A stretch of 64,000 bases of DNA. Source: an uncultured Bacteroidales bacterium (GTDB lineage: Bacteria > Bacteroidota > Bacteroidia > Bacteroidales > Bacteroidaceae). The notes under the pieces were generated by a model, which saw nothing but the letters and a program-made list of their open reading frames with translations, searched no databases and had not been told where the DNA came from. Made by a program: the position numbers and the translations under genes. Positions 1 to 64,000 of the stretch are shown piece by piece; within the stretch, counting starts at the first letter, position 1, and every line of letters starts with the position of its first letter. The stretch covers positions 1 through 64,000 of the forward strand of contig CACZJU010000009.1 in the NCBI GenBank assembly GCA_902781515.1. The letters are read 5' to 3'.

Positions 1-1
1 A

Positions 2-250
2 ATATGGTTGCTGCTTCATGCCAAAGACCAGAAGGCAGCCATCGAAACAGATGCACTCATCAAAGAGTTGAAGAAAAGCGCCCCCGTGTGGAAGAATTAC
101 TCCAAGTCAGCCTTTAAGGATACGCAAAAAGCATTTCTGAACGACAACACAGATGTTGCTGTTGCGAGAGCAAAGGAATTGCGTGAGTTCCATAATCCAT
201 CAACTGGTATTTATAAATTGATTGAGATGCTGAAAGAAAATGCACGATAG
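2..250 (+). CDS. C-terminal end of an unknown protein (partial)
   Basis: The reading frame is open from the left edge of the window and ends at a TAA at 248-250, so only about 82 C-terminal residues are visible and the true start lies outside. The piece is hydrophilic, lysine-rich and probably helical, and it ends in LIEMLKENAR. No domain or catalytic motif was recognised. No start codon can be chosen; the TTG at 8 is simply the first possible one. The gene is followed by about 215 bp without a gene and then by a 5S rRNA on the same strand. I do not assign a function. Confidence 0.5.
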   Translation: MWLLLHAKDQKAAIETDALIKELKKSAPVWKNYSKSAFKDTQKAFLNDNTDVAVARAKELREFHNPSTGIYKLIEMLKENAR

Positions 251-465
251 TAGCCTAAAACGTAGGTTACCTTCAATGATAGATTCGTTCCAGACTTGGA
301 ATAATTACGAAAATTATAGGTTAATTCAATGGAAATAATAACAATAGTTAGGTTCTATAAATTGAGGTAGTTTCTATAAACGTATTAACAAATAAAACAC
401 AAACGCCCAAATACAAACAAAAGCAAATGTAATCGCATGGAACTATCCATGAAACTTTTAAAGAC
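251..465. other. Intergenic stretch before the 5S rRNA
   Basis: This AT-rich stretch lies between the unknown gene and the 5S rRNA. I see no open frame of note and no recognisable 23S rRNA 3' end, which would normally be found here if the 5S belonged to a full rRNA operon. No tRNA-like cloverleaf was seen. Confidence 0.5.
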
Positions 466-466
466 T

Positions 467-575
<109 letters not shown>

Positions 576-646
576 AAAGTCTTCGTCCAAAAAAGCGGAT
601 CAATGACGTAAAACTTAAGTGATGCTTATTAAAAAAAATTTATACT

Positions 647-874
647 ATGATAGTTTTTGATATCAAGAAAGCTGGAGTGTAGATTTGCCTTTTTAATAAG
701 AAGGCAAGTTCTACCAAGACCATCCACCTCGCGTGGAATGTTATTGTTAATGTAGTAATCCTAATTGCGGACGTTGCGTAGTTTCTTGCAGCTCCTACAC
801 CCTTTGGGGCAATTTCAGTAGTAACAGATATTGTCGGTTTGATACCCGATATAAGGAACCTCATCAAACAATAA
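647..874 (+). pseudogene. Possible small membrane-protein ORF interrupted by two TAG codons
   Basis: A frame starting at ATG 647 and ending at TAA 872-874 would encode about 75 residues but contains two in-frame TAG codons (680-682 and near 779). The part after the first TAG has a hydrophobic run (WNVIVNVVILIADVA) and the part after the second reads like an amphipathic tail ending in RNLIKQ. A strong terminator follows 16 bp downstream. It may be a decayed small gene, an amber-recoded ORF, or chance. The codon-aligned antisense frame (640-867, -) is fully open, so the coding strand is uncertain. Confidence 0.22.
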
Positions 875-889
875 GGTCTTCAAAAAAAT

Positions 890-925
890 CCTTGGGAGCG
901 TTGGTAAACTCCCAAGGTGCTTTTT
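890..925 (+). terminator. Intrinsic terminator, probably bidirectional
   Basis: A perfect 9-bp stem, CCTTGGGAG (890-898) with CTCCCAAGG (909-917), encloses a 10-base loop and is followed by TGCTTTTT. On the other strand the same stem is followed by a run of seven T, so it can act both ways. It implies a transcript ending here, from the 5S or from the small ORF at 647-874. Confidence 0.85.
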
Positions 926-1067
926 AGATAAAAGTATATATGCTATGAAGTTGGGCTTGATATTATTCCAATGGAAACATCAGAAACAATTATAGGAAGA
1001 GCTATATGGCATGTTTTTCTCCATATACCGTTTTATTGCTATTTCAGCATTCCACACCCAGTCCAAA

Positions 1068-1511
1068 TCAAAGAAAATGTGGCAAGTTTGTGTTTTTTCC
1101 TGTGTTTTCTTTTAGTTGTTTGGGGAGAAATCTGTACCTTTGCAGTGATTTTGTAACATGTTGATTATCAATGGTTATTTTCGTTTTTGCGACATGTGTG
1201 TAACATCCGGTGCTAACGCATTGATAGTCAGTCAAAGTCGTTTTCGAGAAGGATAACTTACATAATATGTCGTTGGGGGACGTTCTGAATTCATCCGACG
1301 GCGTCGCACTTTTTCCAAACAACATTCCTATCTGTGGATATAGCAGATAAAAACGTCTGGAATTTTTGAAAAGCGTCTCGTTTAATCCCCTCGTATTTAC
1401 ACTTTCTTCCAGCCGTTTCAGCAGTCTATCGCCATACTTGGCTCTGTCACTACCTTTCTGCTCGTACTCCACAATGTAACAACCTATGAGCCAGTTACGC
1501 AGGGTTGCCAT
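1068..1511 (-). pseudogene. Remnant of a DUF1016/YhcG-type nuclease
   Basis: The first ~89 codons of this frame resemble the N-terminal domain of DUF1016 (YhcG-like PDDEXK) proteins: a block like IVEYEQKGSDRAKYG, then LLKRLEESVNTRGL, RRFYLLYPQIG, and SPNDILCKLSFS. Similarity stops abruptly after KLSFS (about position 1245) and the remainder is unrelated. A TAA lies just upstream of the ATG in frame, so the N-terminus is missing too. The fragment is therefore truncated at both ends and lacks the C-terminal nuclease domain. Family members are often linked to restriction-modification or mobile loci, but none of that context survives here. The family assignment comes from recognised motifs and was not searched. 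Confidence 0.6.
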
Positions 1512-1523
1512 CTGGTTAACGGG

Positions 1524-3332
1524 TTAGGGGATTTTGGGCTGGGAGTTGTCGGAAAGGACGGAGAGGACGAGGTCTGTGACCATTTGCTTGAGTTCGTCGA
1601 TGAACTGACGGGCTTCGTATTTACGGCTCTCTATGAGGCGCAGTTTGCGTTCCCATTGACCGGTGAGTTCGGCACTTTTCAGCAGTTCGTTCTTGATGAT
1701 GCCGATAAGTTCAACACCGGTGGGAGTTGCCCAGAGGTTTTTCTTTTCCTTACGGATGTAACGACGACGGAAAAGAGTCTCGATGATGGCAGCTCGTGTG
1801 GAAGGACGTCCGATACCGTTTTCCTTCAAGGCATCGCGCAGTTCCTCGTCTTCGACAAACTTACCTGCCGTTTCCATTGCACGCAGGAGCGTAGCCTCAG
1901 TGTACGGTTTGGGAGGCGTTGTCTGTTTCTCAGCAAGGTCAGGCACATGAGAACCGGACTCGCCTTTCGTGAATTCGGGCAGAGTCTTCTCCTCCTCATC
2001 CTTTTTCTCGTCCTGCTGTTCCTCTTTTTGCCAAAGTATGCGCCAAGCAGGGTCGGTAATGTGTTTACCAGTGGCCTTGAACTGAATATCGCCAACCTCT
2101 CCAAAGACAGTTGTGGTGTCAAAGGTACAATCGGGATAAAAAGCACCGATGAAACGGCGCGAAATCAAATCATAGACCTTTGCCTCGAGGTCAGTCATTG
2201 CCTTTGCCTCAACACCTGTGGGAATGATTGCATGGTGATCGGTCACCTTCTTATTGTCGAACACCTTCTTGCTCTTCAACAGTTTCTTACCCTTGATACG
2301 TTCCATAAGGGGAAAGTACTGTCGCAGACCGTTAAGTATCTGCGGACACTTGGGATAGACATCATCGGGCAGGAAAGTGGTGTCAACACGCGGATATGTG
2401 GTATATTTCTTCTCGTAGAGACTTTGAATGAGCTGCAAAGTGAGGTCGGCAGAGAAGCCGAAACGCTTATTGCATTCCACCTGTAACGAAGTAAGGTCGA
2501 ACAGGCGAGGAGGAGCCTCTGTGCCTTTCTTCTTCTCCACCTTTGTAACGGTGAACGGCAGTTCACGCACGGCGGCAAGGGCTTTCTCACCCTCTTCCTT
2601 GGTCTTGAAGCCTCTGTCTCCCTCTTCCATTACGGCAGAGAAGACGACATCGCGGTATTTTGTGGTCAGCACCCAGTAAGGAACGGGCACGAAGTTCTCT
2701 ATCTCCTGCTGACGACGTACTATGAGGGCAAGTGTTGGAGTCTGCACACGACCTATCGAGAGCACCTGCTTCTCGTTGGTCTGCATGTTACGGTATTTCA
2801 GAGTGTAGAGACGTGTGGCATTCATGCCAAGAGTCCAGTCGCCAATGGCTCGCGACAGTCCTGCCTCATAGAGGCTTTGGTATTCGGCCTGATCCTTGAG
2901 AGTCTGGAACCCTTCGCGAATGGCATCCTCGGTCAGACTGTTTATCCACAGACGCTGCACAGGACACTTCGCGCCTGTCATTTGAATAACCCATCGCTGA
3001 ATAAGTTCACCCTCCTGACCAGCATCACCACAATTTATAATGCGCTCGGCACCAAGCATCAGTCGCTTTATTGTCTCGAATTGTTTTTCAACTCCCTTGT
3101 CGCCCTTGAGCTTAATACCGAAACGTTGTGGAATCATGGGCAACTGTCCAAGCGACCACTGTTTCCACATGGGCGAATACTCGTGAGGTTCCTTAAGTTC
3201 GCACAGATGTCCGAAAGTCCAGGTAACCTGATATCCGTTACCTTCCATATAGCCGTCGTGCTGCCTTGTAGCGCCCAAGACATGGGCTATATCGCGGCCT
3301 ACCGACGGTTTCTCTGCTATGCAAACAATCAT
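1524..3332 (-). CDS. topB: DNA topoisomerase III (type IA)
   Basis: This is a type IA topoisomerase that passes single DNA strands through a transient break and decatenates replication or recombination intermediates in the cytoplasm. The ATG at 3332 gives MIVCIAEKPSVGRDIA, the usual N-terminus; a longer frame reaches 3410 but its 26 extra residues lie across the promoter. The Toprim domain shows EKPSVGR and GDAGQEGEL. The active-site tyrosine is in the TTYPRVDT block, and SIGRVQTPTLALIV is also typical. The C-terminal half has the conserved GIGRPSTRAAIIETL segment. Length (602 aa) suits a TopB without extra zinc domains. It is a single-gene unit with its own promoter, divergent from the GH43 gene. 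Confidence 0.95.
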   Translation of the reverse strand: MIVCIAEKPSVGRDIAHVLGATRQHDGYMEGNGYQVTWTFGHLCELKEPHEYSPMWKQWSLGQLPMIPQRFGIKLKGDKGVEKQFETIKRLMLGAERIINCGDAGQEGELIQRWVIQMTGAKCPVQRLWINSLTEDAIREGFQTLKDQAEYQSLYEAGLSRAIGDWTLGMNATRLYTLKYRNMQTNEKQVLSIGRVQTPTLALIVRRQQEIENFVPVPYWVLTTKYRDVVFSAVMEEGDRGFKTKEEGEKALAAVRELPFTVTKVEKKKGTEAPPRLFDLTSLQVECNKRFGFSADLTLQLIQSLYEKKYTTYPRVDTTFLPDDVYPKCPQILNGLRQYFPLMERIKGKKLLKSKKVFDNKKVTDHHAIIPTGVEAKAMTDLEAKVYDLISRRFIGAFYPDCTFDTTTVFGEVGDIQFKATGKHITDPAWRILWQKEEQQDEKKDEEEKTLPEFTKGESGSHVPDLAEKQTTPPKPYTEATLLRAMETAGKFVEDEELRDALKENGIGRPSTRAAIIETLFRRRYIRKEKKNLWATPTGVELIGIIKNELLKSAELTGQWERKLRLIESRKYEARQFIDELKQMVTDLVLSVLSDNSQPKIP

Positions 3333-3364
3333 GTATCTTTGTCCTGATTTTACTTTACAACTCT

Positions 3365-3373
3365 GCAAAGATA
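3365..3373 (-). promoter_or_regulatory. -7 promoter element of topB
   Basis: The minus strand reads TATCTTTGC, a match to the Bacteroidetes TAnnTTTG element, 32 bp before the topB ATG at 3332. No clear TTTG -33 element was found at the expected distance. It argues for the ATG at 3332 rather than the longer frame. Confidence 0.6.
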
Positions 3374-3394
3374 CATAAAAATGCGAGAAAAAGC

Positions 3395-3425
3395 TTTGCA
3401 TTATCAGCAAAAATTCGTAGTTTTG
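3395..3425 (+). promoter_or_regulatory. Promoter of the GH43 gene
   Basis: TTTG (3395-3398) and TAGTTTTG (3418-3425) are separated by 19 bp, matching the Bacteroidetes sigma-AB promoter. The ATG at 3469 follows after about 43 bp. Spacers after the GH43 gene are short, so this may be the main promoter for the whole run of genes to about 13.6 kb. Confidence 0.65.
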
Positions 3426-3468
3426 TACGATTATACATTAATTTTATACGCACATACGCGATTCAAAG

Positions 3469-6420
3469 ATGAAAGTAAAACTTATTATTTTTGCCACACT
3501 GATGGTAATCTGCGGCACGTCTGCAGCACAGGAAAAGACTGCTCTGACAGTAACTGAAATGAAGAATTTAACGAAGCTGTCGGAAGGCAGTACTGTCAGT
3601 GTGCACGACCCATCGGTGGTATATAACAAAAGTGACAACTACTTCTACATTGTAGGTTCACACATGGGACTTGGCAAGAGCAAGGACTTGGTAAGTTGGG
3701 AAAGCGTTGACAACGGAATATGGGTCACCATGCCCAACTGGTGGGATAACTACCAAGACGGAAGTAAACTCTTCAACAAACCATTCTGGGAAGCATTCAA
3801 GGAGTGCCCTGAGCATGAGGTGAAGCTTGCGAACGGCAACACTGGCACACTTGGAAGTTTTGATGCCGCTGCTTTCTGCTCATGGTATTCTGTCAACGGA
3901 GACTCGGCATGGGTGAAGGGAAACATGTGGGCCCCAGACGTGATATGGAACGAATCGATGCAGAAATGGTGTATGTATATGAGTCTGAACGGTCTAAGAT
4001 GGAACAGCGTGATTGTGCTGCTTACGGCCTCTAAGCCTACAGGCCCGTTCACCTATCAAGGACCGGTAGTAATGGGAGGTTTCAGCGGTGGAAAGCACGC
4101 AAACAGTAATGGAACACAAATCTCAGCCCCTTCATACAAGATGACAGACCTGGAACTGGTTTGGGGCACACAGGCATCACTCCCCTCTGACTACGCGAAG
4201 GGAGGCGACTGGGGATGGTGGTGGCCAAACTGCATAGACCCATGTCCCTTCTACGATGAAACCGGTGAATTATGGCTTGTCTATGGTTCGTGGAGCGGTG
4301 GCATCTTCATATTGAAGCTCGACAAGGAAACTGGTCTTCGCGACTATACCTATACCTACGAGTCAGACGTCAGCACAAAGGGACAAAGCTATACCAGCGA
4401 CAAATATTTCGGTAAGCGCATAGCAGGCGGACATTATGTCAGCGGCGAAGGTCCGTACGTCCAGCACATTGGTAACTATTACTACCTGTTCGTAAGCTAC
4501 GGAGGTTATGCTCCGGGCGGTTACGATGATGACGGCAATCCGCAAGGCGGCTACGAGATGAGAATTTTCCGCTCGAAGAATCCTGATGGACCATACGTTG
4601 ATGCTGCTGGAACCGCTGCCACATATACCAGCTACATGATGAACTACGGTTCAAACTCAGCCAAAAATATTGGTGTTAAGTTATTGGATGCATACAACGG
4701 TTGGGGACTACAGGAAGTAGGAGAACGCTCGCAAGGACACAACTCAGCATGTCAGGACGACAAAGGCCGTTCGTTTGTAGTTTACCATACGAAGTTCAAC
4801 GACGGTACAGCAGGTCATCAGGTACGTGTTCACCAACTCTTCCTTAACGAAAAGGAGTGGCTCGTGGCATCCCCATTCTGCTATAAAGGCGAAGAATGGA
4901 CTGACGAAACAATAGCCTCAACCTCAATCCCTGTTGAAGATATTGTGGGTGACTACCATTTCCTGCTTCATCCTTACAAGCAAAACTTTGCAGAGTTCGA
5001 AGAACAAACACCCAGCATCATCACACTGAATGCCGACGGAACCATTAAAGGAGCAAAAACCGGAACATGGAGCGTGAAGGAAGGTTCCCTCTATATCACT
5101 CTGAAACTCGGCACAACATCATATTACGGAGTTATTATGGAGTCAACGGTTGACGGTGCTACAGCCGCAGGTTTCCAGACCTCAGGCATGAAGGCTCTGT
5201 CCTTCTCTGCCGTAGCCAACAACGGAGTGCCCATCTGGGGTTACAAACTGCAGCCTCAGTATGCAGTAGCCTATAACTACGTCAGCAACAGCATTAACGT
5301 GAAGAACAGCACCTCCTATTCACGCAACATCAGCCTGATGTTCCCCACCACAGACAACACCACTCTGACATGGACCTCTTCGGAACCCGATGTCATCAGC
5401 GAAACGGGTAAATACAATCCGCGTGAGGAGAATACTCCGGTGACACTAACCGGTCGTCTCGAATGCGGGAACTATTACTGGGAACAGACCTACAATATAA
5501 CGGCCCGTGCTGCTTCAACACCAAATGGGGACTACCAGACAGGACTTTTGGCATACTACAACATGGACGATACACCATGCTACAATGCCTATGATGGTAC
5601 ACAGCGAGCATACTTCATGCGTGCCGGCAGCGGAACGACATCAACCCAACTGTCCGACTACGACCGTTTCGGTAAAGTGGTACACCTGAACTTCGGTAAT
5701 CAGAAGAACTGCTCCTATGTGCGTATGTCGAATCCCCTATATGGGAAAGAGAATCTTGAGGGTTTCACCGTAGCAATGTGGGTAAAACGCACAGATGATA
5801 ATGCGTGGGATGCCCTGTGGAGCTTCTTCAACAGCACCTCCAGCACAGCCAGCAGCTCTCGTTTCTTCCTAACAGGTAACGGCTATCTGGGCTACAACGA
5901 CAACGCCAGCGATGCCACATGGTTCGACATAAACCATCCCGAAACAAAGATATACAACGACATTGCCGTAGGTGAATGGGCTTGGGTGACAGTTACTGTA
6001 GGTCCGACTAAGGGCATCCAGTACTATGTCAATCGCAGTAATAAGCTGCACAATGTTGCATCAAGCAACAATGTCACCAGTACCACCAAGGTCAAAGATC
6101 TGCCCATAGCAAAACTAGTGTCCGATGTCACAAAAATGAAGTATTTCAACCTTGGCATGGGTTCATTCTGGGGTTCGCCAGATTGTTACATCGACGACGT
6201 GATGATATTCAACCGCGAAATGACGTCCACCGATTTGCTCGCATTGGAAACTATGGTTAACCGCGTGACAGACTTAACCAGTCTGGAAACGGCAATAGGC
6301 GAGGTCGTAATGCCTCAGCACCAAATGCAAAATGGTGTATTCGACTTGCAAGGACGTCGTGTCACGAATCCTACCCGAGGTCTCTACATCATCAACGGAA
6401 AGAAAATCTTAGTGAAATAA
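3469..6420 (+). CDS. Secreted GH43 glycoside hydrolase with LamG-like domain
   Basis: The protein has 983 residues with a signal peptide (hydrophobic stretch to SAAQ, ~residue 21). The five-bladed GH43 domain follows: VHDPSVVY holds the catalytic-base aspartate, APDVIW the second aspartate, and SGEGPYV the likely acid glutamate. A long insert-rich catalytic part runs to about residue 480. After it come a beta-sandwich region, a LamG-like domain from about residue 690 (LLAYYNMDD), and a C-terminal tail (FDLQGRRV ... GLYIINGKKILVK) like Bacteroidetes secretion or anchoring tails. GH43 members cleave arabinan or xylan side chains; the exact substrate cannot be read here. It begins 44 bp after a promoter and ends 6 bp before the Fe-S gene, an odd operon partner. 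Confidence 0.88.
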   Translation: MKVKLIIFATLMVICGTSAAQEKTALTVTEMKNLTKLSEGSTVSVHDPSVVYNKSDNYFYIVGSHMGLGKSKDLVSWESVDNGIWVTMPNWWDNYQDGSKLFNKPFWEAFKECPEHEVKLANGNTGTLGSFDAAAFCSWYSVNGDSAWVKGNMWAPDVIWNESMQKWCMYMSLNGLRWNSVIVLLTASKPTGPFTYQGPVVMGGFSGGKHANSNGTQISAPSYKMTDLELVWGTQASLPSDYAKGGDWGWWWPNCIDPCPFYDETGELWLVYGSWSGGIFILKLDKETGLRDYTYTYESDVSTKGQSYTSDKYFGKRIAGGHYVSGEGPYVQHIGNYYYLFVSYGGYAPGGYDDDGNPQGGYEMRIFRSKNPDGPYVDAAGTAATYTSYMMNYGSNSAKNIGVKLLDAYNGWGLQEVGERSQGHNSACQDDKGRSFVVYHTKFNDGTAGHQVRVHQLFLNEKEWLVASPFCYKGEEWTDETIASTSIPVEDIVGDYHFLLHPYKQNFAEFEEQTPSIITLNADGTIKGAKTGTWSVKEGSLYITLKLGTTSYYGVIMESTVDGATAAGFQTSGMKALSFSAVANNGVPIWGYKLQPQYAVAYNYVSNSINVKNSTSYSRNISLMFPTTDNTTLTWTSSEPDVISETGKYNPREENTPVTLTGRLECGNYYWEQTYNITARAASTPNGDYQTGLLAYYNMDDTPCYNAYDGTQRAYFMRAGSGTTSTQLSDYDRFGKVVHLNFGNQKNCSYVRMSNPLYGKENLEGFTVAMWVKRTDDNAWDALWSFFNSTSSTASSSRFFLTGNGYLGYNDNASDATWFDINHPETKIYNDIAVGEWAWVTVTVGPTKGIQYYVNRSNKLHNVASSNNVTSTTKVKDLPIAKLVSDVTKMKYFNLGMGSFWGSPDCYIDDVMIFNREMTSTDLLALETMVNRVTDLTSLETAIGEVVMPQHQMQNGVFDLQGRRVTNPTRGLYIINGKKILVK

Positions 6421-6426
6421 AATAGT

Positions 6427-7941
6427 ATGTTACGCAAAATCCGCATTACTCTTGCCATCCTCTTCTGGACAGGTATTACATTGCTCTTTCTCGATTTCAC
6501 GGGAACAGCACAGCAATATCTATCATGGATGGCTAAAGTACAGTTCCTGCCTGCCGTATTGGCTCTGAACGTGGCTGTAGTTGTTGGGCTGATTGTCCTT
6601 ACCCTCCTAGTTGGTCGCATATACTGTTCCGTAATCTGTCCGATGGGAGTTATGCAGGATTTCATCGCCTGGGTCAGCAAGCGTCGCATCTTCCGCAAGA
6701 ACAAGAAAGCGAAACTTGCCAGCAAATACAGTTACTCCCCTACCCGACGCATTCTGAGGGCTCTGGTGCTGCTCGCATTCCTTATTCTTATGACAGCAGG
6801 ATTAAACAGTATCGCAATACTCATTGCTCCATATAGCGCTTATGGACGTATAGCAACCAACCTGATGCAACCTGTTTACCTTTGGGCGAACAACGGATTG
6901 GCAGCCATTGCCGAGCACTACGACTCTTATGCTTTCTACACAGTTGACGTATGGATGCGCTCTGCCATCTCCCTTGGCATAGCTGTGGGCACGCTGGTTA
7001 TCGTTGGCATTCTGGCTTGGAGAGGTGGCCGTACTTATTGCAACACCATCTGTCCCGTTGGAACCATACTGGGCTACATCAGTCACTTCTCGATTCACGG
7101 TCCTGTGTTCGACGAAGAGAAATGTAACGGATGTCGTCTATGCGAACGCAACTGCAAGGCCAGTTGCATTAATGTTAAAGACCATCACGTCGATATGACA
7201 CGCTGCGTTTCCTGCGGCAACTGTATGTCGCTCTGTCCACAGGGAGCAATGAAGTTTGGTAATAGACTTTCTAAATTTTCTAGTAAGTCTAATATAACTA
7301 GTGCCACTAGCCAAGTCAACGAAGAGCGTCGTGCCTTTGTAAAGGGTTTGGCATTGGCAGCAACTGCCGCTTCTGTTGATGCTGTTGCCAAGACAGTAGA
7401 TGGTGGTCTGGCTGCTATCGAAGACAAGGCAATTCCAGAACGTAAGACACGTCTTACTCCACCGGGCTCGCTCTCAGTGAAGCATTTCTCACAACATTGT
7501 ACCGCTTGTCAGCTTTGCATCGCTGCTTGTCCCAATCAGGTACTGCGACCCAGTGACGACTTGGAGCACCTGATGCAGCCGGTAATGCAGTATGAACGCG
7601 GTTATTGCCGACCTGAATGCAACCGTTGTTCGCAAGTGTGCCCGACAGGAGCCATCCGACCTATTACTATTGAGGAGAAAACAGCCCAGCAGATAGGTCA
7701 CGCCGTATGGGTAAAAGATAATTGTCTGTGTGTAACCGAAGGCATCTCGTGTGGTCATTGTGCAAGTCACTGTCCTACCGGTGCCATTGAAATGGTGCCA
7801 TTAAACGAGAATGAAGAAATATGGGTACCTGCAGTAAACGAATCGGCGTGCATAGGCTGTGGAGCTTGTGAGAATCTTTGTCCTGCACGTCCCTTCAGTG
7901 CCATCTATGTCGAAGGCTACGAAACACACCGGGAGGTTTAA
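6427..7941 (+). CDS. NapH-NapG/MauM-like polyferredoxin fusion, membrane-bound
   Basis: The N-terminal ~230 residues resemble NapH/CcoG-type membrane ferredoxins: about four membrane segments and two CxxxCP loops (CSVICPMG, CNTICPVG). Two 4Fe-4S motifs follow (CNGCRLCERNC, CVSCGNCMSLCP). After a low-complexity linker at about residues 279-299, a twin-arginine-like segment RRAFVKGLALAATAA starts near residue 301, and the rest matches NapG/MauM ferredoxins: LTPPGSLSVKHF, CTACQLCIAACP, CNRCSQVCP, CGHCASHCP and CIGCGACENLCP. NapH and NapG are normally separate, with NapG exported by Tat. The likely role is electron transfer from the quinone pool to a periplasmic acceptor, plausibly the aldo/keto-reductase-like protein downstream. 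tatA and tatC are in the same operon. Confidence 0.85.
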   Translation: MLRKIRITLAILFWTGITLLFLDFTGTAQQYLSWMAKVQFLPAVLALNVAVVVGLIVLTLLVGRIYCSVICPMGVMQDFIAWVSKRRIFRKNKKAKLASKYSYSPTRRILRALVLLAFLILMTAGLNSIAILIAPYSAYGRIATNLMQPVYLWANNGLAAIAEHYDSYAFYTVDVWMRSAISLGIAVGTLVIVGILAWRGGRTYCNTICPVGTILGYISHFSIHGPVFDEEKCNGCRLCERNCKASCINVKDHHVDMTRCVSCGNCMSLCPQGAMKFGNRLSKFSSKSNITSATSQVNEERRAFVKGLALAATAASVDAVAKTVDGGLAAIEDKAIPERKTRLTPPGSLSVKHFSQHCTACQLCIAACPNQVLRPSDDLEHLMQPVMQYERGYCRPECNRCSQVCPTGAIRPITIEEKTAQQIGHAVWVKDNCLCVTEGISCGHCASHCPTGAIEMVPLNENEEIWVPAVNESACIGCGACENLCPARPFSAIYVEGYETHREV

Positions 7942-7957
7942 TTGACAATTGACAGTT

Positions 7958-9358
7958 ATGGAAAGAAGAGAATTCATAAAGATATTAGGCACAGGAGCTG
8001 CTACGGCGGCTTTGGCTGGTTGCGGCATAAAGAAGGACAAGGACATAGACCCGCTGGGACACCATACAGGTGAGATTCCTACGGACAAGATGACCTATCG
8101 CGACAATCCCAATACGGGAGACCATGTATCGTTGTTGGGATATGGAATGATGCGTCTGCCCAACAAACCACAGAAACCTTCTGCCGACGGATCACCAACT
8201 CCCGAAGAAATAGACCAAGAAGAGGTTAACCGCTTAGTGAAGTACGCTTTAGAACATGGTGTAAACTACTTCGATACAAGTCCTGCTTACTGCAGAGGCG
8301 AAAGCGAGGCAAGCACCGGTACGGCTCTTGTAGCCAGCGGTTATCCGCGTGACAAATACTATATTGCCACTAAGCTCTCTAATTTCTCTCCCGAGCAGTG
8401 GTCGTATGCCGAAGGAGTGAAGATGTTCGAAAACTCCTTGAAGTATCTCCAAACCGACTACATAGATTACCTACTCCTGCATGGTGTAGGCATGGGAGGT
8501 ATGGACGCCCTGAACGGAAGATATATGGACAATGGTCTGCTCGACTATCTGTTGAAGAAACGCGAAGAGGGTGTAATACGCAACCTCGGTTTCTCGTATC
8601 ACGGCGACATTGAGGTCTTCGACTATCTTCTGGAGAACCACGACAAGTATCATTGGGACTTTGTGCAGATACAGATGAACTACGTTGACTGGCACTTGGC
8701 AAACGAGACCAACAATCGCAACACCGATGCTGAGTATCTGTACAATGAACTTGACAAACGCAGCATTCCCGGAGTTATTATGGAACCTCTGTTGGGCGGA
8801 AGACTTGTGAAGATGCCCAACCACATCGTTGCTACGCTAAAAAGCAAACGTCCAGAGGATAGCGTTGCCTCATGGGCTTTCCGATACGCCGGCACTAAGC
8901 CTCGCATCCTTACGGTTCTCTCCGGAATGACTTATATGGAGCACTTGCAGGACAATCTGCGCACCTATAGTCCCTTGGAACCGCTGACGGCAGAAGAACA
9001 GGAATGGCTTGAGACAGAGGTTGCAAATCTGTATGTTTCCTACCCCACTATTCCATGCAACGATTGCAAATACTGTATGCCTTGCCCTTATGGCATTGAC
9101 ATTCCTTCCATCTTGCTACACTACAACAAATGTGTAAACGAGGGAAATGTGCCAGAGTCGGCACAGGCCGAGAACTACAGAAAGGCACGCAAGGCTTTCC
9201 TTGTGGGTTACGACCGCTCTGTACCACGTCTGCGACAGGCCAATCACTGCATCGGATGCGGACGTTGCGTAGAGCATTGTCCACAACGCATCAATATTCC
9301 GCGTGAGATGAACAGAATCGATTCATTCGTAGAGAAACTAAAACAAGATAAATTATGA
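7958..9358 (+). CDS. Tat-exported aldo/keto reductase with C-terminal ferredoxin domain
   Basis: The ATG at 7958 is chosen because it gives [20 protein letters not shown], a twin-arginine signal followed by a lipobox-like LAGC; the upstream TTG lies in an AT repeat. The aldo/keto reductase barrel spans about residues 50-340 with the usual tetrad: D and Y in FDTSPAY, K in ATKL, H in LLLHG. The C-terminus adds two Fe-S motifs ([11 protein letters not shown] and [12 protein letters not shown]). This is a known Bacteroidetes/Clostridia architecture of unknown substrate. It sits 16 bp after the polyferredoxin gene and overlaps tatA by 4 bp, so it is probably a Tat substrate fed electrons by that polyferredoxin (inference). 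Confidence 0.88.
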
Positions 9359-9552
9359 CACATTTAATGTTCCTTGGTTTGGGTATGCAGGAACTGCTGG
9401 TTATCCTGCTCATCGTACTATTACTTTTCGGTGGCAAGAAACTGCCTGAGATGATGCGTGGGCTCGGTCAGGGCGCCAAGGCTTTCAAGGATGGCATGAA
9501 TGAGGTTACTAAAGAAGAATCTGAGGAAAAGATAGAGAAGAAAGAGGAGTGA
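9355..9552 (+). CDS. tatA: Twin-arginine translocase subunit TatA/E
   Basis: This 65-residue protein has one N-terminal membrane helix ([20 protein letters not shown], with the typical FGxxKLPE hinge), an amphipathic helix ([14 protein letters not shown]) and an acidic, lysine-rich tail. TatA oligomers form the pore that exports folded proteins. It overlaps the preceding reductase (ATGA) and the following tatC (GTGA) by 4 bp each, a sign of translational coupling and of a dedicated export system for the upstream redox proteins. Confidence 0.95.
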
Positions 9553-10232
9553 CTTTCTGGGACCATCTTGATGAATTGCGTGGTGTGATCGTCCGCTGTA
9601 TGGTGGTCACACTTCTGTTTATGGTGGTGGCCTTTGTCTTCAAAGACGAGGTCTTCGCCATCGTTCTTTATCCCAAGGAGGATTCGCTGCAACTCATCAA
9701 CACGGCTGTTACAGGACAGTTCGTCATGCACATGATGGTGTCCTTCTACATAGGACTGATTGGGGCTATGCCCTACATCCTCTACCAGATTTTCCACTTC
9801 ATAGCACCTGCTCTCTATCAACAAGAACGCCGTATAGCCATACATCTTGTACTTAGCGGTTACCTGATGTTTGCTCTTGGAGTTGCATTTTCCTACTTCG
9901 TAATCATACCCTTCACACTCCGTTTTCTCGGGAATTATCAGGTAAGTAGCGAGATTGGCAACCTCATTTCTTTAGAGAGTTACATCGACACGATAGTAAT
10001 GTTGAGCCTTATGCTTGGCATAGTATTCGAGTTGCCTGTAGTGAGCTGGCTACTGGGCCGATTCGGTATTGTCAATGCAGGACTGATGCGCAAATTCCGT
10101 CGCCCTGCGCTATTGGCGATTGTCATCTTATCAGCAATAATCACCCCCACAAGCGATGCCTTCACTCTACTGCTGGTTTCTGTCCCCGTCTATCTGCTTT
10201 ATGAGGTAAGTATTTTAGTTGTTCGCAAATGA
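9549..10232 (+). CDS. tatC: Sec-independent translocase protein TatC
   Basis: TatC (227 aa) is the membrane receptor that recognises twin-arginine signals. The N-terminal [17 protein letters not shown] is the conserved signal-binding face (HLxELR). About six membrane segments follow, with the conserved FxxP-like and EFxLP-type region ([14 protein letters not shown]). The start is a GTG overlapping the tatA stop; no ATG is available nearby. The protein is slightly short for the family. No TatB gene is seen, as expected for minimal TatAC systems. Confidence 0.94.
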
Positions 10233-11677
10233 ATAAGACAAAGTTACATCCGATTATGTTGGCTGGTACAGGCAGCGATGTGGGAAAGAGCATTCTTGCT
10301 GCTGCCCTTTGCCGCATACTCAAACAGGATGGATACTCACCAGCTCCATTCAAGGCGCAGAACATGGCTCTGAACTCCTTCGTCACCTCCGACGGTTTGG
10401 AGATCGGACGAGCGCAGGCAGTACAGGCAGAAGCTGCAGGCATACCTTGCGAGGCGGATATGAATCCCCTATTACTGAAACCTCAAAGCGACCATACAAG
10501 TCAAGTAGTACTATTGGGCAAACCTATAGGAAATAAAAATGCCTACGATTACTGGAGAAAAGAAGGTAAAGAGGAGTTGCGACAGGAAGTACATAAGGCT
10601 TTCGACCGTCTTTCTCAGCGTTTCAACCCCATAGTAATGGAAGGGGCTGGGAGCATTGCAGAACTGAATCTGCGTAAAACAGACCTTGTGAACATGCCTA
10701 TGGCACGATACGCAAATGCCAATGTTATACTTGTGGCAGATATAGACCGTGGGGGTGTCTTTGCTTCGGCATACGGCAGCATCATGCTTCAGGACGAAGA
10801 AGACCGTAAGCGTATCAAAGGCATTATCGTTAATAAGTTTCGTGGCGATATGCGTCTATTTGATGAGGGGCGCCGCATGTTGGAGGACGTATGCCAAGTA
10901 CCAGTTCTTGGCGTCGTCCCATATATGAAGGACATTCACATCGACGAAGAAGACAGCGTGGACTTAAAAGAGAAAAGTAAAAAAGGAAAAGTGAAAAATG
11001 ATGGTGTGCGTGTAGCGGTGGTGAGGTTGCCATACATTAGCAACTTCACGGACTTCAATGCTTTGGAACACGATTCACGCATATCACTTTTCTATACGGA
11101 CAAGGTCAACCAACTTGCAGAGGCTGATATAATCATCCTTCCTGGAACGAAGTCCACACTCAATGACCTCCGATGGCTTCGCGAAACAGGTTTGGCAGAG
11201 ACCATTCTACGTGCTCATCGCGAGGGTAAGACCATACTTGGCATTTGTGGCGGCTATCAAATGCTGGGACAGACAATTGACGACCCTGATGGCATTGAAG
11301 GTCCTGTTGCCTCTATGCCGGGCCTCGGTCTGCTACCTGTCAACACTACGATGGCGCACGAAAAGACTACCCGTCAGGTGACTTTCCTCTTCGAGGGACA
11401 CGAGTGTCAGGGCTACGAGATACACCAAGGCATTAGCAATACTGACCAACGTATCGTGCAGACCGACCATTGCATCGGAACCTACGTGCACGGCATACTC
11501 GACAACGCAGTGTTTGTCGATTTCCTCCTCCGACCCTTCTCAGATAAGATCGGAAAACGTAATGAAACATTCGATTATCAGGCATACAAACAGCAACAAT
11601 ACGACCTCCTTGCGGCCCATATTCGCCAGAACCTCGATATGGAGCTGTTATACAAAATAATGCAAGGCTATGATTGA
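10229..11677 (+). CDS. cobQ: Cobyric acid synthase (adenosylcobyrate synthase)
   Basis: The enzyme amidates side chains b, d, e and g of adenosylcobyrinic acid a,c-diamide using glutamine and ATP. The N-terminal dethiobiotin-synthetase-like domain has GTGSDVGKS (residues ~11-19) and FKAQNMALNS. The C-terminal class-I glutaminase domain has the nucleophile cysteine in LGICGGYQMLG (~residue 343) and the late histidine in VHGILD. At 10963-11002 a lysine-rich low-complexity segment (KEKSKKGKVK, ~residues 248-257) sits between the domains and looks like a repeat insertion. Length is 482 aa, normal. It overlaps tatC by 4 bp and the next gene by 8 bp. Confidence 0.95.
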   Translation: MNKTKLHPIMLAGTGSDVGKSILAAALCRILKQDGYSPAPFKAQNMALNSFVTSDGLEIGRAQAVQAEAAGIPCEADMNPLLLKPQSDHTSQVVLLGKPIGNKNAYDYWRKEGKEELRQEVHKAFDRLSQRFNPIVMEGAGSIAELNLRKTDLVNMPMARYANANVILVADIDRGGVFASAYGSIMLQDEEDRKRIKGIIVNKFRGDMRLFDEGRRMLEDVCQVPVLGVVPYMKDIHIDEEDSVDLKEKSKKGKVKNDGVRVAVVRLPYISNFTDFNALEHDSRISLFYTDKVNQLAEADIIILPGTKSTLNDLRWLRETGLAETILRAHREGKTILGICGGYQMLGQTIDDPDGIEGPVASMPGLGLLPVNTTMAHEKTTRQVTFLFEGHECQGYEIHQGISNTDQRIVQTDHCIGTYVHGILDNAVFVDFLLRPFSDKIGKRNETFDYQAYKQQQYDLLAAHIRQNLDMELLYKIMQGYD

Positions 11678-12668
11678 AGGACACGGGGATGACAGTTACA
11701 GATACGACGGTATAGAAATAGATTTCTCGTCGAACATCTGTGCCCATAAGAACCATAGGGCACTCATGGAGCATCTTACCCAATGCTGCGAGATTGTGGA
11801 CCATTACCCAGAACCCGAAGCATGGTCGTTGGAACATATGATTGCCGAGCGCCACGACATGCGACCCGAACAGGTGATTGTAACCAGCGGTGCAACCGAT
11901 GCCATTTATCTGATTGCCCAAACATTCAGGATGCATGCTGTTATTCCTACCCCTACGTTCAGCGAGTATGAGGATGCCTGCAACATGTTTCAACGCCCGA
12001 TTAATACTAACGAACATTCCACTGGACACCGCCGGCCAAATCAGATGCTCTGGCTGTGCAATCCCAATAACCCAACGGGGGAGGTTTACGACCAATTATA
12101 CGTTGATCGTATGATGGCGAAGTACGACCTCGTAGTGTTAGACCACAGTTACGAGCACTATACCCACGAACATATCATGAATCCGCGATGGGGCGCTCGC
12201 ACGAAGTATTCCGTACAGATACACTCAATGACTAAAACCTACGGCGTACCCGGACTGCGTTTAGGATACATTACGGGACACGAAAGTCTGATGAAGCAAA
12301 TCCGTCGTTATTTACGGCCTTGGAGTGTGTCGGCTCTGGCCATTGAGGCAGGTAAGTATCTCCTTCAACACGACGAACTAATTTGTAAACCTGACCTCGA
12401 TGAAGCACAGCGCCTGCGCTCTAATCTTCTGAACATTCCAGGCATTAATGTGATGCCGACGCATACCAATTTCATGCTCTGCAGCACCGAGTTCTGTACG
12501 GCAGCCAAACTGAAGGACTATCTGGCTCACAAGCACCACATGCTCATTCGCGATGCATCTAATTTCAAGGGACTGACTCCCCACCTCTTCCGCGTAGCTG
12601 CTCAACGTCCCGAGGATAACGACTCTCTCGTTGAGGCAATAAAGAGCATTATTAATTATGAATTATGA
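11670..12668 (+). CDS. cobD: Threonine-phosphate decarboxylase-like PLP enzyme (CobD/CobC type)
   Basis: This fold-type I PLP enzyme (332 aa) belongs to the histidinol-phosphate aminotransferase-like group. The PLP lysine lies in SMTKTYGVPGLRLGY (~residue 190), the substrate loop in SSNICAH, and TSGATDAIYLIAQTF precedes the cofactor-binding part. In cobalamin operons such proteins make (R)-1-amino-2-propanol phosphate from L-threonine phosphate, the linker of the nucleotide loop. The placement between cobQ and cbiB supports this over a role in histidine synthesis. Its last codons and the cbiB start are both built from an AATTATGAATTATGAATTA-type repeat, and the two genes overlap by 11 bp. Confidence 0.85.
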   Translation: MIEGHGDDSYRYDGIEIDFSSNICAHKNHRALMEHLTQCCEIVDHYPEPEAWSLEHMIAERHDMRPEQVIVTSGATDAIYLIAQTFRMHAVIPTPTFSEYEDACNMFQRPINTNEHSTGHRRPNQMLWLCNPNNPTGEVYDQLYVDRMMAKYDLVVLDHSYEHYTHEHIMNPRWGARTKYSVQIHSMTKTYGVPGLRLGYITGHESLMKQIRRYLRPWSVSALAIEAGKYLLQHDELICKPDLDEAQRLRSNLLNIPGINVMPTHTNFMLCSTEFCTAAKLKDYLAHKHHMLIRDASNFKGLTPHLFRVAAQRPEDNDSLVEAIKSIINYEL

Positions 12669-13617
12669 ATTAAGCATTATATTAGTGTTTGCATGGCTGC
12701 TCGACCTTGCTCTTGGCGACCCTTCATGGTTACCCCACCCAGTCGTGGGCTTTGGTAAGATGATTGCGTGGGGTGAGCACCATCTAAATCATGGCAAGCA
12801 TCGAATGCTAAAAGGTGCCATAATGACAATTTTCCTTGATTTCATCATATTCTCTATTACTTGGTTCATCCTGTACTATACTCGTTCATTATGCATCATT
12901 CATTATGCATTATGCATTATAATCGTTTTCTATTGTCTTGCTGGCACAACACTTATTCGTGAGGTACGACAAGTGTTCATAGCTCTCGACAACTCTCTTG
13001 ACAAAGGGCGGAAACAGGTGGCACGCATCGTAGGTCGCGATACATCAGAGCTCTCAGCGCAGGAGGTCCGTACAGCAGCTCTTGAGACATTGGCAGAGAA
13101 CCTGAGTGACGGAGTAGTAGCTCCACTCTTTTGGCTTGCTATTGGAGGAGTACCTGCTATGCTTACTTATAAGATGATAAACACGCAGGACTCAATGATT
13201 GGATACCGTACGGAGCGTTATAAAGACTATGGTTGTTGGGCTGCCCATATTGACGATATCGCCAACTACATTCCTGCCCGTATCACAGCTCTGCTGATGA
13301 TGTTGGCGGGATGGGTATGTACAAAAGGAAAGACATCACTGCTGAAACTCTTCCCATTTGTGTTGAAGTATGGCTCTAAACATGCTTCGCCTAACAGCGG
13401 ATGGCCCGAGGCAGCCTTAGCAGGCATTCTCAACTGCCGTTTTGGCGGGCCACATTACTATTTTGGTCAGCTATTCCCGAAACCATATATAGGCGAGAAC
13501 GACCGTCAGCTCACTACTACAGACATGCATCTCAGTATTGTCGTCTGTTTTACAGCAGAGATATTGTTCGTTAGTTTGATAATACTGATTTCATTTTATG
13601 ATAATTGTTTTTTGTAA
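12658..13617 (+). CDS. cbiB: Adenosylcobinamide-phosphate synthase
   Basis: This integral membrane enzyme (319 aa) joins cobyric acid to the aminopropanol linker. Typical segments are LDLALGDPSWLPHPVVGFG at the N-terminus, LAENLSDGVVAPLFW, NTQDSMIGYRTERYKDYG and SPNSGWPEAALAG. Part of one membrane span (about residues 77-90, CIIHYALCII) is encoded by a tandem TTATGCATTATGCATTA-like repeat at 12884-12922, so a repeat appears to have been tolerated inside the membrane region. A TAACTT/AAGTTA hairpin follows the stop. Confidence 0.93.
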   Translation: MNYELSIILVFAWLLDLALGDPSWLPHPVVGFGKMIAWGEHHLNHGKHRMLKGAIMTIFLDFIIFSITWFILYYTRSLCIIHYALCIIIVFYCLAGTTLIREVRQVFIALDNSLDKGRKQVARIVGRDTSELSAQEVRTAALETLAENLSDGVVAPLFWLAIGGVPAMLTYKMINTQDSMIGYRTERYKDYGCWAAHIDDIANYIPARITALLMMLAGWVCTKGKTSLLKLFPFVLKYGSKHASPNSGWPEAALAGILNCRFGGPHYYFGQLFPKPYIGENDRQLTTTDMHLSIVVCFTAEILFVSLIILISFYDNCFL

Positions 13618-13697
13618 CTTTGGCTTCGCCGAAGTTACTGCACTCGGCATAAAAAAGAATAAATTCTTTATTCTGCCCTCGTTTTTTCGTAACTTTG
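13612..13697 (+). promoter_or_regulatory. Hairpin after cbiB and promoter of the lipoprotein-cobU unit
   Basis: TAACTTTGGC, a TTC loop and GCCGAAGTTA form a stem just after the cbiB stop; there is no strong T-run, so termination is uncertain. Further on, TAACTTTG (13690-13697) matches the Bacteroidetes -7 element 30 bp before the next ATG. The likely result is a new transcript for the lipoprotein gene and for cobU-cobT-cobS-btuF-btuC. Confidence 0.5.
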
Positions 13698-13727
13698 CAT
13701 CTGATAAATCAATAAAACTATAAACCA

Positions 13728-14771
13728 ATGAAAAAGTATCTCTATCTTTCCCTTTTGGCATTTCTGCCTCTGGCCATTATTTCCTGTGATGATGAAGAAG
13801 ACGGAAAAAACGATACCGAGTGGCAGGAACCAGGTGAACCATTTAGCGTATGTACCCTTAATGTTGATGGCTTGGGTGTCGGTAATGATGAAGGACCAAA
13901 AGAAACTCTGACCCCAGTCATAGGAAAATGGCTTGCAGATGGCAGTTTCGACTTTATTGGCGTTCAGGAAAATTTTGATTACAACGACGAACTTACAGCC
14001 CCTTTGTCCGAAGGTTACAATTTCGACCTCTGGGGAAGTGGAATGTTGAAGAATCCCATCACGATACTTGAAGAAGGAGGAGATTATGGGTTGGCGCGTT
14101 TTAATACTGACGGCGTCAAGGGCTTCTGGAAGAATAATATAACAGGAGAGCGGACAGATAGCGTGCGTTGGACTGACAACTGGGGATACTTCGCTCACGC
14201 CTGGGATCAGAATGTAGTGAAGGGCTTCCGCCGTTATGAACTTTCTACACCAGAGGGTAATCAACTGGTGGTATATAATATGCATATGGATGCGGGTGAC
14301 GAAGCAGAGGAACTCGCAGGTTTGGACGAGGAGGATAGGAAGGCTCGTATGAGCCAATGGCGACAATTGCGCGACTATGTTATGGAGCATCTCGATACGC
14401 GTCCAATTATCATCCTTGGCGACCTTAACACTTATTATGTCCGCGATAGTGTGAAGTCGCAGGTTATAGACTACATCAATCAGTCGGGATGTGCCAGCAT
14501 CGTCGATTCTTGGATTCAGCAGGAACTAGGTGGACAATATCCTTCCATGGGCGATACTCGCATTGAACCTGACAGCCCCACAAGTGGCTGGACTGTAAAT
14601 GGCGAGGCTCCTGATAAGATTCTATACATCAATCCGAAGGGTGCAAATACCAAACTGGAATTGGACAGCGTGGTATTTCATAACAAAAACTACTTCCGCG
14701 AGGACGGTACAACACCATTGGGCGACCATTTCCCACTTTCTGCCCACTTCCGTATAAAAACAAGGAAATAA
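13728..14771 (+). CDS. Lipoprotein of the endonuclease/exonuclease/phosphatase family
   Basis: A signal peptide with lipobox (AIISCDD, cysteine near residue 20) precedes an EEP fold (347 aa). Recognisable motifs are CTLNVDGLG, IGVQENFDY (metal-binding glutamate), YNMHMDAG, IILGDLNTYY (catalytic D and N) and GDHFPLSAHF (catalytic histidine). Such exported proteins hydrolyse phosphodiesters or phosphomonoesters of nucleotides, lipids or sugars. It stands between cbiB and cobU, 11 bp before cobU, so it is co-transcribed with nucleotide-loop assembly genes. A corrinoid-related role such as periplasmic processing of nucleotide-containing corrinoids is conceivable but is only inference from position. 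Confidence 0.85.
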   Translation: MKKYLYLSLLAFLPLAIISCDDEEDGKNDTEWQEPGEPFSVCTLNVDGLGVGNDEGPKETLTPVIGKWLADGSFDFIGVQENFDYNDELTAPLSEGYNFDLWGSGMLKNPITILEEGGDYGLARFNTDGVKGFWKNNITGERTDSVRWTDNWGYFAHAWDQNVVKGFRRYELSTPEGNQLVVYNMHMDAGDEAEELAGLDEEDRKARMSQWRQLRDYVMEHLDTRPIIILGDLNTYYVRDSVKSQVIDYINQSGCASIVDSWIQQELGGQYPSMGDTRIEPDSPTSGWTVNGEAPDKILYINPKGANTKLELDSVVFHNKNYFREDGTTPLGDHFPLSAHFRIKTRK

Positions 14772-14782
14772 CTTATATCCGT

Positions 14783-15292
14783 ATGAAAAGGATGATTCTG
14801 ATAACAGGAGGACAACGGTCGGGCAAGAGCCAATATGCCGAGACATTAGCTCTTTCGCTCAGTCCGAATCCTGTCTATGTAGCGACAGCACATGTGTGGG
14901 ACGAGGAGTTCATGGAACGTGTCCGTCGTCATCAGGAACGTCGCGGACCAGAGTGGGACAATATTGAAGAAGAACGCCATTTGGGAAGTCTGCCCTTGCA
15001 GGGACGTGTGGTTCTTGTGGACTGTCTTACATTGTGGGCTACCAACTATTTATTCGACCTACAGGATGTTGACAAGGCTCTCACGGCGTTGAAGACCGAA
15101 TTCGATAAAATTGCCTCCCAGGAGGCGACACTGATAATAGTGACCAACGAGATTGGACTGGGTGGAACAAGTGAGAATAAAGTACAACGCCAGTTTACCG
15201 ATCTCTTGGGATGGCTGAATCAGTATGTAGCTAAACGTGCCGACGAAGTGGTGATGATGATAAGTGGAATACCCGTAAAGATTAAGGGTTAG
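14783..15292 (+). CDS. cobU: Adenosylcobinamide kinase / guanylyltransferase
   Basis: The bifunctional enzyme (169 aa) phosphorylates adenosylcobinamide and transfers GMP to give AdoCbi-GDP. The P-loop is GGQRSGKS (residues ~8-15). The guanylylated histidine is in the RRHQERRGPEW block, followed by VLVDCLTLWATN and TNEIGLG. It is of normal length. It lies 11 bp after the lipoprotein gene and shortly before cobT; the spacer before cobT is a GGTTAgAGGTTAaTGGTTA-like repeat. Confidence 0.95.
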   Translation: MKRMILITGGQRSGKSQYAETLALSLSPNPVYVATAHVWDEEFMERVRRHQERRGPEWDNIEEERHLGSLPLQGRVVLVDCLTLWATNYLFDLQDVDKALTALKTEFDKIASQEATLIIVTNEIGLGGTSENKVQRQFTDLLGWLNQYVAKRADEVVMMISGIPVKIKG

Positions 15293-15318
15293 AGGTTAAT
15301 GGTTAAAGGTTATTGGGA

Positions 15319-16374
15319 ATGAGACAATTTGAGATAGATAAGCCGGACGAGGCATTAAGGACAGCTATTCAGGACAAGATAGATAATCTGAATAAGCCAA
15401 AAGGTTCGCTTGGACGATTAGAGAGTCTTGCCATGCAGATTTGCATGGTTCAGCAGACACTGTCTCCATCGCTTGCCCACCCTTGTCATTTGTTGCTTGG
15501 AGGCGATCACGGTATTGAACGCGAAGGAGTTAGTCTGTCACCACGCGAGGTTACTTGGCAACAGATGCTTAATTTTACACGTGGAGGAGGTGGAGTGAAT
15601 ATGTTCTGCCGTCAGCATGGTTTTAAGTTACGTATTGTGGACGTGGGCGTGGACTATGACTTTGAAATGTCAAATGTAAAATGTCAAATTGAAAATTATA
15701 AGATTGCGCGTGGAACGAAGAATTTCCTCTACGAAGAAGCAATGTCACAAGAGGAAATGGACAGAGCGATTGAGATTGGAGCAGAACTTGCCGATGAATG
15801 CATCAATGAGGGTTGTCATGTGCTTTGTATTGGTGAGATGGGTATAGCAAATACATCACCATCGAGCCTATGGATGCACCTCTTCTGCCATATACCATTG
15901 AATGAATGCGTAGGTGCTGGCGCTGGACTCGATTCTCCAGGCATCAAACATAAATGCGAGGTATTGCAAAAAGCTCTCGAGCGTTTCCTCAGAGAACACG
16001 AACAATATAGTGTAGAGGACGCCATCCGTGAGTTCGGTGGTTTCGAGATGGTAACGGCTATTGGTGCTATGCTTAGGGCTGCCGAGCGGCATACTTTAGT
16101 GTTGGTAGACGGCTTCATTATGACAGCCTGCGCTCTTGCTGCCGTACGTCTTTATCCCGAGGCACAAGATTATATGGTGTTCTGTCACTCAGGCGATGAA
16201 AGCGGTCATCGTTTAATGCTAAAGTCCTTAGGCGCAGAGCCATTGCTTTCACTGGGATTGCGCCTTGGCGAGGGAACAGGAGCTCTGTGTGCATTCCCAA
16301 TTGTTGACTCCGCAGTAAGAATGATTAACGAAATGAATAACTTCCAGAATGCAAACATCACAAAATATTTCTGA
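15319..16374 (+). CDS. cobT: Nicotinate-nucleotide-dimethylbenzimidazole phosphoribosyltransferase
   Basis: CobT activates the lower-ligand base as its ribazole phosphate. The ATG at 15319 (MRQFEIDKPDEALR) is preferred to the TTG at 15313. Conserved parts are KPKGSLGRLE near the start, LGGDHGIEREGVS, GEMGIANT, and the catalytic glutamate region GLRLGEGTGA near the C-terminus. At 15661-15701 a short AAATGTCAAATGTAAAATG-like repeat encodes an extra segment (SNVKCQIENYK, ~residues 115-125). The gene overlaps cobS by 26 bp. Confidence 0.94.
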   Translation: MRQFEIDKPDEALRTAIQDKIDNLNKPKGSLGRLESLAMQICMVQQTLSPSLAHPCHLLLGGDHGIEREGVSLSPREVTWQQMLNFTRGGGGVNMFCRQHGFKLRIVDVGVDYDFEMSNVKCQIENYKIARGTKNFLYEEAMSQEEMDRAIEIGAELADECINEGCHVLCIGEMGIANTSPSSLWMHLFCHIPLNECVGAGAGLDSPGIKHKCEVLQKALERFLREHEQYSVEDAIREFGGFEMVTAIGAMLRAAERHTLVLVDGFIMTACALAAVRLYPEAQDYMVFCHSGDESGHRLMLKSLGAEPLLSLGLRLGEGTGALCAFPIVDSAVRMINEMNNFQNANITKYF

Positions 16375-17203
16375 CGAACCTCGTACACGCTGGTACGACC
16401 GTCCTTGGGCAGCTTTCATATTCTTCACCCGTCTCCCCCTATGGAGAATTCACCAACCGCTACCTGATGCTTATCGTAGTGTCGTTGAATGGTGGCCTTT
16501 GGTCGGTTGGTTAACGGGAGGCATTATGGCAGGCGTTCTATATTTTAGCAGTATGTTCCTTCCCTACACATTGGCTGTCCTATTGGCAATAGTAGCACGT
16601 CTGTTGCTTACTGGTGCATTACATGAAGACGGATTGGCTGATTTCTTTGATGGATTCGGCGGCGGAACAAATCAAGAGCGTATTCTTGCAATAATGAAAG
16701 ATTCACACATTGGCACTTACGGCACCTTATCATTGATAATGTATATGGCATTGCTTTTCTTCGCCATCTGTTCATTACCGCCTCAGTATGCACCTTTCTT
16801 TATTCTGGCTGCCGACCCATATGCTAAGATGCTAACAAGTCAAGTCGTTTACATACTCCCTTATGCCCGCGATGAGCAGACAGCCAAATCCAAAGTAGTC
16901 TATCGAAAGTACAACTTATGGGCAGGCCTTAGCCTTACAGTACAAGGTCTCCTGCCACTTGCCCTCATTATCTTCTTTCTCCGCTCCGCTACGAAAGCGC
17001 TTTGCGATTACTCACCCCTCACTTCACACCTCTCACCCCTCACTTCACACCTCTCACTTCTAATCACTCCCGCCCTGCTTATCTATTTCCTAATTATATA
17101 TATAAAGAAACACATCGGAGGATATACAGGTGATTGCTGCGGAGCCTTGTTCCTCATGGCTGAACTAATGTTTTACCTTACAGTTTCTGTTTATGCATTA
17201 TAA
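16349..17203 (+). CDS. cobS: Adenosylcobinamide-GDP ribazoletransferase (cobalamin synthase)
   Basis: CobS is the membrane enzyme that joins AdoCbi-GDP and alpha-ribazole (phosphate). The metal-binding signature DGLADFFDGFGGG (~residues 93-105) is intact, followed by KDSHIGTYG, with several membrane segments. Between two membrane segments at about residues 212-240 lies a repetitive insert (RSATKALCDYSPLTSHL, then a second SPLTSHL), encoded at 16983-17060. Its DNA contains an AAGCGCTTTGCGATTAC block also found between genes near 47.58 kb, followed by tandem CACCTCTCAC-type units. The core enzyme motifs lie outside the insert, so the protein is probably active. Confidence 0.93.
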   Translation: MQTSQNISDEPRTRWYDRPWAAFIFFTRLPLWRIHQPLPDAYRSVVEWWPLVGWLTGGIMAGVLYFSSMFLPYTLAVLLAIVARLLLTGALHEDGLADFFDGFGGGTNQERILAIMKDSHIGTYGTLSLIMYMALLFFAICSLPPQYAPFFILAADPYAKMLTSQVVYILPYARDEQTAKSKVVYRKYNLWAGLSLTVQGLLPLALIIFFLRSATKALCDYSPLTSHLSPLTSHLSLLITPALLIYFLIIYIKKHIGGYTGDCCGALFLMAELMFYLTVSVYAL

Positions 17204-17213
17204 AGTCCATTAT

Positions 17214-18383
17214 ATGAATACCAAAAACTCATTCCCTTTTATAACAGTAATGTTACTATTGGTAACACTGTTCCTAAATTGCTGTACACAGCAGAAGAAC
17301 ACCAATTCATTGGATGATACAATTATTGTTGAGGATTCATCAAATTATGTCCGTACTGAATATGCCAAAGGCTTTACTGTAAAGTACCTGAAAGACAGTG
17401 TTCGATTGGTGGAGGTGTGTGACCCGCAGGCCGATGAGGATGAACGCATGCCCATAGGCTATGCATTTGCCTTGGTACCTAAAGGCAGTGAGGCAGAGGT
17501 GCCAGAGGGCTACGAGCGTGTGGAGGTTCCCATCCGAAGCACCATCACAATGACCTCTTTGCAGTTGTCGAACTTTACAGCTCTTGATGCACACGATTTC
17601 ATCAAGGGTATTACGGGTACGAAGAATCTCTACAACAAAGATATACTGCAACGAGTAAAGGACGGACGCATACAGAAGATAGGTATGGAGGGTAACTTCG
17701 ATGTTGAACTAATTCTGGCGGCTAACCCAGATATCATATTCATATCACCTTTCAAACGTGGTGGATATGACACCATTAAGGAGACTGGCATTACCCTGAT
17801 TCCTCATCTTGGATATAAGGAAGCTACGCCATTGGCACAAGCCGAGTGGGTGAAGTTTGTGGGCATGTTCATCGGCAAAGAAACAGATGCTAACAAAGTG
17901 TTTGAGGGCATAGCTCGACGCTACAACGAAATAAAGGAACTGGCGGCTCAGACAACGGAGCACCCCACAGTGTTCAGCGGCGAGATGCATGGCGGCAACT
18001 GGTATGCCGTGGGTGGTAAGAACCACTTGGCACAGATGTTCCGCGATGCGGGTGCCGACTACATCATCCACGATGACAATACGGGAGGCGTGAATCTGGA
18101 ATACGAGCAACTCTACGCTACAGCAGCTAATGCTGACTATTGGCGTATACTGAATAGTTTCCCTGGAGATTTCTCCTACGAGGCGTTGAAGGCCAGCGAG
18201 CCACGCAATGTGCATTTCAAGGCTTTCAAGGAGAAGCATGTAATCTACTGCAACATGAAGCAGACACCCTATTACGAATCGGCTCCCGTAGAACCCGACC
18301 AAGTACTTGCCGACCTCGTTGCCATATTCCATCCCGAACTTCTTCCCAATCACGAAGGGAAATACTATAAATTACTGAAATGA
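17214..18383 (+). CDS. btuF: Periplasmic corrinoid/iron-complex binding lipoprotein (BtuF/FecB-like)
   Basis: The ATG at 17214 gives a signal peptide with lipobox (LFLNCCTQQ). The body is a class-III ABC substrate-binding protein: ALDAHDFIKGI, GNFDVELILAANPDIIFIS, and YYLYEPDQVLADLVAIFHPEL-like C-terminal order. Of ~389 residues, it is longer than E. coli BtuF, as is common in Bacteroidetes. Its place after cobS and 4-bp overlap with the permease point to corrinoid uptake, but iron siderophores are possible for this family. The E. coli-type pair of surface glutamates cannot be verified by eye. Confidence 0.8.
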   Translation: MNTKNSFPFITVMLLLVTLFLNCCTQQKNTNSLDDTIIVEDSSNYVRTEYAKGFTVKYLKDSVRLVEVCDPQADEDERMPIGYAFALVPKGSEAEVPEGYERVEVPIRSTITMTSLQLSNFTALDAHDFIKGITGTKNLYNKDILQRVKDGRIQKIGMEGNFDVELILAANPDIIFISPFKRGGYDTIKETGITLIPHLGYKEATPLAQAEWVKFVGMFIGKETDANKVFEGIARRYNEIKELAAQTTEHPTVFSGEMHGGNWYAVGGKNHLAQMFRDAGADYIIHDDNTGGVNLEYEQLYATAANADYWRILNSFPGDFSYEALKASEPRNVHFKAFKEKHVIYCNMKQTPYYESAPVEPDQVLADLVAIFHPELLPNHEGKYYKLLK

Positions 18384-19399
18384 AACAATCATTCCTATTT
18401 ATACTAATAGTGCTCTCTATCGCCCTGTTCTTTGTACTCAATCTGCTGTTGGGGACGGTACACATTCCAATGCTCGACATTCTTCGCATACTTTCTGGGG
18501 GCAATGACAATGAAATTTGGTACAACATCGTATGGAGCAGTCGCGTGCCACAGGCCCTTACTGCTACGATGGCTGGCGCAGGTCTTGCTGTCAGTGGATT
18601 GCAGATGCAGACGGTCTTCTGCAATCCTTTGGCTGGTCCTTCTGTGCTCGGTATCTCCAACGGTGCCTCGCTGGGTGTGGCGTTTGTTGTGCTGCTTTCT
18701 GGTTCACTTGGAGGTGTTGCCCTGAGCCGTTTAGGTTATCTTGGCGATGTGGCCATGTCTGTCGGAGCCATTGTGGGTGCACTCTCCATCATGCTTCTCA
18801 TTCTCTATGTGGCGCAGAAGGTAAAAGGCGATGTTACACTGCTCATTATCGGTGTGATGATTGGCTACTTGGCGAATGCCGTCATCGGTGTGTTGAAGTT
18901 CTTCTCTAATGAGGAAGACATCAAGGCGTATGTTGTTTGGGGACTTGGTTCCTTTGCTCGCGTATCAGGCGACCAGATGATACTCTTCGTCGTACTAATG
19001 CTCATACTCCTTCCCCTTTCCATGCTTTTGGTGAAGCCCATGAATCTCCTTTTACTCGGTGATGATTACGCCCGTAATCTCGGTCTCGATGTCCAGCGTC
19101 AGCGTATGCTTGTCATTGCCTCTTCGGGCATTCTTGTGGCTATTGTAACGGCCTATTGCGGTCCCATTATGTTCATCGGACTCGCTGTGCCCCACCTATG
19201 TCGAGCTATATTCCGCACCAGCGACCATCGTTTCTTGATGCCAGCTACCGCCCTCGTTGGAGCCAGCCTTGCACTCGTCTGTAATCTCATTGCTCGTATG
19301 CCAGGTTTCGAAGGAGCCCTACCTGTAAACTCCGTCACAGCCCTCGTCGGTGCCCCCGTCATCGCCTACGTTCTCTTTCACCGCAAGGGGGCGTATTAA
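18380..19399 (+). CDS. btuC: FecCD/BtuC-family ABC permease
   Basis: This is a ~10-helix permease (339 aa) with the family signatures GLQMQTVFCNPLAGPSVLG, ARNLGLDVQRQRM, and FIGLAVPHLCRAIFRTSDHR; the last is the coupling helix that contacts the ATPase. It imports cobalamin or ferric complexes together with the preceding binding protein. No ATPase gene follows: the next 400 bp hold an RNA-like structure instead. A BtuD-type subunit must come from elsewhere, or the importer is incomplete. Confidence 0.88.
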   Translation: MKQSFLFILIVLSIALFFVLNLLLGTVHIPMLDILRILSGGNDNEIWYNIVWSSRVPQALTATMAGAGLAVSGLQMQTVFCNPLAGPSVLGISNGASLGVAFVVLLSGSLGGVALSRLGYLGDVAMSVGAIVGALSIMLLILYVAQKVKGDVTLLIIGVMIGYLANAVIGVLKFFSNEEDIKAYVVWGLGSFARVSGDQMILFVVLMLILLPLSMLLVKPMNLLLLGDDYARNLGLDVQRQRMLVIASSGILVAIVTAYCGPIMFIGLAVPHLCRAIFRTSDHRFLMPATALVGASLALVCNLIARMPGFEGALPVNSVTALVGAPVIAYVLFHRKGAY

Positions 19400-19459
19400 A
19401 AAAAACAAAGCTGTAAGACCCCGAGCTTGCTTGCCTGAAGAAACTTTGTTTCAAAGAAA

Positions 19460-19491
19460 TTTGTATTTGTGCTCACTTAATCGTATCTTTG
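19460..19491 (+). promoter_or_regulatory. Promoter inside a dispersed repeat
   Basis: TTTG (19460-19463) and TATCTTTG (19484-19491) are 20 bp apart, a full Bacteroidetes promoter. The segment GTGCTCACTTAATCGTATCT also occurs, in reverse, near 23.77 kb and near 47.63 kb. Nothing protein-coding starts for 300 bp, so it probably drives the structured RNA downstream and possibly the small gene at 19807. Confidence 0.6.
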
Positions 19492-19598
19492 CCCTCAGAA
19501 GCACTTGAATATAATGTGAAACCACACTAACCCTTTTACGCCAATGAGCAGATAAAACATAAAAAGACATATAGGAAGAAGCGTCCGCTTTAGTTCTT

Positions 19599-19718
19599 GT
19601 TCTTGAAATTCGCCAAATTAAAAGAACCCACAAGGAGTAATAAGCTCGGATGCTCGCGCCGATGGCGTGGGCTTTTACTCGTGTAAGTGGGTTAGGTGTT
19701 TGGCGATACCTCAAGAAC
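19599..19718 (+). ncRNA. Rod-like structured RNA candidate (6S-like?)
   Basis: Four nested helices stack into one long rod: GTTCTTGA (19599-19606) with TCAAGAAC (19711-19718); TCGCCAAA (19610-19617) with TTTGGCGA (19699-19706); AACCCAC (19625-19631) with GTGGGTT (19687-19693); GAGTAA (19635-19640) with TTACTC (19675-19680). Asymmetric internal loops separate them, and a GC-rich tip caps the rod. A promoter lies ~105 bp upstream and no ORF of worth overlaps. A rod with internal bubbles recalls 6S RNA (a Bacteroidetes form, 6S-Flavo, is known), but identity is unproven; the transcript could begin near 19498. It might alternatively be a leader of the gene at 19807. Confidence 0.55.
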
Positions 19719-19806
19719 GTAGACGAAAGTAATTGTCCACGTTTTCTTTTTGTTGTTTGTATAATTGGTAATATTGAATAACATTAAATAATACAATACC
19801 ACAATT

Positions 19807-20085
19807 ATGGAAGCTATTGATTTTAAACCAATTGTAAAAACTCTACCAAAAGAGTTTACATCACACATGTTCATTAAAGCATATATTCGGGAGAATGAAG
19901 CCGAATATATAAGTAAGTTAAGACCCAAGAAAGGAGGTTTCCGAGAGTTGAATAGCTATATTGGCCAGTTACTGGAACGAGAGCAAAGTTTCTTGGAAAT
20001 CTGCAAAGGAAAGGACCCTGTAAAGGATGAAAATCTAAAAGGGTACATTAGTGATAATGCAAAATGGACAAGAATCGACATATAG
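19807..20085 (+). CDS. Small protein of unknown function (92 aa)
   Basis: ATG at 19807 opens a 92-residue, lysine- and glutamate-rich, probably helical cytosolic protein without signal peptide or cysteine motif. A central stretch (KPKKGGFRELNSYIGQLLER-like) is basic. I do not recognise a family. The gene lies 89 bp after the structured RNA and 10 bp before the BspA-like gene on the same strand; base composition is AT-rich like that gene, unlike the cobalamin genes on either side. Confidence 0.55.
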   Translation: MEAIDFKPIVKTLPKEFTSHMFIKAYIRENEAEYISKLRPKKGGFRELNSYIGQLLEREQSFLEICKGKDPVKDENLKGYISDNAKWTRIDI

Positions 20086-20095
20086 ATATACGATT

Positions 20096-21841
20096 ATGAA
20101 ATACTTGATAAAGACTTTACTTATTGCCGTATTTAGCATAGTGGCAAGTGAGACTTTTGCCCAACATTTTAAGGTAGACAATATCTACTATAGCATAGAT
20201 AGACTTACTGGAGGGGTAAGAGTAACGAATGGAGGAGACAAGTCCAATTCGTATTCTGACGAGTATCGAGGAGATATTGTTATCCCAGACTCTGTGACAT
20301 ACATGGGTCGTACTTATACTGTCACGTCCATTGATATAAAAGCTTTTTCAGGCTGTACTAGATTGACCTCTGTCGTCATCCCTAAAGATGTAAAGGATAT
20401 ATTCGGTGAAGCCTTTGAGGGCTGTACTGGATTAACAGCAATATCACTCCCTGATAATGTTAAGATGTGGTATAATGTCTTTGCTGGATGCACAAACCTA
20501 TTTCAAAAATCCGATAGTATGATGATTAATACGACTCGCCTTGTCGTAGATACCTTAAAAGCAGAAGAGATATTCAATTCGGATATTAAACCAAGTCTTA
20601 TAAAAGAATACGAAAAAGGCACTGCAAAACAGAAAAGAATTGAAGAAATACAATGCTCGGAACAGAAAAAGGTTAAGACACCTGAGGACTTAGACCTGTT
20701 AAACCAGGCATACATGAGATATTTGCTTAAAGACTATGGTACAATTGACAAATACCATAAGGTAGAAATCAAATCCGAAAAAATCCCATCGTTAAAACAG
20801 CCAGTTTATGCCATAGATTTTTTTAGAAAAGAAGAATCTGGCTGGTTTTTTGAAGGTAGAAAACCAATTTCAACCGATAATAATGTGGCGAAAGGCGTTC
20901 TGACTTCCGAAGTTAGGCAGTATCTTGCCTTCTATGATGGATGGCTCAAAGATAGCCTGAAGGCTGAACACCATAAAATAGATTGGGGTTGGACCGAAGG
21001 ATTTGATAAAGAAAAGCTTCCACGTAAGGAAATTATCGTCCCTATTCGAAACTCTTTTTATCGAGGTTCATTTTGGTATTTTGAATATATTGGGATGTAT
21101 GAGGAATTTCAGCAAAAGAAGGGTTGGGAGTTTCTCTACACTGAAGACGGTAAATACCACGATGACTCATACCCTGTAAAGATTGGATATTATGTTTACG
21201 ATTCGCATTCTAATTATAGAGTGATACGTGATGAAGACAAAATTGAAGGTGTTTATGATAGTCAAGGGAATCTGGTCTATATTCCTTTATTGAATAGGAA
21301 TCAGTATGATGAGTTCGTTAGTATCAAGAGATTGGTATACCTTAAGGACTATTTGAGAAACAAATATGAAATCCATTCTCAGCCAAAAGAAACTCAAGAT
21401 TATATAAAATACGAACTCAGTAAAGGCTTCGAATCAGAAAATAATGGAAGTGATTTGTTTTCGTCAATGATTGCAGCAGCATTGATAGGTTCTGCTGCGG
21501 ATGAATTATTGTCTCCAGTTAATGCCCATAAGGTTAAAAATAAGACAAAAGAATATACAATAAATAGTCTTTCTCAAAATACGAAACCTAGATGGGATAA
21601 AACAGGAGAAAATTATATTGCACAATTAGAAAAAGACCATACAGATGATTTTGGTTATGTATATATGATAGAACGTCTTTCCAATGTAAGTTTCAGGGTA
21701 GTGTATCTCAATAAACAGACATTGAAACCATCTTATTGCGCTGTAATAACTTATCGTACAGGGGAGAAACCTTATACAGTTAAATTCTCTACAAAGTTAG
21801 TAGATATGCCAAGTGATATACCTCCCGTAATACGTGAGTAA
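20096..21841 (+). CDS. Secreted BspA-like leucine-rich repeat protein
   Basis: The ATG at 20096 starts a signal peptide (MKYLIKTLLIAVFSIVASETFAQ). Residues ~40-140 hold leucine-rich repeats of the BspA/LRR_5 kind: IVIPDSVTYMGRTYTVTSI, AFSGCTRLTSVVIPKDV and AFEGCTGLTAISLPDNV. The remaining ~440 residues are unknown, hydrophilic and lysine/tyrosine-rich, with one alanine-rich segment (SMIAAALIGSAADELL). LRR_5 proteins are surface adhesins or envelope proteins in this phylum. The gene is clearly AT-richer than its neighbours, which suggests separate acquisition. It ends before a bidirectional terminator. Confidence 0.75.
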   Translation: MKYLIKTLLIAVFSIVASETFAQHFKVDNIYYSIDRLTGGVRVTNGGDKSNSYSDEYRGDIVIPDSVTYMGRTYTVTSIDIKAFSGCTRLTSVVIPKDVKDIFGEAFEGCTGLTAISLPDNVKMWYNVFAGCTNLFQKSDSMMINTTRLVVDTLKAEEIFNSDIKPSLIKEYEKGTAKQKRIEEIQCSEQKKVKTPEDLDLLNQAYMRYLLKDYGTIDKYHKVEIKSEKIPSLKQPVYAIDFFRKEESGWFFEGRKPISTDNNVAKGVLTSEVRQYLAFYDGWLKDSLKAEHHKIDWGWTEGFDKEKLPRKEIIVPIRNSFYRGSFWYFEYIGMYEEFQQKKGWEFLYTEDGKYHDDSYPVKIGYYVYDSHSNYRVIRDEDKIEGVYDSQGNLVYIPLLNRNQYDEFVSIKRLVYLKDYLRNKYEIHSQPKETQDYIKYELSKGFESENNGSDLFSSMIAAALIGSAADELLSPVNAHKVKNKTKEYTINSLSQNTKPRWDKTGENYIAQLEKDHTDDFGYVYMIERLSNVSFRVVYLNKQTLKPSYCAVITYRTGEKPYTVKFSTKLVDMPSDIPPVIRE

Positions 21842-21909
21842 TTGGTAAATATACTCCATGTTTTCGTCTATCGGCAAGTTTATGCGTCAAATTCCACTGC
21901 AAAAGTATG

Positions 21910-21935
21910 ATTTTTTGCCGACATCGGCAAAAAAT
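21910..21935. terminator. Bidirectional intrinsic terminator
   Basis: TTTTTTGCCGA (21911-21921) and TCGGCAAAAAA (21924-21934) form a perfect inverted repeat with a GC core flanked by T-runs on each strand. It sits between the convergent BspA-like gene and cbiJD, and can end both transcripts. Confidence 0.85.
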
Positions 21936-21944
21936 GAGACGTTT

Positions 21945-23681
21945 TTAATTATTTCTTAATAGTAGGATGGTAAGTTTGCCCTTGGGAAGGAGTGGCGCGC
22001 AATGCTCATAGCAATGTTGGACAACAACTTTACTAAAGCGAGCAGCCTCCTCGGGCGAAAGGATGTCCCAAAGTTCGCGAACGACAGTTATGTTTAGAGG
22101 TGAGAGGTCACAATTGGCCTCACGAAGAAGTTGGGCAATGAATTCTTTGTCCATGACTACACGGCGACTATGGGTGTCGAGGTGACCTTGGGCAAGTTTC
22201 ACGGCCTTACCTATCATAATTCCGAGAGTGACATGATAAAACTCCAACTCTTCAGCCATTTTTAATGTTTCGCCGATATAATTGCCATATTCCACGAAAG
22301 CCTGTTGAGGAAGGTCGGGGTAGAGGGAGCGAAGTTGTTGCTCGCTCTTCATGCCACTACCGATGACAACGCGTTCAGAGCCGCTTGCCTTTGCTACCTC
22401 CATGCACTTGCGGATGCTCTGTATGAAAGCCTCCTCCGAGTAGGGTTTGACGATGCCCGAAACGCCGATGATGGAGATGCCGCCCTCAATACCCAATCGT
22501 GGGTTGAAAGTGCGCTTGGCAATGTCCTTTCCGTTTGGGACGGAAAGAACAATTGATAATGGATAATTGACAATTGACAATTGCTCAAGGTTCTTGCGAA
22601 TCATCTCGCGTGGAGCCTTATTGATAGCTGCTTCACCAGGTGGGAAGTCGAAGCCTGGGAGGGTAAAGCGGCCCACGCCCTCGCCGCCTTCTATTACTAA
22701 CCACTCCCCTCCTTTCGGGAGGGGCTGGGGGTAGGCCTGTGCCCTCACCTCGATGCCATCTGTCACATCTGGGTCGTCGCCTGCCTCCTTGATACAGTAG
22801 GCATATCCTTCACCATAGCCAACGGACACAGTGATGGTTTCGCCATTGGGTAAAAGCACAGGAACTTCGTCAGGCATTTCATTGCGCAGAAGGCGGATAG
22901 TTGCTGCAACTGCGGCTGCAGTGGCACATGTTCCAGTAGTAAGTCCACTATGCAGGGGGTAGAACTCAGGCAGCAGGCGCTCCACCATGCGGCGTAGTCC
23001 GTATTCGCCATTAACGACGTGGAACGACTGAGGCATTGGTGGACGTCGCAAGGCGACGACGCGCATACCCTTGGCCTTGGCGGCGGAAACTTTCTCTACG
23101 AAACCGCCGCTTGTGCCGCTCTCCTTCAACAGGATGGCATCGGCCTCGACGGGTATTTCCCCAGCCTCCTCGTAGTAGCAAAGTTGTTCTGGCCTTGCGC
23201 CCTGCGTAAGCGCCAGCCTGACTGACGACTCGCGGTCGAGAATGCGATAAAACACAGTGATACCGCTTTCCTCTAAACGCCTGAACCTCTTGATGCTCTG
23301 CACGCCGGTGGTGGCCAAAAGCGATTGGATGTCAGTGGGCACTTCCGAATAGTCGTCAATCCACGTGATGTCGGGGTCGCGCGGTGGATAGATGCGTTCG
23401 AAGCGGATGACAGGAATCTGTAGGGAACAGGCAACTTCTGCGATGGTCTGGTGCAGGACACTGGCAAAGGGGTGAGCCGCATCCACAACGAGCCGAATCC
23501 CGTGCTCACCGCAGAACGCTTCCATTGTCTCCTTGTCCATCGCACCGTCCGTGCGCCGCCCGTGGTGCATCGCCACGTCCTGCTCGCCCGTCTTGGTCGA
23601 ATACCAATACAGGCTTCCCGCCTCTTCCAGTGCCCTGATGGCCCTGCGCCCCTCCGTCGTGCCGCCGAATACAAGTATCAT
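21945..23681 (-). CDS. cbiJD: CbiJ-CbiD fusion: precorrin/cobalt-precorrin-6A reductase + cobalt-precorrin-5B C1-methyltransferase
   Basis: The ATG at 23681 gives MILVFGGTTEGRRAIRALE, the CobK/CbiJ start. Residues ~1-245 are the reductase (VVDAAHPFASVLH, RFRRLEESGITVFYRILD, LKESGTSGGF). From about residue 250 comes CbiD (SGLTTGTCATAAAVAA, GEAAINKAPREMI, SIIGVSGIVKPYSEEA). Two repeat insertions disturb the CbiD half: an AATTGACAATTGACAATTG-type block at 22549-22583 (QLSIVNYPLSIV) and a GC-rich palindromic block at 22701-22736 (YPQPLPKGGEW). The promoter at 23687 leaves almost no leader. It is a single gene apart from the other cobalamin operons. Confidence 0.93.
   Translation of the reverse strand: MILVFGGTTEGRRAIRALEEAGSLYWYSTKTGEQDVAMHHGRRTDGAMDKETMEAFCGEHGIRLVVDAAHPFASVLHQTIAEVACSLQIPVIRFERIYPPRDPDITWIDDYSEVPTDIQSLLATTGVQSIKRFRRLEESGITVFYRILDRESSVRLALTQGARPEQLCYYEEAGEIPVEADAILLKESGTSGGFVEKVSAAKAKGMRVVALRRPPMPQSFHVVNGEYGLRRMVERLLPEFYPLHSGLTTGTCATAAAVAATIRLLRNEMPDEVPVLLPNGETITVSVGYGEGYAYCIKEAGDDPDVTDGIEVRAQAYPQPLPKGGEWLVIEGGEGVGRFTLPGFDFPPGEAAINKAPREMIRKNLEQLSIVNYPLSIVLSVPNGKDIAKRTFNPRLGIEGGISIIGVSGIVKPYSEEAFIQSIRKCMEVAKASGSERVVIGSGMKSEQQLRSLYPDLPQQAFVEYGNYIGETLKMAEELEFYHVTLGIMIGKAVKLAQGHLDTHSRRVVMDKEFIAQLLREANCDLSPLNITVVRELWDILSPEEAARFSKVVVQHCYEHCAPLLPKGKLTILLLRNN
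22549..22583. repeat. AATTGTCAATT-type repeat inside cbiJD
   Basis: Tandem units of AATTGATAATGGATAATTG and ACAATTGACAATTG type are identical in kind to those between genes at 36.70, 43.97 and 7.94 kb. Here they lie in frame within CbiD and add about 11 residues. Confidence 0.8.
22701..22736. repeat. GC-rich palindromic repeat inside cbiJD
   Basis: The core is CCCCTCCTTTCGGGAGGGG followed by CTGGGGGTAGGC. A near-identical reverse-complement copy (about three mismatches in 36 bp) lies inside cbiET at 36465-36500. In cbiJD it is read as PQPLPKGGE. Confidence 0.85.
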
Positions 23682-23686
23682 AGGTA

Positions 23687-23718
23687 CAAAGGTAGTGCAA
23701 ACCGAGCGAAAACACAAA
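23687..23718 (-). promoter_or_regulatory. Promoter of cbiJD
   Basis: On the minus strand TTTG (23715-23718) and TACCTTTG (23687-23694) are 20 bp apart. The -7 element ends only 5 bp before the ATG at 23681, so transcription should start at or next to the start codon. No riboswitch is present upstream. Confidence 0.65.
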
Positions 23719-23797
23719 TTTTATTTGATTTTTCCGAGGTGCAGCCTATCTTCAGCCATATGGCTAAAGATACGATTAAGCGAGCAAAATGCCAAAC
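23700..23797. repeat. Dispersed intergenic element, copy 1
   Basis: The element shares with the one at 47507-47652 a left part (GAGCGAAAAC, CAAATTTTATTTG-like, TTCCGAGGTGCAGCCTATCT) and a right part (GATACGATTAAGCGAGCAAA). Between them is a short inverted repeat, TATCTTCAGCCAT / ATGGCTAAAGATA, a plausible hairpin. The left end forms the -33 region of cbiJD. Confidence 0.7.
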
Positions 23798-23832
23798 TTA
23801 ATAAATAAAAATATTCCTGCTATTTCGTTTTC

Positions 23833-24672
23833 CTACCGATTCTGTCTGACGAGCTCCATGGGAGCCATCCCCGTGATGCGCCGGAACGTGCGACCGAAGT
23901 ACGAAACGTTCTCATAGCCCACCATGGCCGCCACCTGCTTGACCGACTTCCGCTCCGACACGAGGAGCAACTGCGCCTGCGTGATGCGTCGGCGGATGAT
24001 GTAGTCGGTGGGCGTGGTGCCTGTCTGGCGGCGAAACAGGCGGATGAAACTGTCCTTCGTCATGCAGGCTTCGTCGGCCAGACGGTCCAGAGAGGGCACG
24101 TGCGCCAGGTCGTTGTTGACGACCCACAGCGCCTGCAGGATGCGCTTGTCGCTCACCGTGCGCGGACGCGCTTGAGCAAAGAAGTGGGACAGAAGGATTT
24201 GCAGCAGGCCGCTGATTTCCATTTGTCGGGCCACGGGCCGCTGCTGGAAGTCCTTGATGCCTTGCAGGATGCGGGTCGAGGCCTCGTAGTTCCGGGGATC
24301 CTTGTTCTTCAGCGCCAGTTCGGGAGCCAGCCTCGTCAGATAGCGGACGATGCGCTCGTCCACCTCTGTGGCAGGGATGATGAGGGGAAACTGGTTTTGG
24401 TGATAGAGGTCGAACACCTGTCTGGAGGCATCCAGAAAGTGCAGGTAGTAGTGGCCGAACGCCCCATCGCAGTGAACGTTGTGTGTGGTGAAAGAGGGTA
24501 TCAGGCACAGGTGTCCCGGCCGCAGTTCGTGGGTCTGGCCGACGAAGGTCACTTCGCCCCTGCCTTCCGTCACCCAATAGATGCGAGAGAAGGGGCTGCA
24601 GACGCGTTCGTAGTTCCAGTCGCCCTGGTGGTGCGAGTGCCCGATGTTGAGCAACTTGAAATCGTAGTTCAT
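23833..24672 (-). CDS. AraC-family transcriptional regulator
   Basis: The ATG at 24672 (MNYDFKLLNIGHSHHQ) is chosen over an upstream frame that runs into the divergent promoter region. Residues ~1-160 form a cupin-like sensing domain (IYWVTEGRGEVTF, LRPGHLCLIPSFTTHN), and ~180-279 the two helix-turn-helix units: SLDRLADEACMTKDSFIRLF and VKQVAAMVGYENVSYFGRTF. It is divergent from the beta-galactosidase gene, the usual arrangement for a local regulator that responds to a sugar released by that enzyme. GC content is high, like the genes it faces. Confidence 0.9.
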   Translation of the reverse strand: MNYDFKLLNIGHSHHQGDWNYERVCSPFSRIYWVTEGRGEVTFVGQTHELRPGHLCLIPSFTTHNVHCDGAFGHYYLHFLDASRQVFDLYHQNQFPLIIPATEVDERIVRYLTRLAPELALKNKDPRNYEASTRILQGIKDFQQRPVARQMEISGLLQILLSHFFAQARPRTVSDKRILQALWVVNNDLAHVPSLDRLADEACMTKDSFIRLFRRQTGTTPTDYIIRRRITQAQLLLVSERKSVKQVAAMVGYENVSYFGRTFRRITGMAPMELVRQNR

Positions 24673-24780
24673 GGTATAGACTTCTCGATAGGCAAAGATA
24701 GGCATTATTTTGGGAAAACATGCTATCAGAGGGGGTAAATCTGTCACAATATCGACTATTCGTGTCATTATCGGAGGTAA

Positions 24781-27951
<3,171 letters not shown>

Positions 27952-27961
27952 CTAAAATACT

Positions 27962-30900
27962 ATGAAACAGCTATTTATAATTATGCTCGGTTGGCTGTCG
28001 CTGACTGCTACGGCACAGACCGACGTCACAGCTAACTACCTCACTGACTACACCTTCGACAGCGGTTTCCACCACAAGGCTAGCGAAACGACCAAGGTGG
28101 ATAAGGAAATCAAGACCATCAAGGGATGGACACAGGGTTTCACCGTCGATTACACCATCACTGGCATCTATGAGTACGGTTTTGCCGGTACGTTCAACGG
28201 CGGAGAAGTGCCCGCACAGGGCTACGAAGGCTCGACGGGCGGCGCACTCGCCCTATCCACCGGCTGGGGTGTGGAGATGACCTACAGCCAGACCGTCACT
28301 TTGCCCGCTGGTGTTTATACGTTTTCGGCACCTACCTACAATGGGAAAAGTGCCACAAAGGGCCATTCGCTGTTGGCATGGATTCCGCAGAAAGGCGATG
28401 CCGTTGTCTCCACGCTTAACGGATATCCCTCGAAGACGTGGACGCTGGACCAGATAACTTTCACGCTGACTCAGGAGACTCAGGGCAAGATTCAGATCGG
28501 TTATCGGTCTGCCGAAAATGCAGGTTCGGGCAGTTCGGCCAATCTGCTCATCGACTACGTCCAGATTATAGCCAAAAGCATGGCAGACTGCAAGGCAGAA
28601 CTCGTCGCTACGCTGACTGAGGCCCGAAAGCAGTACGCCGACGGAACGGGGCACGGAGCCGATGAGTTGAAGACGGCCATTGACCGTGCCCAGACCGTCT
28701 GTGATGACGAAGAAACTCCGATGGATGTCATCCTGCAGGCCCATGAGAACCTGAAAAAAGCCTTGGCAACCTATCTATGGCTCAATGCCTCGGAGACTTC
28801 GCCCGTGGATTGTACCGCTGACTATCTCGCGAATCCTTCGTTCGAGGTTGACGGAACGGCGGGCTGGACAGCCAAGGGCATGAACCCTCAGAGCAACAAC
28901 GTCTTTACCAAGAAACAAGGTACCTACTACATGGAAGCCTGGACCAGCATTGGTAACAAGATAGGCGACGTGTTGCTTTATCAGACCGTCAGGAATCTGC
29001 CTTGCGGACGGTATCGCCTGAAGGCCAATGGCCTGCACATTCAGCAAAGCGGCAGTGGCAGCATCACGAACCAAGGCAAGGCTCAGACCGGCGCATGGCT
29101 CTATGCAGGGCTGTCGCAGACCGTCGTCACCAGCATGAAGACCTACGCCGTCGATTTCTCTATCGTGGAGACCGGCGAATCCATAGAGGTGGGGGTGAAA
29201 ACCACAAGTCCGACGGGCAACTATCTGTGTGTCGATGACTTCCACCTCTATTACTTAGGCGAGGCTGACGTCAACGACATGGTGCAGGCCCTGCACGACT
29301 TGATGATATACGCCCAGACGGTCCAAGGGCGGAAGATGCAGCAGACAGCTAACGATGCCCTTGTAGCTGCGCTGGAAGCATCGCAAAAGGCATTGGCCGG
29401 AACGGGCACCGACGACGAAAGCCAAACCACTTACGACTCGGATGCCCTTGCCGAGGCACGCACGGCACTGCAGCAGGCATTGGAGGGAGCCGAGGCTTCC
29501 CATGCCCTCTATGTGGCTCTTGAGGAACGCATCGCATACGCCGGCAAAGTCCTGAAATGGTGGCAAGGCATGGAGCGAAAGGCCAAGGCATGGGAGACAC
29601 TTTCTGAAGCCGTGACCACAGCCAGGGAACAGGACACCGACCTCACACTCACCGATGCCCAACTGAAATCGGCCACAACTTCGCTCAACACGCGCATCAA
29701 GGCCGTCGATAAGAAGATTTATTGCAGCGGTAGTGCCTGTGGTTCAGATGCCAAGTTGCAGGACAACAGCAACCAGTGGTCCTACATGCGCTCCTATCAG
29801 TCGAAGCACTGGGTGCTCTTCTGGGAGAAGGACTATGGCGACGAAGTGCCAAGCGCCGTTCCAGGCATATTGGATACTGCCGACAAGATTTTCGAGATGT
29901 ATGCCGACAAACTCGGCTTCATCACCATCAACCAAGGGAAGTCGAAGAGCGACACCTATAAGATGATCATTCGCCTCTTCTCCACCTCTGAGTGGAAAGC
30001 CGAGGGCAGCGGCATCGACAACCAGATAGGTATGCTCTCGCTCTCTCGCTGGGCCTACACCTCGCGCGGCGGTCAGACCGTGGCCCATGAGATAGGTCAT
30101 TGTTTCCAGTACCAGGTCCACTGCGACAAGGGCGACTGGAACGGATGGATGTACAACTGGCACGAATCCACGCAAAACCCCTTCTGGGAGATGTGTGCCC
30201 AGTGGATGGCCTACGTCTATTACCCCAACAAACTGCTCAACGACAACGAATGGCTGTGGAACTCGCTCAACGGCATGCACCGCCATCCGCTGGCCGGCTA
30301 TCTGCGCTATGAGAACTTCTTCATTCAGGACTGGTTCGTACACAAGCACGGATGGGACGCCATAGGTCGCCTCTGGAACGACTGCAAGGACCCCGAAGAC
30401 CCCTTTGAGACCTACATGCGCACCCGCATGACGGGCGGTGTGGCACAGAAGGTCAGCCAACTGGGCGACGAGATGTGGGAGTGGGGTGCCCGCATGACCA
30501 CCTTCGACCTCGACCCCATTCGCGCCACGGCCGAGGGCAAAGCCAGTTGGCGCAGCCAGACGTCGCTTACGAAGGATGCCGACGGCTACTGGTGGCCCGA
30601 GAAAAAGCACTGCATCGAGAACTGGGGAAACAACGCCATTCGGTTGAATGCGCCTGCCAAGGACAAGACCCTCTACGTCGAATTTGAGGGCAAGGCTGGG
30701 GCCGAGGGCTATACCGCTTATAATACCACGCGCGCGGGATGGCGCCTCGGATTCGTAGCCTTCAAGAGCGACGGCACGCGCATCTATGGCGACATCCACA
30801 AACCCACCTACAGCTCGCCCGACTGCACCGTCGCCTTCGACTGCCCAGGTGGCTGCAGCCACGTCTGGCTCGTAGTGAGCGGAGCCCCTACAACCTACTG

Positions 30901-31168
30901 GACGCGCAACCTGACCAACTGGGTGGAGAGCACAGCCGAGCAGTGGCCCTACCGCGTCAAGTTCCACCAGACCAACGTCTATGGGGAGGCCAACAATAAC
31001 ACACTACCCACCGGCGTGGAGAACGTTCCCGACGCTCAACCTTCAAGGTTCGCGGACAACAACGTCTATTCCCTCACCGGACAGCTGATTCGCCGTGGCA
31101 CCATATCGACAGAAGGACTGCCCCGCGGCATCTACATCGTAGGCGGCCGCCGCGTTGCTGTAAAGTAA
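27962..31168 (+). CDS. Large secreted protein with HExxH metallopeptidase motif (DUF6055-like)
   Basis: The 1068-residue protein has a signal peptide (GWLSLTATAQ), beta-sandwich carbohydrate-binding-like modules (~20-200 and ~285-440, e.g. NPSFEVDGTAGW), helical FIVAR-like linkers (~215-270 and ~440-590), and from ~600 a domain beginning YMRSYQSKHWVLFWEKDYG. That domain holds TVAHEIGHCFQYQ (~residue 709), a zinc-peptidase signature, followed by WHESTQNPFWEMCAQW with a possible third ligand. The C-terminus has NVYSLTGQLIRRG ... GIYIVGGRRVAVK, a Bacteroidetes secretion tail. It is probably co-transcribed with the GH2 gene, so a glycoprotein substrate is plausible (inference). DUF6055 is named from memory of the family's SKHWVLFWE-like start. 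Confidence 0.75.
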   Translation: MKQLFIIMLGWLSLTATAQTDVTANYLTDYTFDSGFHHKASETTKVDKEIKTIKGWTQGFTVDYTITGIYEYGFAGTFNGGEVPAQGYEGSTGGALALSTGWGVEMTYSQTVTLPAGVYTFSAPTYNGKSATKGHSLLAWIPQKGDAVVSTLNGYPSKTWTLDQITFTLTQETQGKIQIGYRSAENAGSGSSANLLIDYVQIIAKSMADCKAELVATLTEARKQYADGTGHGADELKTAIDRAQTVCDDEETPMDVILQAHENLKKALATYLWLNASETSPVDCTADYLANPSFEVDGTAGWTAKGMNPQSNNVFTKKQGTYYMEAWTSIGNKIGDVLLYQTVRNLPCGRYRLKANGLHIQQSGSGSITNQGKAQTGAWLYAGLSQTVVTSMKTYAVDFSIVETGESIEVGVKTTSPTGNYLCVDDFHLYYLGEADVNDMVQALHDLMIYAQTVQGRKMQQTANDALVAALEASQKALAGTGTDDESQTTYDSDALAEARTALQQALEGAEASHALYVALEERIAYAGKVLKWWQGMERKAKAWETLSEAVTTAREQDTDLTLTDAQLKSATTSLNTRIKAVDKKIYCSGSACGSDAKLQDNSNQWSYMRSYQSKHWVLFWEKDYGDEVPSAVPGILDTADKIFEMYADKLGFITINQGKSKSDTYKMIIRLFSTSEWKAEGSGIDNQIGMLSLSRWAYTSRGGQTVAHEIGHCFQYQVHCDKGDWNGWMYNWHESTQNPFWEMCAQWMAYVYYPNKLLNDNEWLWNSLNGMHRHPLAGYLRYENFFIQDWFVHKHGWDAIGRLWNDCKDPEDPFETYMRTRMTGGVAQKVSQLGDEMWEWGARMTTFDLDPIRATAEGKASWRSQTSLTKDADGYWWPEKKHCIENWGNNAIRLNAPAKDKTLYVEFEGKAGAEGYTAYNTTRAGWRLGFVAFKSDGTRIYGDIHKPTYSSPDCTVAFDCPGGCSHVWLVVSGAPTTYWTRNLTNWVESTAEQWPYRVKFHQTNVYGEANNNTLPTGVENVPDAQPSRFADNNVYSLTGQLIRRGTISTEGLPRGIYIVGGRRVAVK

Positions 31169-31205
31169 GATAAAGTTTTGTGTTTCGCGCTCATCACTCA
31201 ATGCG

Positions 31206-32123
31206 GTGGTGAAACATGCTCTGTCGCACGAGGGATATGTGGGTGGATGGTTGGACGGCGAGACAGGACTCTACTATTTCGACAGTACGCGACTATTTCC
31301 TGAGGACTCCATCGTGGCAGCCCTGCTCTTTGGGTTGGACAATGGGCAACGTTGCGCTTACATCCTGTCATCAGGTACGGAAATAGACCTCCATGCACTC
31401 ACAGAGATACGCCAGCGTGGACGTTTGCTTGTGGGCACGACGGGCGACTACAGACCGCTCTCGTTCGTGGAACCAGAAACACATGAGTATTGGGGCTTCG
31501 GCATTGACTTTGCCCGACTGATTGCCGAGCGACTGGGCGTTGAGCTGGAATTTGTGCCCACTTCGTGGCCCACGCTCTCCAACGATGTGCTCAGCGACCC
31601 ACCGACCTTCGACCTGGCTTTGGGCGGCATCACCATCACCGAGGCACGGAAGCAGACGATGCTCATGTCTGAAGGGTATCTGGCCAATGGTAAGACCATC
31701 CTCTGCCGTAAAGAAGACGCTGGACGATTCCGTTCGCTCAGCGACATCGACAAGCCAGAAGTGACGGTAGTGGTGAATCCTGGTGGTTTGAACGAGGCTT
31801 TCGCCCGTGAGCACCTGACACAGACGAACATCGTGGTTCATGCCCGTAACGAAGAGATTCCGAACCTGATAGCCGAGGGACATGGTGATGTGATGATAAC
31901 GGAGATAACTGAAGTTCCTTACTATGTCCGGGTCGACGAACGACTGGCCGCGCCCCTGCTGGCATCGCCCTTAACACGCGGCGAGATAGGAGTCCTAATG
32001 CGCCCTGAACAGGAAGGACTGCTGACCTTTGTCAATGCCGCCATCCGAGAGATGAAGGCTGATGGCACGCTGTGCCGCCTGTGCGAGAAGTATGGACTGG
32101 TCTATGCCTACGGTTTGGAGTAA
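31206..32123 (+). CDS. Cyclohexadienyl dehydratase-like (PheC) protein with extra N-terminal module
   Basis: From about residue 75 the protein matches PheC-type cyclohexadienyl dehydratases, a periplasmic-binding fold that makes phenylpyruvate or phenylalanine from prephenate or arogenate: LLVGTTGDYRPLSF, PTSWPTLSNDVL, LALGGITIT, VVVNPGGLNEAFAREHL, and DVMITEITE (catalytic-glutamate region). There is no signal peptide. Residues ~1-60 (GYVGGWLDGETGLYYFDSTR) resemble a small module met in plasmid- or phage-type Bacteroidetes proteins. No ATG is available: the frame is open back to the preceding gene's stop, and GTG 31206 or 31209 must serve, so the N-terminus may be a fusion scar. It overlaps the convergent HxlR gene by 16 bp. 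Confidence 0.72.
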   Translation: MVKHALSHEGYVGGWLDGETGLYYFDSTRLFPEDSIVAALLFGLDNGQRCAYILSSGTEIDLHALTEIRQRGRLLVGTTGDYRPLSFVEPETHEYWGFGIDFARLIAERLGVELEFVPTSWPTLSNDVLSDPPTFDLALGGITITEARKQTMLMSEGYLANGKTILCRKEDAGRFRSLSDIDKPEVTVVVNPGGLNEAFAREHLTQTNIVVHARNEEIPNLIAEGHGDVMITEITEVPYYVRVDERLAAPLLASPLTRGEIGVLMRPEQEGLLTFVNAAIREMKADGTLCRLCEKYGLVYAYGLE

Positions 32124-32482
32124 GCATCAATGACGACCTGATGGGCGACCACGTCGTCGAAGTGGTCAAGTGCCCACTGGATGAGTTGGTGGAGGGATGG
32201 CATAAGAGAGCGGCCTGTCTCCGTGAGGCTGTACTCGACACGGGGCGGCACCTCGGGAAAGACCTCGCGGTGGACGAGGTTGTAGTGCTCCAGGTTCTTC
32301 AGTGTCTGCGAAAGCATCTTCTGAGAGCAGTCCGTCATCATGCGGCGCAGTTCGTTGAAGCGCATCACGCCCGTCTCGCTGCGGTCGATGCCGTAAAGCA
32401 CCAGGAGCGACCACTTGTCGCCGAAGCGACTGATGATTTGCCTTATCGGACAGGCCATGTATTCCACCTTGATATCTGCCAT
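32108..32482 (-). CDS. HxlR-family winged-helix regulator
   Basis: The ATG at 32482 gives MADIKVEYMACPIRQIISRFGDKW. The conserved N-terminal cysteine (ACPIR) and GDKWSLLVLYGI, then RFNELRRMM, SQKMLSQTLKNLE and VEYSLTETGRSL, identify HxlR. Such dimers sense electrophiles, aldehydes or quinones, often through the cysteine. The gene is divergent from the cupin / FMN-protein pair, and a palindrome overlaps its own promoter, so autorepression and control of the pair are likely. Confidence 0.9.
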   Translation of the reverse strand: MADIKVEYMACPIRQIISRFGDKWSLLVLYGIDRSETGVMRFNELRRMMTDCSQKMLSQTLKNLEHYNLVHREVFPEVPPRVEYSLTETGRSLMPSLHQLIQWALDHFDDVVAHQVVIDAYSKP

Positions 32483-32514
32483 AATCCTTAGTATTTCTTG
32501 CTGAACATCGCAAA

Positions 32515-32531
32515 GGTAACTAAAAGTTACC
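32515..32531. promoter_or_regulatory. Operator 1: palindrome over the hxlR promoter
   Basis: GGTAACTAAAAGTTACC is a perfect inverted repeat (7-3-7). On the minus strand it runs into TACCTTTG, the -7 element of the HxlR gene, so a bound dimer would block that promoter. Confidence 0.75.
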
Positions 32532-32613
32532 ATACCGCCAAATGTTTTGGAATGTTAATGTGTGTTAACGTCAGAAACGCCTCGTCTCGTCGTGATGCCA
32601 ATTCCTACTTTTT

Positions 32614-32628
32614 GGTAACCGAGTTACC
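32614..32628. promoter_or_regulatory. Operator 2: palindrome upstream of the cupin promoter
   Basis: GGTAACCGAGTTACC repeats the same half-site (GGTAAC/GTTACC) with a 3-bp spacer instead of 5. It lies about 36 bp upstream of TACCTTTG (32665-32672), the -7 element for the cupin gene. This spacing suits either activation or repression. Confidence 0.7.
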
Positions 32629-32751
32629 GTGCGGTGCCTTCTTGCACGGGTCGAAAGTTCGCCGTACCTTTGCACCAGCAAAAACGAAAGAGAATCATAA
32701 AAGAGACAACAAGAACAACAATAAACAACATTAATTAAACAATAAAAGACT

Positions 32752-33204
32752 ATGAGAAAGATTGAGACAATCAAGACGGGTGAGAACTACAGCGCCGTGA
32801 GCGTAGGTCGAATCAATGAAATCATCGAGCACAAGTTGTCTATGGGTCCCGTGACCATTCAGGGCAAGGTGTTTGCCGGACAGGCTGTGGGTGCTACAGG
32901 CAGTGAACTGTCGTTCCAGACGCTCGTGCCCGGGCAGGACAGCGGTTTCCTGCACACGCACAAGACCCACGAGGAACTATATATCATCCTGAAAGGCGAG
33001 GGCCTGTATCAGGTAGATGGCGAGCAGTTCCCCGTATCGGAGGGCACCATAGTCCGCGTGGCTCCCAACGGTAAGCGCGCACTGAAGAATACAGGCCGGG
33101 ACAACCTGACCATGCTCTGCATCCAGTACAAGGCCAATGCCTTCACGGAGTCCGATAGCCCCATGACGGACGGTATCATCCTGCAGGACAAACTGAAGTG
33201 GTAA
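32752..33204 (+). CDS. Small cupin-domain protein
   Basis: This 150-residue single-domain cupin shows the first motif in HTHKTHEELYIILKGEG (two histidines and a glutamate for metal) and the second in PVSEGTIVRVAPNGKRALKN; the second-motif histidine is absent, so metal binding may be weak. There is no signal peptide. Its control by an HxlR regulator and its link to an FMN-binding protein suggest a role in handling a reactive small molecule, but the substrate is unknown. The stop lies 4 bp before the next gene. Confidence 0.85.
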   Translation: MRKIETIKTGENYSAVSVGRINEIIEHKLSMGPVTIQGKVFAGQAVGATGSELSFQTLVPGQDSGFLHTHKTHEELYIILKGEGLYQVDGEQFPVSEGTIVRVAPNGKRALKNTGRDNLTMLCIQYKANAFTESDSPMTDGIILQDKLKW

Positions 33205-33208
33205 ACGG

Positions 33209-33664
33209 ATGGAACGAGCACTTGACTTTCTGCGCAAGCACAATGAGGTAGCCTTCGCCACGGTGGGTGGCGAAGGCACGCCCGTGCCTAAGTTGCGCAT
33301 CTTCCAGGTGATGAAGCAGGAGGGCACGACGCTCTACTTTGCCACTTCGGCACGCAAGGCCGTATGGACGGAACTACAACAGAACCCGAACGTAGAACTG
33401 GTGGCGTACGCCGACAATATTTCCGTGCGTTGCGCAGGCATGGTGAACTTTCATGTCCCCGACGACGTGAAGCGCTGGATATACGACCACAATGCCGTGC
33501 TTTCGCGCCTTTATGAGCGGTACGACCAGATGGAATACTTCGCCCTGTCCATTGCGGAAATGGACTACTACGACCTGTCGCCCACTCCGCCCCTGTTCCT
33601 CCACTTCGACCTCATGACGGGCGAGACGGGAAAAGGATTTGTCGGCGAACGCTACAGCAAATAG
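33209..33664 (+). CDS. Pyridoxamine 5'-phosphate oxidase-like flavin-binding protein
   Basis: The 151-residue protein has the split-barrel fold signature: ALDFLRKHNEVAFATVGGEG, PKLRIFQVMKQEGTTLYFATS, KAVWTELQQNPNVELVAYAD. Such small proteins bind FMN or F420-like cofactors and act as general reductases, often of quinones or nitro compounds. Translational linkage to the cupin and control by HxlR fit a small electrophile-detoxification unit. True pyridoxine synthesis is unlikely at this length. Confidence 0.85.
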   Translation: MERALDFLRKHNEVAFATVGGEGTPVPKLRIFQVMKQEGTTLYFATSARKAVWTELQQNPNVELVAYADNISVRCAGMVNFHVPDDVKRWIYDHNAVLSRLYERYDQMEYFALSIAEMDYYDLSPTPPLFLHFDLMTGETGKGFVGERYSK

Positions 33665-33686
33665 TTTCTCCTAAATCTTTTCTTGG

Positions 33687-35471
33687 TTATTCCCCACCTT
33701 GACCCTTTCGGAAGAGGTGGGTGAAATGTTTGTTATACAGTTCCGATAGTCCGTGGCGGTTGTCGATGGCCTCGCCCACGACAAGCATGGTGGTGAGCGT
33801 GAGGTGGTTGTCATGGACTATGCGGGCAAGGTCTTTCAGTTGGCCGCGATATATCTTCTGGTCGGGCCAAGTCAAATGATAACAGGCAGCAACTGGAGTG
33901 TCCTCTGGGTATTCCTGCAAGAGTTCGCGCTGCACTTCGTCAACAATAGCCGCAGAGAGGAAGATGCACATCGTACTCTGACTCTTTGCCAACAGATGAA
34001 GTTGCTCCTTCTCGGGCATGGGAGTACGACCTTCGCCACGGGTTAGGATGATTGTCTGTGTGCGCTCAGGAATCGTAAACTGACTACGCAACTCAGCAGC
34101 CGCTGCAAGGAAGGAAGATATGCCGGGAGTGATATGATATGACATATTGTTGGCATCGAAGAAAGCCATCTGCTCCTGTATGGCACCGAAGATGCAGGGA
34201 TCGCCGGTATGCAGACGAACTATGAAATGACCTTTGTCGTAATGCTCCTTCATCAACGCGCATTGCTCCTCAAGATTCATATCAGCCGATGACCGCACCA
34301 CAGCACCAGGCTTATGACATTCGGTGAGAGCCTTAGGCACTAAAGAGCCTGCGTATAATATAAGGTCGGCCTTCTCAAGCATCTTGCGACCTCTTACTGA
34401 TACCAAGTCTGGGGCACCAGGACCTGCACCAACAATCTCAATATGGCCCTGTTGGTTTCTGAGATGACAATAATCGATGGCAAGGGCTGCTGTCCAGTTC
34501 TTTCCCTTAATCTTTGGAATGATGAGTTTGCCGTGATTGGAGCCGAGGATAGCAGCAGCCTCACAGACGCTGGGCGTACCAACATGTTTCGCAACAGTAT
34601 TGCTCGGATTTGGAACTTCGACAGCGGCAAGTTCCTCGGCAGTATAGAACATTACTTCTTCATCATATTCGTCTTCAAGCATTGCACAAAAATCCTCGTC
34701 CTCTTTTACATCGATAGTACAATAGCGGTGAGAACAAGGAAGAATACCTCTTTCTGCAAAAGCCTCATCGATTTCGTCATAAATGGATATATAATTCTCT
34801 GGGTGATGTGCCAAGCCAAAGCCTATAGTTCCCACCATTGGCACGAAATGAAGTTCGAGCATACCATAAGGTGCAGAGCGATTGTATGGCGATACTATAA
34901 TCAATAGTTTGTATTTCCTCGGATCGGCTTCGTGGATGTCATTGATAATGGTCACGTGGTCTGGCTTGGTTGACTCCAGATAGTCGGTACCCTCGTCGCG
35001 AGCCTCCAGTAGCAGAGCCGTTGGTTTACGATTAACGAAAGCAAAGATGCAGTCGTTCATATCATCGATATCACTGGCTACAGGCCAGTCGAAGCGCTGC
35101 TCAAATGTATCTAAAGCCCATAGTCCGGCATTGTCGCTTTGAGTGGTGATAACATCATGGGCTCCAAGAATACCAGCAATATCTCGCGTCAGCTCATTAG
35201 CACCTCCAATATGACCACTGAGCACGGATATGACATTCTGCCCCATCGAGTCGATACAGACTACTGCAGGGTCTTCGTGCTTATCCTTGACATAAGGCGC
35301 AATCGTACGGACACAGATACCCATAGCTCCGATGAATACGAAAGCATCGAACTGCTTCCATTCCTTGCCAACATCTGTGCGTTGGATGGTTGTGGCATAT
35401 AGTTGGCGCTTTAGCGTAGCAGCTATATCGCCACCAGCCTCGCAAATCTGTATAATCGCTATCTTCTGCAT
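33687..35471 (-). CDS. cbiGF: CbiG-CobM(CbiF) fusion: cobalt-precorrin-5A hydrolase + precorrin-4 C11-methyltransferase
   Basis: Residues ~1-335 are CbiG, which opens the ring lactone and releases acetaldehyde: FVFIGAMGICVRTIAPYV and VISVLSGHIGGANELTRDIA are typical, and the C-terminal CbiG part follows (VCEAAAILGSNHGKLIIPK). Residues ~345-594 are the SAM-dependent C11-methyltransferase: IEIVGAGPGAPDLVSVRG, LHTGDPCIFGAIQEQM, YHITPGISSFLAAAAEL. It is the last gene of the riboswitch operon, overlapping cbiET by 13 bp. The fusion places consecutive steps in one chain, as in other Bacteroidetes. Confidence 0.95.
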   Translation of the reverse strand: MQKIAIIQICEAGGDIAATLKRQLYATTIQRTDVGKEWKQFDAFVFIGAMGICVRTIAPYVKDKHEDPAVVCIDSMGQNVISVLSGHIGGANELTRDIAGILGAHDVITTQSDNAGLWALDTFEQRFDWPVASDIDDMNDCIFAFVNRKPTALLLEARDEGTDYLESTKPDHVTIINDIHEADPRKYKLLIIVSPYNRSAPYGMLELHFVPMVGTIGFGLAHHPENYISIYDEIDEAFAERGILPCSHRYCTIDVKEDEDFCAMLEDEYDEEVMFYTAEELAAVEVPNPSNTVAKHVGTPSVCEAAAILGSNHGKLIIPKIKGKNWTAALAIDYCHLRNQQGHIEIVGAGPGAPDLVSVRGRKMLEKADLILYAGSLVPKALTECHKPGAVVRSSADMNLEEQCALMKEHYDKGHFIVRLHTGDPCIFGAIQEQMAFFDANNMSYHITPGISSFLAAAAELRSQFTIPERTQTIILTRGEGRTPMPEKEQLHLLAKSQSTMCIFLSAAIVDEVQRELLQEYPEDTPVAACYHLTWPDQKIYRGQLKDLARIVHDNHLTLTTMLVVGEAIDNRHGLSELYNKHFTHLFRKGQGGE

Positions 35472-36697
35472 CGTAATATGGTAATTGGGTGATTGTCGTT
35501 AAGTTGTATTCTTATTGGTGGGTCATGTCTAAGCCCTAATTCTGCGCAGGCTTCATCCCAAAGTTGACGACTATCGGTAAGCACCTTGGGAGCAACGACG
35601 CTGTTCATCACTATCACGCCTTCAGGAGCCAACACGGTCAGCACCTTCACCATGATTTCCTTCAGACATCCGCCGTGACCGCCGATGAAGACGGCATCGG
35701 GGTGTGGAAGTTCACTGATATCTGTTGTGAGGAAGTTGCCAATATGGACATTGATACCCGGAGCTCCAAAGCGACGGGAATTCTTTTGTATGATGACCTC
35801 GCACTCCGGACGAATCTCGAAAGCCTCTATCTGTAGATGAGGAAACTGGAGACGGGCCTCAATGGAAACGCTACCTGTGCAGAAGCCTATGTCCCAAAGT
35901 ACATGTCTCTTAGGAAGATCGAGAGCCTGAAGCGTCAATAAACGGATAGGCATTTTGGTTATCATCTTCTCACGACCATCAAGGAGGGTAAATTCGGTAT
36001 CGGGGAGACCGAATTTAGAGGTGAGAGGTAAGAGGTGAGAGGTGAGAGACTCTACAATCACGCAATTCGGAATAGAAACTTCTTGACGGGTGGCTTCTTC
36101 GAGGGATAGCGTGGTTACCTTTTCCTCGTTGGGATTACCCAAATGTTCACCAATGTGCATCTGATAATCCTTATATCCATATTCAAACATGCGCTGGGCA
36201 ATAGCCGATGGTGTATGTTCGCGGTCGGTAAGAATTCCTATCTTGTCAGCTCGTTCGATGAGCGCACGGTCGAACTCCTGCCAAGGACGGCCCGTAAGCG
36301 AAACTATACGCATATCATGATAGGGCATCACCAACTTATGAGCCAACATTTGCAGAGAGTTGAAGGTTGGATAAACAACTATATCAGCCTCTGGAATCTT
36401 CCGCTTAATGGTATTGGCAAAACCAAAGAACAACGGGTCGCCGGAGGCAAAGACGATAATACAGCCTACCCCCATCCCCTCCCCAAAGGAGGGGAGTTGT
36501 GAATACTGTTTGAATACATCATCAAGGGGTACGGTGATGTCTATCCATTGGGCATCGGATGGGAGCAACGGAGCAACTATCTCGTGATGACGTTTGCCAC
36601 CTGAGAATACTTTGCCGTTCTTGATAATCTCCAACACCTCTGGAGTGAACCAAGGCTGCGGATTATCCGTAATTCCTATTACAATGAATCTAATCAT
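35459..36697 (-). CDS. cobL: CbiE-CbiT fusion: precorrin-6Y C5,C15-methyltransferase (decarboxylating)
   Basis: The ATG at 36697 (MIRFIVIGITDN) is preferred to one at 36706 within the AT repeat. The N-terminal CbiE domain has ASGDPLFFGFANTI and SLTGRPWQEFDRALI; the C-terminal CbiT domain has the SAM motif LWDIGFCTGSVSIEA and DAVFIGGHGG. Two repeat insertions are visible: a GC-rich palindrome (36465-36500, encoding LPSFGEGMGVG) within CbiE, and a GAGGTGAGAGGTAAGAGGTG-like tandem (36014-36050, encoding SLTSHLLPLTS) between the domains. The enzyme motifs lie outside both. Confidence 0.94.
   Translation of the reverse strand: MIRFIVIGITDNPQPWFTPEVLEIIKNGKVFSGGKRHHEIVAPLLPSDAQWIDITVPLDDVFKQYSQLPSFGEGMGVGCIIVFASGDPLFFGFANTIKRKIPEADIVVYPTFNSLQMLAHKLVMPYHDMRIVSLTGRPWQEFDRALIERADKIGILTDREHTPSAIAQRMFEYGYKDYQMHIGEHLGNPNEEKVTTLSLEEATRQEVSIPNCVIVESLTSHLLPLTSKFGLPDTEFTLLDGREKMITKMPIRLLTLQALDLPKRHVLWDIGFCTGSVSIEARLQFPHLQIEAFEIRPECEVIIQKNSRRFGAPGINVHIGNFLTTDISELPHPDAVFIGGHGGCLKEIMVKVLTVLAPEGVIVMNSVVAPKVLTDSRQLWDEACAELGLRHDPPIRIQLNDNHPITILRCRR
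36014..36050. repeat. GAGGTGAGAGGT tandem repeat inside cbiET
   Basis: Degenerate units of about 10 bp (GAGGTGAGAG, GTAAGAGGTG) run in frame between CbiE and CbiT. The same unit, on the other strand, forms the insert in cobS at 17.03 kb, and both give LTSHL-type peptides. Confidence 0.8.
36465..36500. repeat. GC-rich palindromic repeat inside cbiET
   Basis: GCCTACCCCCATCCCC followed by TCCCCAAAGGAGGGGAGTTG is nearly the reverse complement of the copy in cbiJD at 22701-22736. Relative to the coding strand the two copies lie in opposite orientation and encode different peptides. Confidence 0.85.
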
Positions 36698-36731
36698 AAT
36701 TGTCAATTATCAATTATCCATTGTCAATTAG
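36698..36731. repeat. AATTGTCAATTATCAATT spacer repeat
   Basis: The whole spacer between cobJ-cbiC and cbiET consists of AATTGTCAATTATCAATTA-type units, the same family as at 43.97 kb and within cbiJD and cbiA. Confidence 0.75.
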
Positions 36732-38135
36732 TTACAGATCGCGGCCTGGTTTCAGTTGTTCGGCATCGTTAAAAGTAAGTATGGCATTACAAAGGGTTGC
36801 TGCAAGATTAGAGCCGCCTTTCCTACCCTCGATGATAATCTTTGGAATCTGCTTCAATGTCTTAACGGCATGCTTACTTTCGCAGACATGCACAAAACCC
36901 ACTGGAGCTGCAATGATACCATCCGGACGCATTTTGCCCTTACGCACCAAATCGCAAATTTCAAAGAGAGCTGTCGGAGCATTACCCACAACGTAGAGAG
37001 CCTCGGGATATTCCTCCGCTGCCAGTTGCATACAAGCCTGACTGCGAGTGATGCCTTTCTCGTCAGCCGTCTGCTTAGAACGAGTGTCGTTGATGTAGCA
37101 ATGTACCTGAATACCCAGTCTCTCCAGAGCCCCCTTACGGATACCGCTTGCAGCCATTGTCACATCGGTTACTATGTGTTTAAGAGTTCCGTCCTTTACC
37201 TTATTATATATAATCTCCGTCGCACGTTCATCCATCCACAGACATTCTTCCATACCGAAATCAACCGTTGTATGGATAGCATGAAGCAATGGCCAAAGGC
37301 GCCACTTAGGCACATCAGGATGTTTCATCTCAGAAAGGATAGTACGGAAACTTTCCATCATGATGGATTGGCCTGGCTTAACATCTTCTTGTGATTGCTC
37401 ACGATAATAACCGCGAGGTGTGATAAACTTACCATCAGCAATATATGATTGCGAATTGCCTATCAATACGACGGTAAACATATCTATATCCTCTGGATCG
37501 AATTGTCCCAAGGTGGTTAGTTTTACCTCTTGCTCTTCGCGACCAGCCTGACGGACGTAACCAACAGGTGTTTCAGGAGAACGACCTTCTTGAAGGAATA
37601 TTTCTACGAGGCGATAAAGTTGCCAATAGCGCCCGTGCGACTTCGGATTATAGATGGCTGTGACGAAATCGCCAATAGCTGCTGCCTTTATACGTTTCTC
37701 AATGAGTGCCCATGGTGTCATCAGGTCGCTAAGCGAGATGATGCAAACATCATGTCCTATAGGAGCACCCAACAGAGATGCTGCTTTCTGAAAGGCGCTA
37801 ATGCCTGGTAGAACGGATATCTCTACATTGCTACATTGTGCCTTCGCCATTTCATAAACAAGCGGAGCCATTCCGTAGAGACCTGCGTCACCAGATGAAA
37901 TGACAACTACTGTTTTTCCTTGTTCTGCCAGTTGGAATGCCTGCTCAGCACGTTCACGTTCTTTCTTCATTCCAGTGTCAATACACTCACACCCTTCCTT
38001 AACGTAAGGCTCGATGAATTGGAAATAGTATTTATATCCAACAATGGCATCGGCTTTGCCTACGGCTTCCAGTACAGCAGGTGTGATGTCTTCCTTGCTT
38101 CCCGGACCAATGCCGGCGATTATGATTTTTGACAT
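36732..38135 (-). CDS. cobJ-cbiC: CobJ(CbiH)-CbiC fusion: precorrin-3B C17-methyltransferase + precorrin-8X methylmutase
   Basis: Residues ~1-245 are the ring-contracting C17-methyltransferase: IIIAGIGPGSKEDITPAVLE, VVVISSGDAGLYGMAPLVYE, LPGISAFQKAASLLGAP and AIYNPKSHGRYWQ. Residues ~255-467 are CbiC, which moves the C11 methyl group to C12: HAIHTTVDFGMEE (active-site histidine region), IVTDVTMAASGI, APTALFEICDLV, APVGFVHVCESK. Both domains look intact. The gene follows the second TonB receptor by 80 bp in the riboswitch operon. Confidence 0.95.
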   Translation of the reverse strand: MSKIIIAGIGPGSKEDITPAVLEAVGKADAIVGYKYYFQFIEPYVKEGCECIDTGMKKERERAEQAFQLAEQGKTVVVISSGDAGLYGMAPLVYEMAKAQCSNVEISVLPGISAFQKAASLLGAPIGHDVCIISLSDLMTPWALIEKRIKAAAIGDFVTAIYNPKSHGRYWQLYRLVEIFLQEGRSPETPVGYVRQAGREEQEVKLTTLGQFDPEDIDMFTVVLIGNSQSYIADGKFITPRGYYREQSQEDVKPGQSIMMESFRTILSEMKHPDVPKWRLWPLLHAIHTTVDFGMEECLWMDERATEIIYNKVKDGTLKHIVTDVTMAASGIRKGALERLGIQVHCYINDTRSKQTADEKGITRSQACMQLAAEEYPEALYVVGNAPTALFEICDLVRKGKMRPDGIIAAPVGFVHVCESKHAVKTLKQIPKIIIEGRKGGSNLAATLCNAILTFNDAEQLKPGRDL

Positions 38136-38215
38136 TGAAGATTAATATTGAAGATTGAACACAAGGGCAAAGATACGAAATAATTATGAAGTTTTAATTA
38201 CGAATTACATTTTTA

Positions 38216-40312
38216 TTAGTATCGTAGGCGCAGGGAGGCAATGATGGAACGACCAGGGTTGATGGTCGAGAAGTTGGAACTCCAATACGATGTATCGCGT
38301 TGATTAAATAGGTTCTCTATACCAAGTCCAGGCTCAAGGGTAAAGTGCTTCAATGTGAAGACATGTCGTGTGGTCAGATCCCACTGACCGATTCCATCGG
38401 CATAGCCGTAGGTACTGCTATATCGACGACTCTGAATGTGACCATTGAGACTGACATTGAAATGATAGTTGCCCCACTTACGGCTCCAAGTCTTGTCCCA
38501 TGCCGCGCTGACATTCCCGACGTGCTTCACACTCTTGTCCACGGGTGTTTTTGTGACAACATAGAGTTGAGTGGCGTTGTCAAGTGACTGTGTTTCGGCC
38601 TCGCTGTCCGTGAAGGTGTAGCCACCGCCGATAGTAACGCCCTTGGGCAGAAGGAAGCGGACAGAAGTGCTTATACCCCGCAATGTTGCCCTATCGATGT
38701 TATCGCGCTGTCGAATGGTTGTCCAGCCTTCAGTCTGTAATGCCGTAAGGTTTGCATCGGCTGCAATCTCAGCATTGGTCATAGTACGATAGTTAATCAT
38801 GTCGCGAATCTTGTTCAGGAATCCACTAACAGACAGTCGCATCCAGTGGTTGCTGTATTCGAGATTAAGGTTCAGAAAGTGGTTTTTCTCGGGCTGAAGA
38901 TTGGGATTGTTGATAGTGTATCGCGAGGTTGTCTTAGCCTGATCTGTAGCATAAAGCTGCGACAGTGTTGGAGTACGATAGCCACCTGCGTAGTTAAAGC
39001 GGGCGCGGAAGCCCTTGATGTGATAGAACAAACCTGCATTGGGCGTAAAAGCTGCACCAAAGTTATCGTTCTGAGTGTAGCGAACACCCACGATACCTTC
39101 CAATCCCTTTACGATGTTTATCTCGTCCTGAGCATAGATATTATAGGTATTGGTTCGTTCCGAATCTATGTTGTCGCTCTGACTCGTGAGACTCTCCTGC
39201 ACCATCTCTGCACCAGCAGTCAGTTTGTTCCACTTGGCCAAGCGGAAGATACCACGCAGGTTCTCGTTGATGTAATGAGTGCGCTTGCGAGTCTCGTCGT
39301 AGGCTTCCTTGGTATCAGTCTGCCAGTAGTCGTAGGAGGATGTGAAGTTGTCGCTATATACATCGAGATAGATGTGAATCTTCTTGTTGGGCGACCAACG
39401 TGCTCCACCCCCGTAAGCGTAGGTCTGGTGGTGCAGGTCGTAGGTGTATGCTTTCTTTGAAGTGTATGTATAGGTGTCTGTCCCTGCTGTCGTGGTCTTC
39501 TTCTGGGTGAAGTATGTAGCATCGGACGGGCGATGGGTATTGTAGTCGTAGAATGAACCGCGCAGATAGACCGACCATTTGTCATCGAACTTCCATTCGA
39601 GCCGCTGGCTTACATTGTTGCTACCGTAGCCTACGGACATAGGGCGTCCTGTAAGTTTCAGTACCTGAGTGCCGCCTTCATCGAAGGTCTGATAGGGGTT
39701 AACCTGCCAGTTATCGGCTTGGCGGTGGGTGTAAGAGGTCTGCGAACTGAACTTCCCAGCACTGATGTCCACGTCAATGTTCTGGTCGAGACGACCGTTG
39801 TCCCTGATGCGTGTCTCGGCGGACGCAGACACAGGCTCTTTTCCGTCTTCTGTGATGACATTGATGACACCAGCTATGGCATCGCTACCATAGAGCGACG
39901 ATGCTGCTCCGCTATATATCTCAATGCGCTTGACGTTATTCATGCTGATACGCTCCCAACGGTCATCGCCGGTGAGACGCTTGCCGTTCTCCATGATGAC
40001 GATATAGTCATCGCTAACGCCTCCGAAGTTGACGAACGTGCCCATACCATTGGTGTGGGTGGTGACGCTGGAGGTCAGCTTAGCCAGTGCATCCTGCAGA
40101 CTGCTTACCTGTGCATTCTGCAGTTCTTTGGCAGTAATAACTTGGACTGCCACTGGTGAGTCGTCAGCCTTGTGATAGGTACCTGTACCCGTTATGACCA
40201 CAGGGTTCAGAGTCTGCGAACGTAGGCTGTCAACCTTCGTCGTCTTTTTGCCAGTTTGTGCCATCACAAGTAATGGACACAAGACGGTCAGCATGAACAT
40301 TGTTTTCCTCAT
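38216..40312 (-). CDS. TonB-dependent outer membrane receptor (BtuB-like)
   Basis: A signal peptide (MLTVLCPLLVMAQ) precedes a plug domain with TLNPVVITGTGTYHKADDSPV (TonB-box region), SLQDALAKL and ASSLYGSDAIAGVINVIT, then a 22-strand barrel ending in a C-terminal aromatic residue (ASLRLRY). At 698 aa and without an N-terminal CarboxypepD-like extension or SusD partner, it resembles vitamin or metal-chelate receptors rather than glycan receptors. It lies in the B12-riboswitch operon downstream of the CbiK-like gene, so corrinoid, cobalt-chelate or tetrapyrrole import is inferred. A hairpin separates it from that gene. Confidence 0.9.
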   Translation of the reverse strand: MRKTMFMLTVLCPLLVMAQTGKKTTKVDSLRSQTLNPVVITGTGTYHKADDSPVAVQVITAKELQNAQVSSLQDALAKLTSSVTTHTNGMGTFVNFGGVSDDYIVIMENGKRLTGDDRWERISMNNVKRIEIYSGAASSLYGSDAIAGVINVITEDGKEPVSASAETRIRDNGRLDQNIDVDISAGKFSSQTSYTHRQADNWQVNPYQTFDEGGTQVLKLTGRPMSVGYGSNNVSQRLEWKFDDKWSVYLRGSFYDYNTHRPSDATYFTQKKTTTAGTDTYTYTSKKAYTYDLHHQTYAYGGGARWSPNKKIHIYLDVYSDNFTSSYDYWQTDTKEAYDETRKRTHYINENLRGIFRLAKWNKLTAGAEMVQESLTSQSDNIDSERTNTYNIYAQDEINIVKGLEGIVGVRYTQNDNFGAAFTPNAGLFYHIKGFRARFNYAGGYRTPTLSQLYATDQAKTTSRYTINNPNLQPEKNHFLNLNLEYSNHWMRLSVSGFLNKIRDMINYRTMTNAEIAADANLTALQTEGWTTIRQRDNIDRATLRGISTSVRFLLPKGVTIGGGYTFTDSEAETQSLDNATQLYVVTKTPVDKSVKHVGNVSAAWDKTWSRKWGNYHFNVSLNGHIQSRRYSSTYGYADGIGQWDLTTRHVFTLKHFTLEPGLGIENLFNQRDTSYWSSNFSTINPGRSIIASLRLRY

Positions 40313-40336
40313 AGGATGAATTCTCTTTGGTTAAAA

Positions 40337-40372
40337 GAACTCCACACGGCAACGAAGCACCGCATGGAGTTC
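40337..40372 (-). terminator. Intercistronic hairpin, possible attenuator
   Basis: GAACTCCA (40337-40344) pairs with TGGAGTTC (40365-40372), with an inner CGG/CCG pairing. On the minus strand it is followed by TTTTAA. It could end part of the transcripts after the CbiK-like gene, or protect the upstream message. Confidence 0.55.
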
Positions 40373-40404
40373 CACTTTACACATATAGATAGATTGGATA
40401 GATA

Positions 40405-41535
40405 TTACTCTTCAGGATACATGCTGTGGTAAGCATCCTCCAGGAATTCGGCATTCTTGGTGTGGTTGATCCATACATTCAGTACACCAGGAAGCTCAAG
40501 CAGACCCAAGGGATGCTTGTTCGTTGAAGGCATAGAGACGATGGGGGTATAGCCATTGTTCTTGAAGTACTCGAACCAACTATTGTCTTCACTCTCTGGC
40601 TCATCGGCATCCCAGTAGTCTTCGCCTTCACCAGCCATATCGTTATGAGCGTGGTCACCAGCGATAGACATCAGGGCGTGCAGATTAACCTTGCCGTTGT
40701 TAATGCCCTTGTCCTTCATACGAGCCATTACATCCTGCTTGTAGTTGTCTGGCATATCAACAGTTCCCACGAAATACTTGTTGGCATTGATGGCCTGCAG
40801 GGCATTCTCAAGCTGAGTGTAGCGAACATTAGCCTTGAAGGTGTCGTAGGTGTCGGGGTTACCGTGACCCATGAAAGCCACAACACCATCCTCGTTCTTA
40901 TACAGCTCATCCAATTGCTTGGCAACCTCGTTGACATCCTCTATAGAGTCGTTCAGCAAGGGCAGGCCCAGGAAGATGGCCTTGTCCTCTTCCAACTTAG
41001 CCAGATACTCGTCGTCGAGATGAGCACTGGCAATGTAACCGTTGTTCATGAACTTCTTCACGCTGGCAACCACTGCGGCAAACTCCTCACCGGGAATAAC
41101 CTGCAGCGACTGTACGTAAATCTTGCTGTACTTGGCAGCACCGATTGCATGCAGCAAGTAACGAGGCTCATAATAGTCACGCTTTACAATGTTGCCATTG
41201 TCGTCCTCGTTCTCACCAACGCTGGCACGGTTGATACAGATGTCACTTGAGAAGCTGACATATACGTCGGCATTGGGGAAAGCCTCTTCGTAAGCCTTCT
41301 GAGTAGCATCGAATGCCAGGAATGCGTTGTTCCAAGTGGAACCGAAGGCTACCAGCAGCACGGCTTCGCTCTTGCCAGACTTTGCCTTCTGAGCGGCAAC
41401 TTTGTTGTCGTTGTAACTGTACTCAGAAACGATGTTAGCATACGTTTCGTCGTCATCATCACCACAAGAGGTGAACACAGGAGCTACCATGCAAAGAGCC
41501 AAGGTAGCCAGCATGAAAGATTTAATCTTCCTCAT
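40405..41535 (-). CDS. cbiK: CbiK-like chelatase, exported lipoprotein
   Basis: A signal peptide with lipobox (FTSCGDDDDE, cysteine ~residue 24) precedes a complete CbiK-type class II chelatase fold (376 aa): EAVLLVAFGSTWNNAF, VQSLQVIPGEEFAAVV, VVAFMGHGNPDTYD (metal histidine), and SIAGDHAHNDMAGE (second histidine). Cytosolic CbiK inserts cobalt into sirohydrochlorin. Exported relatives are known: a periplasmic CbiK in Desulfovibrio and the haem-binding IhtB of Porphyromonas. Its position between two TonB receptors under a B12 riboswitch suggests cobalt or tetrapyrrole capture at the cell surface. Whether it also supplies the pathway's chelatase step is open. It overlaps the preceding receptor gene by 14 bp. 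Confidence 0.88.
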   Translation of the reverse strand: MRKIKSFMLATLALCMVAPVFTSCGDDDDETYANIVSEYSYNDNKVAAQKAKSGKSEAVLLVAFGSTWNNAFLAFDATQKAYEEAFPNADVYVSFSSDICINRASVGENEDDNGNIVKRDYYEPRYLLHAIGAAKYSKIYVQSLQVIPGEEFAAVVASVKKFMNNGYIASAHLDDEYLAKLEEDKAIFLGLPLLNDSIEDVNEVAKQLDELYKNEDGVVAFMGHGNPDTYDTFKANVRYTQLENALQAINANKYFVGTVDMPDNYKQDVMARMKDKGINNGKVNLHALMSIAGDHAHNDMAGEGEDYWDADEPESEDNSWFEYFKNNGYTPIVSMPSTNKHPLGLLELPGVLNVWINHTKNAEFLEDAYHSMYPEE

Positions 41536-43732
41536 TGTTTGTTTGTTGTTTGGTTGATAAATTATGTTGATTAACTCTCTTTCCGTAATTGAACTTTATA
41601 GCGAAGGTGCCATGCACCGTTGTTCCTGACGTATTGTTACCTAAGTGATAGGGATGCATCGTACGGTCAACGTAATTAAAGATATTGTCCACACCTAGCT
41701 CCAGCCTATAAGCCAGTTTCTTTCCCGTCTTCCCTAAGTCGTGAGTAGTGTTTATACGCCATATCTGATACTTCTTTCCATCACCATTGTTCTGATAAAA
41801 GCGCTTGCTACTGCCACGTGTCGATAAGTTAACACCAAATTTATAGCGTGAACAGAACGTGTGGGTATACATAGCCGAGGCGCTCCATTTATGGTGTGCT
41901 GTACCATCAATGACCACATTGATCATCTTGTTCTTAGATACATCATAGAGATTAGCTTCAGTATCAAGATAGCTGTAAGCCGCCGTCAGAGTCAGGTCCT
42001 TTATTACCTTATATGATAACGTAACGTCCACGCCATAGGTTTGAGCATCGTCCATATTCTTATACATACGAGCCTGAACACTGCCGCTGCCATCGCCAAG
42101 ATATGCTGTGGTTATGCCTGCGGGAATCTCACCGACGGAGACATTCGTCAGTGCTATCATATTGTCCAACCGATTCAGATACCCAGTGACAGATGCCGTA
42201 ACCTTTCGACCACGATACTCAACATTGGCAGAATAGTAGTTGCTGGTCTGAGGATTAAGGTTCCTGTTACCAATATTGAAGAACGTGCTACTACCCATCA
42301 CATGCAAGTAACGATAGTGCAACTCCTTGACTGTCGGAGTTTTGAAGCCCTGACTCCAACCGAGCCTAAAGCGGAAATCACCTGCCGAGAACATGGCACT
42401 GACCTTAGGAGTAAGGCGCACGCCAAAGTTTCTATTCCCGACCAGACGCAGACCGGCCGTAACGTTAAGCCATTTCAGTTTATCGAACTCATCCTGAACA
42501 TACAGAGCTGTCGTCCAGTCGTCTGCCGTTCCAGTTTCCGTTCTATCAGGGGCATTAAGATAGTCGTACCTGTATTCCGCTCCAGCGTGCAGGGTATTCT
42601 CATAAGGCAGGTAGAATATTCCTTTCAGTTGTGTCATCACCCGCTGCTGGTCGCTCTGCAACTTACTCTGACCGGGCATCATAGGCACAGAATACCACGT
42701 ACCATTCAAAGGACCGTACTTCTCGCCCTTTAACAGCACGTTTTCGTATGTCTTTTCCGTATAGTCGTAGAAATAGGCATGTTTGTTCCAATCGACATCC
42801 AGCGCGAGATAGTTCTTTCGACTCGTATTTGAATCACCCTTCACTTTTCCATTTCCATTCCCCAAGTACAACTTTCCGCCCATCGATGCCGAAGCGTTAT
42901 TGTAGCGGAGGTCATAAGTATATACATCGCAACTGGGGTGGTTGCCCTTCCTCGGACGACAAATGTGCTTTATATAGTAACTTCCTTCGGCATACATTTC
43001 AAGATTCTTTGATGGCTGATAGGTCAGACGTTCTGCAAGTTGCCAGTTGCGAAACTCGTTCACCGTTTTGTTCTTACTATCTGTAAGAATCGTGCCTTCG
43101 GCAAATTCCCTTGCAGTATTTTGCCAACCATCGTTGCGCTGCATCTGGAATTTCGTTTGGCTTCCCACCTTTCTCAAATTGAAAGCGAAGGTATTGTGCT
43201 GGCGCAGGTCGTTGTGCGAGCCATATCGTGTGGTATTATCTAACAAGAAGCCCTTTTCCGTATGCTTTTTAGTGATAATGTTTATGACACCAGCCATAGC
43301 ATCGCTTCCATACAAGGCACTCTGCGCGCCCTTTACAATCTCTATGCGTTCTATATCGTGAGGGTCAATGAGTCCCAAGTCGTTCTCACCGCCCACATCG
43401 CCATGAATACGCTTGCCGTCGATAAGGATAAGAATGTAGTTATTACCGAGGCCGTTCAACTGCATCTGAGCACCCATATCGCCCTCTGCAAAGGCAAAGG
43501 ATGCAGTAAGTCCACTTAATATCTCCTCTATGCTCTTGCCACCGAAACTGTCAAGCATTTTACGGCTGATGACCTCCGTCTGTACGGGCGCATTCTTCAA
43601 CAGGTGCTGAGTACCAGTACCTGTAACGACGACCTCCTGAATGGTGTCCGTGCGGAGTATCGTCTGTGCCATCAACGTGTGGGATATAACCATCATGGCC
43701 ATCCCAATTGTCAGACTTAGTCTTCCTTTCAT
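41522..43732 (-). CDS. btuB: TonB-dependent outer membrane receptor, riboswitch-controlled
   Basis: A 736-residue receptor with signal peptide (AMMVISHTLMAQ), TonB-box-like IQEVVVTGTGTQHLLKNAP, and a plug domain (SIEEILSGLTASF, LNGLGNNYILILIDGKRI, ALYGSDAMAGVINIITKK). A barrel follows with the usual GWSQGFKTPTVKELHYRY segment. It is the first gene after the cobalamin riboswitch and the 5' member of the operon, which makes a corrinoid or cobalt-chelate receptor the best guess. The symbol btuB is given by context; several Bacteroidetes BtuB paralogues differ in preference. It overlaps the CbiK-like lipoprotein gene, implying surface cooperation. Confidence 0.88.
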   Translation of the reverse strand: MKGRLSLTIGMAMMVISHTLMAQTILRTDTIQEVVVTGTGTQHLLKNAPVQTEVISRKMLDSFGGKSIEEILSGLTASFAFAEGDMGAQMQLNGLGNNYILILIDGKRIHGDVGGENDLGLIDPHDIERIEIVKGAQSALYGSDAMAGVINIITKKHTEKGFLLDNTTRYGSHNDLRQHNTFAFNLRKVGSQTKFQMQRNDGWQNTAREFAEGTILTDSKNKTVNEFRNWQLAERLTYQPSKNLEMYAEGSYYIKHICRPRKGNHPSCDVYTYDLRYNNASASMGGKLYLGNGNGKVKGDSNTSRKNYLALDVDWNKHAYFYDYTEKTYENVLLKGEKYGPLNGTWYSVPMMPGQSKLQSDQQRVMTQLKGIFYLPYENTLHAGAEYRYDYLNAPDRTETGTADDWTTALYVQDEFDKLKWLNVTAGLRLVGNRNFGVRLTPKVSAMFSAGDFRFRLGWSQGFKTPTVKELHYRYLHVMGSSTFFNIGNRNLNPQTSNYYSANVEYRGRKVTASVTGYLNRLDNMIALTNVSVGEIPAGITTAYLGDGSGSVQARMYKNMDDAQTYGVDVTLSYKVIKDLTLTAAYSYLDTEANLYDVSKNKMINVVIDGTAHHKWSASAMYTHTFCSRYKFGVNLSTRGSSKRFYQNNGDGKKYQIWRINTTHDLGKTGKKLAYRLELGVDNIFNYVDRTMHPYHLGNNTSGTTVHGTFAIKFNYGKRVNQHNLSTKQQTNNEED

Positions 43733-43776
43733 TATTTCCGCCCTCGCTTGTTCCTGAGCGTGCGTATATGTTAAAA

Positions 43777-43940
43777 CTTGGTAGGTCTTCTGGCTTTCCC
43801 CAGTCCGCTCACCTTCCCGATTGCTCAGTGGCTTTTGTCGAGCAGACCCATTGACGGGGATTACAGCTGCAGGTACAGCCCCGGACTTTCACCGGATTCC
43901 CTTACACCGAAGTACCCTTTATAGGCACCCAGTTGCCAAG
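43777..43940 (-). promoter_or_regulatory. Cobalamin riboswitch
   Basis: Read on the minus strand, the element has closing stem CTTGG/CCAAG (43936-43940 and 43777-43781), GGGAATCCGGTGAAAGTCC, the CTGCAGCTGTAATCCCC segment, GGAAGGTGAGCGGACTGGG, and the B12 box AGCCAGAAGACCTACC (43780-43795). All are hallmark parts of the AdoCbl-type aptamer. It lies 45 bp before the first TonB receptor gene and should switch off the whole operon down to cbiGF when cobalamin is plentiful. No clear T-run terminator follows, so control of translation is more likely. Confidence 0.96.
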
Positions 43941-43949
43941 ATTTGCTCG

Positions 43950-43957
43950 CAAAGATA
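43950..43957 (-). promoter_or_regulatory. -7 element for the riboswitch operon
   Basis: The minus strand reads TATCTTTG, placing the transcription start about 7 bp later, just before the closing stem of the riboswitch. The divergent cbiA promoter lies only ~45 bp away. Confidence 0.6.
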
Positions 43958-43962
43958 AGAAA

Positions 43963-43998
43963 TAATTATCAATTATCAATTATCAATTATCAATTATT
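43963..43998. repeat. Tandem AATTATC repeat between the divergent B12 operons
   Basis: Four to five units of AATTATC / AATTATCAATTATCAATT form the spacer between the riboswitch operon promoter and the cbiA promoter. The same units occur inside cbiA itself at 44.77 and 44.83 kb. Confidence 0.8.
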
Positions 43999-44001
43999 TC
44001 T

Positions 44002-44009
44002 TACCTTTG
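44002..44009 (+). promoter_or_regulatory. -7 element of cbiA, near-leaderless
   Basis: TACCTTTG ends 5 bp before the ATG at 44015, so the transcript should begin at or next to the start codon. The riboswitch is on the opposite strand and cannot regulate this gene. Confidence 0.6.
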
Positions 44010-44014
44010 CGCTG

Positions 44015-44668
44015 ATGAAAGCACAATTCCTCATAGCAGCACCGCATAGCGGCTCAGGAAAGACTACCATAGCACGTGGTCTAATGGCTTTGTATCGGGA
44101 ACACGGCTACAGGGTTCAACCATTCAAGTGTGGACCGGACTATATTGATACGAAGTTCCACGAACGGGTATGCGGAAGGCCCAGTGTAAACCTCGACTCT
44201 TTCTTCGCCTCTGAAGAACATCTGCATGAGTTGTTCACTCATTATACAGCTGGAGCCGATATTGCCATTGTGGAGGGAATGATGGGGTTGTTCGACGGTT
44301 ACGACCGCGACCGAGGTTCTTCATCAGAGATTGCAAGAATCCTTGGATTGCCTATAGTGCTTGTTGTTGATGCCCGTTCTGCGGCTTATAGTATGGCTGC
44401 CTTGCTGCAAGGCTTCATCAACTTCCGTCCCGACCTTACATACGCAGGCGTAATTTTTAATAAGGTAAGCTCGCAGCGGCATTTCGATATGTTGCAACAA
44501 GTGTGCGACGATTTACATATCGAGTGCTTAGGCTATCTGCCCAAGGATGCTTCGCTTGAACAGGGGTCACGATATCTTGGACTCGACTTCTCGGAACAAA
44601 CCGAGAATAATGAACTGATAAAACTATTGGAGGAACACGTCAAATGGCAGAGAATTTTAGAACTTTAA
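44015..44668 (+). CDS. cbiA: Cobyrinate a,c-diamide synthase, N-terminal ATP-binding part
   Basis: The ATG at 44015 (MKAQFLIAAPHSGSGKTTIA) directly follows the promoter. The P-loop-like APHSGSGKTT, FKCGPDYIDTKFHE, VEGMMGLFDGYD and GLPIVLVVDARS are the standard CbiA/CobB N-domain motifs. The chain ends at residue 217 in a TAA, whereas full-length CbiA proteins continue into a glutaminase domain. That domain is encoded by the next ORF in the -1 frame, overlapping by 25 bp. The gene is thus split, frameshifted, or joined by ribosomal frameshifting. Confidence 0.9.
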   Translation: MKAQFLIAAPHSGSGKTTIARGLMALYREHGYRVQPFKCGPDYIDTKFHERVCGRPSVNLDSFFASEEHLHELFTHYTAGADIAIVEGMMGLFDGYDRDRGSSSEIARILGLPIVLVVDARSAAYSMAALLQGFINFRPDLTYAGVIFNKVSSQRHFDMLQQVCDDLHIECLGYLPKDASLEQGSRYLGLDFSEQTENNELIKLLEEHVKWQRILEL

Positions 44669-45291
44669 TAGCACGAAATGCCGAATCGTTTTCTTTCCTC
44701 TATCAGGAAACCATCGACCGCCTTGCATCTCTCGGTCCCGTTGATTTCTTCAACCCAGAAGACTTTAATTATCAATTGTCCGCTCGGCCCATAGGGACGC
44801 TTTCAGAGCTAAGCGGGGAAAGAATTGTCAATTATCAATTGTTATATCTTCCAGGAGGGTATCCTGAGAAGCATCTTGAGGCATTGGTGAAGAACGAAGC
44901 ATGTCGTTTGGCTATTAAGGACTTTGCCGAGCGTGGAGGTCGAATCATTGCCGAGTGCGGCGGCATGATGTACTTGTGCCAAAGTATTGTTACTGACGAT
45001 GGTGAGTACCCCATGTGTGGTGTATTCCCTTATAAGATTACGGCTCGTAAGGCAGACCGCAAACTTTCGTTAGGTTATCGTAAGTTCACATTGGACGGAA
45101 GAGAATATCGCGGACACGAATTTCACTATACCCAATTCTTAGGCGAAGTGCCACCATCAATCGTACAGGTATATAACGCAAAAGGGGAGGCCGTAGCCAC
45201 CCCTGTGCTTAGATACAAAAACGTATTGGCGAGCTACACTCACCTCTACGATTTCTATTGCCAGTCGGGAACGCCGCTGCCACTTGGATAG
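44644..45291 (+). CDS. cbiA: Cobyrinate a,c-diamide synthase, C-terminal glutaminase part
   Basis: The ATG at 44644 gives MAENFRTLIARNAESFSFLY, equivalent to the family's AxAxDxAFxFxY junction. The glutaminase domain follows: YLPGGYPEKHLEALVKNE, RIIAECGGMMYLCQSI with the nucleophile cysteine, LSLGYRKFTL, YRGHEFHYTQF. About 20 extra residues (SARPIGTLSELSGERI) between DFNYQL and VNYQLLYLPGG are flanked by two AATTATCAATTG-type repeats (44766-44783 and 44824-44846), seemingly a repeat-mediated insertion. All catalytic parts look intact, so a two-subunit enzyme is possible. It overlaps the convergent FKBP gene by 37 bp. Confidence 0.88.
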   Translation: MAENFRTLIARNAESFSFLYQETIDRLASLGPVDFFNPEDFNYQLSARPIGTLSELSGERIVNYQLLYLPGGYPEKHLEALVKNEACRLAIKDFAERGGRIIAECGGMMYLCQSIVTDDGEYPMCGVFPYKITARKADRKLSLGYRKFTLDGREYRGHEFHYTQFLGEVPPSIVQVYNAKGEAVATPVLRYKNVLASYTHLYDFYCQSGTPLPLG

Positions 45292-45911
45292 ACGGCAGCC
45301 ATGTGTATGTGGAACAGCAACGTGCTGTAGCCGGGTATTGTGCCGTGGGCGGTGGTTCCGTATGCCAACTGATATGGGATGTACACCAGCCAGTTGTCGC
45401 CTGCCACCATATACTGCAGCGCAGTGTGAAAACCATCTACGAAGAGCGACACTGCCGACAGACGCGGTAAAGCCTTCTCTGGGTCGAAAGGTCCATAGTA
45501 GCTCTGGTCGAAGACCTCCTGCATCACAGAGTCCACCAGTTGTTCGTTGTCGTCATTGACTTTATAAGTTGTAGGCATAAGCCAACCGCGATAACTGATT
45601 CTTATGGTGTCGTTCCACTTAGGACTGACAGGATTGGCAAGAGTGGCATCCTGACTGATGATATGCACGCAAATGCTATCTGTAACGCTTCCTGAATTGT
45701 AGCTTTGAGACTGTTGAAGGCTTTTCAGCATGAGCCATTTCCCATCGGCATTCTTCCGTGCCGAATCTGCTATCTGTTCATACCAGGCAGCATTACGAGC
45801 CGGCCAGTTATAGTAAGGGTCGTACTCCTGTTCTTCTTCAGAGCAGGAAGCCAGACATGCCAAGCCAACTAGACATACTAGACAAACTAGGTATTCTAGG
45901 TACTTCTTCAT
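45255..45911 (-). CDS. FKBP-type peptidyl-prolyl isomerase lipoprotein
   Basis: A lipoprotein signal (LACLASCSEEEQEYD) precedes a spacer of ~90 residues and an FKBP-like domain: DTIRISYRGWLMPT, FDQSYYGPF and YIPYQLAYGTTAHGTIPGYSTLLFHIHM, the last being the typical FKBP end. It resembles the GldI-type folding lipoproteins of Bacteroidetes. The leader's VCLVCLVGLACL is encoded by a CTAG-containing tandem (45867-45899) like the one in the Fe-S fusion gene. Its start overlaps the glyS stop (TGATG), so the two are co-transcribed. Confidence 0.88.
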   Translation of the reverse strand: MKKYLEYLVCLVCLVGLACLASCSEEEQEYDPYYNWPARNAAWYEQIADSARKNADGKWLMLKSLQQSQSYNSGSVTDSICVHIISQDATLANPVSPKWNDTIRISYRGWLMPTTYKVNDDNEQLVDSVMQEVFDQSYYGPFDPEKALPRLSAVSLFVDGFHTALQYMVAGDNWLVYIPYQLAYGTTAHGTIPGYSTLLFHIHMAAVYPSGSGVPDWQ

Positions 45912-47455
45912 CAGATGAGTTTCTTTAGGAGACTGGTGATGCTAACCTTATCCTCGATGATAGAACGCAGGTCGGCAATGTTTACGCGATGCTGTTCCAT
46001 TGTGTCGCGGTCACGCAGCGTAACGGTGTTGTCCACCATTGTCTGCTGGTCCACGGTCACGCAGTAGGGACAACCGATAGCATCCATACGACGATAACGC
46101 TTACCTATCTGGTCCTTCTCTTCGTACTTGCAGTTGAAGTGGAAGCGCAGGTCCTTGATGATTTCCTGTGCCTTCTCGGGCATTCCGTCCTTCTTCGTGA
46201 GGGGGAATACAGCGAGCTTCACAGGAGCAAGGGCTGCAGGCAGACGAAGAACCACACGTGTCTCACCATTCTCCAGTTGCTCCTCGCAGTAGCTATGACA
46301 CATCACGCTCAAGAACATACGGTCAACGCCGATGGAGGTCTCGATGACGAACGGAGTGTAGCTCTCATTAGTCTCGGGGTCGAAGTACTCTATCTTCTTG
46401 CCACTGTACTTGGCATGTTGACTGAGGTCGAAGTTTGTACGAGAATGAATGCCTTCTACCTCCTTGAAGCCGAAGGGCATGTGGAACTCGATATCCGTAG
46501 CAGCATTGGCGTAGTGTGCCAGTTTGTCGTGGTCGTGGAAACGATAGTTCTCTGCACCGAAGCCCAAAGCCTGATGCCAAGCCATACGAGTCTGCTTCCA
46601 CTTCGAGAACCATTCCAGCTCAGTGCCGGGCTTTACGAAGAACTGCATCTCCATCTGCTCGAACTCGCGCATACGGAAGATGAACTGACGGGCAACAATT
46701 TCGTTACGGAAGGCCTTACCAATCTGTGCGATACCGAAGGGCAGCTTCATGCGGCCTGTCTTCTGCACATTCAGGTAGTTCACGAAGATACCCTGTGCCG
46801 TTTCAGGACGCAGATAAATGGTGCTGGCACCTTCTGCTGTGCTGCCGACCTCAGTCTTAAACATCAGGTTGAACTGACGTACTTCTGTCCAGTTACGTGT
46901 ACCGCTAATGGGGCATACGATTTCCTCATCGAGGATAATCTGTCGCAACTCCTCAAGATTATTGTCGTTCAGAGCCTTCGAGAAACGCTCGTGCAGAGCA
47001 TCGCGCTTCTGCTGATACTCCATCACGCGGGCATTGGTCGAGCGGAACTGAGCCTCGTCAAAGCTGTCACCAAAACGCTTGGCAGCCTTATCCACCTCCT
47101 TCTGAATCTTCTCGTCGTACTTTGCCAACTGGTCCTCAATCAGCACATCAGCACGATAGCGCTTCTTTGAATCGCGGTTGTCAATGAGAGGGTCGTTGAA
47201 AGCATCAACATGACCAGATGCCTTCCATGTTGTGGGGTGCATGAAGATGGCAGCATCTATGCCCACGATATTCTCGTGCAGCAACACCATCGACTGCCAC
47301 CAATACTGCTTTATGTTATTCTTCAGTTCCACACCGTTCTGTCCGTAGTCATATACTGCGCCCAGTCCGTCATAGATATCACTTGAGGGGAACACGAAAC
47401 CATATTCCTTGCAGTGTGCAACTATCTTCTTAAAAACGTCTTCTTGTTGTGCCAT
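45911..47455 (-). CDS. glyS: Glycyl-tRNA synthetase (dimeric, eukaryote/archaeal-like type)
   Basis: This class II aminoacyl-tRNA synthetase (514 aa) starts MAQQEDVFKKIVAHCKEYGF and contains IYDGLGAVYDYGQNGVELKN, motif 2 (FRNEIVARQFIFRMREFEQMEM), SGKKIEYFDPETNESYTPFV, motif 3 (IETSIGVDRMFLSVM) and a C-terminal anticodon-binding domain (DAIGCPYCVTVDQQTM). It charges tRNA-Gly and is essential. It has its own promoter in a shared intergenic repeat and is co-transcribed with the FKBP lipoprotein gene. Confidence 0.97.
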   Translation of the reverse strand: MAQQEDVFKKIVAHCKEYGFVFPSSDIYDGLGAVYDYGQNGVELKNNIKQYWWQSMVLLHENIVGIDAAIFMHPTTWKASGHVDAFNDPLIDNRDSKKRYRADVLIEDQLAKYDEKIQKEVDKAAKRFGDSFDEAQFRSTNARVMEYQQKRDALHERFSKALNDNNLEELRQIILDEEIVCPISGTRNWTEVRQFNLMFKTEVGSTAEGASTIYLRPETAQGIFVNYLNVQKTGRMKLPFGIAQIGKAFRNEIVARQFIFRMREFEQMEMQFFVKPGTELEWFSKWKQTRMAWHQALGFGAENYRFHDHDKLAHYANAATDIEFHMPFGFKEVEGIHSRTNFDLSQHAKYSGKKIEYFDPETNESYTPFVIETSIGVDRMFLSVMCHSYCEEQLENGETRVVLRLPAALAPVKLAVFPLTKKDGMPEKAQEIIKDLRFHFNCKYEEKDQIGKRYRRMDAIGCPYCVTVDQQTMVDNTVTLRDRDTMEQHRVNIADLRSIIEDKVSITSLLKKLI

Positions 47456-47493
47456 AATACCTTTATATATTTAATTTTACTACTTTCGGGCGA

Positions 47494-47525
47494 CAAAGAT
47501 AGTGCAAATTGAGCGAAAAGTCAAA
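47494..47525 (-). promoter_or_regulatory. Promoter of glyS
   Basis: The minus strand has TTTG (47522-47525) and TATCTTTG (47494-47501) 20 bp apart, about 40 bp before the glyS ATG. The -33 side lies in the dispersed element shared with cbiJD. Confidence 0.65.
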
Positions 47526-47652
47526 TTTATTTGAACATTTCCGAGATGCAGCCTATCTTCTTGCTCCGTTTCACTACGCAAGCGCTTCGCGATTACGAGA
47601 CTACGTAGTAGGCTCAGAGATACGATTAAGTGAGCACAAAACCAAAATAAAA
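47507..47652. repeat. Dispersed intergenic element, copy 2
   Basis: The left part (GAGCGAAAAG, CAAATTTATTTG, TTCCGAGATGCAGCCTATCT) and right part (GAGATACGATTAAGTGAGCA) match the element at 23700-23797, but the middle is longer. The middle holds CACTACGCAAGCGCTTCGCG and ATTACGAGACTACGTAGTAG. The first of these is shared with the insert inside cobS near 16.99 kb, so the element is a mosaic of smaller repeats. Confidence 0.7.
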
Positions 47653-47689
47653 TCGAATATTACTATCGCTCCGTGCGAAGCATTACTAT

Positions 47690-48000
47690 CCCTACCTCCA
47701 CAAGGTCTAGACCTTATTGCCATAAGGCCTGCGTCTTCTTGCCGTAAGACCTAGGTCTTGTAAATGCTGTCATTAACCCTAAAAAAACTTGTCTTCATAT
47801 AAACCCTAACAAACTATTTTCAGGCAAAACAGATAAATATTATCTCTGTCCACAAGTTAATATTACCTGTGTGCATAGGTTAATATTACCTGTGTGCATA
47901 GGTTAATATAACTTACCTGTATAGGTTCTAGTACTTGTTTCGATATGTACTACTACCTGTAGCAATAAGGACTAGTACCTTGTGATTATCCTGTCAGTGT
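47690..48000. repeat. Intergenic array of degenerate palindromic units
   Basis: This gene-free stretch holds AAGGTCTAGACCTT, AAGACCTAGGTCTT and a run of units such as AGGTTAATATTACCTGTGTG (about 22 bp, ~47867-47925), then further CTAGTAC-containing palindromes. The units are not separated by unique spacers of fixed length and there are no cas genes. Function unknown. Confidence 0.65.
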
Positions 48001-48028
48001 CTCACTCTCTAATCATGTAAACGTTAAA

Positions 48029-49006
48029 TCAGATTTTCTTGGCGGAAATCTTTTGGTTTATCTTTATTTCTGCATAGGTGTCATACCAAAACCAATAGGA
48101 GTATTTCTGTAGTAGATTAATATCTCTCGAACCGCAACCAGAGGTATTATAAGTCATTGCAACTCCCTTTTGAACAACTGCCATATTTTTGTGGTTGTAT
48201 CTGCCGAAATAATTGCCATGTGGATTGCTGTTCTTAAAAGTTACATCTACAGGAACCCAGCCAAAATCCTGTATGTAGAACTCGGCCCATATATGTGTAT
48301 CATTAGGCATGATTGCTATGACATGCCGTGCAGGAATGTCTTTCGCCCTCAGGAGTGAGATATAAATAGATGAAAGGTTACCACAGTCGCCACCGCCTGC
48401 ATCTAATATTTTTGACAACGGGTGAATCCCTGTGTATGGATTTAGGTATTTATAATTGCTAGCTATATACTCATAGCATTTCTCCGCATAAGCTAGCAGA
48501 TTGTTGTTACATTCGGCAAGAATCTGATTCGAGAGGACTTGTATCGTTTTATTCTTCGGCACTACAATATTGCCGCTCCGCTTCGTATTGTCCTTGTAAT
48601 CCCGCGATGTGGTGTCATAAGCAGGCATCTCTTTCCAACTGCCGTCATCGTTTTTCAGTGGTGAGAAATCAATGGAAATGGTTTTAGGAGACAATGTGAA
48701 GGTATAGGCTACGCTGAAATTTTGACTGACAGCCCTAAGTTGATTGCCATACAAGTCAAATTCAAGGTACTGATTCTGATTCTCCTCAATAGTCCTCAAC
48801 TTCCATTTGCCGTAGGATGAATAGTTGAGATCTATCACTTCCTGATACTCGTTCGTTTGTGGGCATGGCGCTACAAGAACAAACTTATTAAAAGCCGTCT
48901 GACTGCTTCTTGAGATATTAAATACATTGCTATAATGGTCATATTCTTGCGCGAACAGAATAATATGGCAACAGCACAGGAATATGATAATTTGAACCCT
49001 TTTCAT
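48029..49006 (-). CDS. Secreted transglutaminase-like protein
   Basis: The ATG at 49006 (MKRVQIIIFLCCCHIILFAQ) starts a signal peptide. The C-terminal half is a transglutaminase-core domain with the triad in order: cysteine in GGGDCGNLSSIYISLLRAK (~208), histidine in DTHIWAEFYI (~238), aspartate in FGWVPVDVTF (~254). The N-terminal ~150 residues look beta-rich (YTFTLSPKTISIDFSPLK). Bacterial members act as peptidases or amide-forming enzymes in the envelope; the substrate is unknown. A 59-codon gene for a second secreted protein lies 11 bp upstream on the same strand. Confidence 0.85.
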   Translation of the reverse strand: MKRVQIIIFLCCCHIILFAQEYDHYSNVFNISRSSQTAFNKFVLVAPCPQTNEYQEVIDLNYSSYGKWKLRTIEENQNQYLEFDLYGNQLRAVSQNFSVAYTFTLSPKTISIDFSPLKNDDGSWKEMPAYDTTSRDYKDNTKRSGNIVVPKNKTIQVLSNQILAECNNNLLAYAEKCYEYIASNYKYLNPYTGIHPLSKILDAGGGDCGNLSSIYISLLRAKDIPARHVIAIMPNDTHIWAEFYIQDFGWVPVDVTFKNSNPHGNYFGRYNHKNMAVVQKGVAMTYNTSGCGSRDINLLQKYSYWFWYDTYAEIKINQKISAKKI

Positions 49007-49017
49007 ATTACGCAAGT

Positions 49018-49197
49018 TCAAGCGATTACTTCTTTTTGCCGCGATATGAAGATTATCATATCATCACTTAGCGCTTTTGGAAGAGTCTTAAGCTGTTTTT
49101 CATCAACATTAAAGGGGATTCCATTTAGCGAAAGAATTTGTGCATTAATGCGTAATGCAAATGTACACATTATTAAAAATGGTAATATCTTTTTCAT
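49018..49197 (-). CDS. Small secreted protein (59 aa) paired with the transglutaminase
   Basis: ATG 49197 to TGA 49018 encodes 59 residues: a signal peptide (MKKILPFLIMCTFALRINAQ) and a mature part of about 39 residues starting ILSLNGIPFNVDEKQLKTLP. It ends 11 bp before the transglutaminase start, on the same strand, so it is very probably translated from the same message. The mature peptide contains glutamine and several lysines, the residues joined by true transglutaminases, but an enzyme-substrate relation is only speculation. No family recognised. Confidence 0.7.
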   Translation of the reverse strand: MKKILPFLIMCTFALRINAQILSLNGIPFNVDEKQLKTLPKALSDDMIIFISRQKEVIA

Positions 49198-49256
49198 GGT
49201 CTCAACACTCTTAGATTTAACATATAAAGCCGAATTCTATAGATATTGAATGATAA

Positions 49257-49480
49257 TCATATTGCGTCCTATTAGGAACTTGGCTACGAAATTACGAATT
49301 AAATTTTAATGGTTAAAGGAAAAGCCCAAAAATGTTACTATAGTAAATAGGCGAAGTTAATATAGTGAATCGTCAAAGTCACTATATTGAACAGGCTATG
49401 TCACTATAGATGTTTTGCAAAAAGACTATAGATCTTCCGGCGGAAGATTAGTAATGCTTCGTGCTATGCATTACTAATGC
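49257..49480. repeat. Intergenic array of ACTATAG-type units
   Basis: Between the small secreted gene and the ATPase gene are degenerate units of ~20-24 bp carrying palindromes around ACTATAG / CTATAGT / AATATAGTGAATC (about 49330-49435), ending in ATCTTCCGGCGGAAGAT (49432-49448), a perfect palindrome. The layout resembles the array at 47.7-48.0 kb but the unit sequence differs. No gene seen. Confidence 0.6.
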
Positions 49481-49564
49481 GTTATATATCGCTTTCATAA
49501 CAATATGTGAAGGTCGAAGGATGCTTTTTCTTGCGAAATGCTTCGCTGAATCAGAAAAAAAATG

Positions 49565-49572
49565 TACTTTTG
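49565..49572 (+). promoter_or_regulatory. -7 element of the AAA/DUF234 gene
   Basis: TACTTTTG lies 69 bp before the ATG. Between them are half-sites TTGTTTCGGAAACGGTCG and GTTTCGATAATC with partial dyad symmetry, a possible operator. Both readings are by eye only. Confidence 0.45.
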
Positions 49573-49640
49573 CAGCGAAATAATTGTTTCGGAAACGGTC
49601 GTTTCGATAATCAAAATACAGTAGCTCAAAAGGTTATACA

Positions 49641-50960
49641 ATGAAATTCTACGACAGAGAAGAAGAAATCGCCTTCCTAAGGGAGACTCGAGAAACATCT
49701 GAACGGGTGGCTCGCTTTACAGTGGTGACCGGACGGAGGCGAATTGGTAAGACAACACTGATTAGGGAGGCTTACAAGGATGAGCCATTCGTGTATTTCT
49801 TTGTGGCCAGGAAGGCGGAATCGGACCTGTGCGAGGTGTATCTGGAGGAGATCAGCGAGAAATTGGACATCCCCACACTGGGAAGCAGTAGGCACTTCAG
49901 CGACATTTTTCGCTACCTTATGCAACTGTCGCAGACGCGAAGCTTTACGCTTGTGATTGACGAGTTTCAGGATTTCTTTCGAGTGAACAAGGCCGTTTAC
50001 AGCGAGATGCAGGATATATGGGATGAGTTTGAGAAGACGTCGAAGATCAATCTGGTGGTGTGTGGCAGTATTTACTCGCTGATGCAGAAGATTTTCAAGA
50101 ACAAGAAAGAGCCTCTGTATGGAAGGAATACAGGCGAGCTGAGGGTGAAACCTTTCCGGCCCTCGGTGTTGAAGCAGATTATGGCGGACGTCAAGCCCGG
50201 CTATACGAAGGAGGACCTGCTGGCGCTGTTCACCTTTACGGGTGGCGTGGCTAAATATGTGAGCCAACTTGTGGATGGTGGAGCGCTAGACAAGGATGAT
50301 ATGATAAGGCACATCGTGAGCCCTAACTCGACCTTCCTGAACGAGGGCAAGAACAACCTGATAGAGGAGTTCGGCAAGGACTACGGCATATATTTCTCCA
50401 TCCTGTCATGCATAGCCCGGGGCAAGAACACCCGCAGCGAGATAGAGGATGTGATAGGCAAGGAGGTGGGGGGATATCTGACCAACCTGGCCGAGGATTA
50501 TGAGTTGATTAGCAAGCGGCAGCCTCTGTTTGAGAAGAGCGCGAACAAGAATGTTCGCTACGAACTGGATGACGTGTTCTACAGTTTCTGGTTCCGGTTT
50601 ATATTTAAGTACAGCTATATCATAGAGATTGAGAACTATGCGAAGCTGCAGGATATTATCGCGCGTGACTACAACACGTTCAGCGGGCTGATGCTGGAGC
50701 GCTATTTCCATCGTGTGGCAATGGAGTCGGGCGAGTTTACACGTATTGGCCGTTGGTGGGATAGGAAGGGTGAAAACGAGATTGACATGATTGCCGAAGA
50801 CGAGCTTTCGGATAGCGTGACGTTCTGCGAGATCAAGCGTCAGGCGGAGGAAATCAGCATGGGTGTGCTGAAGCAGCGAGCAGAGGTGATGCTACAGGCA
50901 ACGCACGAGTTCAAGAAGTACGACATCCGATACAAGGGTCTGTCGATGAATGAGATGTAA
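49641..50960 (+). CDS. AAA-type ATPase with DUF234 (PDDEXK-like) domain
   Basis: The 439-residue protein has Walker A VVTGRRRIGKTTLIREA (~residues 28-44), Walker B FTLVIDEFQDFF, and a sensor-like NLVVCGSIYSLM, the set of archaeal-type 'ATPase 2' STAND-related proteins. A winged-helix region follows (RSEIEDVIGKEVGGYLTNL), and the C-terminal DUF234 domain shows a PDDEXK pattern: RKGENEIDMIAED ... VTFCEIKRQ. Such proteins are common in anaerobes, sometimes near toxins or mobile elements; their function is unsettled. Flanking repeat arrays and a separate promoter suggest an independent module. Confidence 0.85.
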   Translation: MKFYDREEEIAFLRETRETSERVARFTVVTGRRRIGKTTLIREAYKDEPFVYFFVARKAESDLCEVYLEEISEKLDIPTLGSSRHFSDIFRYLMQLSQTRSFTLVIDEFQDFFRVNKAVYSEMQDIWDEFEKTSKINLVVCGSIYSLMQKIFKNKKEPLYGRNTGELRVKPFRPSVLKQIMADVKPGYTKEDLLALFTFTGGVAKYVSQLVDGGALDKDDMIRHIVSPNSTFLNEGKNNLIEEFGKDYGIYFSILSCIARGKNTRSEIEDVIGKEVGGYLTNLAEDYELISKRQPLFEKSANKNVRYELDDVFYSFWFRFIFKYSYIIEIENYAKLQDIIARDYNTFSGLMLERYFHRVAMESGEFTRIGRWWDRKGENEIDMIAEDELSDSVTFCEIKRQAEEISMGVLKQRAEVMLQATHEFKKYDIRYKGLSMNEM

Positions 50961-50998
50961 GAAATACAATAAAACATAAAAATATACTGATTCGTCTA

Positions 50999-52021
50999 AT
51001 GAACAATCTTGTACGACTTATATTGCTTCCGCTGTTTGCAATACTCGCATTGGTGAGTTGTGTGAACGAGGAAACGTTTGAGAACACGCCGGAGGGGAAC
51101 TTCGAGGCTCTGTGGCAGATGATTGACGAGCACTATTGTTTCTTGGATTATAAAGCGCAGGAGTATGGACTGGATTGGAATGCTGTGCACACTCAATACA
51201 AGAAACGCATAAGTCCGAATATGACAAACACTCAGTTGCAAGAGGTGCTGACAGAGATGCTGGCAGAACTGAGGGACGGGCATGTGAATCTGTACACAGC
51301 ATCTGATGTCGGTAGATATTGGGCCTGGCATGAGGAATCGGCAAGGAACTGGTCGCAAGAGTTGCGCGACAAATATTTGGGTACGGGCTACAACTACAAG
51401 ATTGCATCAGGGCTATACTACCGCATTCTGGAAGATAACATAGGGCTGATAGTATATGAGTCGTTTGCCAATGCCATCGGTGAAGGGAATTTGGACGATG
51501 TGCTGTACTACCTGCGCTCGACAAATGGTCTTATTATCGATGTTCGTGGTAACACTGGCGGTCAACTAACCTATGCCGAACGACTAAGTCAGCGCTTCAC
51601 TAACGAACGCATACTCGTAGGATACAGCCAGTACAAGACTGGACGCGGACATAATGATTTTTCGACACCAAAGGCAGAATATATGGACCCTTCGACAGGC
51701 ATCCGTTGGCAAAAAGATGTTATTGTCTTACAAAACAGCGAATGCTATTCCGCCTGCAATACATTTATAAGGAATATGCGCTCATGTCCGCGCGTAAGAA
51801 CGTTAGGTGACAAATCAGGCGGCGGTAGTGGCATGCCCTTCTCATCGGAACTGCCCAACGGCTGGTTAGTACGTTTTAGTGCCTCTCCCTCGTTCGACAA
51901 AGACATGCAGCAGATTGAATTCGGGATTGCTCCCGATATCACCTGTACTCTTGATTCTGCAGATGCATCAAAGGGTTACGACACTCTGATAGAAGCAGCC
52001 CGGAAGTTACTTAAAAACTAA
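50999..52021 (+). CDS. S41-family peptidase lipoprotein
   Basis: A lipoprotein signal (FAILALVSCVNEE) is followed by an N-terminal helical cap (FEALWQMIDEHYCFLDYK), a region where a PDZ domain may be reduced (RDGHVNLYT), and the S41 catalytic core: GLIIDVRGNTGGQLTYAE, NSECYSACNTFI with the putative catalytic serine, and TLGDKSGGGSGMP with the lysine region. It likely cleaves C-terminal segments of envelope proteins. It lies 38 bp after the ATPase gene. It overlaps the convergent YolD-like gene by 4 bp. Confidence 0.87.
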   Translation: MNNLVRLILLPLFAILALVSCVNEETFENTPEGNFEALWQMIDEHYCFLDYKAQEYGLDWNAVHTQYKKRISPNMTNTQLQEVLTEMLAELRDGHVNLYTASDVGRYWAWHEESARNWSQELRDKYLGTGYNYKIASGLYYRILEDNIGLIVYESFANAIGEGNLDDVLYYLRSTNGLIIDVRGNTGGQLTYAERLSQRFTNERILVGYSQYKTGRGHNDFSTPKAEYMDPSTGIRWQKDVIVLQNSECYSACNTFIRNMRSCPRVRTLGDKSGGGSGMPFSSELPNGWLVRFSASPSFDKDMQQIEFGIAPDITCTLDSADASKGYDTLIEAARKLLKN

Positions 52022-52182
52022 TAGGAATCCTCATTCTGGCGAGCCGTATCGGCAATAGCCTCATCATGACCTGACAACGCGGCAAAAGGTGCGAACTGAG
52101 CCGCACGTTGTTTCATCGACATTCGCGGATGTGTCTTTGATGTCGGATGCTCCATATCGATTATATCGTCATACTCAGCCAT
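52018..52182 (-). CDS. YolD-like small protein downstream of the Y-family polymerase
   Basis: ATG 52182 to TAG 52018 encodes 54 residues: MAEYDDIIDMEHPTSKTHPR and then MSMKQRAAQFAPFAALSGHD, ending in RQNEDSY. The RAAQFAPFAALxGHxE segment is the signature of small YolD-type proteins that accompany UmuC/DinB-like polymerases. It is encoded just after the polymerase gene on the same strand, separated by a hairpin and an AATTACGAATTATGAATTG-type repeat. The likely role is partner of the polymerase in the SOS or mutagenesis response (inference from family). Confidence 0.8.
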   Translation of the reverse strand: MAEYDDIIDMEHPTSKTHPRMSMKQRAAQFAPFAALSGHDEAIADTARQNEDSY

Positions 52183-52246
52183 CTTTTTAATTACGAATTA
52201 TGAATTGCGATTTACGATTTAACCCTTAACTTTTAATCCTTAACCA

Positions 52247-52264
52247 GCGTGAGTTCGCTCACGC
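52247..52264 (-). terminator. UUCG-type hairpin at the polymerase stop codon
   Basis: GCGTGAG and CTCACGC pair around a four-base loop, and the stem includes the polymerase TGA. No T-run follows on the minus strand, so it may be an intercistronic processing or stability structure rather than a terminator. Confidence 0.5.
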
Positions 52265-53674
52265 CTTATGTCCTCCAATCTGGCGATTACGTTCTTTAGC
52301 TGTAGCACCATCTTCAAAGTTCAGTCCACGCAGGATGGCATTCTTGCCAAAACGCTCCTTTATCTTCAGTCGCGCTTCCTGCACGCGCCGTTCCTTGGCT
52401 AACAACTCTTCACGTGCCTTTTGTTCCGACCTCAAAGCTTCATAGTCAGTAAAAAGATCCAATTGTTCCACCATTCTCGGCTTTATCGCCATTTCTTCCC
52501 TTACTACGTTATTTACAGTCAGATTAAGCCTGCGAATCAATAAATCCGGATTCACGTTATTATCGAAAACACCCTTTACTGCATCAGTAATAATATGCAT
52601 TGAGGATGTCGGTTCTATAAAGTTTGCTGTCCCATGACTTGGTTTAGGCGCCAAACGTCCATAATAATCCTTCACGATTTCACCATGATACTTCTCACGA
52701 ATGTCGGAACGTGTTAGTGACTCTACATCATAGTTGACAGTCAGTGTCAATTGACTACACACCAGACGATTGCTGACAAGTTCCAATGCCATTCCATCAG
52801 CCATCTCCTGCACCACAACACGTGCTTTCTCAAATGTGTATGGAACTGACAGCACCTGTCCGCTCGACAAAGAATGAGTTTCAGGTCTGTATGCCTTTAC
52901 CTCATCGATAGTACATGGTTCCCAACCCCAGGCATGATCAATTAGCAATTCGGCATTCACTCCAAACAGTCTATAAAGAAGCTCCTCATTATGTATTGAG
53001 TATCGAGCCAAACGGCCCATGGTATCTATGCCATACATGGCAAGCTTCGCAGCTATTCCCCTACCGAAACGCCAGAAATCGGTCAGTGGACGATGATTCC
53101 ACAACTGCTGGCGATACGACATCTCGTCGAGTTCGGCAATACGAGCTCCATATTCGTTCGCCTCCATGTGTTTTGCCACAATATCCATCGCCACTTTACA
53201 AAGATACAGATTTGTACCTATGCCCGCCGTAGCTGTTATACCAGTTTCCGACACAACATCTTGCAAAATACGCTGGGTCAATTGTCTGGTCGTCATCTTA
53301 TACATCGCAAGGTATTTAGTGGCATCCATCATCACCTCATCGATACTATATACATGGATGTCTTCAGGCGCTATGTAATGAAGGTATATGCTATATATGC
53401 GCGTGCTGTAGTCAATGTAGAGCTGCATGCGTGGAGGAGCAATGATAAAGTCCACCCCATGTGCCTTCTGCTTTACTTCGAACAGACGCGGTCTGCCTGG
53501 TATGCCTAGTTTCTTCAGTGCAGGACTAACTGCTAAGCAGATGGTTTTGTCCGTACGCGAAGCATCAGCTACGACAAGTTTAGTGTGGAGCGGGTCAAGG
53601 CCCCGCTCCACACACTCAACTGAAGCATAGAATGACTTCAGGTCAATGGCTATGTACTGACGTTCCCCCACCAA
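52259..53674 (-). CDS. Y-family DNA polymerase (UmuC/DinB-like)
   Basis: The palm and fingers show YIAIDLKSFYASVECVERGL, the catalytic YSIDEVMMD (aspartate-glutamate), TATAGIGTNLYLCKVAMD and the thumb FWRFGRGIAAKLAMYGI. The little-finger part follows, and a long charged C-terminal tail (EQKAREELLAKERRVQEARL) replaces a typical clamp-binding end. It performs translesion synthesis. No ATG is available: the frame begins at TTG 53674 or GTG 53671 directly after an ACCATTTACCATTTA-type repeat that fills the 5' region. Length is 471 aa, nearer UmuC than DinB. The YolD-like protein gene follows. Confidence 0.88.
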   Translation of the reverse strand: MVGERQYIAIDLKSFYASVECVERGLDPLHTKLVVADASRTDKTICLAVSPALKKLGIPGRPRLFEVKQKAHGVDFIIAPPRMQLYIDYSTRIYSIYLHYIAPEDIHVYSIDEVMMDATKYLAMYKMTTRQLTQRILQDVVSETGITATAGIGTNLYLCKVAMDIVAKHMEANEYGARIAELDEMSYRQQLWNHRPLTDFWRFGRGIAAKLAMYGIDTMGRLARYSIHNEELLYRLFGVNAELLIDHAWGWEPCTIDEVKAYRPETHSLSSGQVLSVPYTFEKARVVVQEMADGMALELVSNRLVCSQLTLTVNYDVESLTRSDIREKYHGEIVKDYYGRLAPKPSHGTANFIEPTSSMHIITDAVKGVFDNNVNPDLLIRRLNLTVNNVVREEMAIKPRMVEQLDLFTDYEALRSEQKAREELLAKERRVQEARLKIKERFGKNAILRGLNFEDGATAKERNRQIGGHKA

Positions 53675-53715
53675 ATGGTAAATGGTTAAATGGTAAATGG
53701 ATAAATGGTAAATGC
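53668..53715. repeat. AAATGGTAAATGG tandem repeat
   Basis: About five degenerate units of AAATGGTAAATGGTTAAATG occupy the spacer between rhaM and the polymerase gene, right up to the polymerase start. The repeat resembles in style, not in sequence, the other spacer repeats. Confidence 0.75.
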
Positions 53716-53716
53716 C

Positions 53717-54034
53717 CTAGTCCATGTGGAAGAGTTCCGGCAGGGGAATAGTAACAGGCGAATTATCCGGATTAACCTCCATTATGTCAGCCATCATATC
53801 CCACCAACGCTGGGTAATAGGATCTACATCAGTGGTATCCTGTGAACTTCCCTCACCAGCACACTCTTGATATGCAAACAGAATATTAGTATCACGATCC
53901 CAATAGATACTGTAGTTTCCCACGCCCTGATCCTTTATCATTTGTTTCAATTCGGGCCAGATGGCAGCATGCCGTCTCTGGTACTCTTCCTCGAAGCCTG
54001 GCTTCAGGAACATTTTAAATGCAAAGCGTTTCAT
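53717..54034 (-). CDS. rhaM: L-rhamnose mutarotase
   Basis: The 105-residue protein interconverts alpha- and beta-L-rhamnose. It has the family features KRFAFKMFLKPGFEEEYQRR (catalytic-histidine segment RRHAAIWPEL), VGNYSIYWDRDTNILFAY, and the C-terminal RWWDMMADIME. Its ATG overlaps the rhaD stop by one base. It is the last gene of the rhamnose operon. Confidence 0.94.
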   Translation of the reverse strand: MKRFAFKMFLKPGFEEEYQRRHAAIWPELKQMIKDQGVGNYSIYWDRDTNILFAYQECAGEGSSQDTTDVDPITQRWWDMMADIMEVNPDNSPVTIPLPELFHMD

Positions 54035-54846
54035 TATTTTGGAAGGTTAAAGGCACGAGACATTTCGGCCATTTGTTCGTCACTCATGCCTTCGGGCTCA
54101 TGACCCATGGCACGGCTTTGGATATAAATGAGCGCACTCTTATTCAATACATCAATCTGGTCAAAAGCAGCCATTACATCGACGTCAACGGCAAATACAC
54201 CATGTTTCTCCCACATCACTACATCATAATCGTCGTCAATGGTGCGGATGGTAGCCTCAGCCAATTCTGTGCTGCTGGGTAACATGTAAGGTACCATACC
54301 CAAACCTCGTGGACAGAACGCTTTCGTTTCGGGAATCATCGACCAAAGCATACGGGTAGCCACATCCTTCTGCATCCACTTCTGGCTGTGGGTAAGGGCA
54401 ACAAGTTCGATAGGATGCGTGTGAACACTGGCACGATATGGTGACCCCTTGCCGAGCAGATAATTGTGTACAGCCAGATGGCTGGGCAGTTCCGAAGTTG
54501 GGCGCACAGGATTGTCGGCAATCATCTCGTATGATGCACAATCATCAAGAATGCGAATAATGCTACCATTTTCCATAGGGCGACGAGCAAGGTCGCGCAT
54601 ACGCATATTTGTGCCCTTGCAATAAAAAAAGCAACCCTTCAGGTGGGGCAAGGTCAATCCGATTGGAGTAACAGGACCGATGGCAGGCATCTGACGAATC
54701 TCATCGTCAACTAGTTCTGTTACGTTTACTGTGATGTTACCGCCATTACGCTCGGCCCAACCTTTTTGCCAAAGATATCCGGCCACCTCTGCCACTTTCT
54801 CTACTTCAGCCCTCAAAGCAGGGCGATTGTCTAAAATACTTTTCAT
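54034..54846 (-). CDS. rhaD: Rhamnulose-1-phosphate aldolase
   Basis: This class II zinc aldolase (270 aa) splits L-rhamnulose 1-phosphate into dihydroxyacetone phosphate and L-lactaldehyde. Typical parts are GWAERNGGNITVNVTEL, the zinc histidines in SVHTHPIELVALTHSQ, LPSSTELAEATI, and YDVVMWEKHGVFAVDVDVM with a further ligand histidine. Operon neighbours (mutarotase, kinase, isomerase, transporter) fix rhamnose rather than fucose as the likely substrate. Confidence 0.94.
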   Translation of the reverse strand: MKSILDNRPALRAEVEKVAEVAGYLWQKGWAERNGGNITVNVTELVDDEIRQMPAIGPVTPIGLTLPHLKGCFFYCKGTNMRMRDLARRPMENGSIIRILDDCASYEMIADNPVRPTSELPSHLAVHNYLLGKGSPYRASVHTHPIELVALTHSQKWMQKDVATRMLWSMIPETKAFCPRGLGMVPYMLPSSTELAEATIRTIDDDYDVVMWEKHGVFAVDVDVMAAFDQIDVLNKSALIYIQSRAMGHEPEGMSDEQMAEMSRAFNLPK

Positions 54847-54864
54847 ATCTCTAAACTTTAAACT

Positions 54865-56199
54865 CTAAACTTTCAGATTACCATATCGTTCACGGGTAAT
54901 TTGCTCCAGCGATTTACCACGTGTATTAGGAGCACCCATAACACCTACTATGAGAGAGACAACCAGCAGACCTATCATACAGTAGGCCGCAAGAGTAAAG
55001 CCCTCGCCTTTCTCACCGTAGATATATGTGAATACAAGTCCCCATGCAGCAGAGAGACCGCGTACGAGGAAGAACATCAGGCCCTGTGCTCCTGCACGGA
55101 ACTTGGCAGGGAACAGTTCGCTACCCCACAGCGCATAGAATATCTGTACACTCAGACCACCTTCGATACCCCACAGTATTGCAAAAGCCCAAAGCGAAGC
55201 AGTACTACCGATACCTGTTGTGACAACCATCGCCCAAGGGGAAATGGCTACAAGCAGACCAAGAACATATACGAACTTATGGCTTGTGCGGTCGATATAC
55301 TTGGATAGGATTGCAGTAGTGACAACAGTGCAGAACCACAGTACACAACCCAACCAGTTAGCCTGTTCGTTGCTTACTCCACCTGCCGTTTCGTAGATAT
55401 GAGGCAAGAAGAAGCCCATGACAGAGGCCACGAGGTTCCATGTGAGATATATCACGGCAAGGTAGGCAACAGTCTTTACGGCTATTTTGTTGGTGAACAA
55501 CACCTTAATATTATCCACTATACCACTCTTCTTTTCCTCCTTATTTGCCTTGAACTCGGCACTTTCTTCGAGCTGACGTTGCAAGTTCCAAGCAACGAAT
55601 GCCACGATGAAAAGGGTGAAAAAGACAACACGAGAACTAAAGACTTCAACAGCCTCAGTTACAGCATCTGCACCAATGACAGCGTGAGCCAGTGTCTCTA
55701 CAATATTATATAGGTAGCCGCCAGGAGCAAAGAACATGCCGAAGAGCAGAATAACCATTGGACCTATGCCCCACGACATCTGAGAGATACAGATGTTACG
55801 TCCACGGTTGTTAACCTCCGAACTCTCTGAAATGTATGTCCACGATGCAGGGACACCAACACCAACGGATATGCCCGTAATGAGGAATCCGCAAAGCAAC
55901 ATAGGAAAGTTGACAGAGAGCATGATTACCAACACACCCAGCATATATACCAACAGGTTATAGGTGAAGATGAACTTGCGTCCGAACTTATCAGCCAAGA
56001 AACCTCCAATGATAGCACCAATGGCTGCACCAAGGGCATTTGCGCTGATGGCATTAAGCCAACCCAGATGCATCTCGCTCAGCCCTAAATAGTTTTTCCA
56101 CAGCGTAATGCCGCTCGCACCTGCCACAATAGCACCTGCGTCAAGATAGTTATTGAGAGACACCGCCAAGGTGCTCTTCAAACTTCCACCCTTACTCAT
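54865..56199 (-). CDS. MFS sugar transporter, probably rhamnose/proton symporter
   Basis: A 444-residue permease of the sugar-porter type with about 12 membrane segments; GGFLADKFGRKFIFTYNLL is the loop 2-3 signature, PASWTYISESSEVNNRGR matches the loop 6-7 PESPR-like region, and SELFPAKFRAGAQGL is the loop 10-11 motif. It is unrelated in sequence to the E. coli RhaT family. The operon position between rhaD and the isomerase gene supports uptake of L-rhamnose. Confidence 0.88.
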   Translation of the reverse strand: MSKGGSLKSTLAVSLNNYLDAGAIVAGASGITLWKNYLGLSEMHLGWLNAISANALGAAIGAIIGGFLADKFGRKFIFTYNLLVYMLGVLVIMLSVNFPMLLCGFLITGISVGVGVPASWTYISESSEVNNRGRNICISQMSWGIGPMVILLFGMFFAPGGYLYNIVETLAHAVIGADAVTEAVEVFSSRVVFFTLFIVAFVAWNLQRQLEESAEFKANKEEKKSGIVDNIKVLFTNKIAVKTVAYLAVIYLTWNLVASVMGFFLPHIYETAGGVSNEQANWLGCVLWFCTVVTTAILSKYIDRTSHKFVYVLGLLVAISPWAMVVTTGIGSTASLWAFAILWGIEGGLSVQIFYALWGSELFPAKFRAGAQGLMFFLVRGLSAAWGLVFTYIYGEKGEGFTLAAYCMIGLLVVSLIVGVMGAPNTRGKSLEQITRERYGNLKV

Positions 56200-56229
56200 A
56201 ATTATGAATTTTGAATTATGAATTTTGAA

Positions 56230-57660
56230 TTAACGACATACTACATCGCAGTCAATGTTGAAAATCTTAGCCACCTTCAAGATGGTATCGATATGATGAC
56301 CTACGGCAGCCGCCATGTGGTGGGTAGGACCAGCCTCACTCCACTTGTTGACGAACTCACGACACGACAATGAGAACTTGGTGCGCATGTTGGTATCGCC
56401 GAAGGTGAAGATTTCGCCTTCCTCATTGATTCCTTCTGCAACCACAAACTTAAACACGCCGTTCTTGTCTTGCGTGATAGCCAAATAAGTAACAGGACCT
56501 GTAGGAGGATAGAACTGAGTAAGGTATCCGCCGCCAGCCTTTCCGTGGAATACAGGCACAATCTTCATAGTAGGCTTCTTGGCTTGGGAAATATCAAAGT
56601 CGCCGGATCCAGAGTGACCAATGATGCAAATGTCCTTGGGGAAGTCGATAGAGTACATCTCAGCCAATGTTCCTGTGCCAGAGATAGTCTTCAGGATAGA
56701 CATAGCCATAGCCACCTTCATATCGCCTTCAACTGCACAAGCTGTATGTTGTTTGATAAGCATTGAGAAAGCTGGTATCAGCATTGAATCGAGTTTGCCA
56801 GCAACGCCCTGTGCAAAACCATCGTAGTGAGAGGCTATCATGCCCAACTTCTCATCCTTAACCCATTGCTCGAAGGCTACCACATACTTCGCCATATCCC
56901 AGACCTTCTCAACAGTACCACCACCCTCGATGTCGAAGGTTGCAAGAATATCCTCTGCCTTCGCACGGATCGCAGTCTCGTCTGTGATATTGTCGGCAAT
57001 AGCCCACATCTTCTCCCAGTCGAACTGCTTGGTATAGACAAACATACGATGATAAAGATTGGTCTCATCTATATAAAGATCCATCATGCCTGGATACGGA
57101 CGTCCAATCTGTGCGATGTTGGTATCGCGGAAACGACGACGCACCTGAGCAGCACGGCACCAGTCCTCAATCTCAGCCTGAGCACCTGGGTCTCCGCCCT
57201 CAACAACACCTGTAATCACTGCCGAACGCTTGCCAGCACGATTCAGGTCAGCCACCATCTCACCGATAGCGCCACAGGCATAGAGTTCACCCAACCAAGT
57301 GGGGATATCAGTCTTGGCATAGTCTGGTGCCAACTTCTTCTGCAAGTTCACGATGACAACAGGAACATCGAGGTCGCGAACTGCGGGCAACATATTATAA
57401 GAGGTACAATAGGTGAGCATTTGCAAGATGACGAGGTCAACATCAGCAGCACGGAACTTGTCGCCGGCAGCCATTGACTGCTCCTTGGTGGTCACCATAC
57501 CGCCATCGATAATCTCAATTGTAGAAGGCAATGTCTTCTTAAAAGCCTCATACTGGGCCTCAAACTCAGGAATAAGCTGAGGAAATTGTGGCAGGTAAGC
57601 CTGAAGGGCTATACTGAATACACCTACCTTTGCTTTTGTTTCAACTAATGGTTTTGCCAT
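56230..57660 (-). CDS. L-fucose/L-arabinose-isomerase-like protein, probably the rhamnose isomerase step
   Basis: The 476-residue protein resembles the FucI/AraA superfamily: VGVFSIALQAYLPQFPQ at the start, ADVDLVILQMLTYCTSYN, VPVVIVNLQKKLAPDYAKT, DITDETAIRAKAEDIL, and IGHSGSGDFDISQ, ending with GPTHHMAAAVGHHIDTI in the metal-site region. A canonical RhaA (cupin-like TIM-barrel, ~415 aa) is not seen in the operon, so this protein presumably converts L-rhamnose to L-rhamnulose. Alternatively it acts on a related deoxysugar such as fucose. The spacers on both sides carry AATTATGAATT-type repeats. Confidence 0.78.
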   Translation of the reverse strand: MAKPLVETKAKVGVFSIALQAYLPQFPQLIPEFEAQYEAFKKTLPSTIEIIDGGMVTTKEQSMAAGDKFRAADVDLVILQMLTYCTSYNMLPAVRDLDVPVVIVNLQKKLAPDYAKTDIPTWLGELYACGAIGEMVADLNRAGKRSAVITGVVEGGDPGAQAEIEDWCRAAQVRRRFRDTNIAQIGRPYPGMMDLYIDETNLYHRMFVYTKQFDWEKMWAIADNITDETAIRAKAEDILATFDIEGGGTVEKVWDMAKYVVAFEQWVKDEKLGMIASHYDGFAQGVAGKLDSMLIPAFSMLIKQHTACAVEGDMKVAMAMSILKTISGTGTLAEMYSIDFPKDICIIGHSGSGDFDISQAKKPTMKIVPVFHGKAGGGYLTQFYPPTGPVTYLAITQDKNGVFKFVVAEGINEEGEIFTFGDTNMRTKFSLSCREFVNKWSEAGPTHHMAAAVGHHIDTILKVAKIFNIDCDVVCR

Positions 57661-57693
57661 AATTCTAAATTATTTCGTTATATCATTATTACA

Positions 57694-59160
57694 TTATTTC
57701 GACAATTGGAGGAAACGCTCATAGGCCTCATCCCATTCGGAAGTACGGTTGGGAGCGTATATCTTCAGTTCAATGCTTTGGGCGATAATGCGACGCATCG
57801 CCGACAGTGTTTCCACATCGCCCGCTGCACGTACCTGCACCATAGTATTACCAAGCGCAGTACCCTCGGCAGGACCGGCAATCACGGTAAGGTTTGTGGC
57901 ATCGGCCGTCCATTGCATCAAATGTTTGTTAAGGGAACCACCACCTATTACATGTAGGCGTTTTATTTCGAAATCAGCCATTCCACCAAGGATTTCCAAT
58001 ATCTGACGATAACGGAGAGCAAGGGAGCGGAAGATACAACGCACATAGTCAGCCGGATGTTGTGGCTCTGCCTGACCTGTCTGTCGGCAGAACTGCCGTA
58101 TAGCCGCTGTCATACTGTCGGGATGGGCAAAGAGTGGGTCATCAGGTTGGATAAGTCCGTCGAATGTCGAGGTGTGACACAAGGCGTTCAACTCGTTCAC
58201 ATCCTGTGGTACATCCTTGAATTCCTTGCGGCAGTTTTCAAAAAGCCATAGTCCACAAATGTTTTTCAAGAAACGTGTAGTTCCGTCCAAGCCACCTTCA
58301 TTGGTAAAGTTATGACGGAAACTCTCATCGTTGATGATGGGATGGGAACTCTCGATGCCCAGAAGCGACCAAGTACCACAAGAGAGATAGGCATATTCAC
58401 TATCCTCAGCCGGAACAGCGGCAACGGCTGATGCTGTATCATGACCAGCAACACACACCACAGGAATCGGTCCGACACCAGTAGCGGTCTGTACCTGCTC
58501 TGTCAGCACCCCTGCCCTATGTCCGGGCTTCACCAACCTTCCCAGTTTGTTGCGGCTGAGTCGCAACTTACCCAACAGGTCTTCATCCACGTCACCTGTT
58601 TCGGGGTTCATCATCTGGCTTGTACTTAAAATTGTCTGCTCACAAACGGCTTCACCAGTCAGCATATATGTCAAGGCATCGGGAATGAAGAGTATCTTGT
58701 CTGCCTTATCAAGTGCATCACAGCCGTTACGTCTCAGTGTTTCCAATTGAAACAGCGAATTGAATGACATGAACTGTATGCCAGTACGCTGATAAAGTTC
58801 ATTAGCTGGCATATATTCATTGAAGAAACGCTCAACCGCTCCATCAGTATGACTGTCGCGATAGCAGTATGGCAGGCCTAACAATTGACCGTCCTCGCTA
58901 AAAAAGGCGAAGTCCACGCCCCAAGTGTCAATACCTATAGATGTTAGACTAATTCCCTCCTTCGCAACTTTTCGGAGAGCTTCAAGTATTTCGTTATACA
59001 AATGTGGGAGATCCCAGTAGATATGACCGAGCATAGGTATCTGCGGATTACGGAAACGTGTCCATTCCTGCATTTTCACATGCTCACCATCAAAGGTCGA
59101 TAATACAGTACGTCCGCTAGTGGCACCGAGGTCAACGGCAAGAAAATATTTCATGTTCAT
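57694..59160 (-). CDS. rhaB: Rhamnulokinase
   Basis: This FGGY-family kinase (488 aa) phosphorylates L-rhamnulose at O-1. Phosphate-1 motif YFLAVDLGATSGRTVL, TSIGIDTWGVDFAFF, AGHDTASAVAAVP, LSCGTWSLLGIE, and RLHVIGGGSLNKHLMQWTA (adenosine motif) are all present and fit RhaB better than FucK. ATGs occur at 59160 and 59154; the difference is two residues. It is the first gene of the operon, after the promoter at 59181-59188. Confidence 0.94.
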   Translation of the reverse strand: MNMKYFLAVDLGATSGRTVLSTFDGEHVKMQEWTRFRNPQIPMLGHIYWDLPHLYNEILEALRKVAKEGISLTSIGIDTWGVDFAFFSEDGQLLGLPYCYRDSHTDGAVERFFNEYMPANELYQRTGIQFMSFNSLFQLETLRRNGCDALDKADKILFIPDALTYMLTGEAVCEQTILSTSQMMNPETGDVDEDLLGKLRLSRNKLGRLVKPGHRAGVLTEQVQTATGVGPIPVVCVAGHDTASAVAAVPAEDSEYAYLSCGTWSLLGIESSHPIINDESFRHNFTNEGGLDGTTRFLKNICGLWLFENCRKEFKDVPQDVNELNALCHTSTFDGLIQPDDPLFAHPDSMTAAIRQFCRQTGQAEPQHPADYVRCIFRSLALRYRQILEILGGMADFEIKRLHVIGGGSLNKHLMQWTADATNLTVIAGPAEGTALGNTMVQVRAAGDVETLSAMRRIIAQSIELKIYAPNRTSEWDEAYERFLQLSK

Positions 59161-59180
59161 TTATTTATTATTACACAGAA

Positions 59181-59188
59181 CAAAAGTA
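59181..59188 (-). promoter_or_regulatory. -7 element of the rhamnose operon
   Basis: The minus strand reads TACTTTTG 20 bp before the rhaB ATG; a -33 TTTG is not evident, which would suit an activator-dependent promoter. No AraC-type regulator gene lies within the operon shown here. Confidence 0.5.
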
Positions 59189-59222
59189 CATATTTTTTTC
59201 GATACATTCGCTTTTTCTCCCT

Positions 59223-59321
59223 ACTTTTCGTAAGTTTGACATTAAATGCCGAACTTACTCCGTCTCTACATAAAAAATAAACGAGTTTATTTTGTTCTCT
59301 TCTCGACTTTTCGTAAGTTTG
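59223..59321 (+). promoter_or_regulatory. Tandem duplicated promoters of the giant fusion gene
   Basis: The 16-mer ACTTTTCGTAAGTTTG occurs at 59223-59238 and again at 59306-59321. Each contains the -7 element TAAGTTTG; the second also has TTTG (59291-59294) 19 bp upstream. The first would start a transcript at about the in-frame ATG 59246, the second 14-20 bp before ATG 59342. Confidence 0.6.
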
Positions 59322-59341
59322 TAACAAAATTCCATACTAGT

Positions 59342-62300
59342 ATGATAAAACCATGCATCGACTGTTTTGTGCCGTTCGAAAATGAAGAACAGGCACACGA
59401 GACTATTGCCCAACTCAAGGCAGACCCCAATGTAGCAGATATTCATCACATTACCGAAGCTCCATACTCAACACGTGCACTACACGAGATATCTAATCTT
59501 GCTCAAGCACGCTATACATTATTATATTTAAAGACCTGGCCTCTTCGGCTTGGATATCAGGCTTTAAGTCGTATGGTTACGATAGCCGACGACAGCAATG
59601 CAGCAATGCTCTATGCCGACCACTACACGCTGTTGCCAGACGGTACCACTGAACGCCGTCCCCTCATCGACTACCAGTTAGGAAGTGTGCGCGATGACTT
59701 TGCCATGGGCTCTGTCCTGCTAATACGCACCAGTCTTCTCCACGAATACTTCCTCCAACCCAAACAGCACAGTTATCTTCATGCAGGGCTATATGACCTC
59801 AGATTATTCCTGAGCCGCACATGTCTGCCTCTGCACATTACAGAATATCTATACACCGAGGTTGAAACCGACACAAGACTGAGCGGACAACGTCAGTTTG
59901 ACTATGTAGATCCACGTAACCGTACCCGCCAAATGGAAATGGAACGTGCCGTGACACGCCACCTACGACATATTAATGCCCATTTGGCAGCTGGCGAGTA
60001 TGATCAGGTAAAACTGGAAGAGCCCGAAATGCCTGTCGAGGCCTCAGTAATAATACCTGTTCGTAATCGTGTAAAAACCATCGAAGATGCAGTTCGCTCT
60101 GCCCTTTCTCAGGAAACTACTTTCCCCTTCAATGTAATCGTAATCGACAACCATTCCACCGATGGAACTTCGGATGTCTTACGTTCTGTATGTTGCGATA
60201 CTATCGCAACGAAAGGAACATTAGTAACGCTCACTCCCGAACGAACCGACCTTGGCATTGGAGGATGCTGGAACCTCGCCATACACGACCCACGTTGCGG
60301 ACGTTTTGCAGTACAACTTGACAGCGACGATCTATATTCCTCACCACAAACTCTGCAACGCATTGTCGATACGTTCTATCAAGAACGTGCAGCAATGGTA
60401 ATCGGTTCGTACCGGATGTGTAACTTCCAGCTCGAAACATTGCCACCAGGACTCATCGACCATCGGGAATGGACAGAAGCCAATGGTCGCAATAATGCTT
60501 TACGCATAAATGGACTTGGAGCACCGCGTGCCTTCTACACACCCATCCTACGTGAGATACAGATTCCAAACACCAGTTATGGAGAAGATTATGCTTTGGG
60601 ACTGATGCTGAGCCGACGCTATCGTATAGGACGCATATACGATGAATTATACCTGTGCCGTCGTTGGGAAGGTAACAGTGATGCGGCCCTGTCAACAGAA
60701 GCGGTCAACCGAAACAATCTCTATAAAGATCAACTGCGAACCCATGAGATACGTGCCCGTCAGCAACTCAACCAACTATGGCAACACGAAGTAAATGCCG
60801 AAGAGATTGAGCAATTCCATGCTTCAGAAATTGCCTCATGGCCTGCTGCTGCAGAACGCTATGCGGCATTGGCAAACGTTCAGACAAAAGAGCTTGAGGT
60901 GAAGAATGAAGAATTACTAAGAATGGTGGCACAATGGAATCCGGCTCGTATCGTCAGCACTGGGGCAAATATCGACCCAAAGAGTATAAGCGAGCGCCCG
61001 TGCTTTCTCTGCAATCACAATAGGCCCAAGGAACAGCACTGCCTGCCCACAGAGAAACATTACGAAATCCTTCTCAATCCGTTCCCTATACTGCCAGGAC
61101 ATCTAACCATACCAACACGTCGCCATCAGCCACAAACCATATTCGCACACTTCAATACGTTGCGTCATCTGGCATGGAATATGCCACGCCACATTGTTTT
61201 CTACAACGGACCAGAATGTGGAGCTTCATGTCCTGACCATTGCCACCTGCAAGCCGGTATGCGTGGAATACTGCCAATAGAGCGCGATTGGAAACACTTC
61301 GATACACAATTGAAGAAACTTTACCCCACCACGCCCCAGCAAGAGGCAGAACTGGAAGAATCAGGAAACAAGAGAGGGTGCGGACTATATCTTTTAGACA
61401 CATGGGCTTGTCCGGTCTTCGTTATTCGTTCTATGCCAACAGCCCCTGACAGCGTTTTATGCCAACTTCTCTATAACGCTCTTCCGATACCCGAAGAATC
61501 AGACGAGCCGCGAATGAATGTGATATCATGGCATCAGGAATGGGGTGCTGGGCGCGATGATGAAATCGTGACCTTGGTCTTCCCACGCAAAAAGCACCGT
61601 CCAGAATGTTATCACGCCGAGGGTGACCAACAATTTTTAATAAGTCCAGGGGCACTGGATATGGGTGGTCTTATTATCACACCAAGGGAAGAAGATTTCC
61701 GCCGCATTACATTTGAAAAAGCAGTCTCTATACTTCGCGAAGTTACTATGACCAACGAGGAACTGCAGCCTGTTATTGCTAAAATCCAAGGCTCCGTTTG
61801 TAGCGACTCAGTCGCAACAGACAATGACCCTACCCCATTAACTACAAACCCTTCACAATCCATTGAACCAGAAGTTAGTGTAGGTATCACGACTACTGAA
61901 GTCCTGAAATTCCGATTGAATGGAGAATTCCGAGCAAAGGGAGCCGTCATTACCGGAGAACAGGAAGTAGATATTGAGGATGGAGCACTGCGATGGAATG
62001 GTAACATCTACCACGACCTTACATTCCGTCCGCAGGATGAAGAAGCATCGTTTAGCATCAATGACGTTACTATTGGCCGTGAGTTCCATTGGGAGCGTCA
62101 GGAAACACAAACCTTCCGCGGCAAACTGCTGTTGGTAGTTGACGAAGGCAAAGTGGTAGCAATCAACCAATTGCCTGTAGAACAATATCTGGCAAGTGTT
62201 ATCAGCAGCGAGATGAAAGCCACTTGTCCACTTGAGTTCCTAAAGGCGAGTGCAGTCATTAGCCGTTCATGGCTATTGGCTCAAATAGAGAAAAGAAAGA

Positions 62301-63091
62301 ACGGACCTGCACAGGCTTTCTTCCAGTTCAAGAAGACAGATACCGAACTCATTCGCTGGCACGATCAAGAGGAACACACCATTTTCGATGTATGTGCCGA
62401 TGACCACTGCCAACGATATCAGGGCATAACACGTCAGATAAGTTCTCAAGTTCAACGAGCCATAGACGAGACTCGTGGACAAATACTGACCAGTGATGGT
62501 GAAGTATGCGACACTCGCTTTGGCAAGTGCTGCGGCGGACAGACCAACGACTTTGAAAACTGTTGGGAGGATAAGCCGCACTCATACCTCCATAGCGTGA
62601 GCGACACTTATTGCAACACTCATGATAAAGAATTGCTGGCTACAGTGCTAAATGACTATGATCAGGAAACTGAGGATTTTTACCGCTGGACTGTTGAATA
62701 CACTCAAGAGGAATTACATAAAATCATTACCGAACGATTGGGACGCGACCTCGGACATATAGTTCGACTGGAAGATGTAGAGCGGGGGCAAAGCGGTCAT
62801 CTCGTACGATTGAAAATCGTGGGCACTGAAGCATCGTTCACCATCGGTAAAGAATTGGAGATAAGGCGTACTCTTAGCACTTCACACCTAAAGTCATCCA
62901 ACTTTACAGTAGAATACGAACAAGAGAATCAAGAGAATATTCCACAGCGTTTCATACTGCATGGAGCCGGTTGGGGACACGGTGTTGGTCTGTGTCAAAT
63001 AGGCGCTGCTGTTATGGCTTCGCAAGGTCACACCTACGATGACATCCTCAGCCATTACTATGACGGAGCATCTCTAACTCAGAAATATTAG
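59342..63091 (+). CDS. Multidomain glycosyltransferase - DUF4922 - SpoIID/LytB fusion
   Basis: From ATG 59342 ([20 protein letters not shown]) the protein has 1249 residues. Residues ~1-210 are a glycosyltransferase-like segment lacking a clear DxD; ~230-480 a GT2 domain ([48 protein letters not shown]). About 560-830 is a HIT-like DUF4922 domain ([34 protein letters not shown]). About 900-1249 is SpoIID/LytB ([61 protein letters not shown]). SpoIID domains normally cut peptidoglycan outside the cell, yet no signal peptide is present, so either export is unusual or the substrate is a cytosolic precursor. A start at 59246 would add 32 residues. Function unknown. Confidence 0.85.
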
Positions 63092-64000
63092 GAATCCTTA
63101 ATTCTGACAAGCCCCACTAGACCTAATAGCGCTACCAGCATTGTCTGAAGTGAATGTACGATAAGCACAAACATTGCTCCCTCGTTTCCATCCACTCCAT
63201 AGAGCATCAGTACTGTCTTAACGGCAAAATGCCACGGACCAGCACCATTCGGTGTGGGCACTATGACTGCGAAGGTTCCAACAACAAAGGCTACTAAAGC
63301 AACAATCGGGCCCAACTGCTCTGTATAGGAAAAGCAATAAAAAGTAAGATAGAAGTGGAGATAATACGAAACCCATATCCCCACAGAGTATATCCAGAAA
63401 AGCAGTTTGTGGTGAACTCGGCGCACACTGAGCAGTCCGTCTATCAAGCCACGAACGGCCTCACGACCGCGATTCTTCACATGCAGACGACGCGCCACAT
63501 ACCACAACATCATCATTACAAGCAAAGCACATGCAGCAGTAACCAGCCATCCAGTCAGTGAGAAACCGGATACTATTCCTTCTACTGACATACCTGTGCT
63601 TCCCATAAAGTGAATAAACACCGGCACCTGCCACATAACGGTAAAAAGAGTGAGCAGGAGAATAAGCAAAACATCAACTACTCTCTCCGTCACAACAGTA
63701 CCTAAAGCGCGACTCATTCGCGTGCCCTCAGTCCTGTTGAGATAGCCGCAGCGTAGCAGTTCACCAACGCGTGGAACAGCCAGACTGCTGGCGTAGGAAA
63801 TAAATATGGCATTAACACAAGAAAGACGGCGAGGACGTTCATCCATTGGCTCTAACATCTGTCTCCATCGCAGTCCTCGTAACACCTGAGCCAATATTCC
63901 AAAAGGCATTGAGAGCAACATCCATTCCCAACGCATACCGGTGGACAAGGCATCACTTACCTCCTTCCACTCAAAACCACGATACATCCACCACAATATA
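63088..64000 (-). CDS. Lysylphosphatidylglycerol-synthase-TM / UPF0104-like membrane protein (partial)
   Basis: About 304 residues of a polytopic membrane protein are visible, with repeated hydrophobic spans and the family motifs [45 protein letters not shown] and [12 protein letters not shown]. Relatives are flippases or transporters of lipid-linked products. The frame stays open to the right edge of the window, and no solid start codon is seen (ATG 63987 gives only a late start), so the N-terminus is probably cut off. The 3' end overlaps the giant fusion gene by 4 bp, tail to tail. Confidence 0.82.

Follow-up and report, generated by a model that had tools for sequence, protein, structure and literature searches.

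A short GC-rich palindrome that lies in frame inside both cbiJD and cbiET is probably a dispersed, REP/REPIN-like hairpin element that spreads by insertion, most likely through catalysis by RAYT-like proteins, with the peptide that it encodes carried as a tolerated passenger. Both genes lie in the window, by which we mean the whole stretch of 64,000 nucleotides that was analysed; the MAG from which the window comes comprises 2.46 Mb in 46 contigs and is 86% complete. Because the relatives of its CbiET in named genomes come mostly from rumen Prevotella, the host can be taken, by inference, to be a Prevotella-like MAG. The two copies of the element and the genes that hold them are:

22701..22736, minus strand: palindromic element in cbiJD, with C-arm CCTACCCCCAG at 22718-22735 and hairpin CCCCTCC..GGAGGGG at 22706-22724; encodes AYPQPLPKGGE
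36465..36500, plus strand: palindromic element in cbiET, read from the element's opposite strand; encodes LPSFGEGMGVG
21945..23717, minus strand: cbiJD, the ORF holding the first copy; Pfam CbiD (1e-83) and CbiJ (2.5e-42)
35459..36706, minus strand: cbiET, the ORF holding the second copy; Pfam TP_methylase (8.5e-10), a tetrapyrrole methylase domain

The first-pass annotation had reported that the cbiJD block recurs in cbiET with about three mismatches, in opposite orientation relative to the coding strand, and is read as PQPLPKGGE in one protein and LPSFGEGMGVG in the other, and our results bear this out. The sequence CCCCTCCTTTCGGGAGGGG, at 22706-22724 on the plus strand, has a 1-mismatch match at 36476-36494 on the minus strand, and with up to 3 mismatches allowed there are 2 matches in the whole window, as compared to a mean of 0.01 in shuffled sequences (2 or more in 0 of 100 shuffles). 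The adjoining arm, CCTACCCCCA(G/T)CCCCTCC, likewise has 2 matches, at 22718-22735 (minus strand) and 36465-36482 (plus strand), vs. 0.11 expected. Aligned by eye, the two copies, of about 36 bp each, show about 3 differences. With both genes on the minus strand, the element is in opposite orientations relative to coding: cbiJD reads its C-arm strand and cbiET the other strand. As single-stranded DNA hairpins, the cbiJD copy has a folding energy of -9.7 kcal/mol (z -1.94) and the cbiET copy -9.0 kcal/mol (z -3.20). A profile search of PDB with the CbiET family matched its second half to solved CbiT-type / precorrin-6Y C5,15-methyltransferases; the CbiT half alone was matched, and the CbiE linker received no placement on a solved structure. 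A known structured RNA was rejected as the identity of the element, there being no Rfam match at gathering scores in window positions 20000-40000.

The block had also been read as a dispersed palindromic repeat, a reading that absence of any further genomic copies would contradict; a search of the whole genome with the strict pattern CCCCTCCN{2,8}GGAGGGG finds 15 sites, and a control search with the reversed pattern finds 0. According to our own ORF calls, as distinct from annotation, 12 of the 15 strict copies overlap ORFs (L001, L002, L004, L006, L007, L008, L014, L032 and L039, together with L283 near an N-terminus and L285 and L287 at C-terminal ends), and three lie outside (L003, L009 and L286). 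A second set of copies, chosen by similarity to the window copies, comprised 28 loci (an initial 15 and 13 further ones), from which L038 and L033, arm-like matches without the palindrome, were dropped to leave 26. Of these, 22 are in ORFs, and the four outside (L003, L005, L009 and L028) begin, by eye, 1-4 nt past an apparent stop codon. Apparent signal peptides or N-termini, again assigned by eye, hold six copies (L006, L030, L032, L034, L035 and L037), and lipoprotein signal peptides are among the element-bearing sites. Pfam matches identify two-copy host ORFs as a transcarbamylase (with an inverted pair), a glutamate synthase and a WbqC-like protein, and further host ORFs as an acyltransferase, a phosphopantetheinyl transferase, a MATE transporter, a CTP synthase, OmpH and DUF4837; in a FeoA-FeoB ORF the element sits between domains, and in an ORF of the aldehyde-dehydrogenase family the Pfam match is confined to the part upstream of the element. 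Stretches from three high-copy relatives, 393 kb in total, contain 23 strict palindromes (0 with the reversed pattern), 8 inside ORFs and 15 outside, and ORFs cover 89-93% of these stretches; many copies in relatives are at ORF ends. The relatives thus show a bias to intergenic places, whereas the host genome shows no such bias, and the 15 of 23 copies outside ORFs indicate that, in some genomes at least, genes do affect where copies insert or survive.

The conserved unit exceeds CCCCTCCTTTCGGGAGGGG and has the form GCCTACCCCCA(G/T)CCCCTCC..loop..GGAGGGGAG. The element, in which a C[CT]AC-CCCC arm precedes a CCCCTCC..GGAGGGG hairpin, occurs singly or as an inverted pair with arms outward. By eye, 21 of the 26 aligned copies have C[CT]AC 5' of the hairpin, which places GT[AG]G on the 3' side when the other strand is read. 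In a scan with a pattern that included the arm, all 12 of 12 close pairs were inverted and convergent with arms outward: 7 of 7 in the relatives' stretches, with spacers of 86-120 bp, and 5 of 5 near the host's own copies, with spacers of 27-65 bp. Single copies are also common (16 in the three relatives' stretches). Two pairs tested fold as long single-stranded hairpins, with energies of -25.1 kcal/mol (z -2.96) and -31.5 kcal/mol (z -5.59). RNAalifold, applied to the alignment of 26 copies, gives 0 consensus pairs and does not support a shared stem, likely reflecting stems placed out of register by unequal loop and arm lengths.

The first-pass annotation had further proposed that the block is extra, in-frame sequence at both sites, a proposal at odds with any finding that homologues share the same residues there. 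Alignment of homologues shows that sequences without the residues exist at both sites. For CbiET, we fetched 80 homologous loci, dropped L072 (site not parsed), and compared 79 plus the window, 80 sequences in all; in 11 of the 80 the site is a 4-5-residue loop, such as HDEV or TANEI. For CbiJD, 15 of 29 homologues were readable by pattern at the site, the other 14 being excluded, and 10 of the 15 have 28 residues vs. 34 in the window. The palindrome at the CbiJD site is common to L043 and L055 and missing in L042 and L044, all at similar distance. The net gain in CbiJD is 18 nt vs. an element of 36 bp. The CTP synthase has about 13 residues more than the best PDB sequence. The transcarbamylase aligns with 1js1 in two blocks (1-167/1-167 and 191-344/166-316), a net gain of 25 residues that contains the inverted pair as one insert. 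Alignment of the glutamate synthase with 7mfm leaves two gap regions, one of 18 and one of 7 residues, on either side of native sequence, which argues that this pair was not inserted as one unit. In the same gene (L007:173-3019), the two inverted palindromes flank conserved native sequence. In view of the 18-nt gain in CbiJD and the native spacer in glutamate synthase, clean one-step insertion is not shown.

Each of the two genes has a second loop that holds repeat DNA, located by a tandem-repeat scan and by alignment:

22549..22583: 7-bp tandem repeat ACAATTG in the second cbiJD loop (EQLSIVNYPLSIV)
36017..36048: 7-bp tandem repeat AGAGGTG in the second cbiET loop (SLTSHLLPLTS)

The alignment shows that the second cbiJD loop is short in L044, L045, L047 and others, and holds a palindrome in L043. 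Some protein loops of gut Prevotella appear to have been filled with repeat DNA repeatedly. What the earlier reading missed is that the same loops in other species hold unrelated repeats, from which it follows that a loop's tolerance is as important as the element itself.

The CbiE linker illustrates this point across the 80 sequences. Assigned by rule, 11 linkers are empty, 36 hold a 7-bp tandem repeat, 13 hold a stem only (at least 6 bp) and 20 hold neither; 5 of the 36 sequences with a 7-bp repeat also carry a stem. When the inserts are shuffled, 0.4% satisfy the 7-bp rule and 3.7% the stem rule. Lags from 2 to 15 were compared for the 67 inserts that reach 24 nt or more: mean self-match is highest at lag 7 (0.57) and lag 14 (0.51), as compared to 0.24-0.31 elsewhere in that range. 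A quick CbiET tree was constructed with insert columns left out; of its 78 inner branches, 31 are open. On it, the four linker classes, set in part by hand, change 36 times or more (mean of 39.0 in shuffles, 30 of 200 of which go as low), and well supported branches alone force 8 changes for the 7-bp class, 5 for the empty class and 2 for the GC palindrome. The GC-palindrome label, hand-set for 13 rows, is somewhat clustered on the tree (9 changes vs. 12.2 in shuffles, 1 of 500 of which goes as low). Some well supported sister pairs have unlike linkers: L092 has a 7-bp repeat vs. an empty linker in L146, and L089 has a 7-bp repeat vs. a GC palindrome in L102. Linker inserts are present also in L088, L111 and L120, the record titles of which lack "MAG". 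The turnover between classes indicates that a tolerant loop and a supply of repeats both matter. Other palindromic or repeated inserts occur at this linker in L079, L101, L071, L074, L120 and L136, and inserts such as CCCAACGG-TTTT-CCGTTGGG and CGACCTTCAGGTCG are common to pairs of species.

Across 139 genomes of the genus, the strict pattern is present in 118, with up to 171 sites in one genome and 3,797 sites altogether (reversed control, 0-3), and in a sample of the phylum it is present in 133 of 296 genomes. The host genome has no Y1_Tnp match at E 0.001. Weak Pfam matches in relatives lead to proteins of about 340-470 aa in which MPDHxH and Y..DNP are invariant in 17 sequences, with a variable low-complexity stretch between the two motifs and some 150 aa more at the C-terminus; this C-terminal part (alignment L211-L227) has no Pfam match above cut-off in 5 sequences tested. 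NF047646, the NCBIfam model for REP-associated tyrosine transposases, matches 5 of 5 tested proteins (E 2e-6 to 4e-13), though no match reaches its curated cut-off. With a profile constructed from the 17 sequences, this RAYT-like family is found in 98 of 139 genus genomes and in 135 of 296 genomes of the phylum sample, where RAYT-like counts are lower bounds for genomes with only 14 (genus) or 6 (phylum) candidates scored. Outside the genus, none among the matches listed passes profile position 224 of 363, and the C-terminal part therefore looks confined to the genus, as judged from these matches. The host genome has two such genes:

L262:1692-2840 (G000:C10): RAYT-like gene 1, in which an 18-bp tandem repeat lies in frame (ATQDQR units), between HUH and Tyr motifs
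L261:1183-2289 (G000:C18): RAYT-like gene 2

The first match has two stops counted inside it, yet a 382-codon open frame holds the conserved motifs; the second is open for 368 codons.

With kinship ignored, palindrome count correlates with RAYT-like count across the 139 genomes (Spearman 0.53, p 1.7e-11; partial correlation 0.39 after genome size and completeness), and the median number of palindromes is 22 in the 98 genomes with RAYT-like genes vs. 3 in the 41 without. Neither control family behaves in this manner: DDE_Tnp_1 gives rho 0.10 (p 0.25, 139 genomes), and genomes with and without a strong classical Y1 match have palindrome medians of 15 and 13 (p 0.99). A general mobilome effect, for which DDE transposases served as control, was rejected for want of correlation with copy number, and a classical IS200-type transposase was rejected as driver, having neither a host Y1_Tnp match at E 0.001 nor, for strong matches in the genus, a link to copy number. 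The link is weak at the level of the phylum (rho 0.22, 295 genomes; Fisher p 0.23 for at least 10 copies), and within the genus there are exceptions, namely 8 genomes with RAYT-like genes and zero strict copies and, among the 43 genomes that have 30 copies or more, 3 that have no RAYT-like genes. Flanking of RAYT-like genes by the element was not found at the loci examined: of 32 loci, 3 have a strict copy, always at a distance of more than 900 bp from the gene. In only two of these, L242 and L248, a related GC-rich palindromic stretch directly follows the RAYT-like stop codon. We consider the RAYT-like proteins the likeliest, but unproven, mobilisers of the element.

Comparison with known systems places the element closest to REP/REPIN sequences and their RAYT (TnpA-REP) partners. 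In common with these it is a short (20-40 bp), GC-rich, high-copy palindrome (15 host copies, up to 171 in the genus) with copies near gene ends; its close pairs, in 12 of 12 cases, are two inverted units with outer tags, as in REPINs; the candidate family has an HUH motif, a catalytic-Tyr region and a profile match, as in RAYTs; and its copy number goes with that family. Unlike REPs, in which the tag is 5', the element has GT[AG]G 3' of the hairpin, and, unlike in REP/RAYT systems, it does not flank the RAYT-like genes. The element thus behaves as REP/REPIN-like but lacks the expected tag polarity and the flanked transposase. PMC3733652 describes intragenic REPs of the GTAG and CGTC types, over half of which form dimers or groups encoding 20-30 aa, as well as REPs near ORF 3' ends, with most REPs in intergenic space; like those REPs, some copies of the element are in frame inside unrelated genes, but most copies found in the host genome overlap ORFs. 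PMC6006769 describes in-frame REP insertions in transposase genes of TnpAY1 subclass 2.4 (RAYT group 4), a subclass abundant in Cyanobacteria and Bacteroidetes and associated with double-foot REPs. The Prevotella proteins resemble subclass 2.4 in belonging to Bacteroidetes and in having a variable stretch between HUH and Tyr motifs, but differ in the extra C-terminal part of about 150 aa and in PDHxH and Y..DNP; the element, with C[CT]AC 5' of the hairpin, has the reverse order to double-foot REPs. The first-pass annotation had compared the block with Rickettsia palindromic elements. The analogy stands insofar as both are palindromic repeats whose insertion in frame is tolerated by coding genes, but nothing supports kinship, no CGTC tag having been seen by eye among the aligned copies; sequence and tag differ, and the element is much shorter than RPE-1, which PMC3733652 describes as a longer palindrome. 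The likeness to REPs/REPINs is the closer of the two. The 7-bp tandem units in loops, a second repeat class and not a palindrome, resemble the heptamer direct repeats (such as TAACTGA) of PMC4679880, which describes heptamer repeats also in five Bacteroidetes and leaves their means of spread unexplained, but differ from them in comprising many different 7-mers in frame inside genes. Among the matches listed in a search of titles and abstracts of the open-access literature, which leaves subscription papers and preprints uncovered, neither the element nor REPs of Prevotella are described.

According to the hypothesis that the element is REP/REPIN-like, new copies would arise by single-stranded hairpin insertion regardless of gene boundaries, the insertion most likely being catalysed in trans by RAYT-like HUH transposases of the same genomes; selection would then keep copies that leave the frame open, and the kept copies would fall in surface loops, interdomain linkers, signal peptides and gene ends. 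The element would most likely be non-autonomous and selfish, and its peptide a tolerated passenger. No element site polymorphic within one species was seen, and mobility at the present day is therefore conjectural. An account that dispenses with a dedicated transposase, in which template switching, slippage or microhomology repair copies both hairpins and short tandem repeats to new places and only permissive loops keep them, is possible but clearly less probable. It has the appeal of a single mechanism for palindromes and 7-bp repeats at the same loops, and it accords with the composition of the CbiE linker (36 of 80 with 7-bp repeats, 13 with stem only, at least 36 class changes), with RAYT-like genes that are not flanked by the element, and with a net gain in CbiJD smaller than the element; against this, copy number follows RAYT-like genes and neither control family, and a unit of about 36 bp with a conserved arm and strictly convergent pairs has more order than slippage gives.

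Old relics, or selected RNA hairpins such as 3' end signals, occurring in genes also by chance and immobile now, would explain why, of the 26 copies chosen by similarity, 4 begin 1-4 nt downstream of an apparent stop codon and why copies in relatives are often at ORF ends, and would suit the modest clustering of GC-palindrome labels on the CbiET tree (9 vs. 12.2). We nevertheless regard this account as improbable: the CbiE linker is not the same in the well supported sisters L089 and L102, L043 and L055 have the CbiJD copy whereas L042 and L044, at similar distance, lack it, and in-gene copies cannot act as 3' end signals. That the shared sequence is not a DNA element but a protein motif under conservation, or coding sequence of low complexity that has converged, is hardly credible. 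Copies do occur in loops and signal peptides, and the reading LPSLGRGLGVG suits a signal peptide; the element DNA is, however, read in several frames and both orientations to give unrelated peptides, which indicates that the shared unit is DNA and refutes a protein motif, and copies are present outside genes too. Returning to the REP/REPIN-like reading, an extension in which a RAYT with the extra C-terminal part seen only in the genus drives hairpin insertion, perhaps seeds 7-bp arrays, and in this way refills permissive loops between species at high rate, is put forward tentatively and must be held doubtful.

If such RAYT-driven refilling occurs, repeat insertion would be a main source of change in loop length and sequence in core proteins across the genus. 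In-frame REPs are already known, mostly noted gene by gene; here, core enzymes are reached (glutamate synthase, CTP synthase, transcarbamylase), and one site, the CbiE linker, can be traced through 80 sequences as empty or as filled with one of several unrelated repeats. The loops provide a natural system in which to ask by what route mobile hairpins get into coding sequence, what preserves the frame, and whether the inserts have any effect, and the RAYT-like protein with the extra part provides a testable suspect for the spread of hairpins. For annotation, the results carry a warning: loop peptides of Prevotella such as LPSLGEGLGVG or QLSTLNSQLS can be repeat DNA rather than conserved motifs.

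The window contains further repeats. Of its 42 tandem-repeat rows, 15 repeat every 7 bp exactly, and their units are of many kinds; these 7-bp arrays span positions 10966-56232 and start at 10966, 12648, 12887, 15276, 15665, 17011, 22549, 36017, 36698, 38134, 43964, 52189, 53673, 54852 and 56200, and 7-bp repeats of this kind fill protein loops in related species. A direct repeat of 68 bp (82% identity) is present at 23686-23753 and 47493-47560, an inverted repeat of 32 bp (91%) at 19460-19491 and 47615-47646, and tandem arrays of 22-23 bp at 47713-47980.
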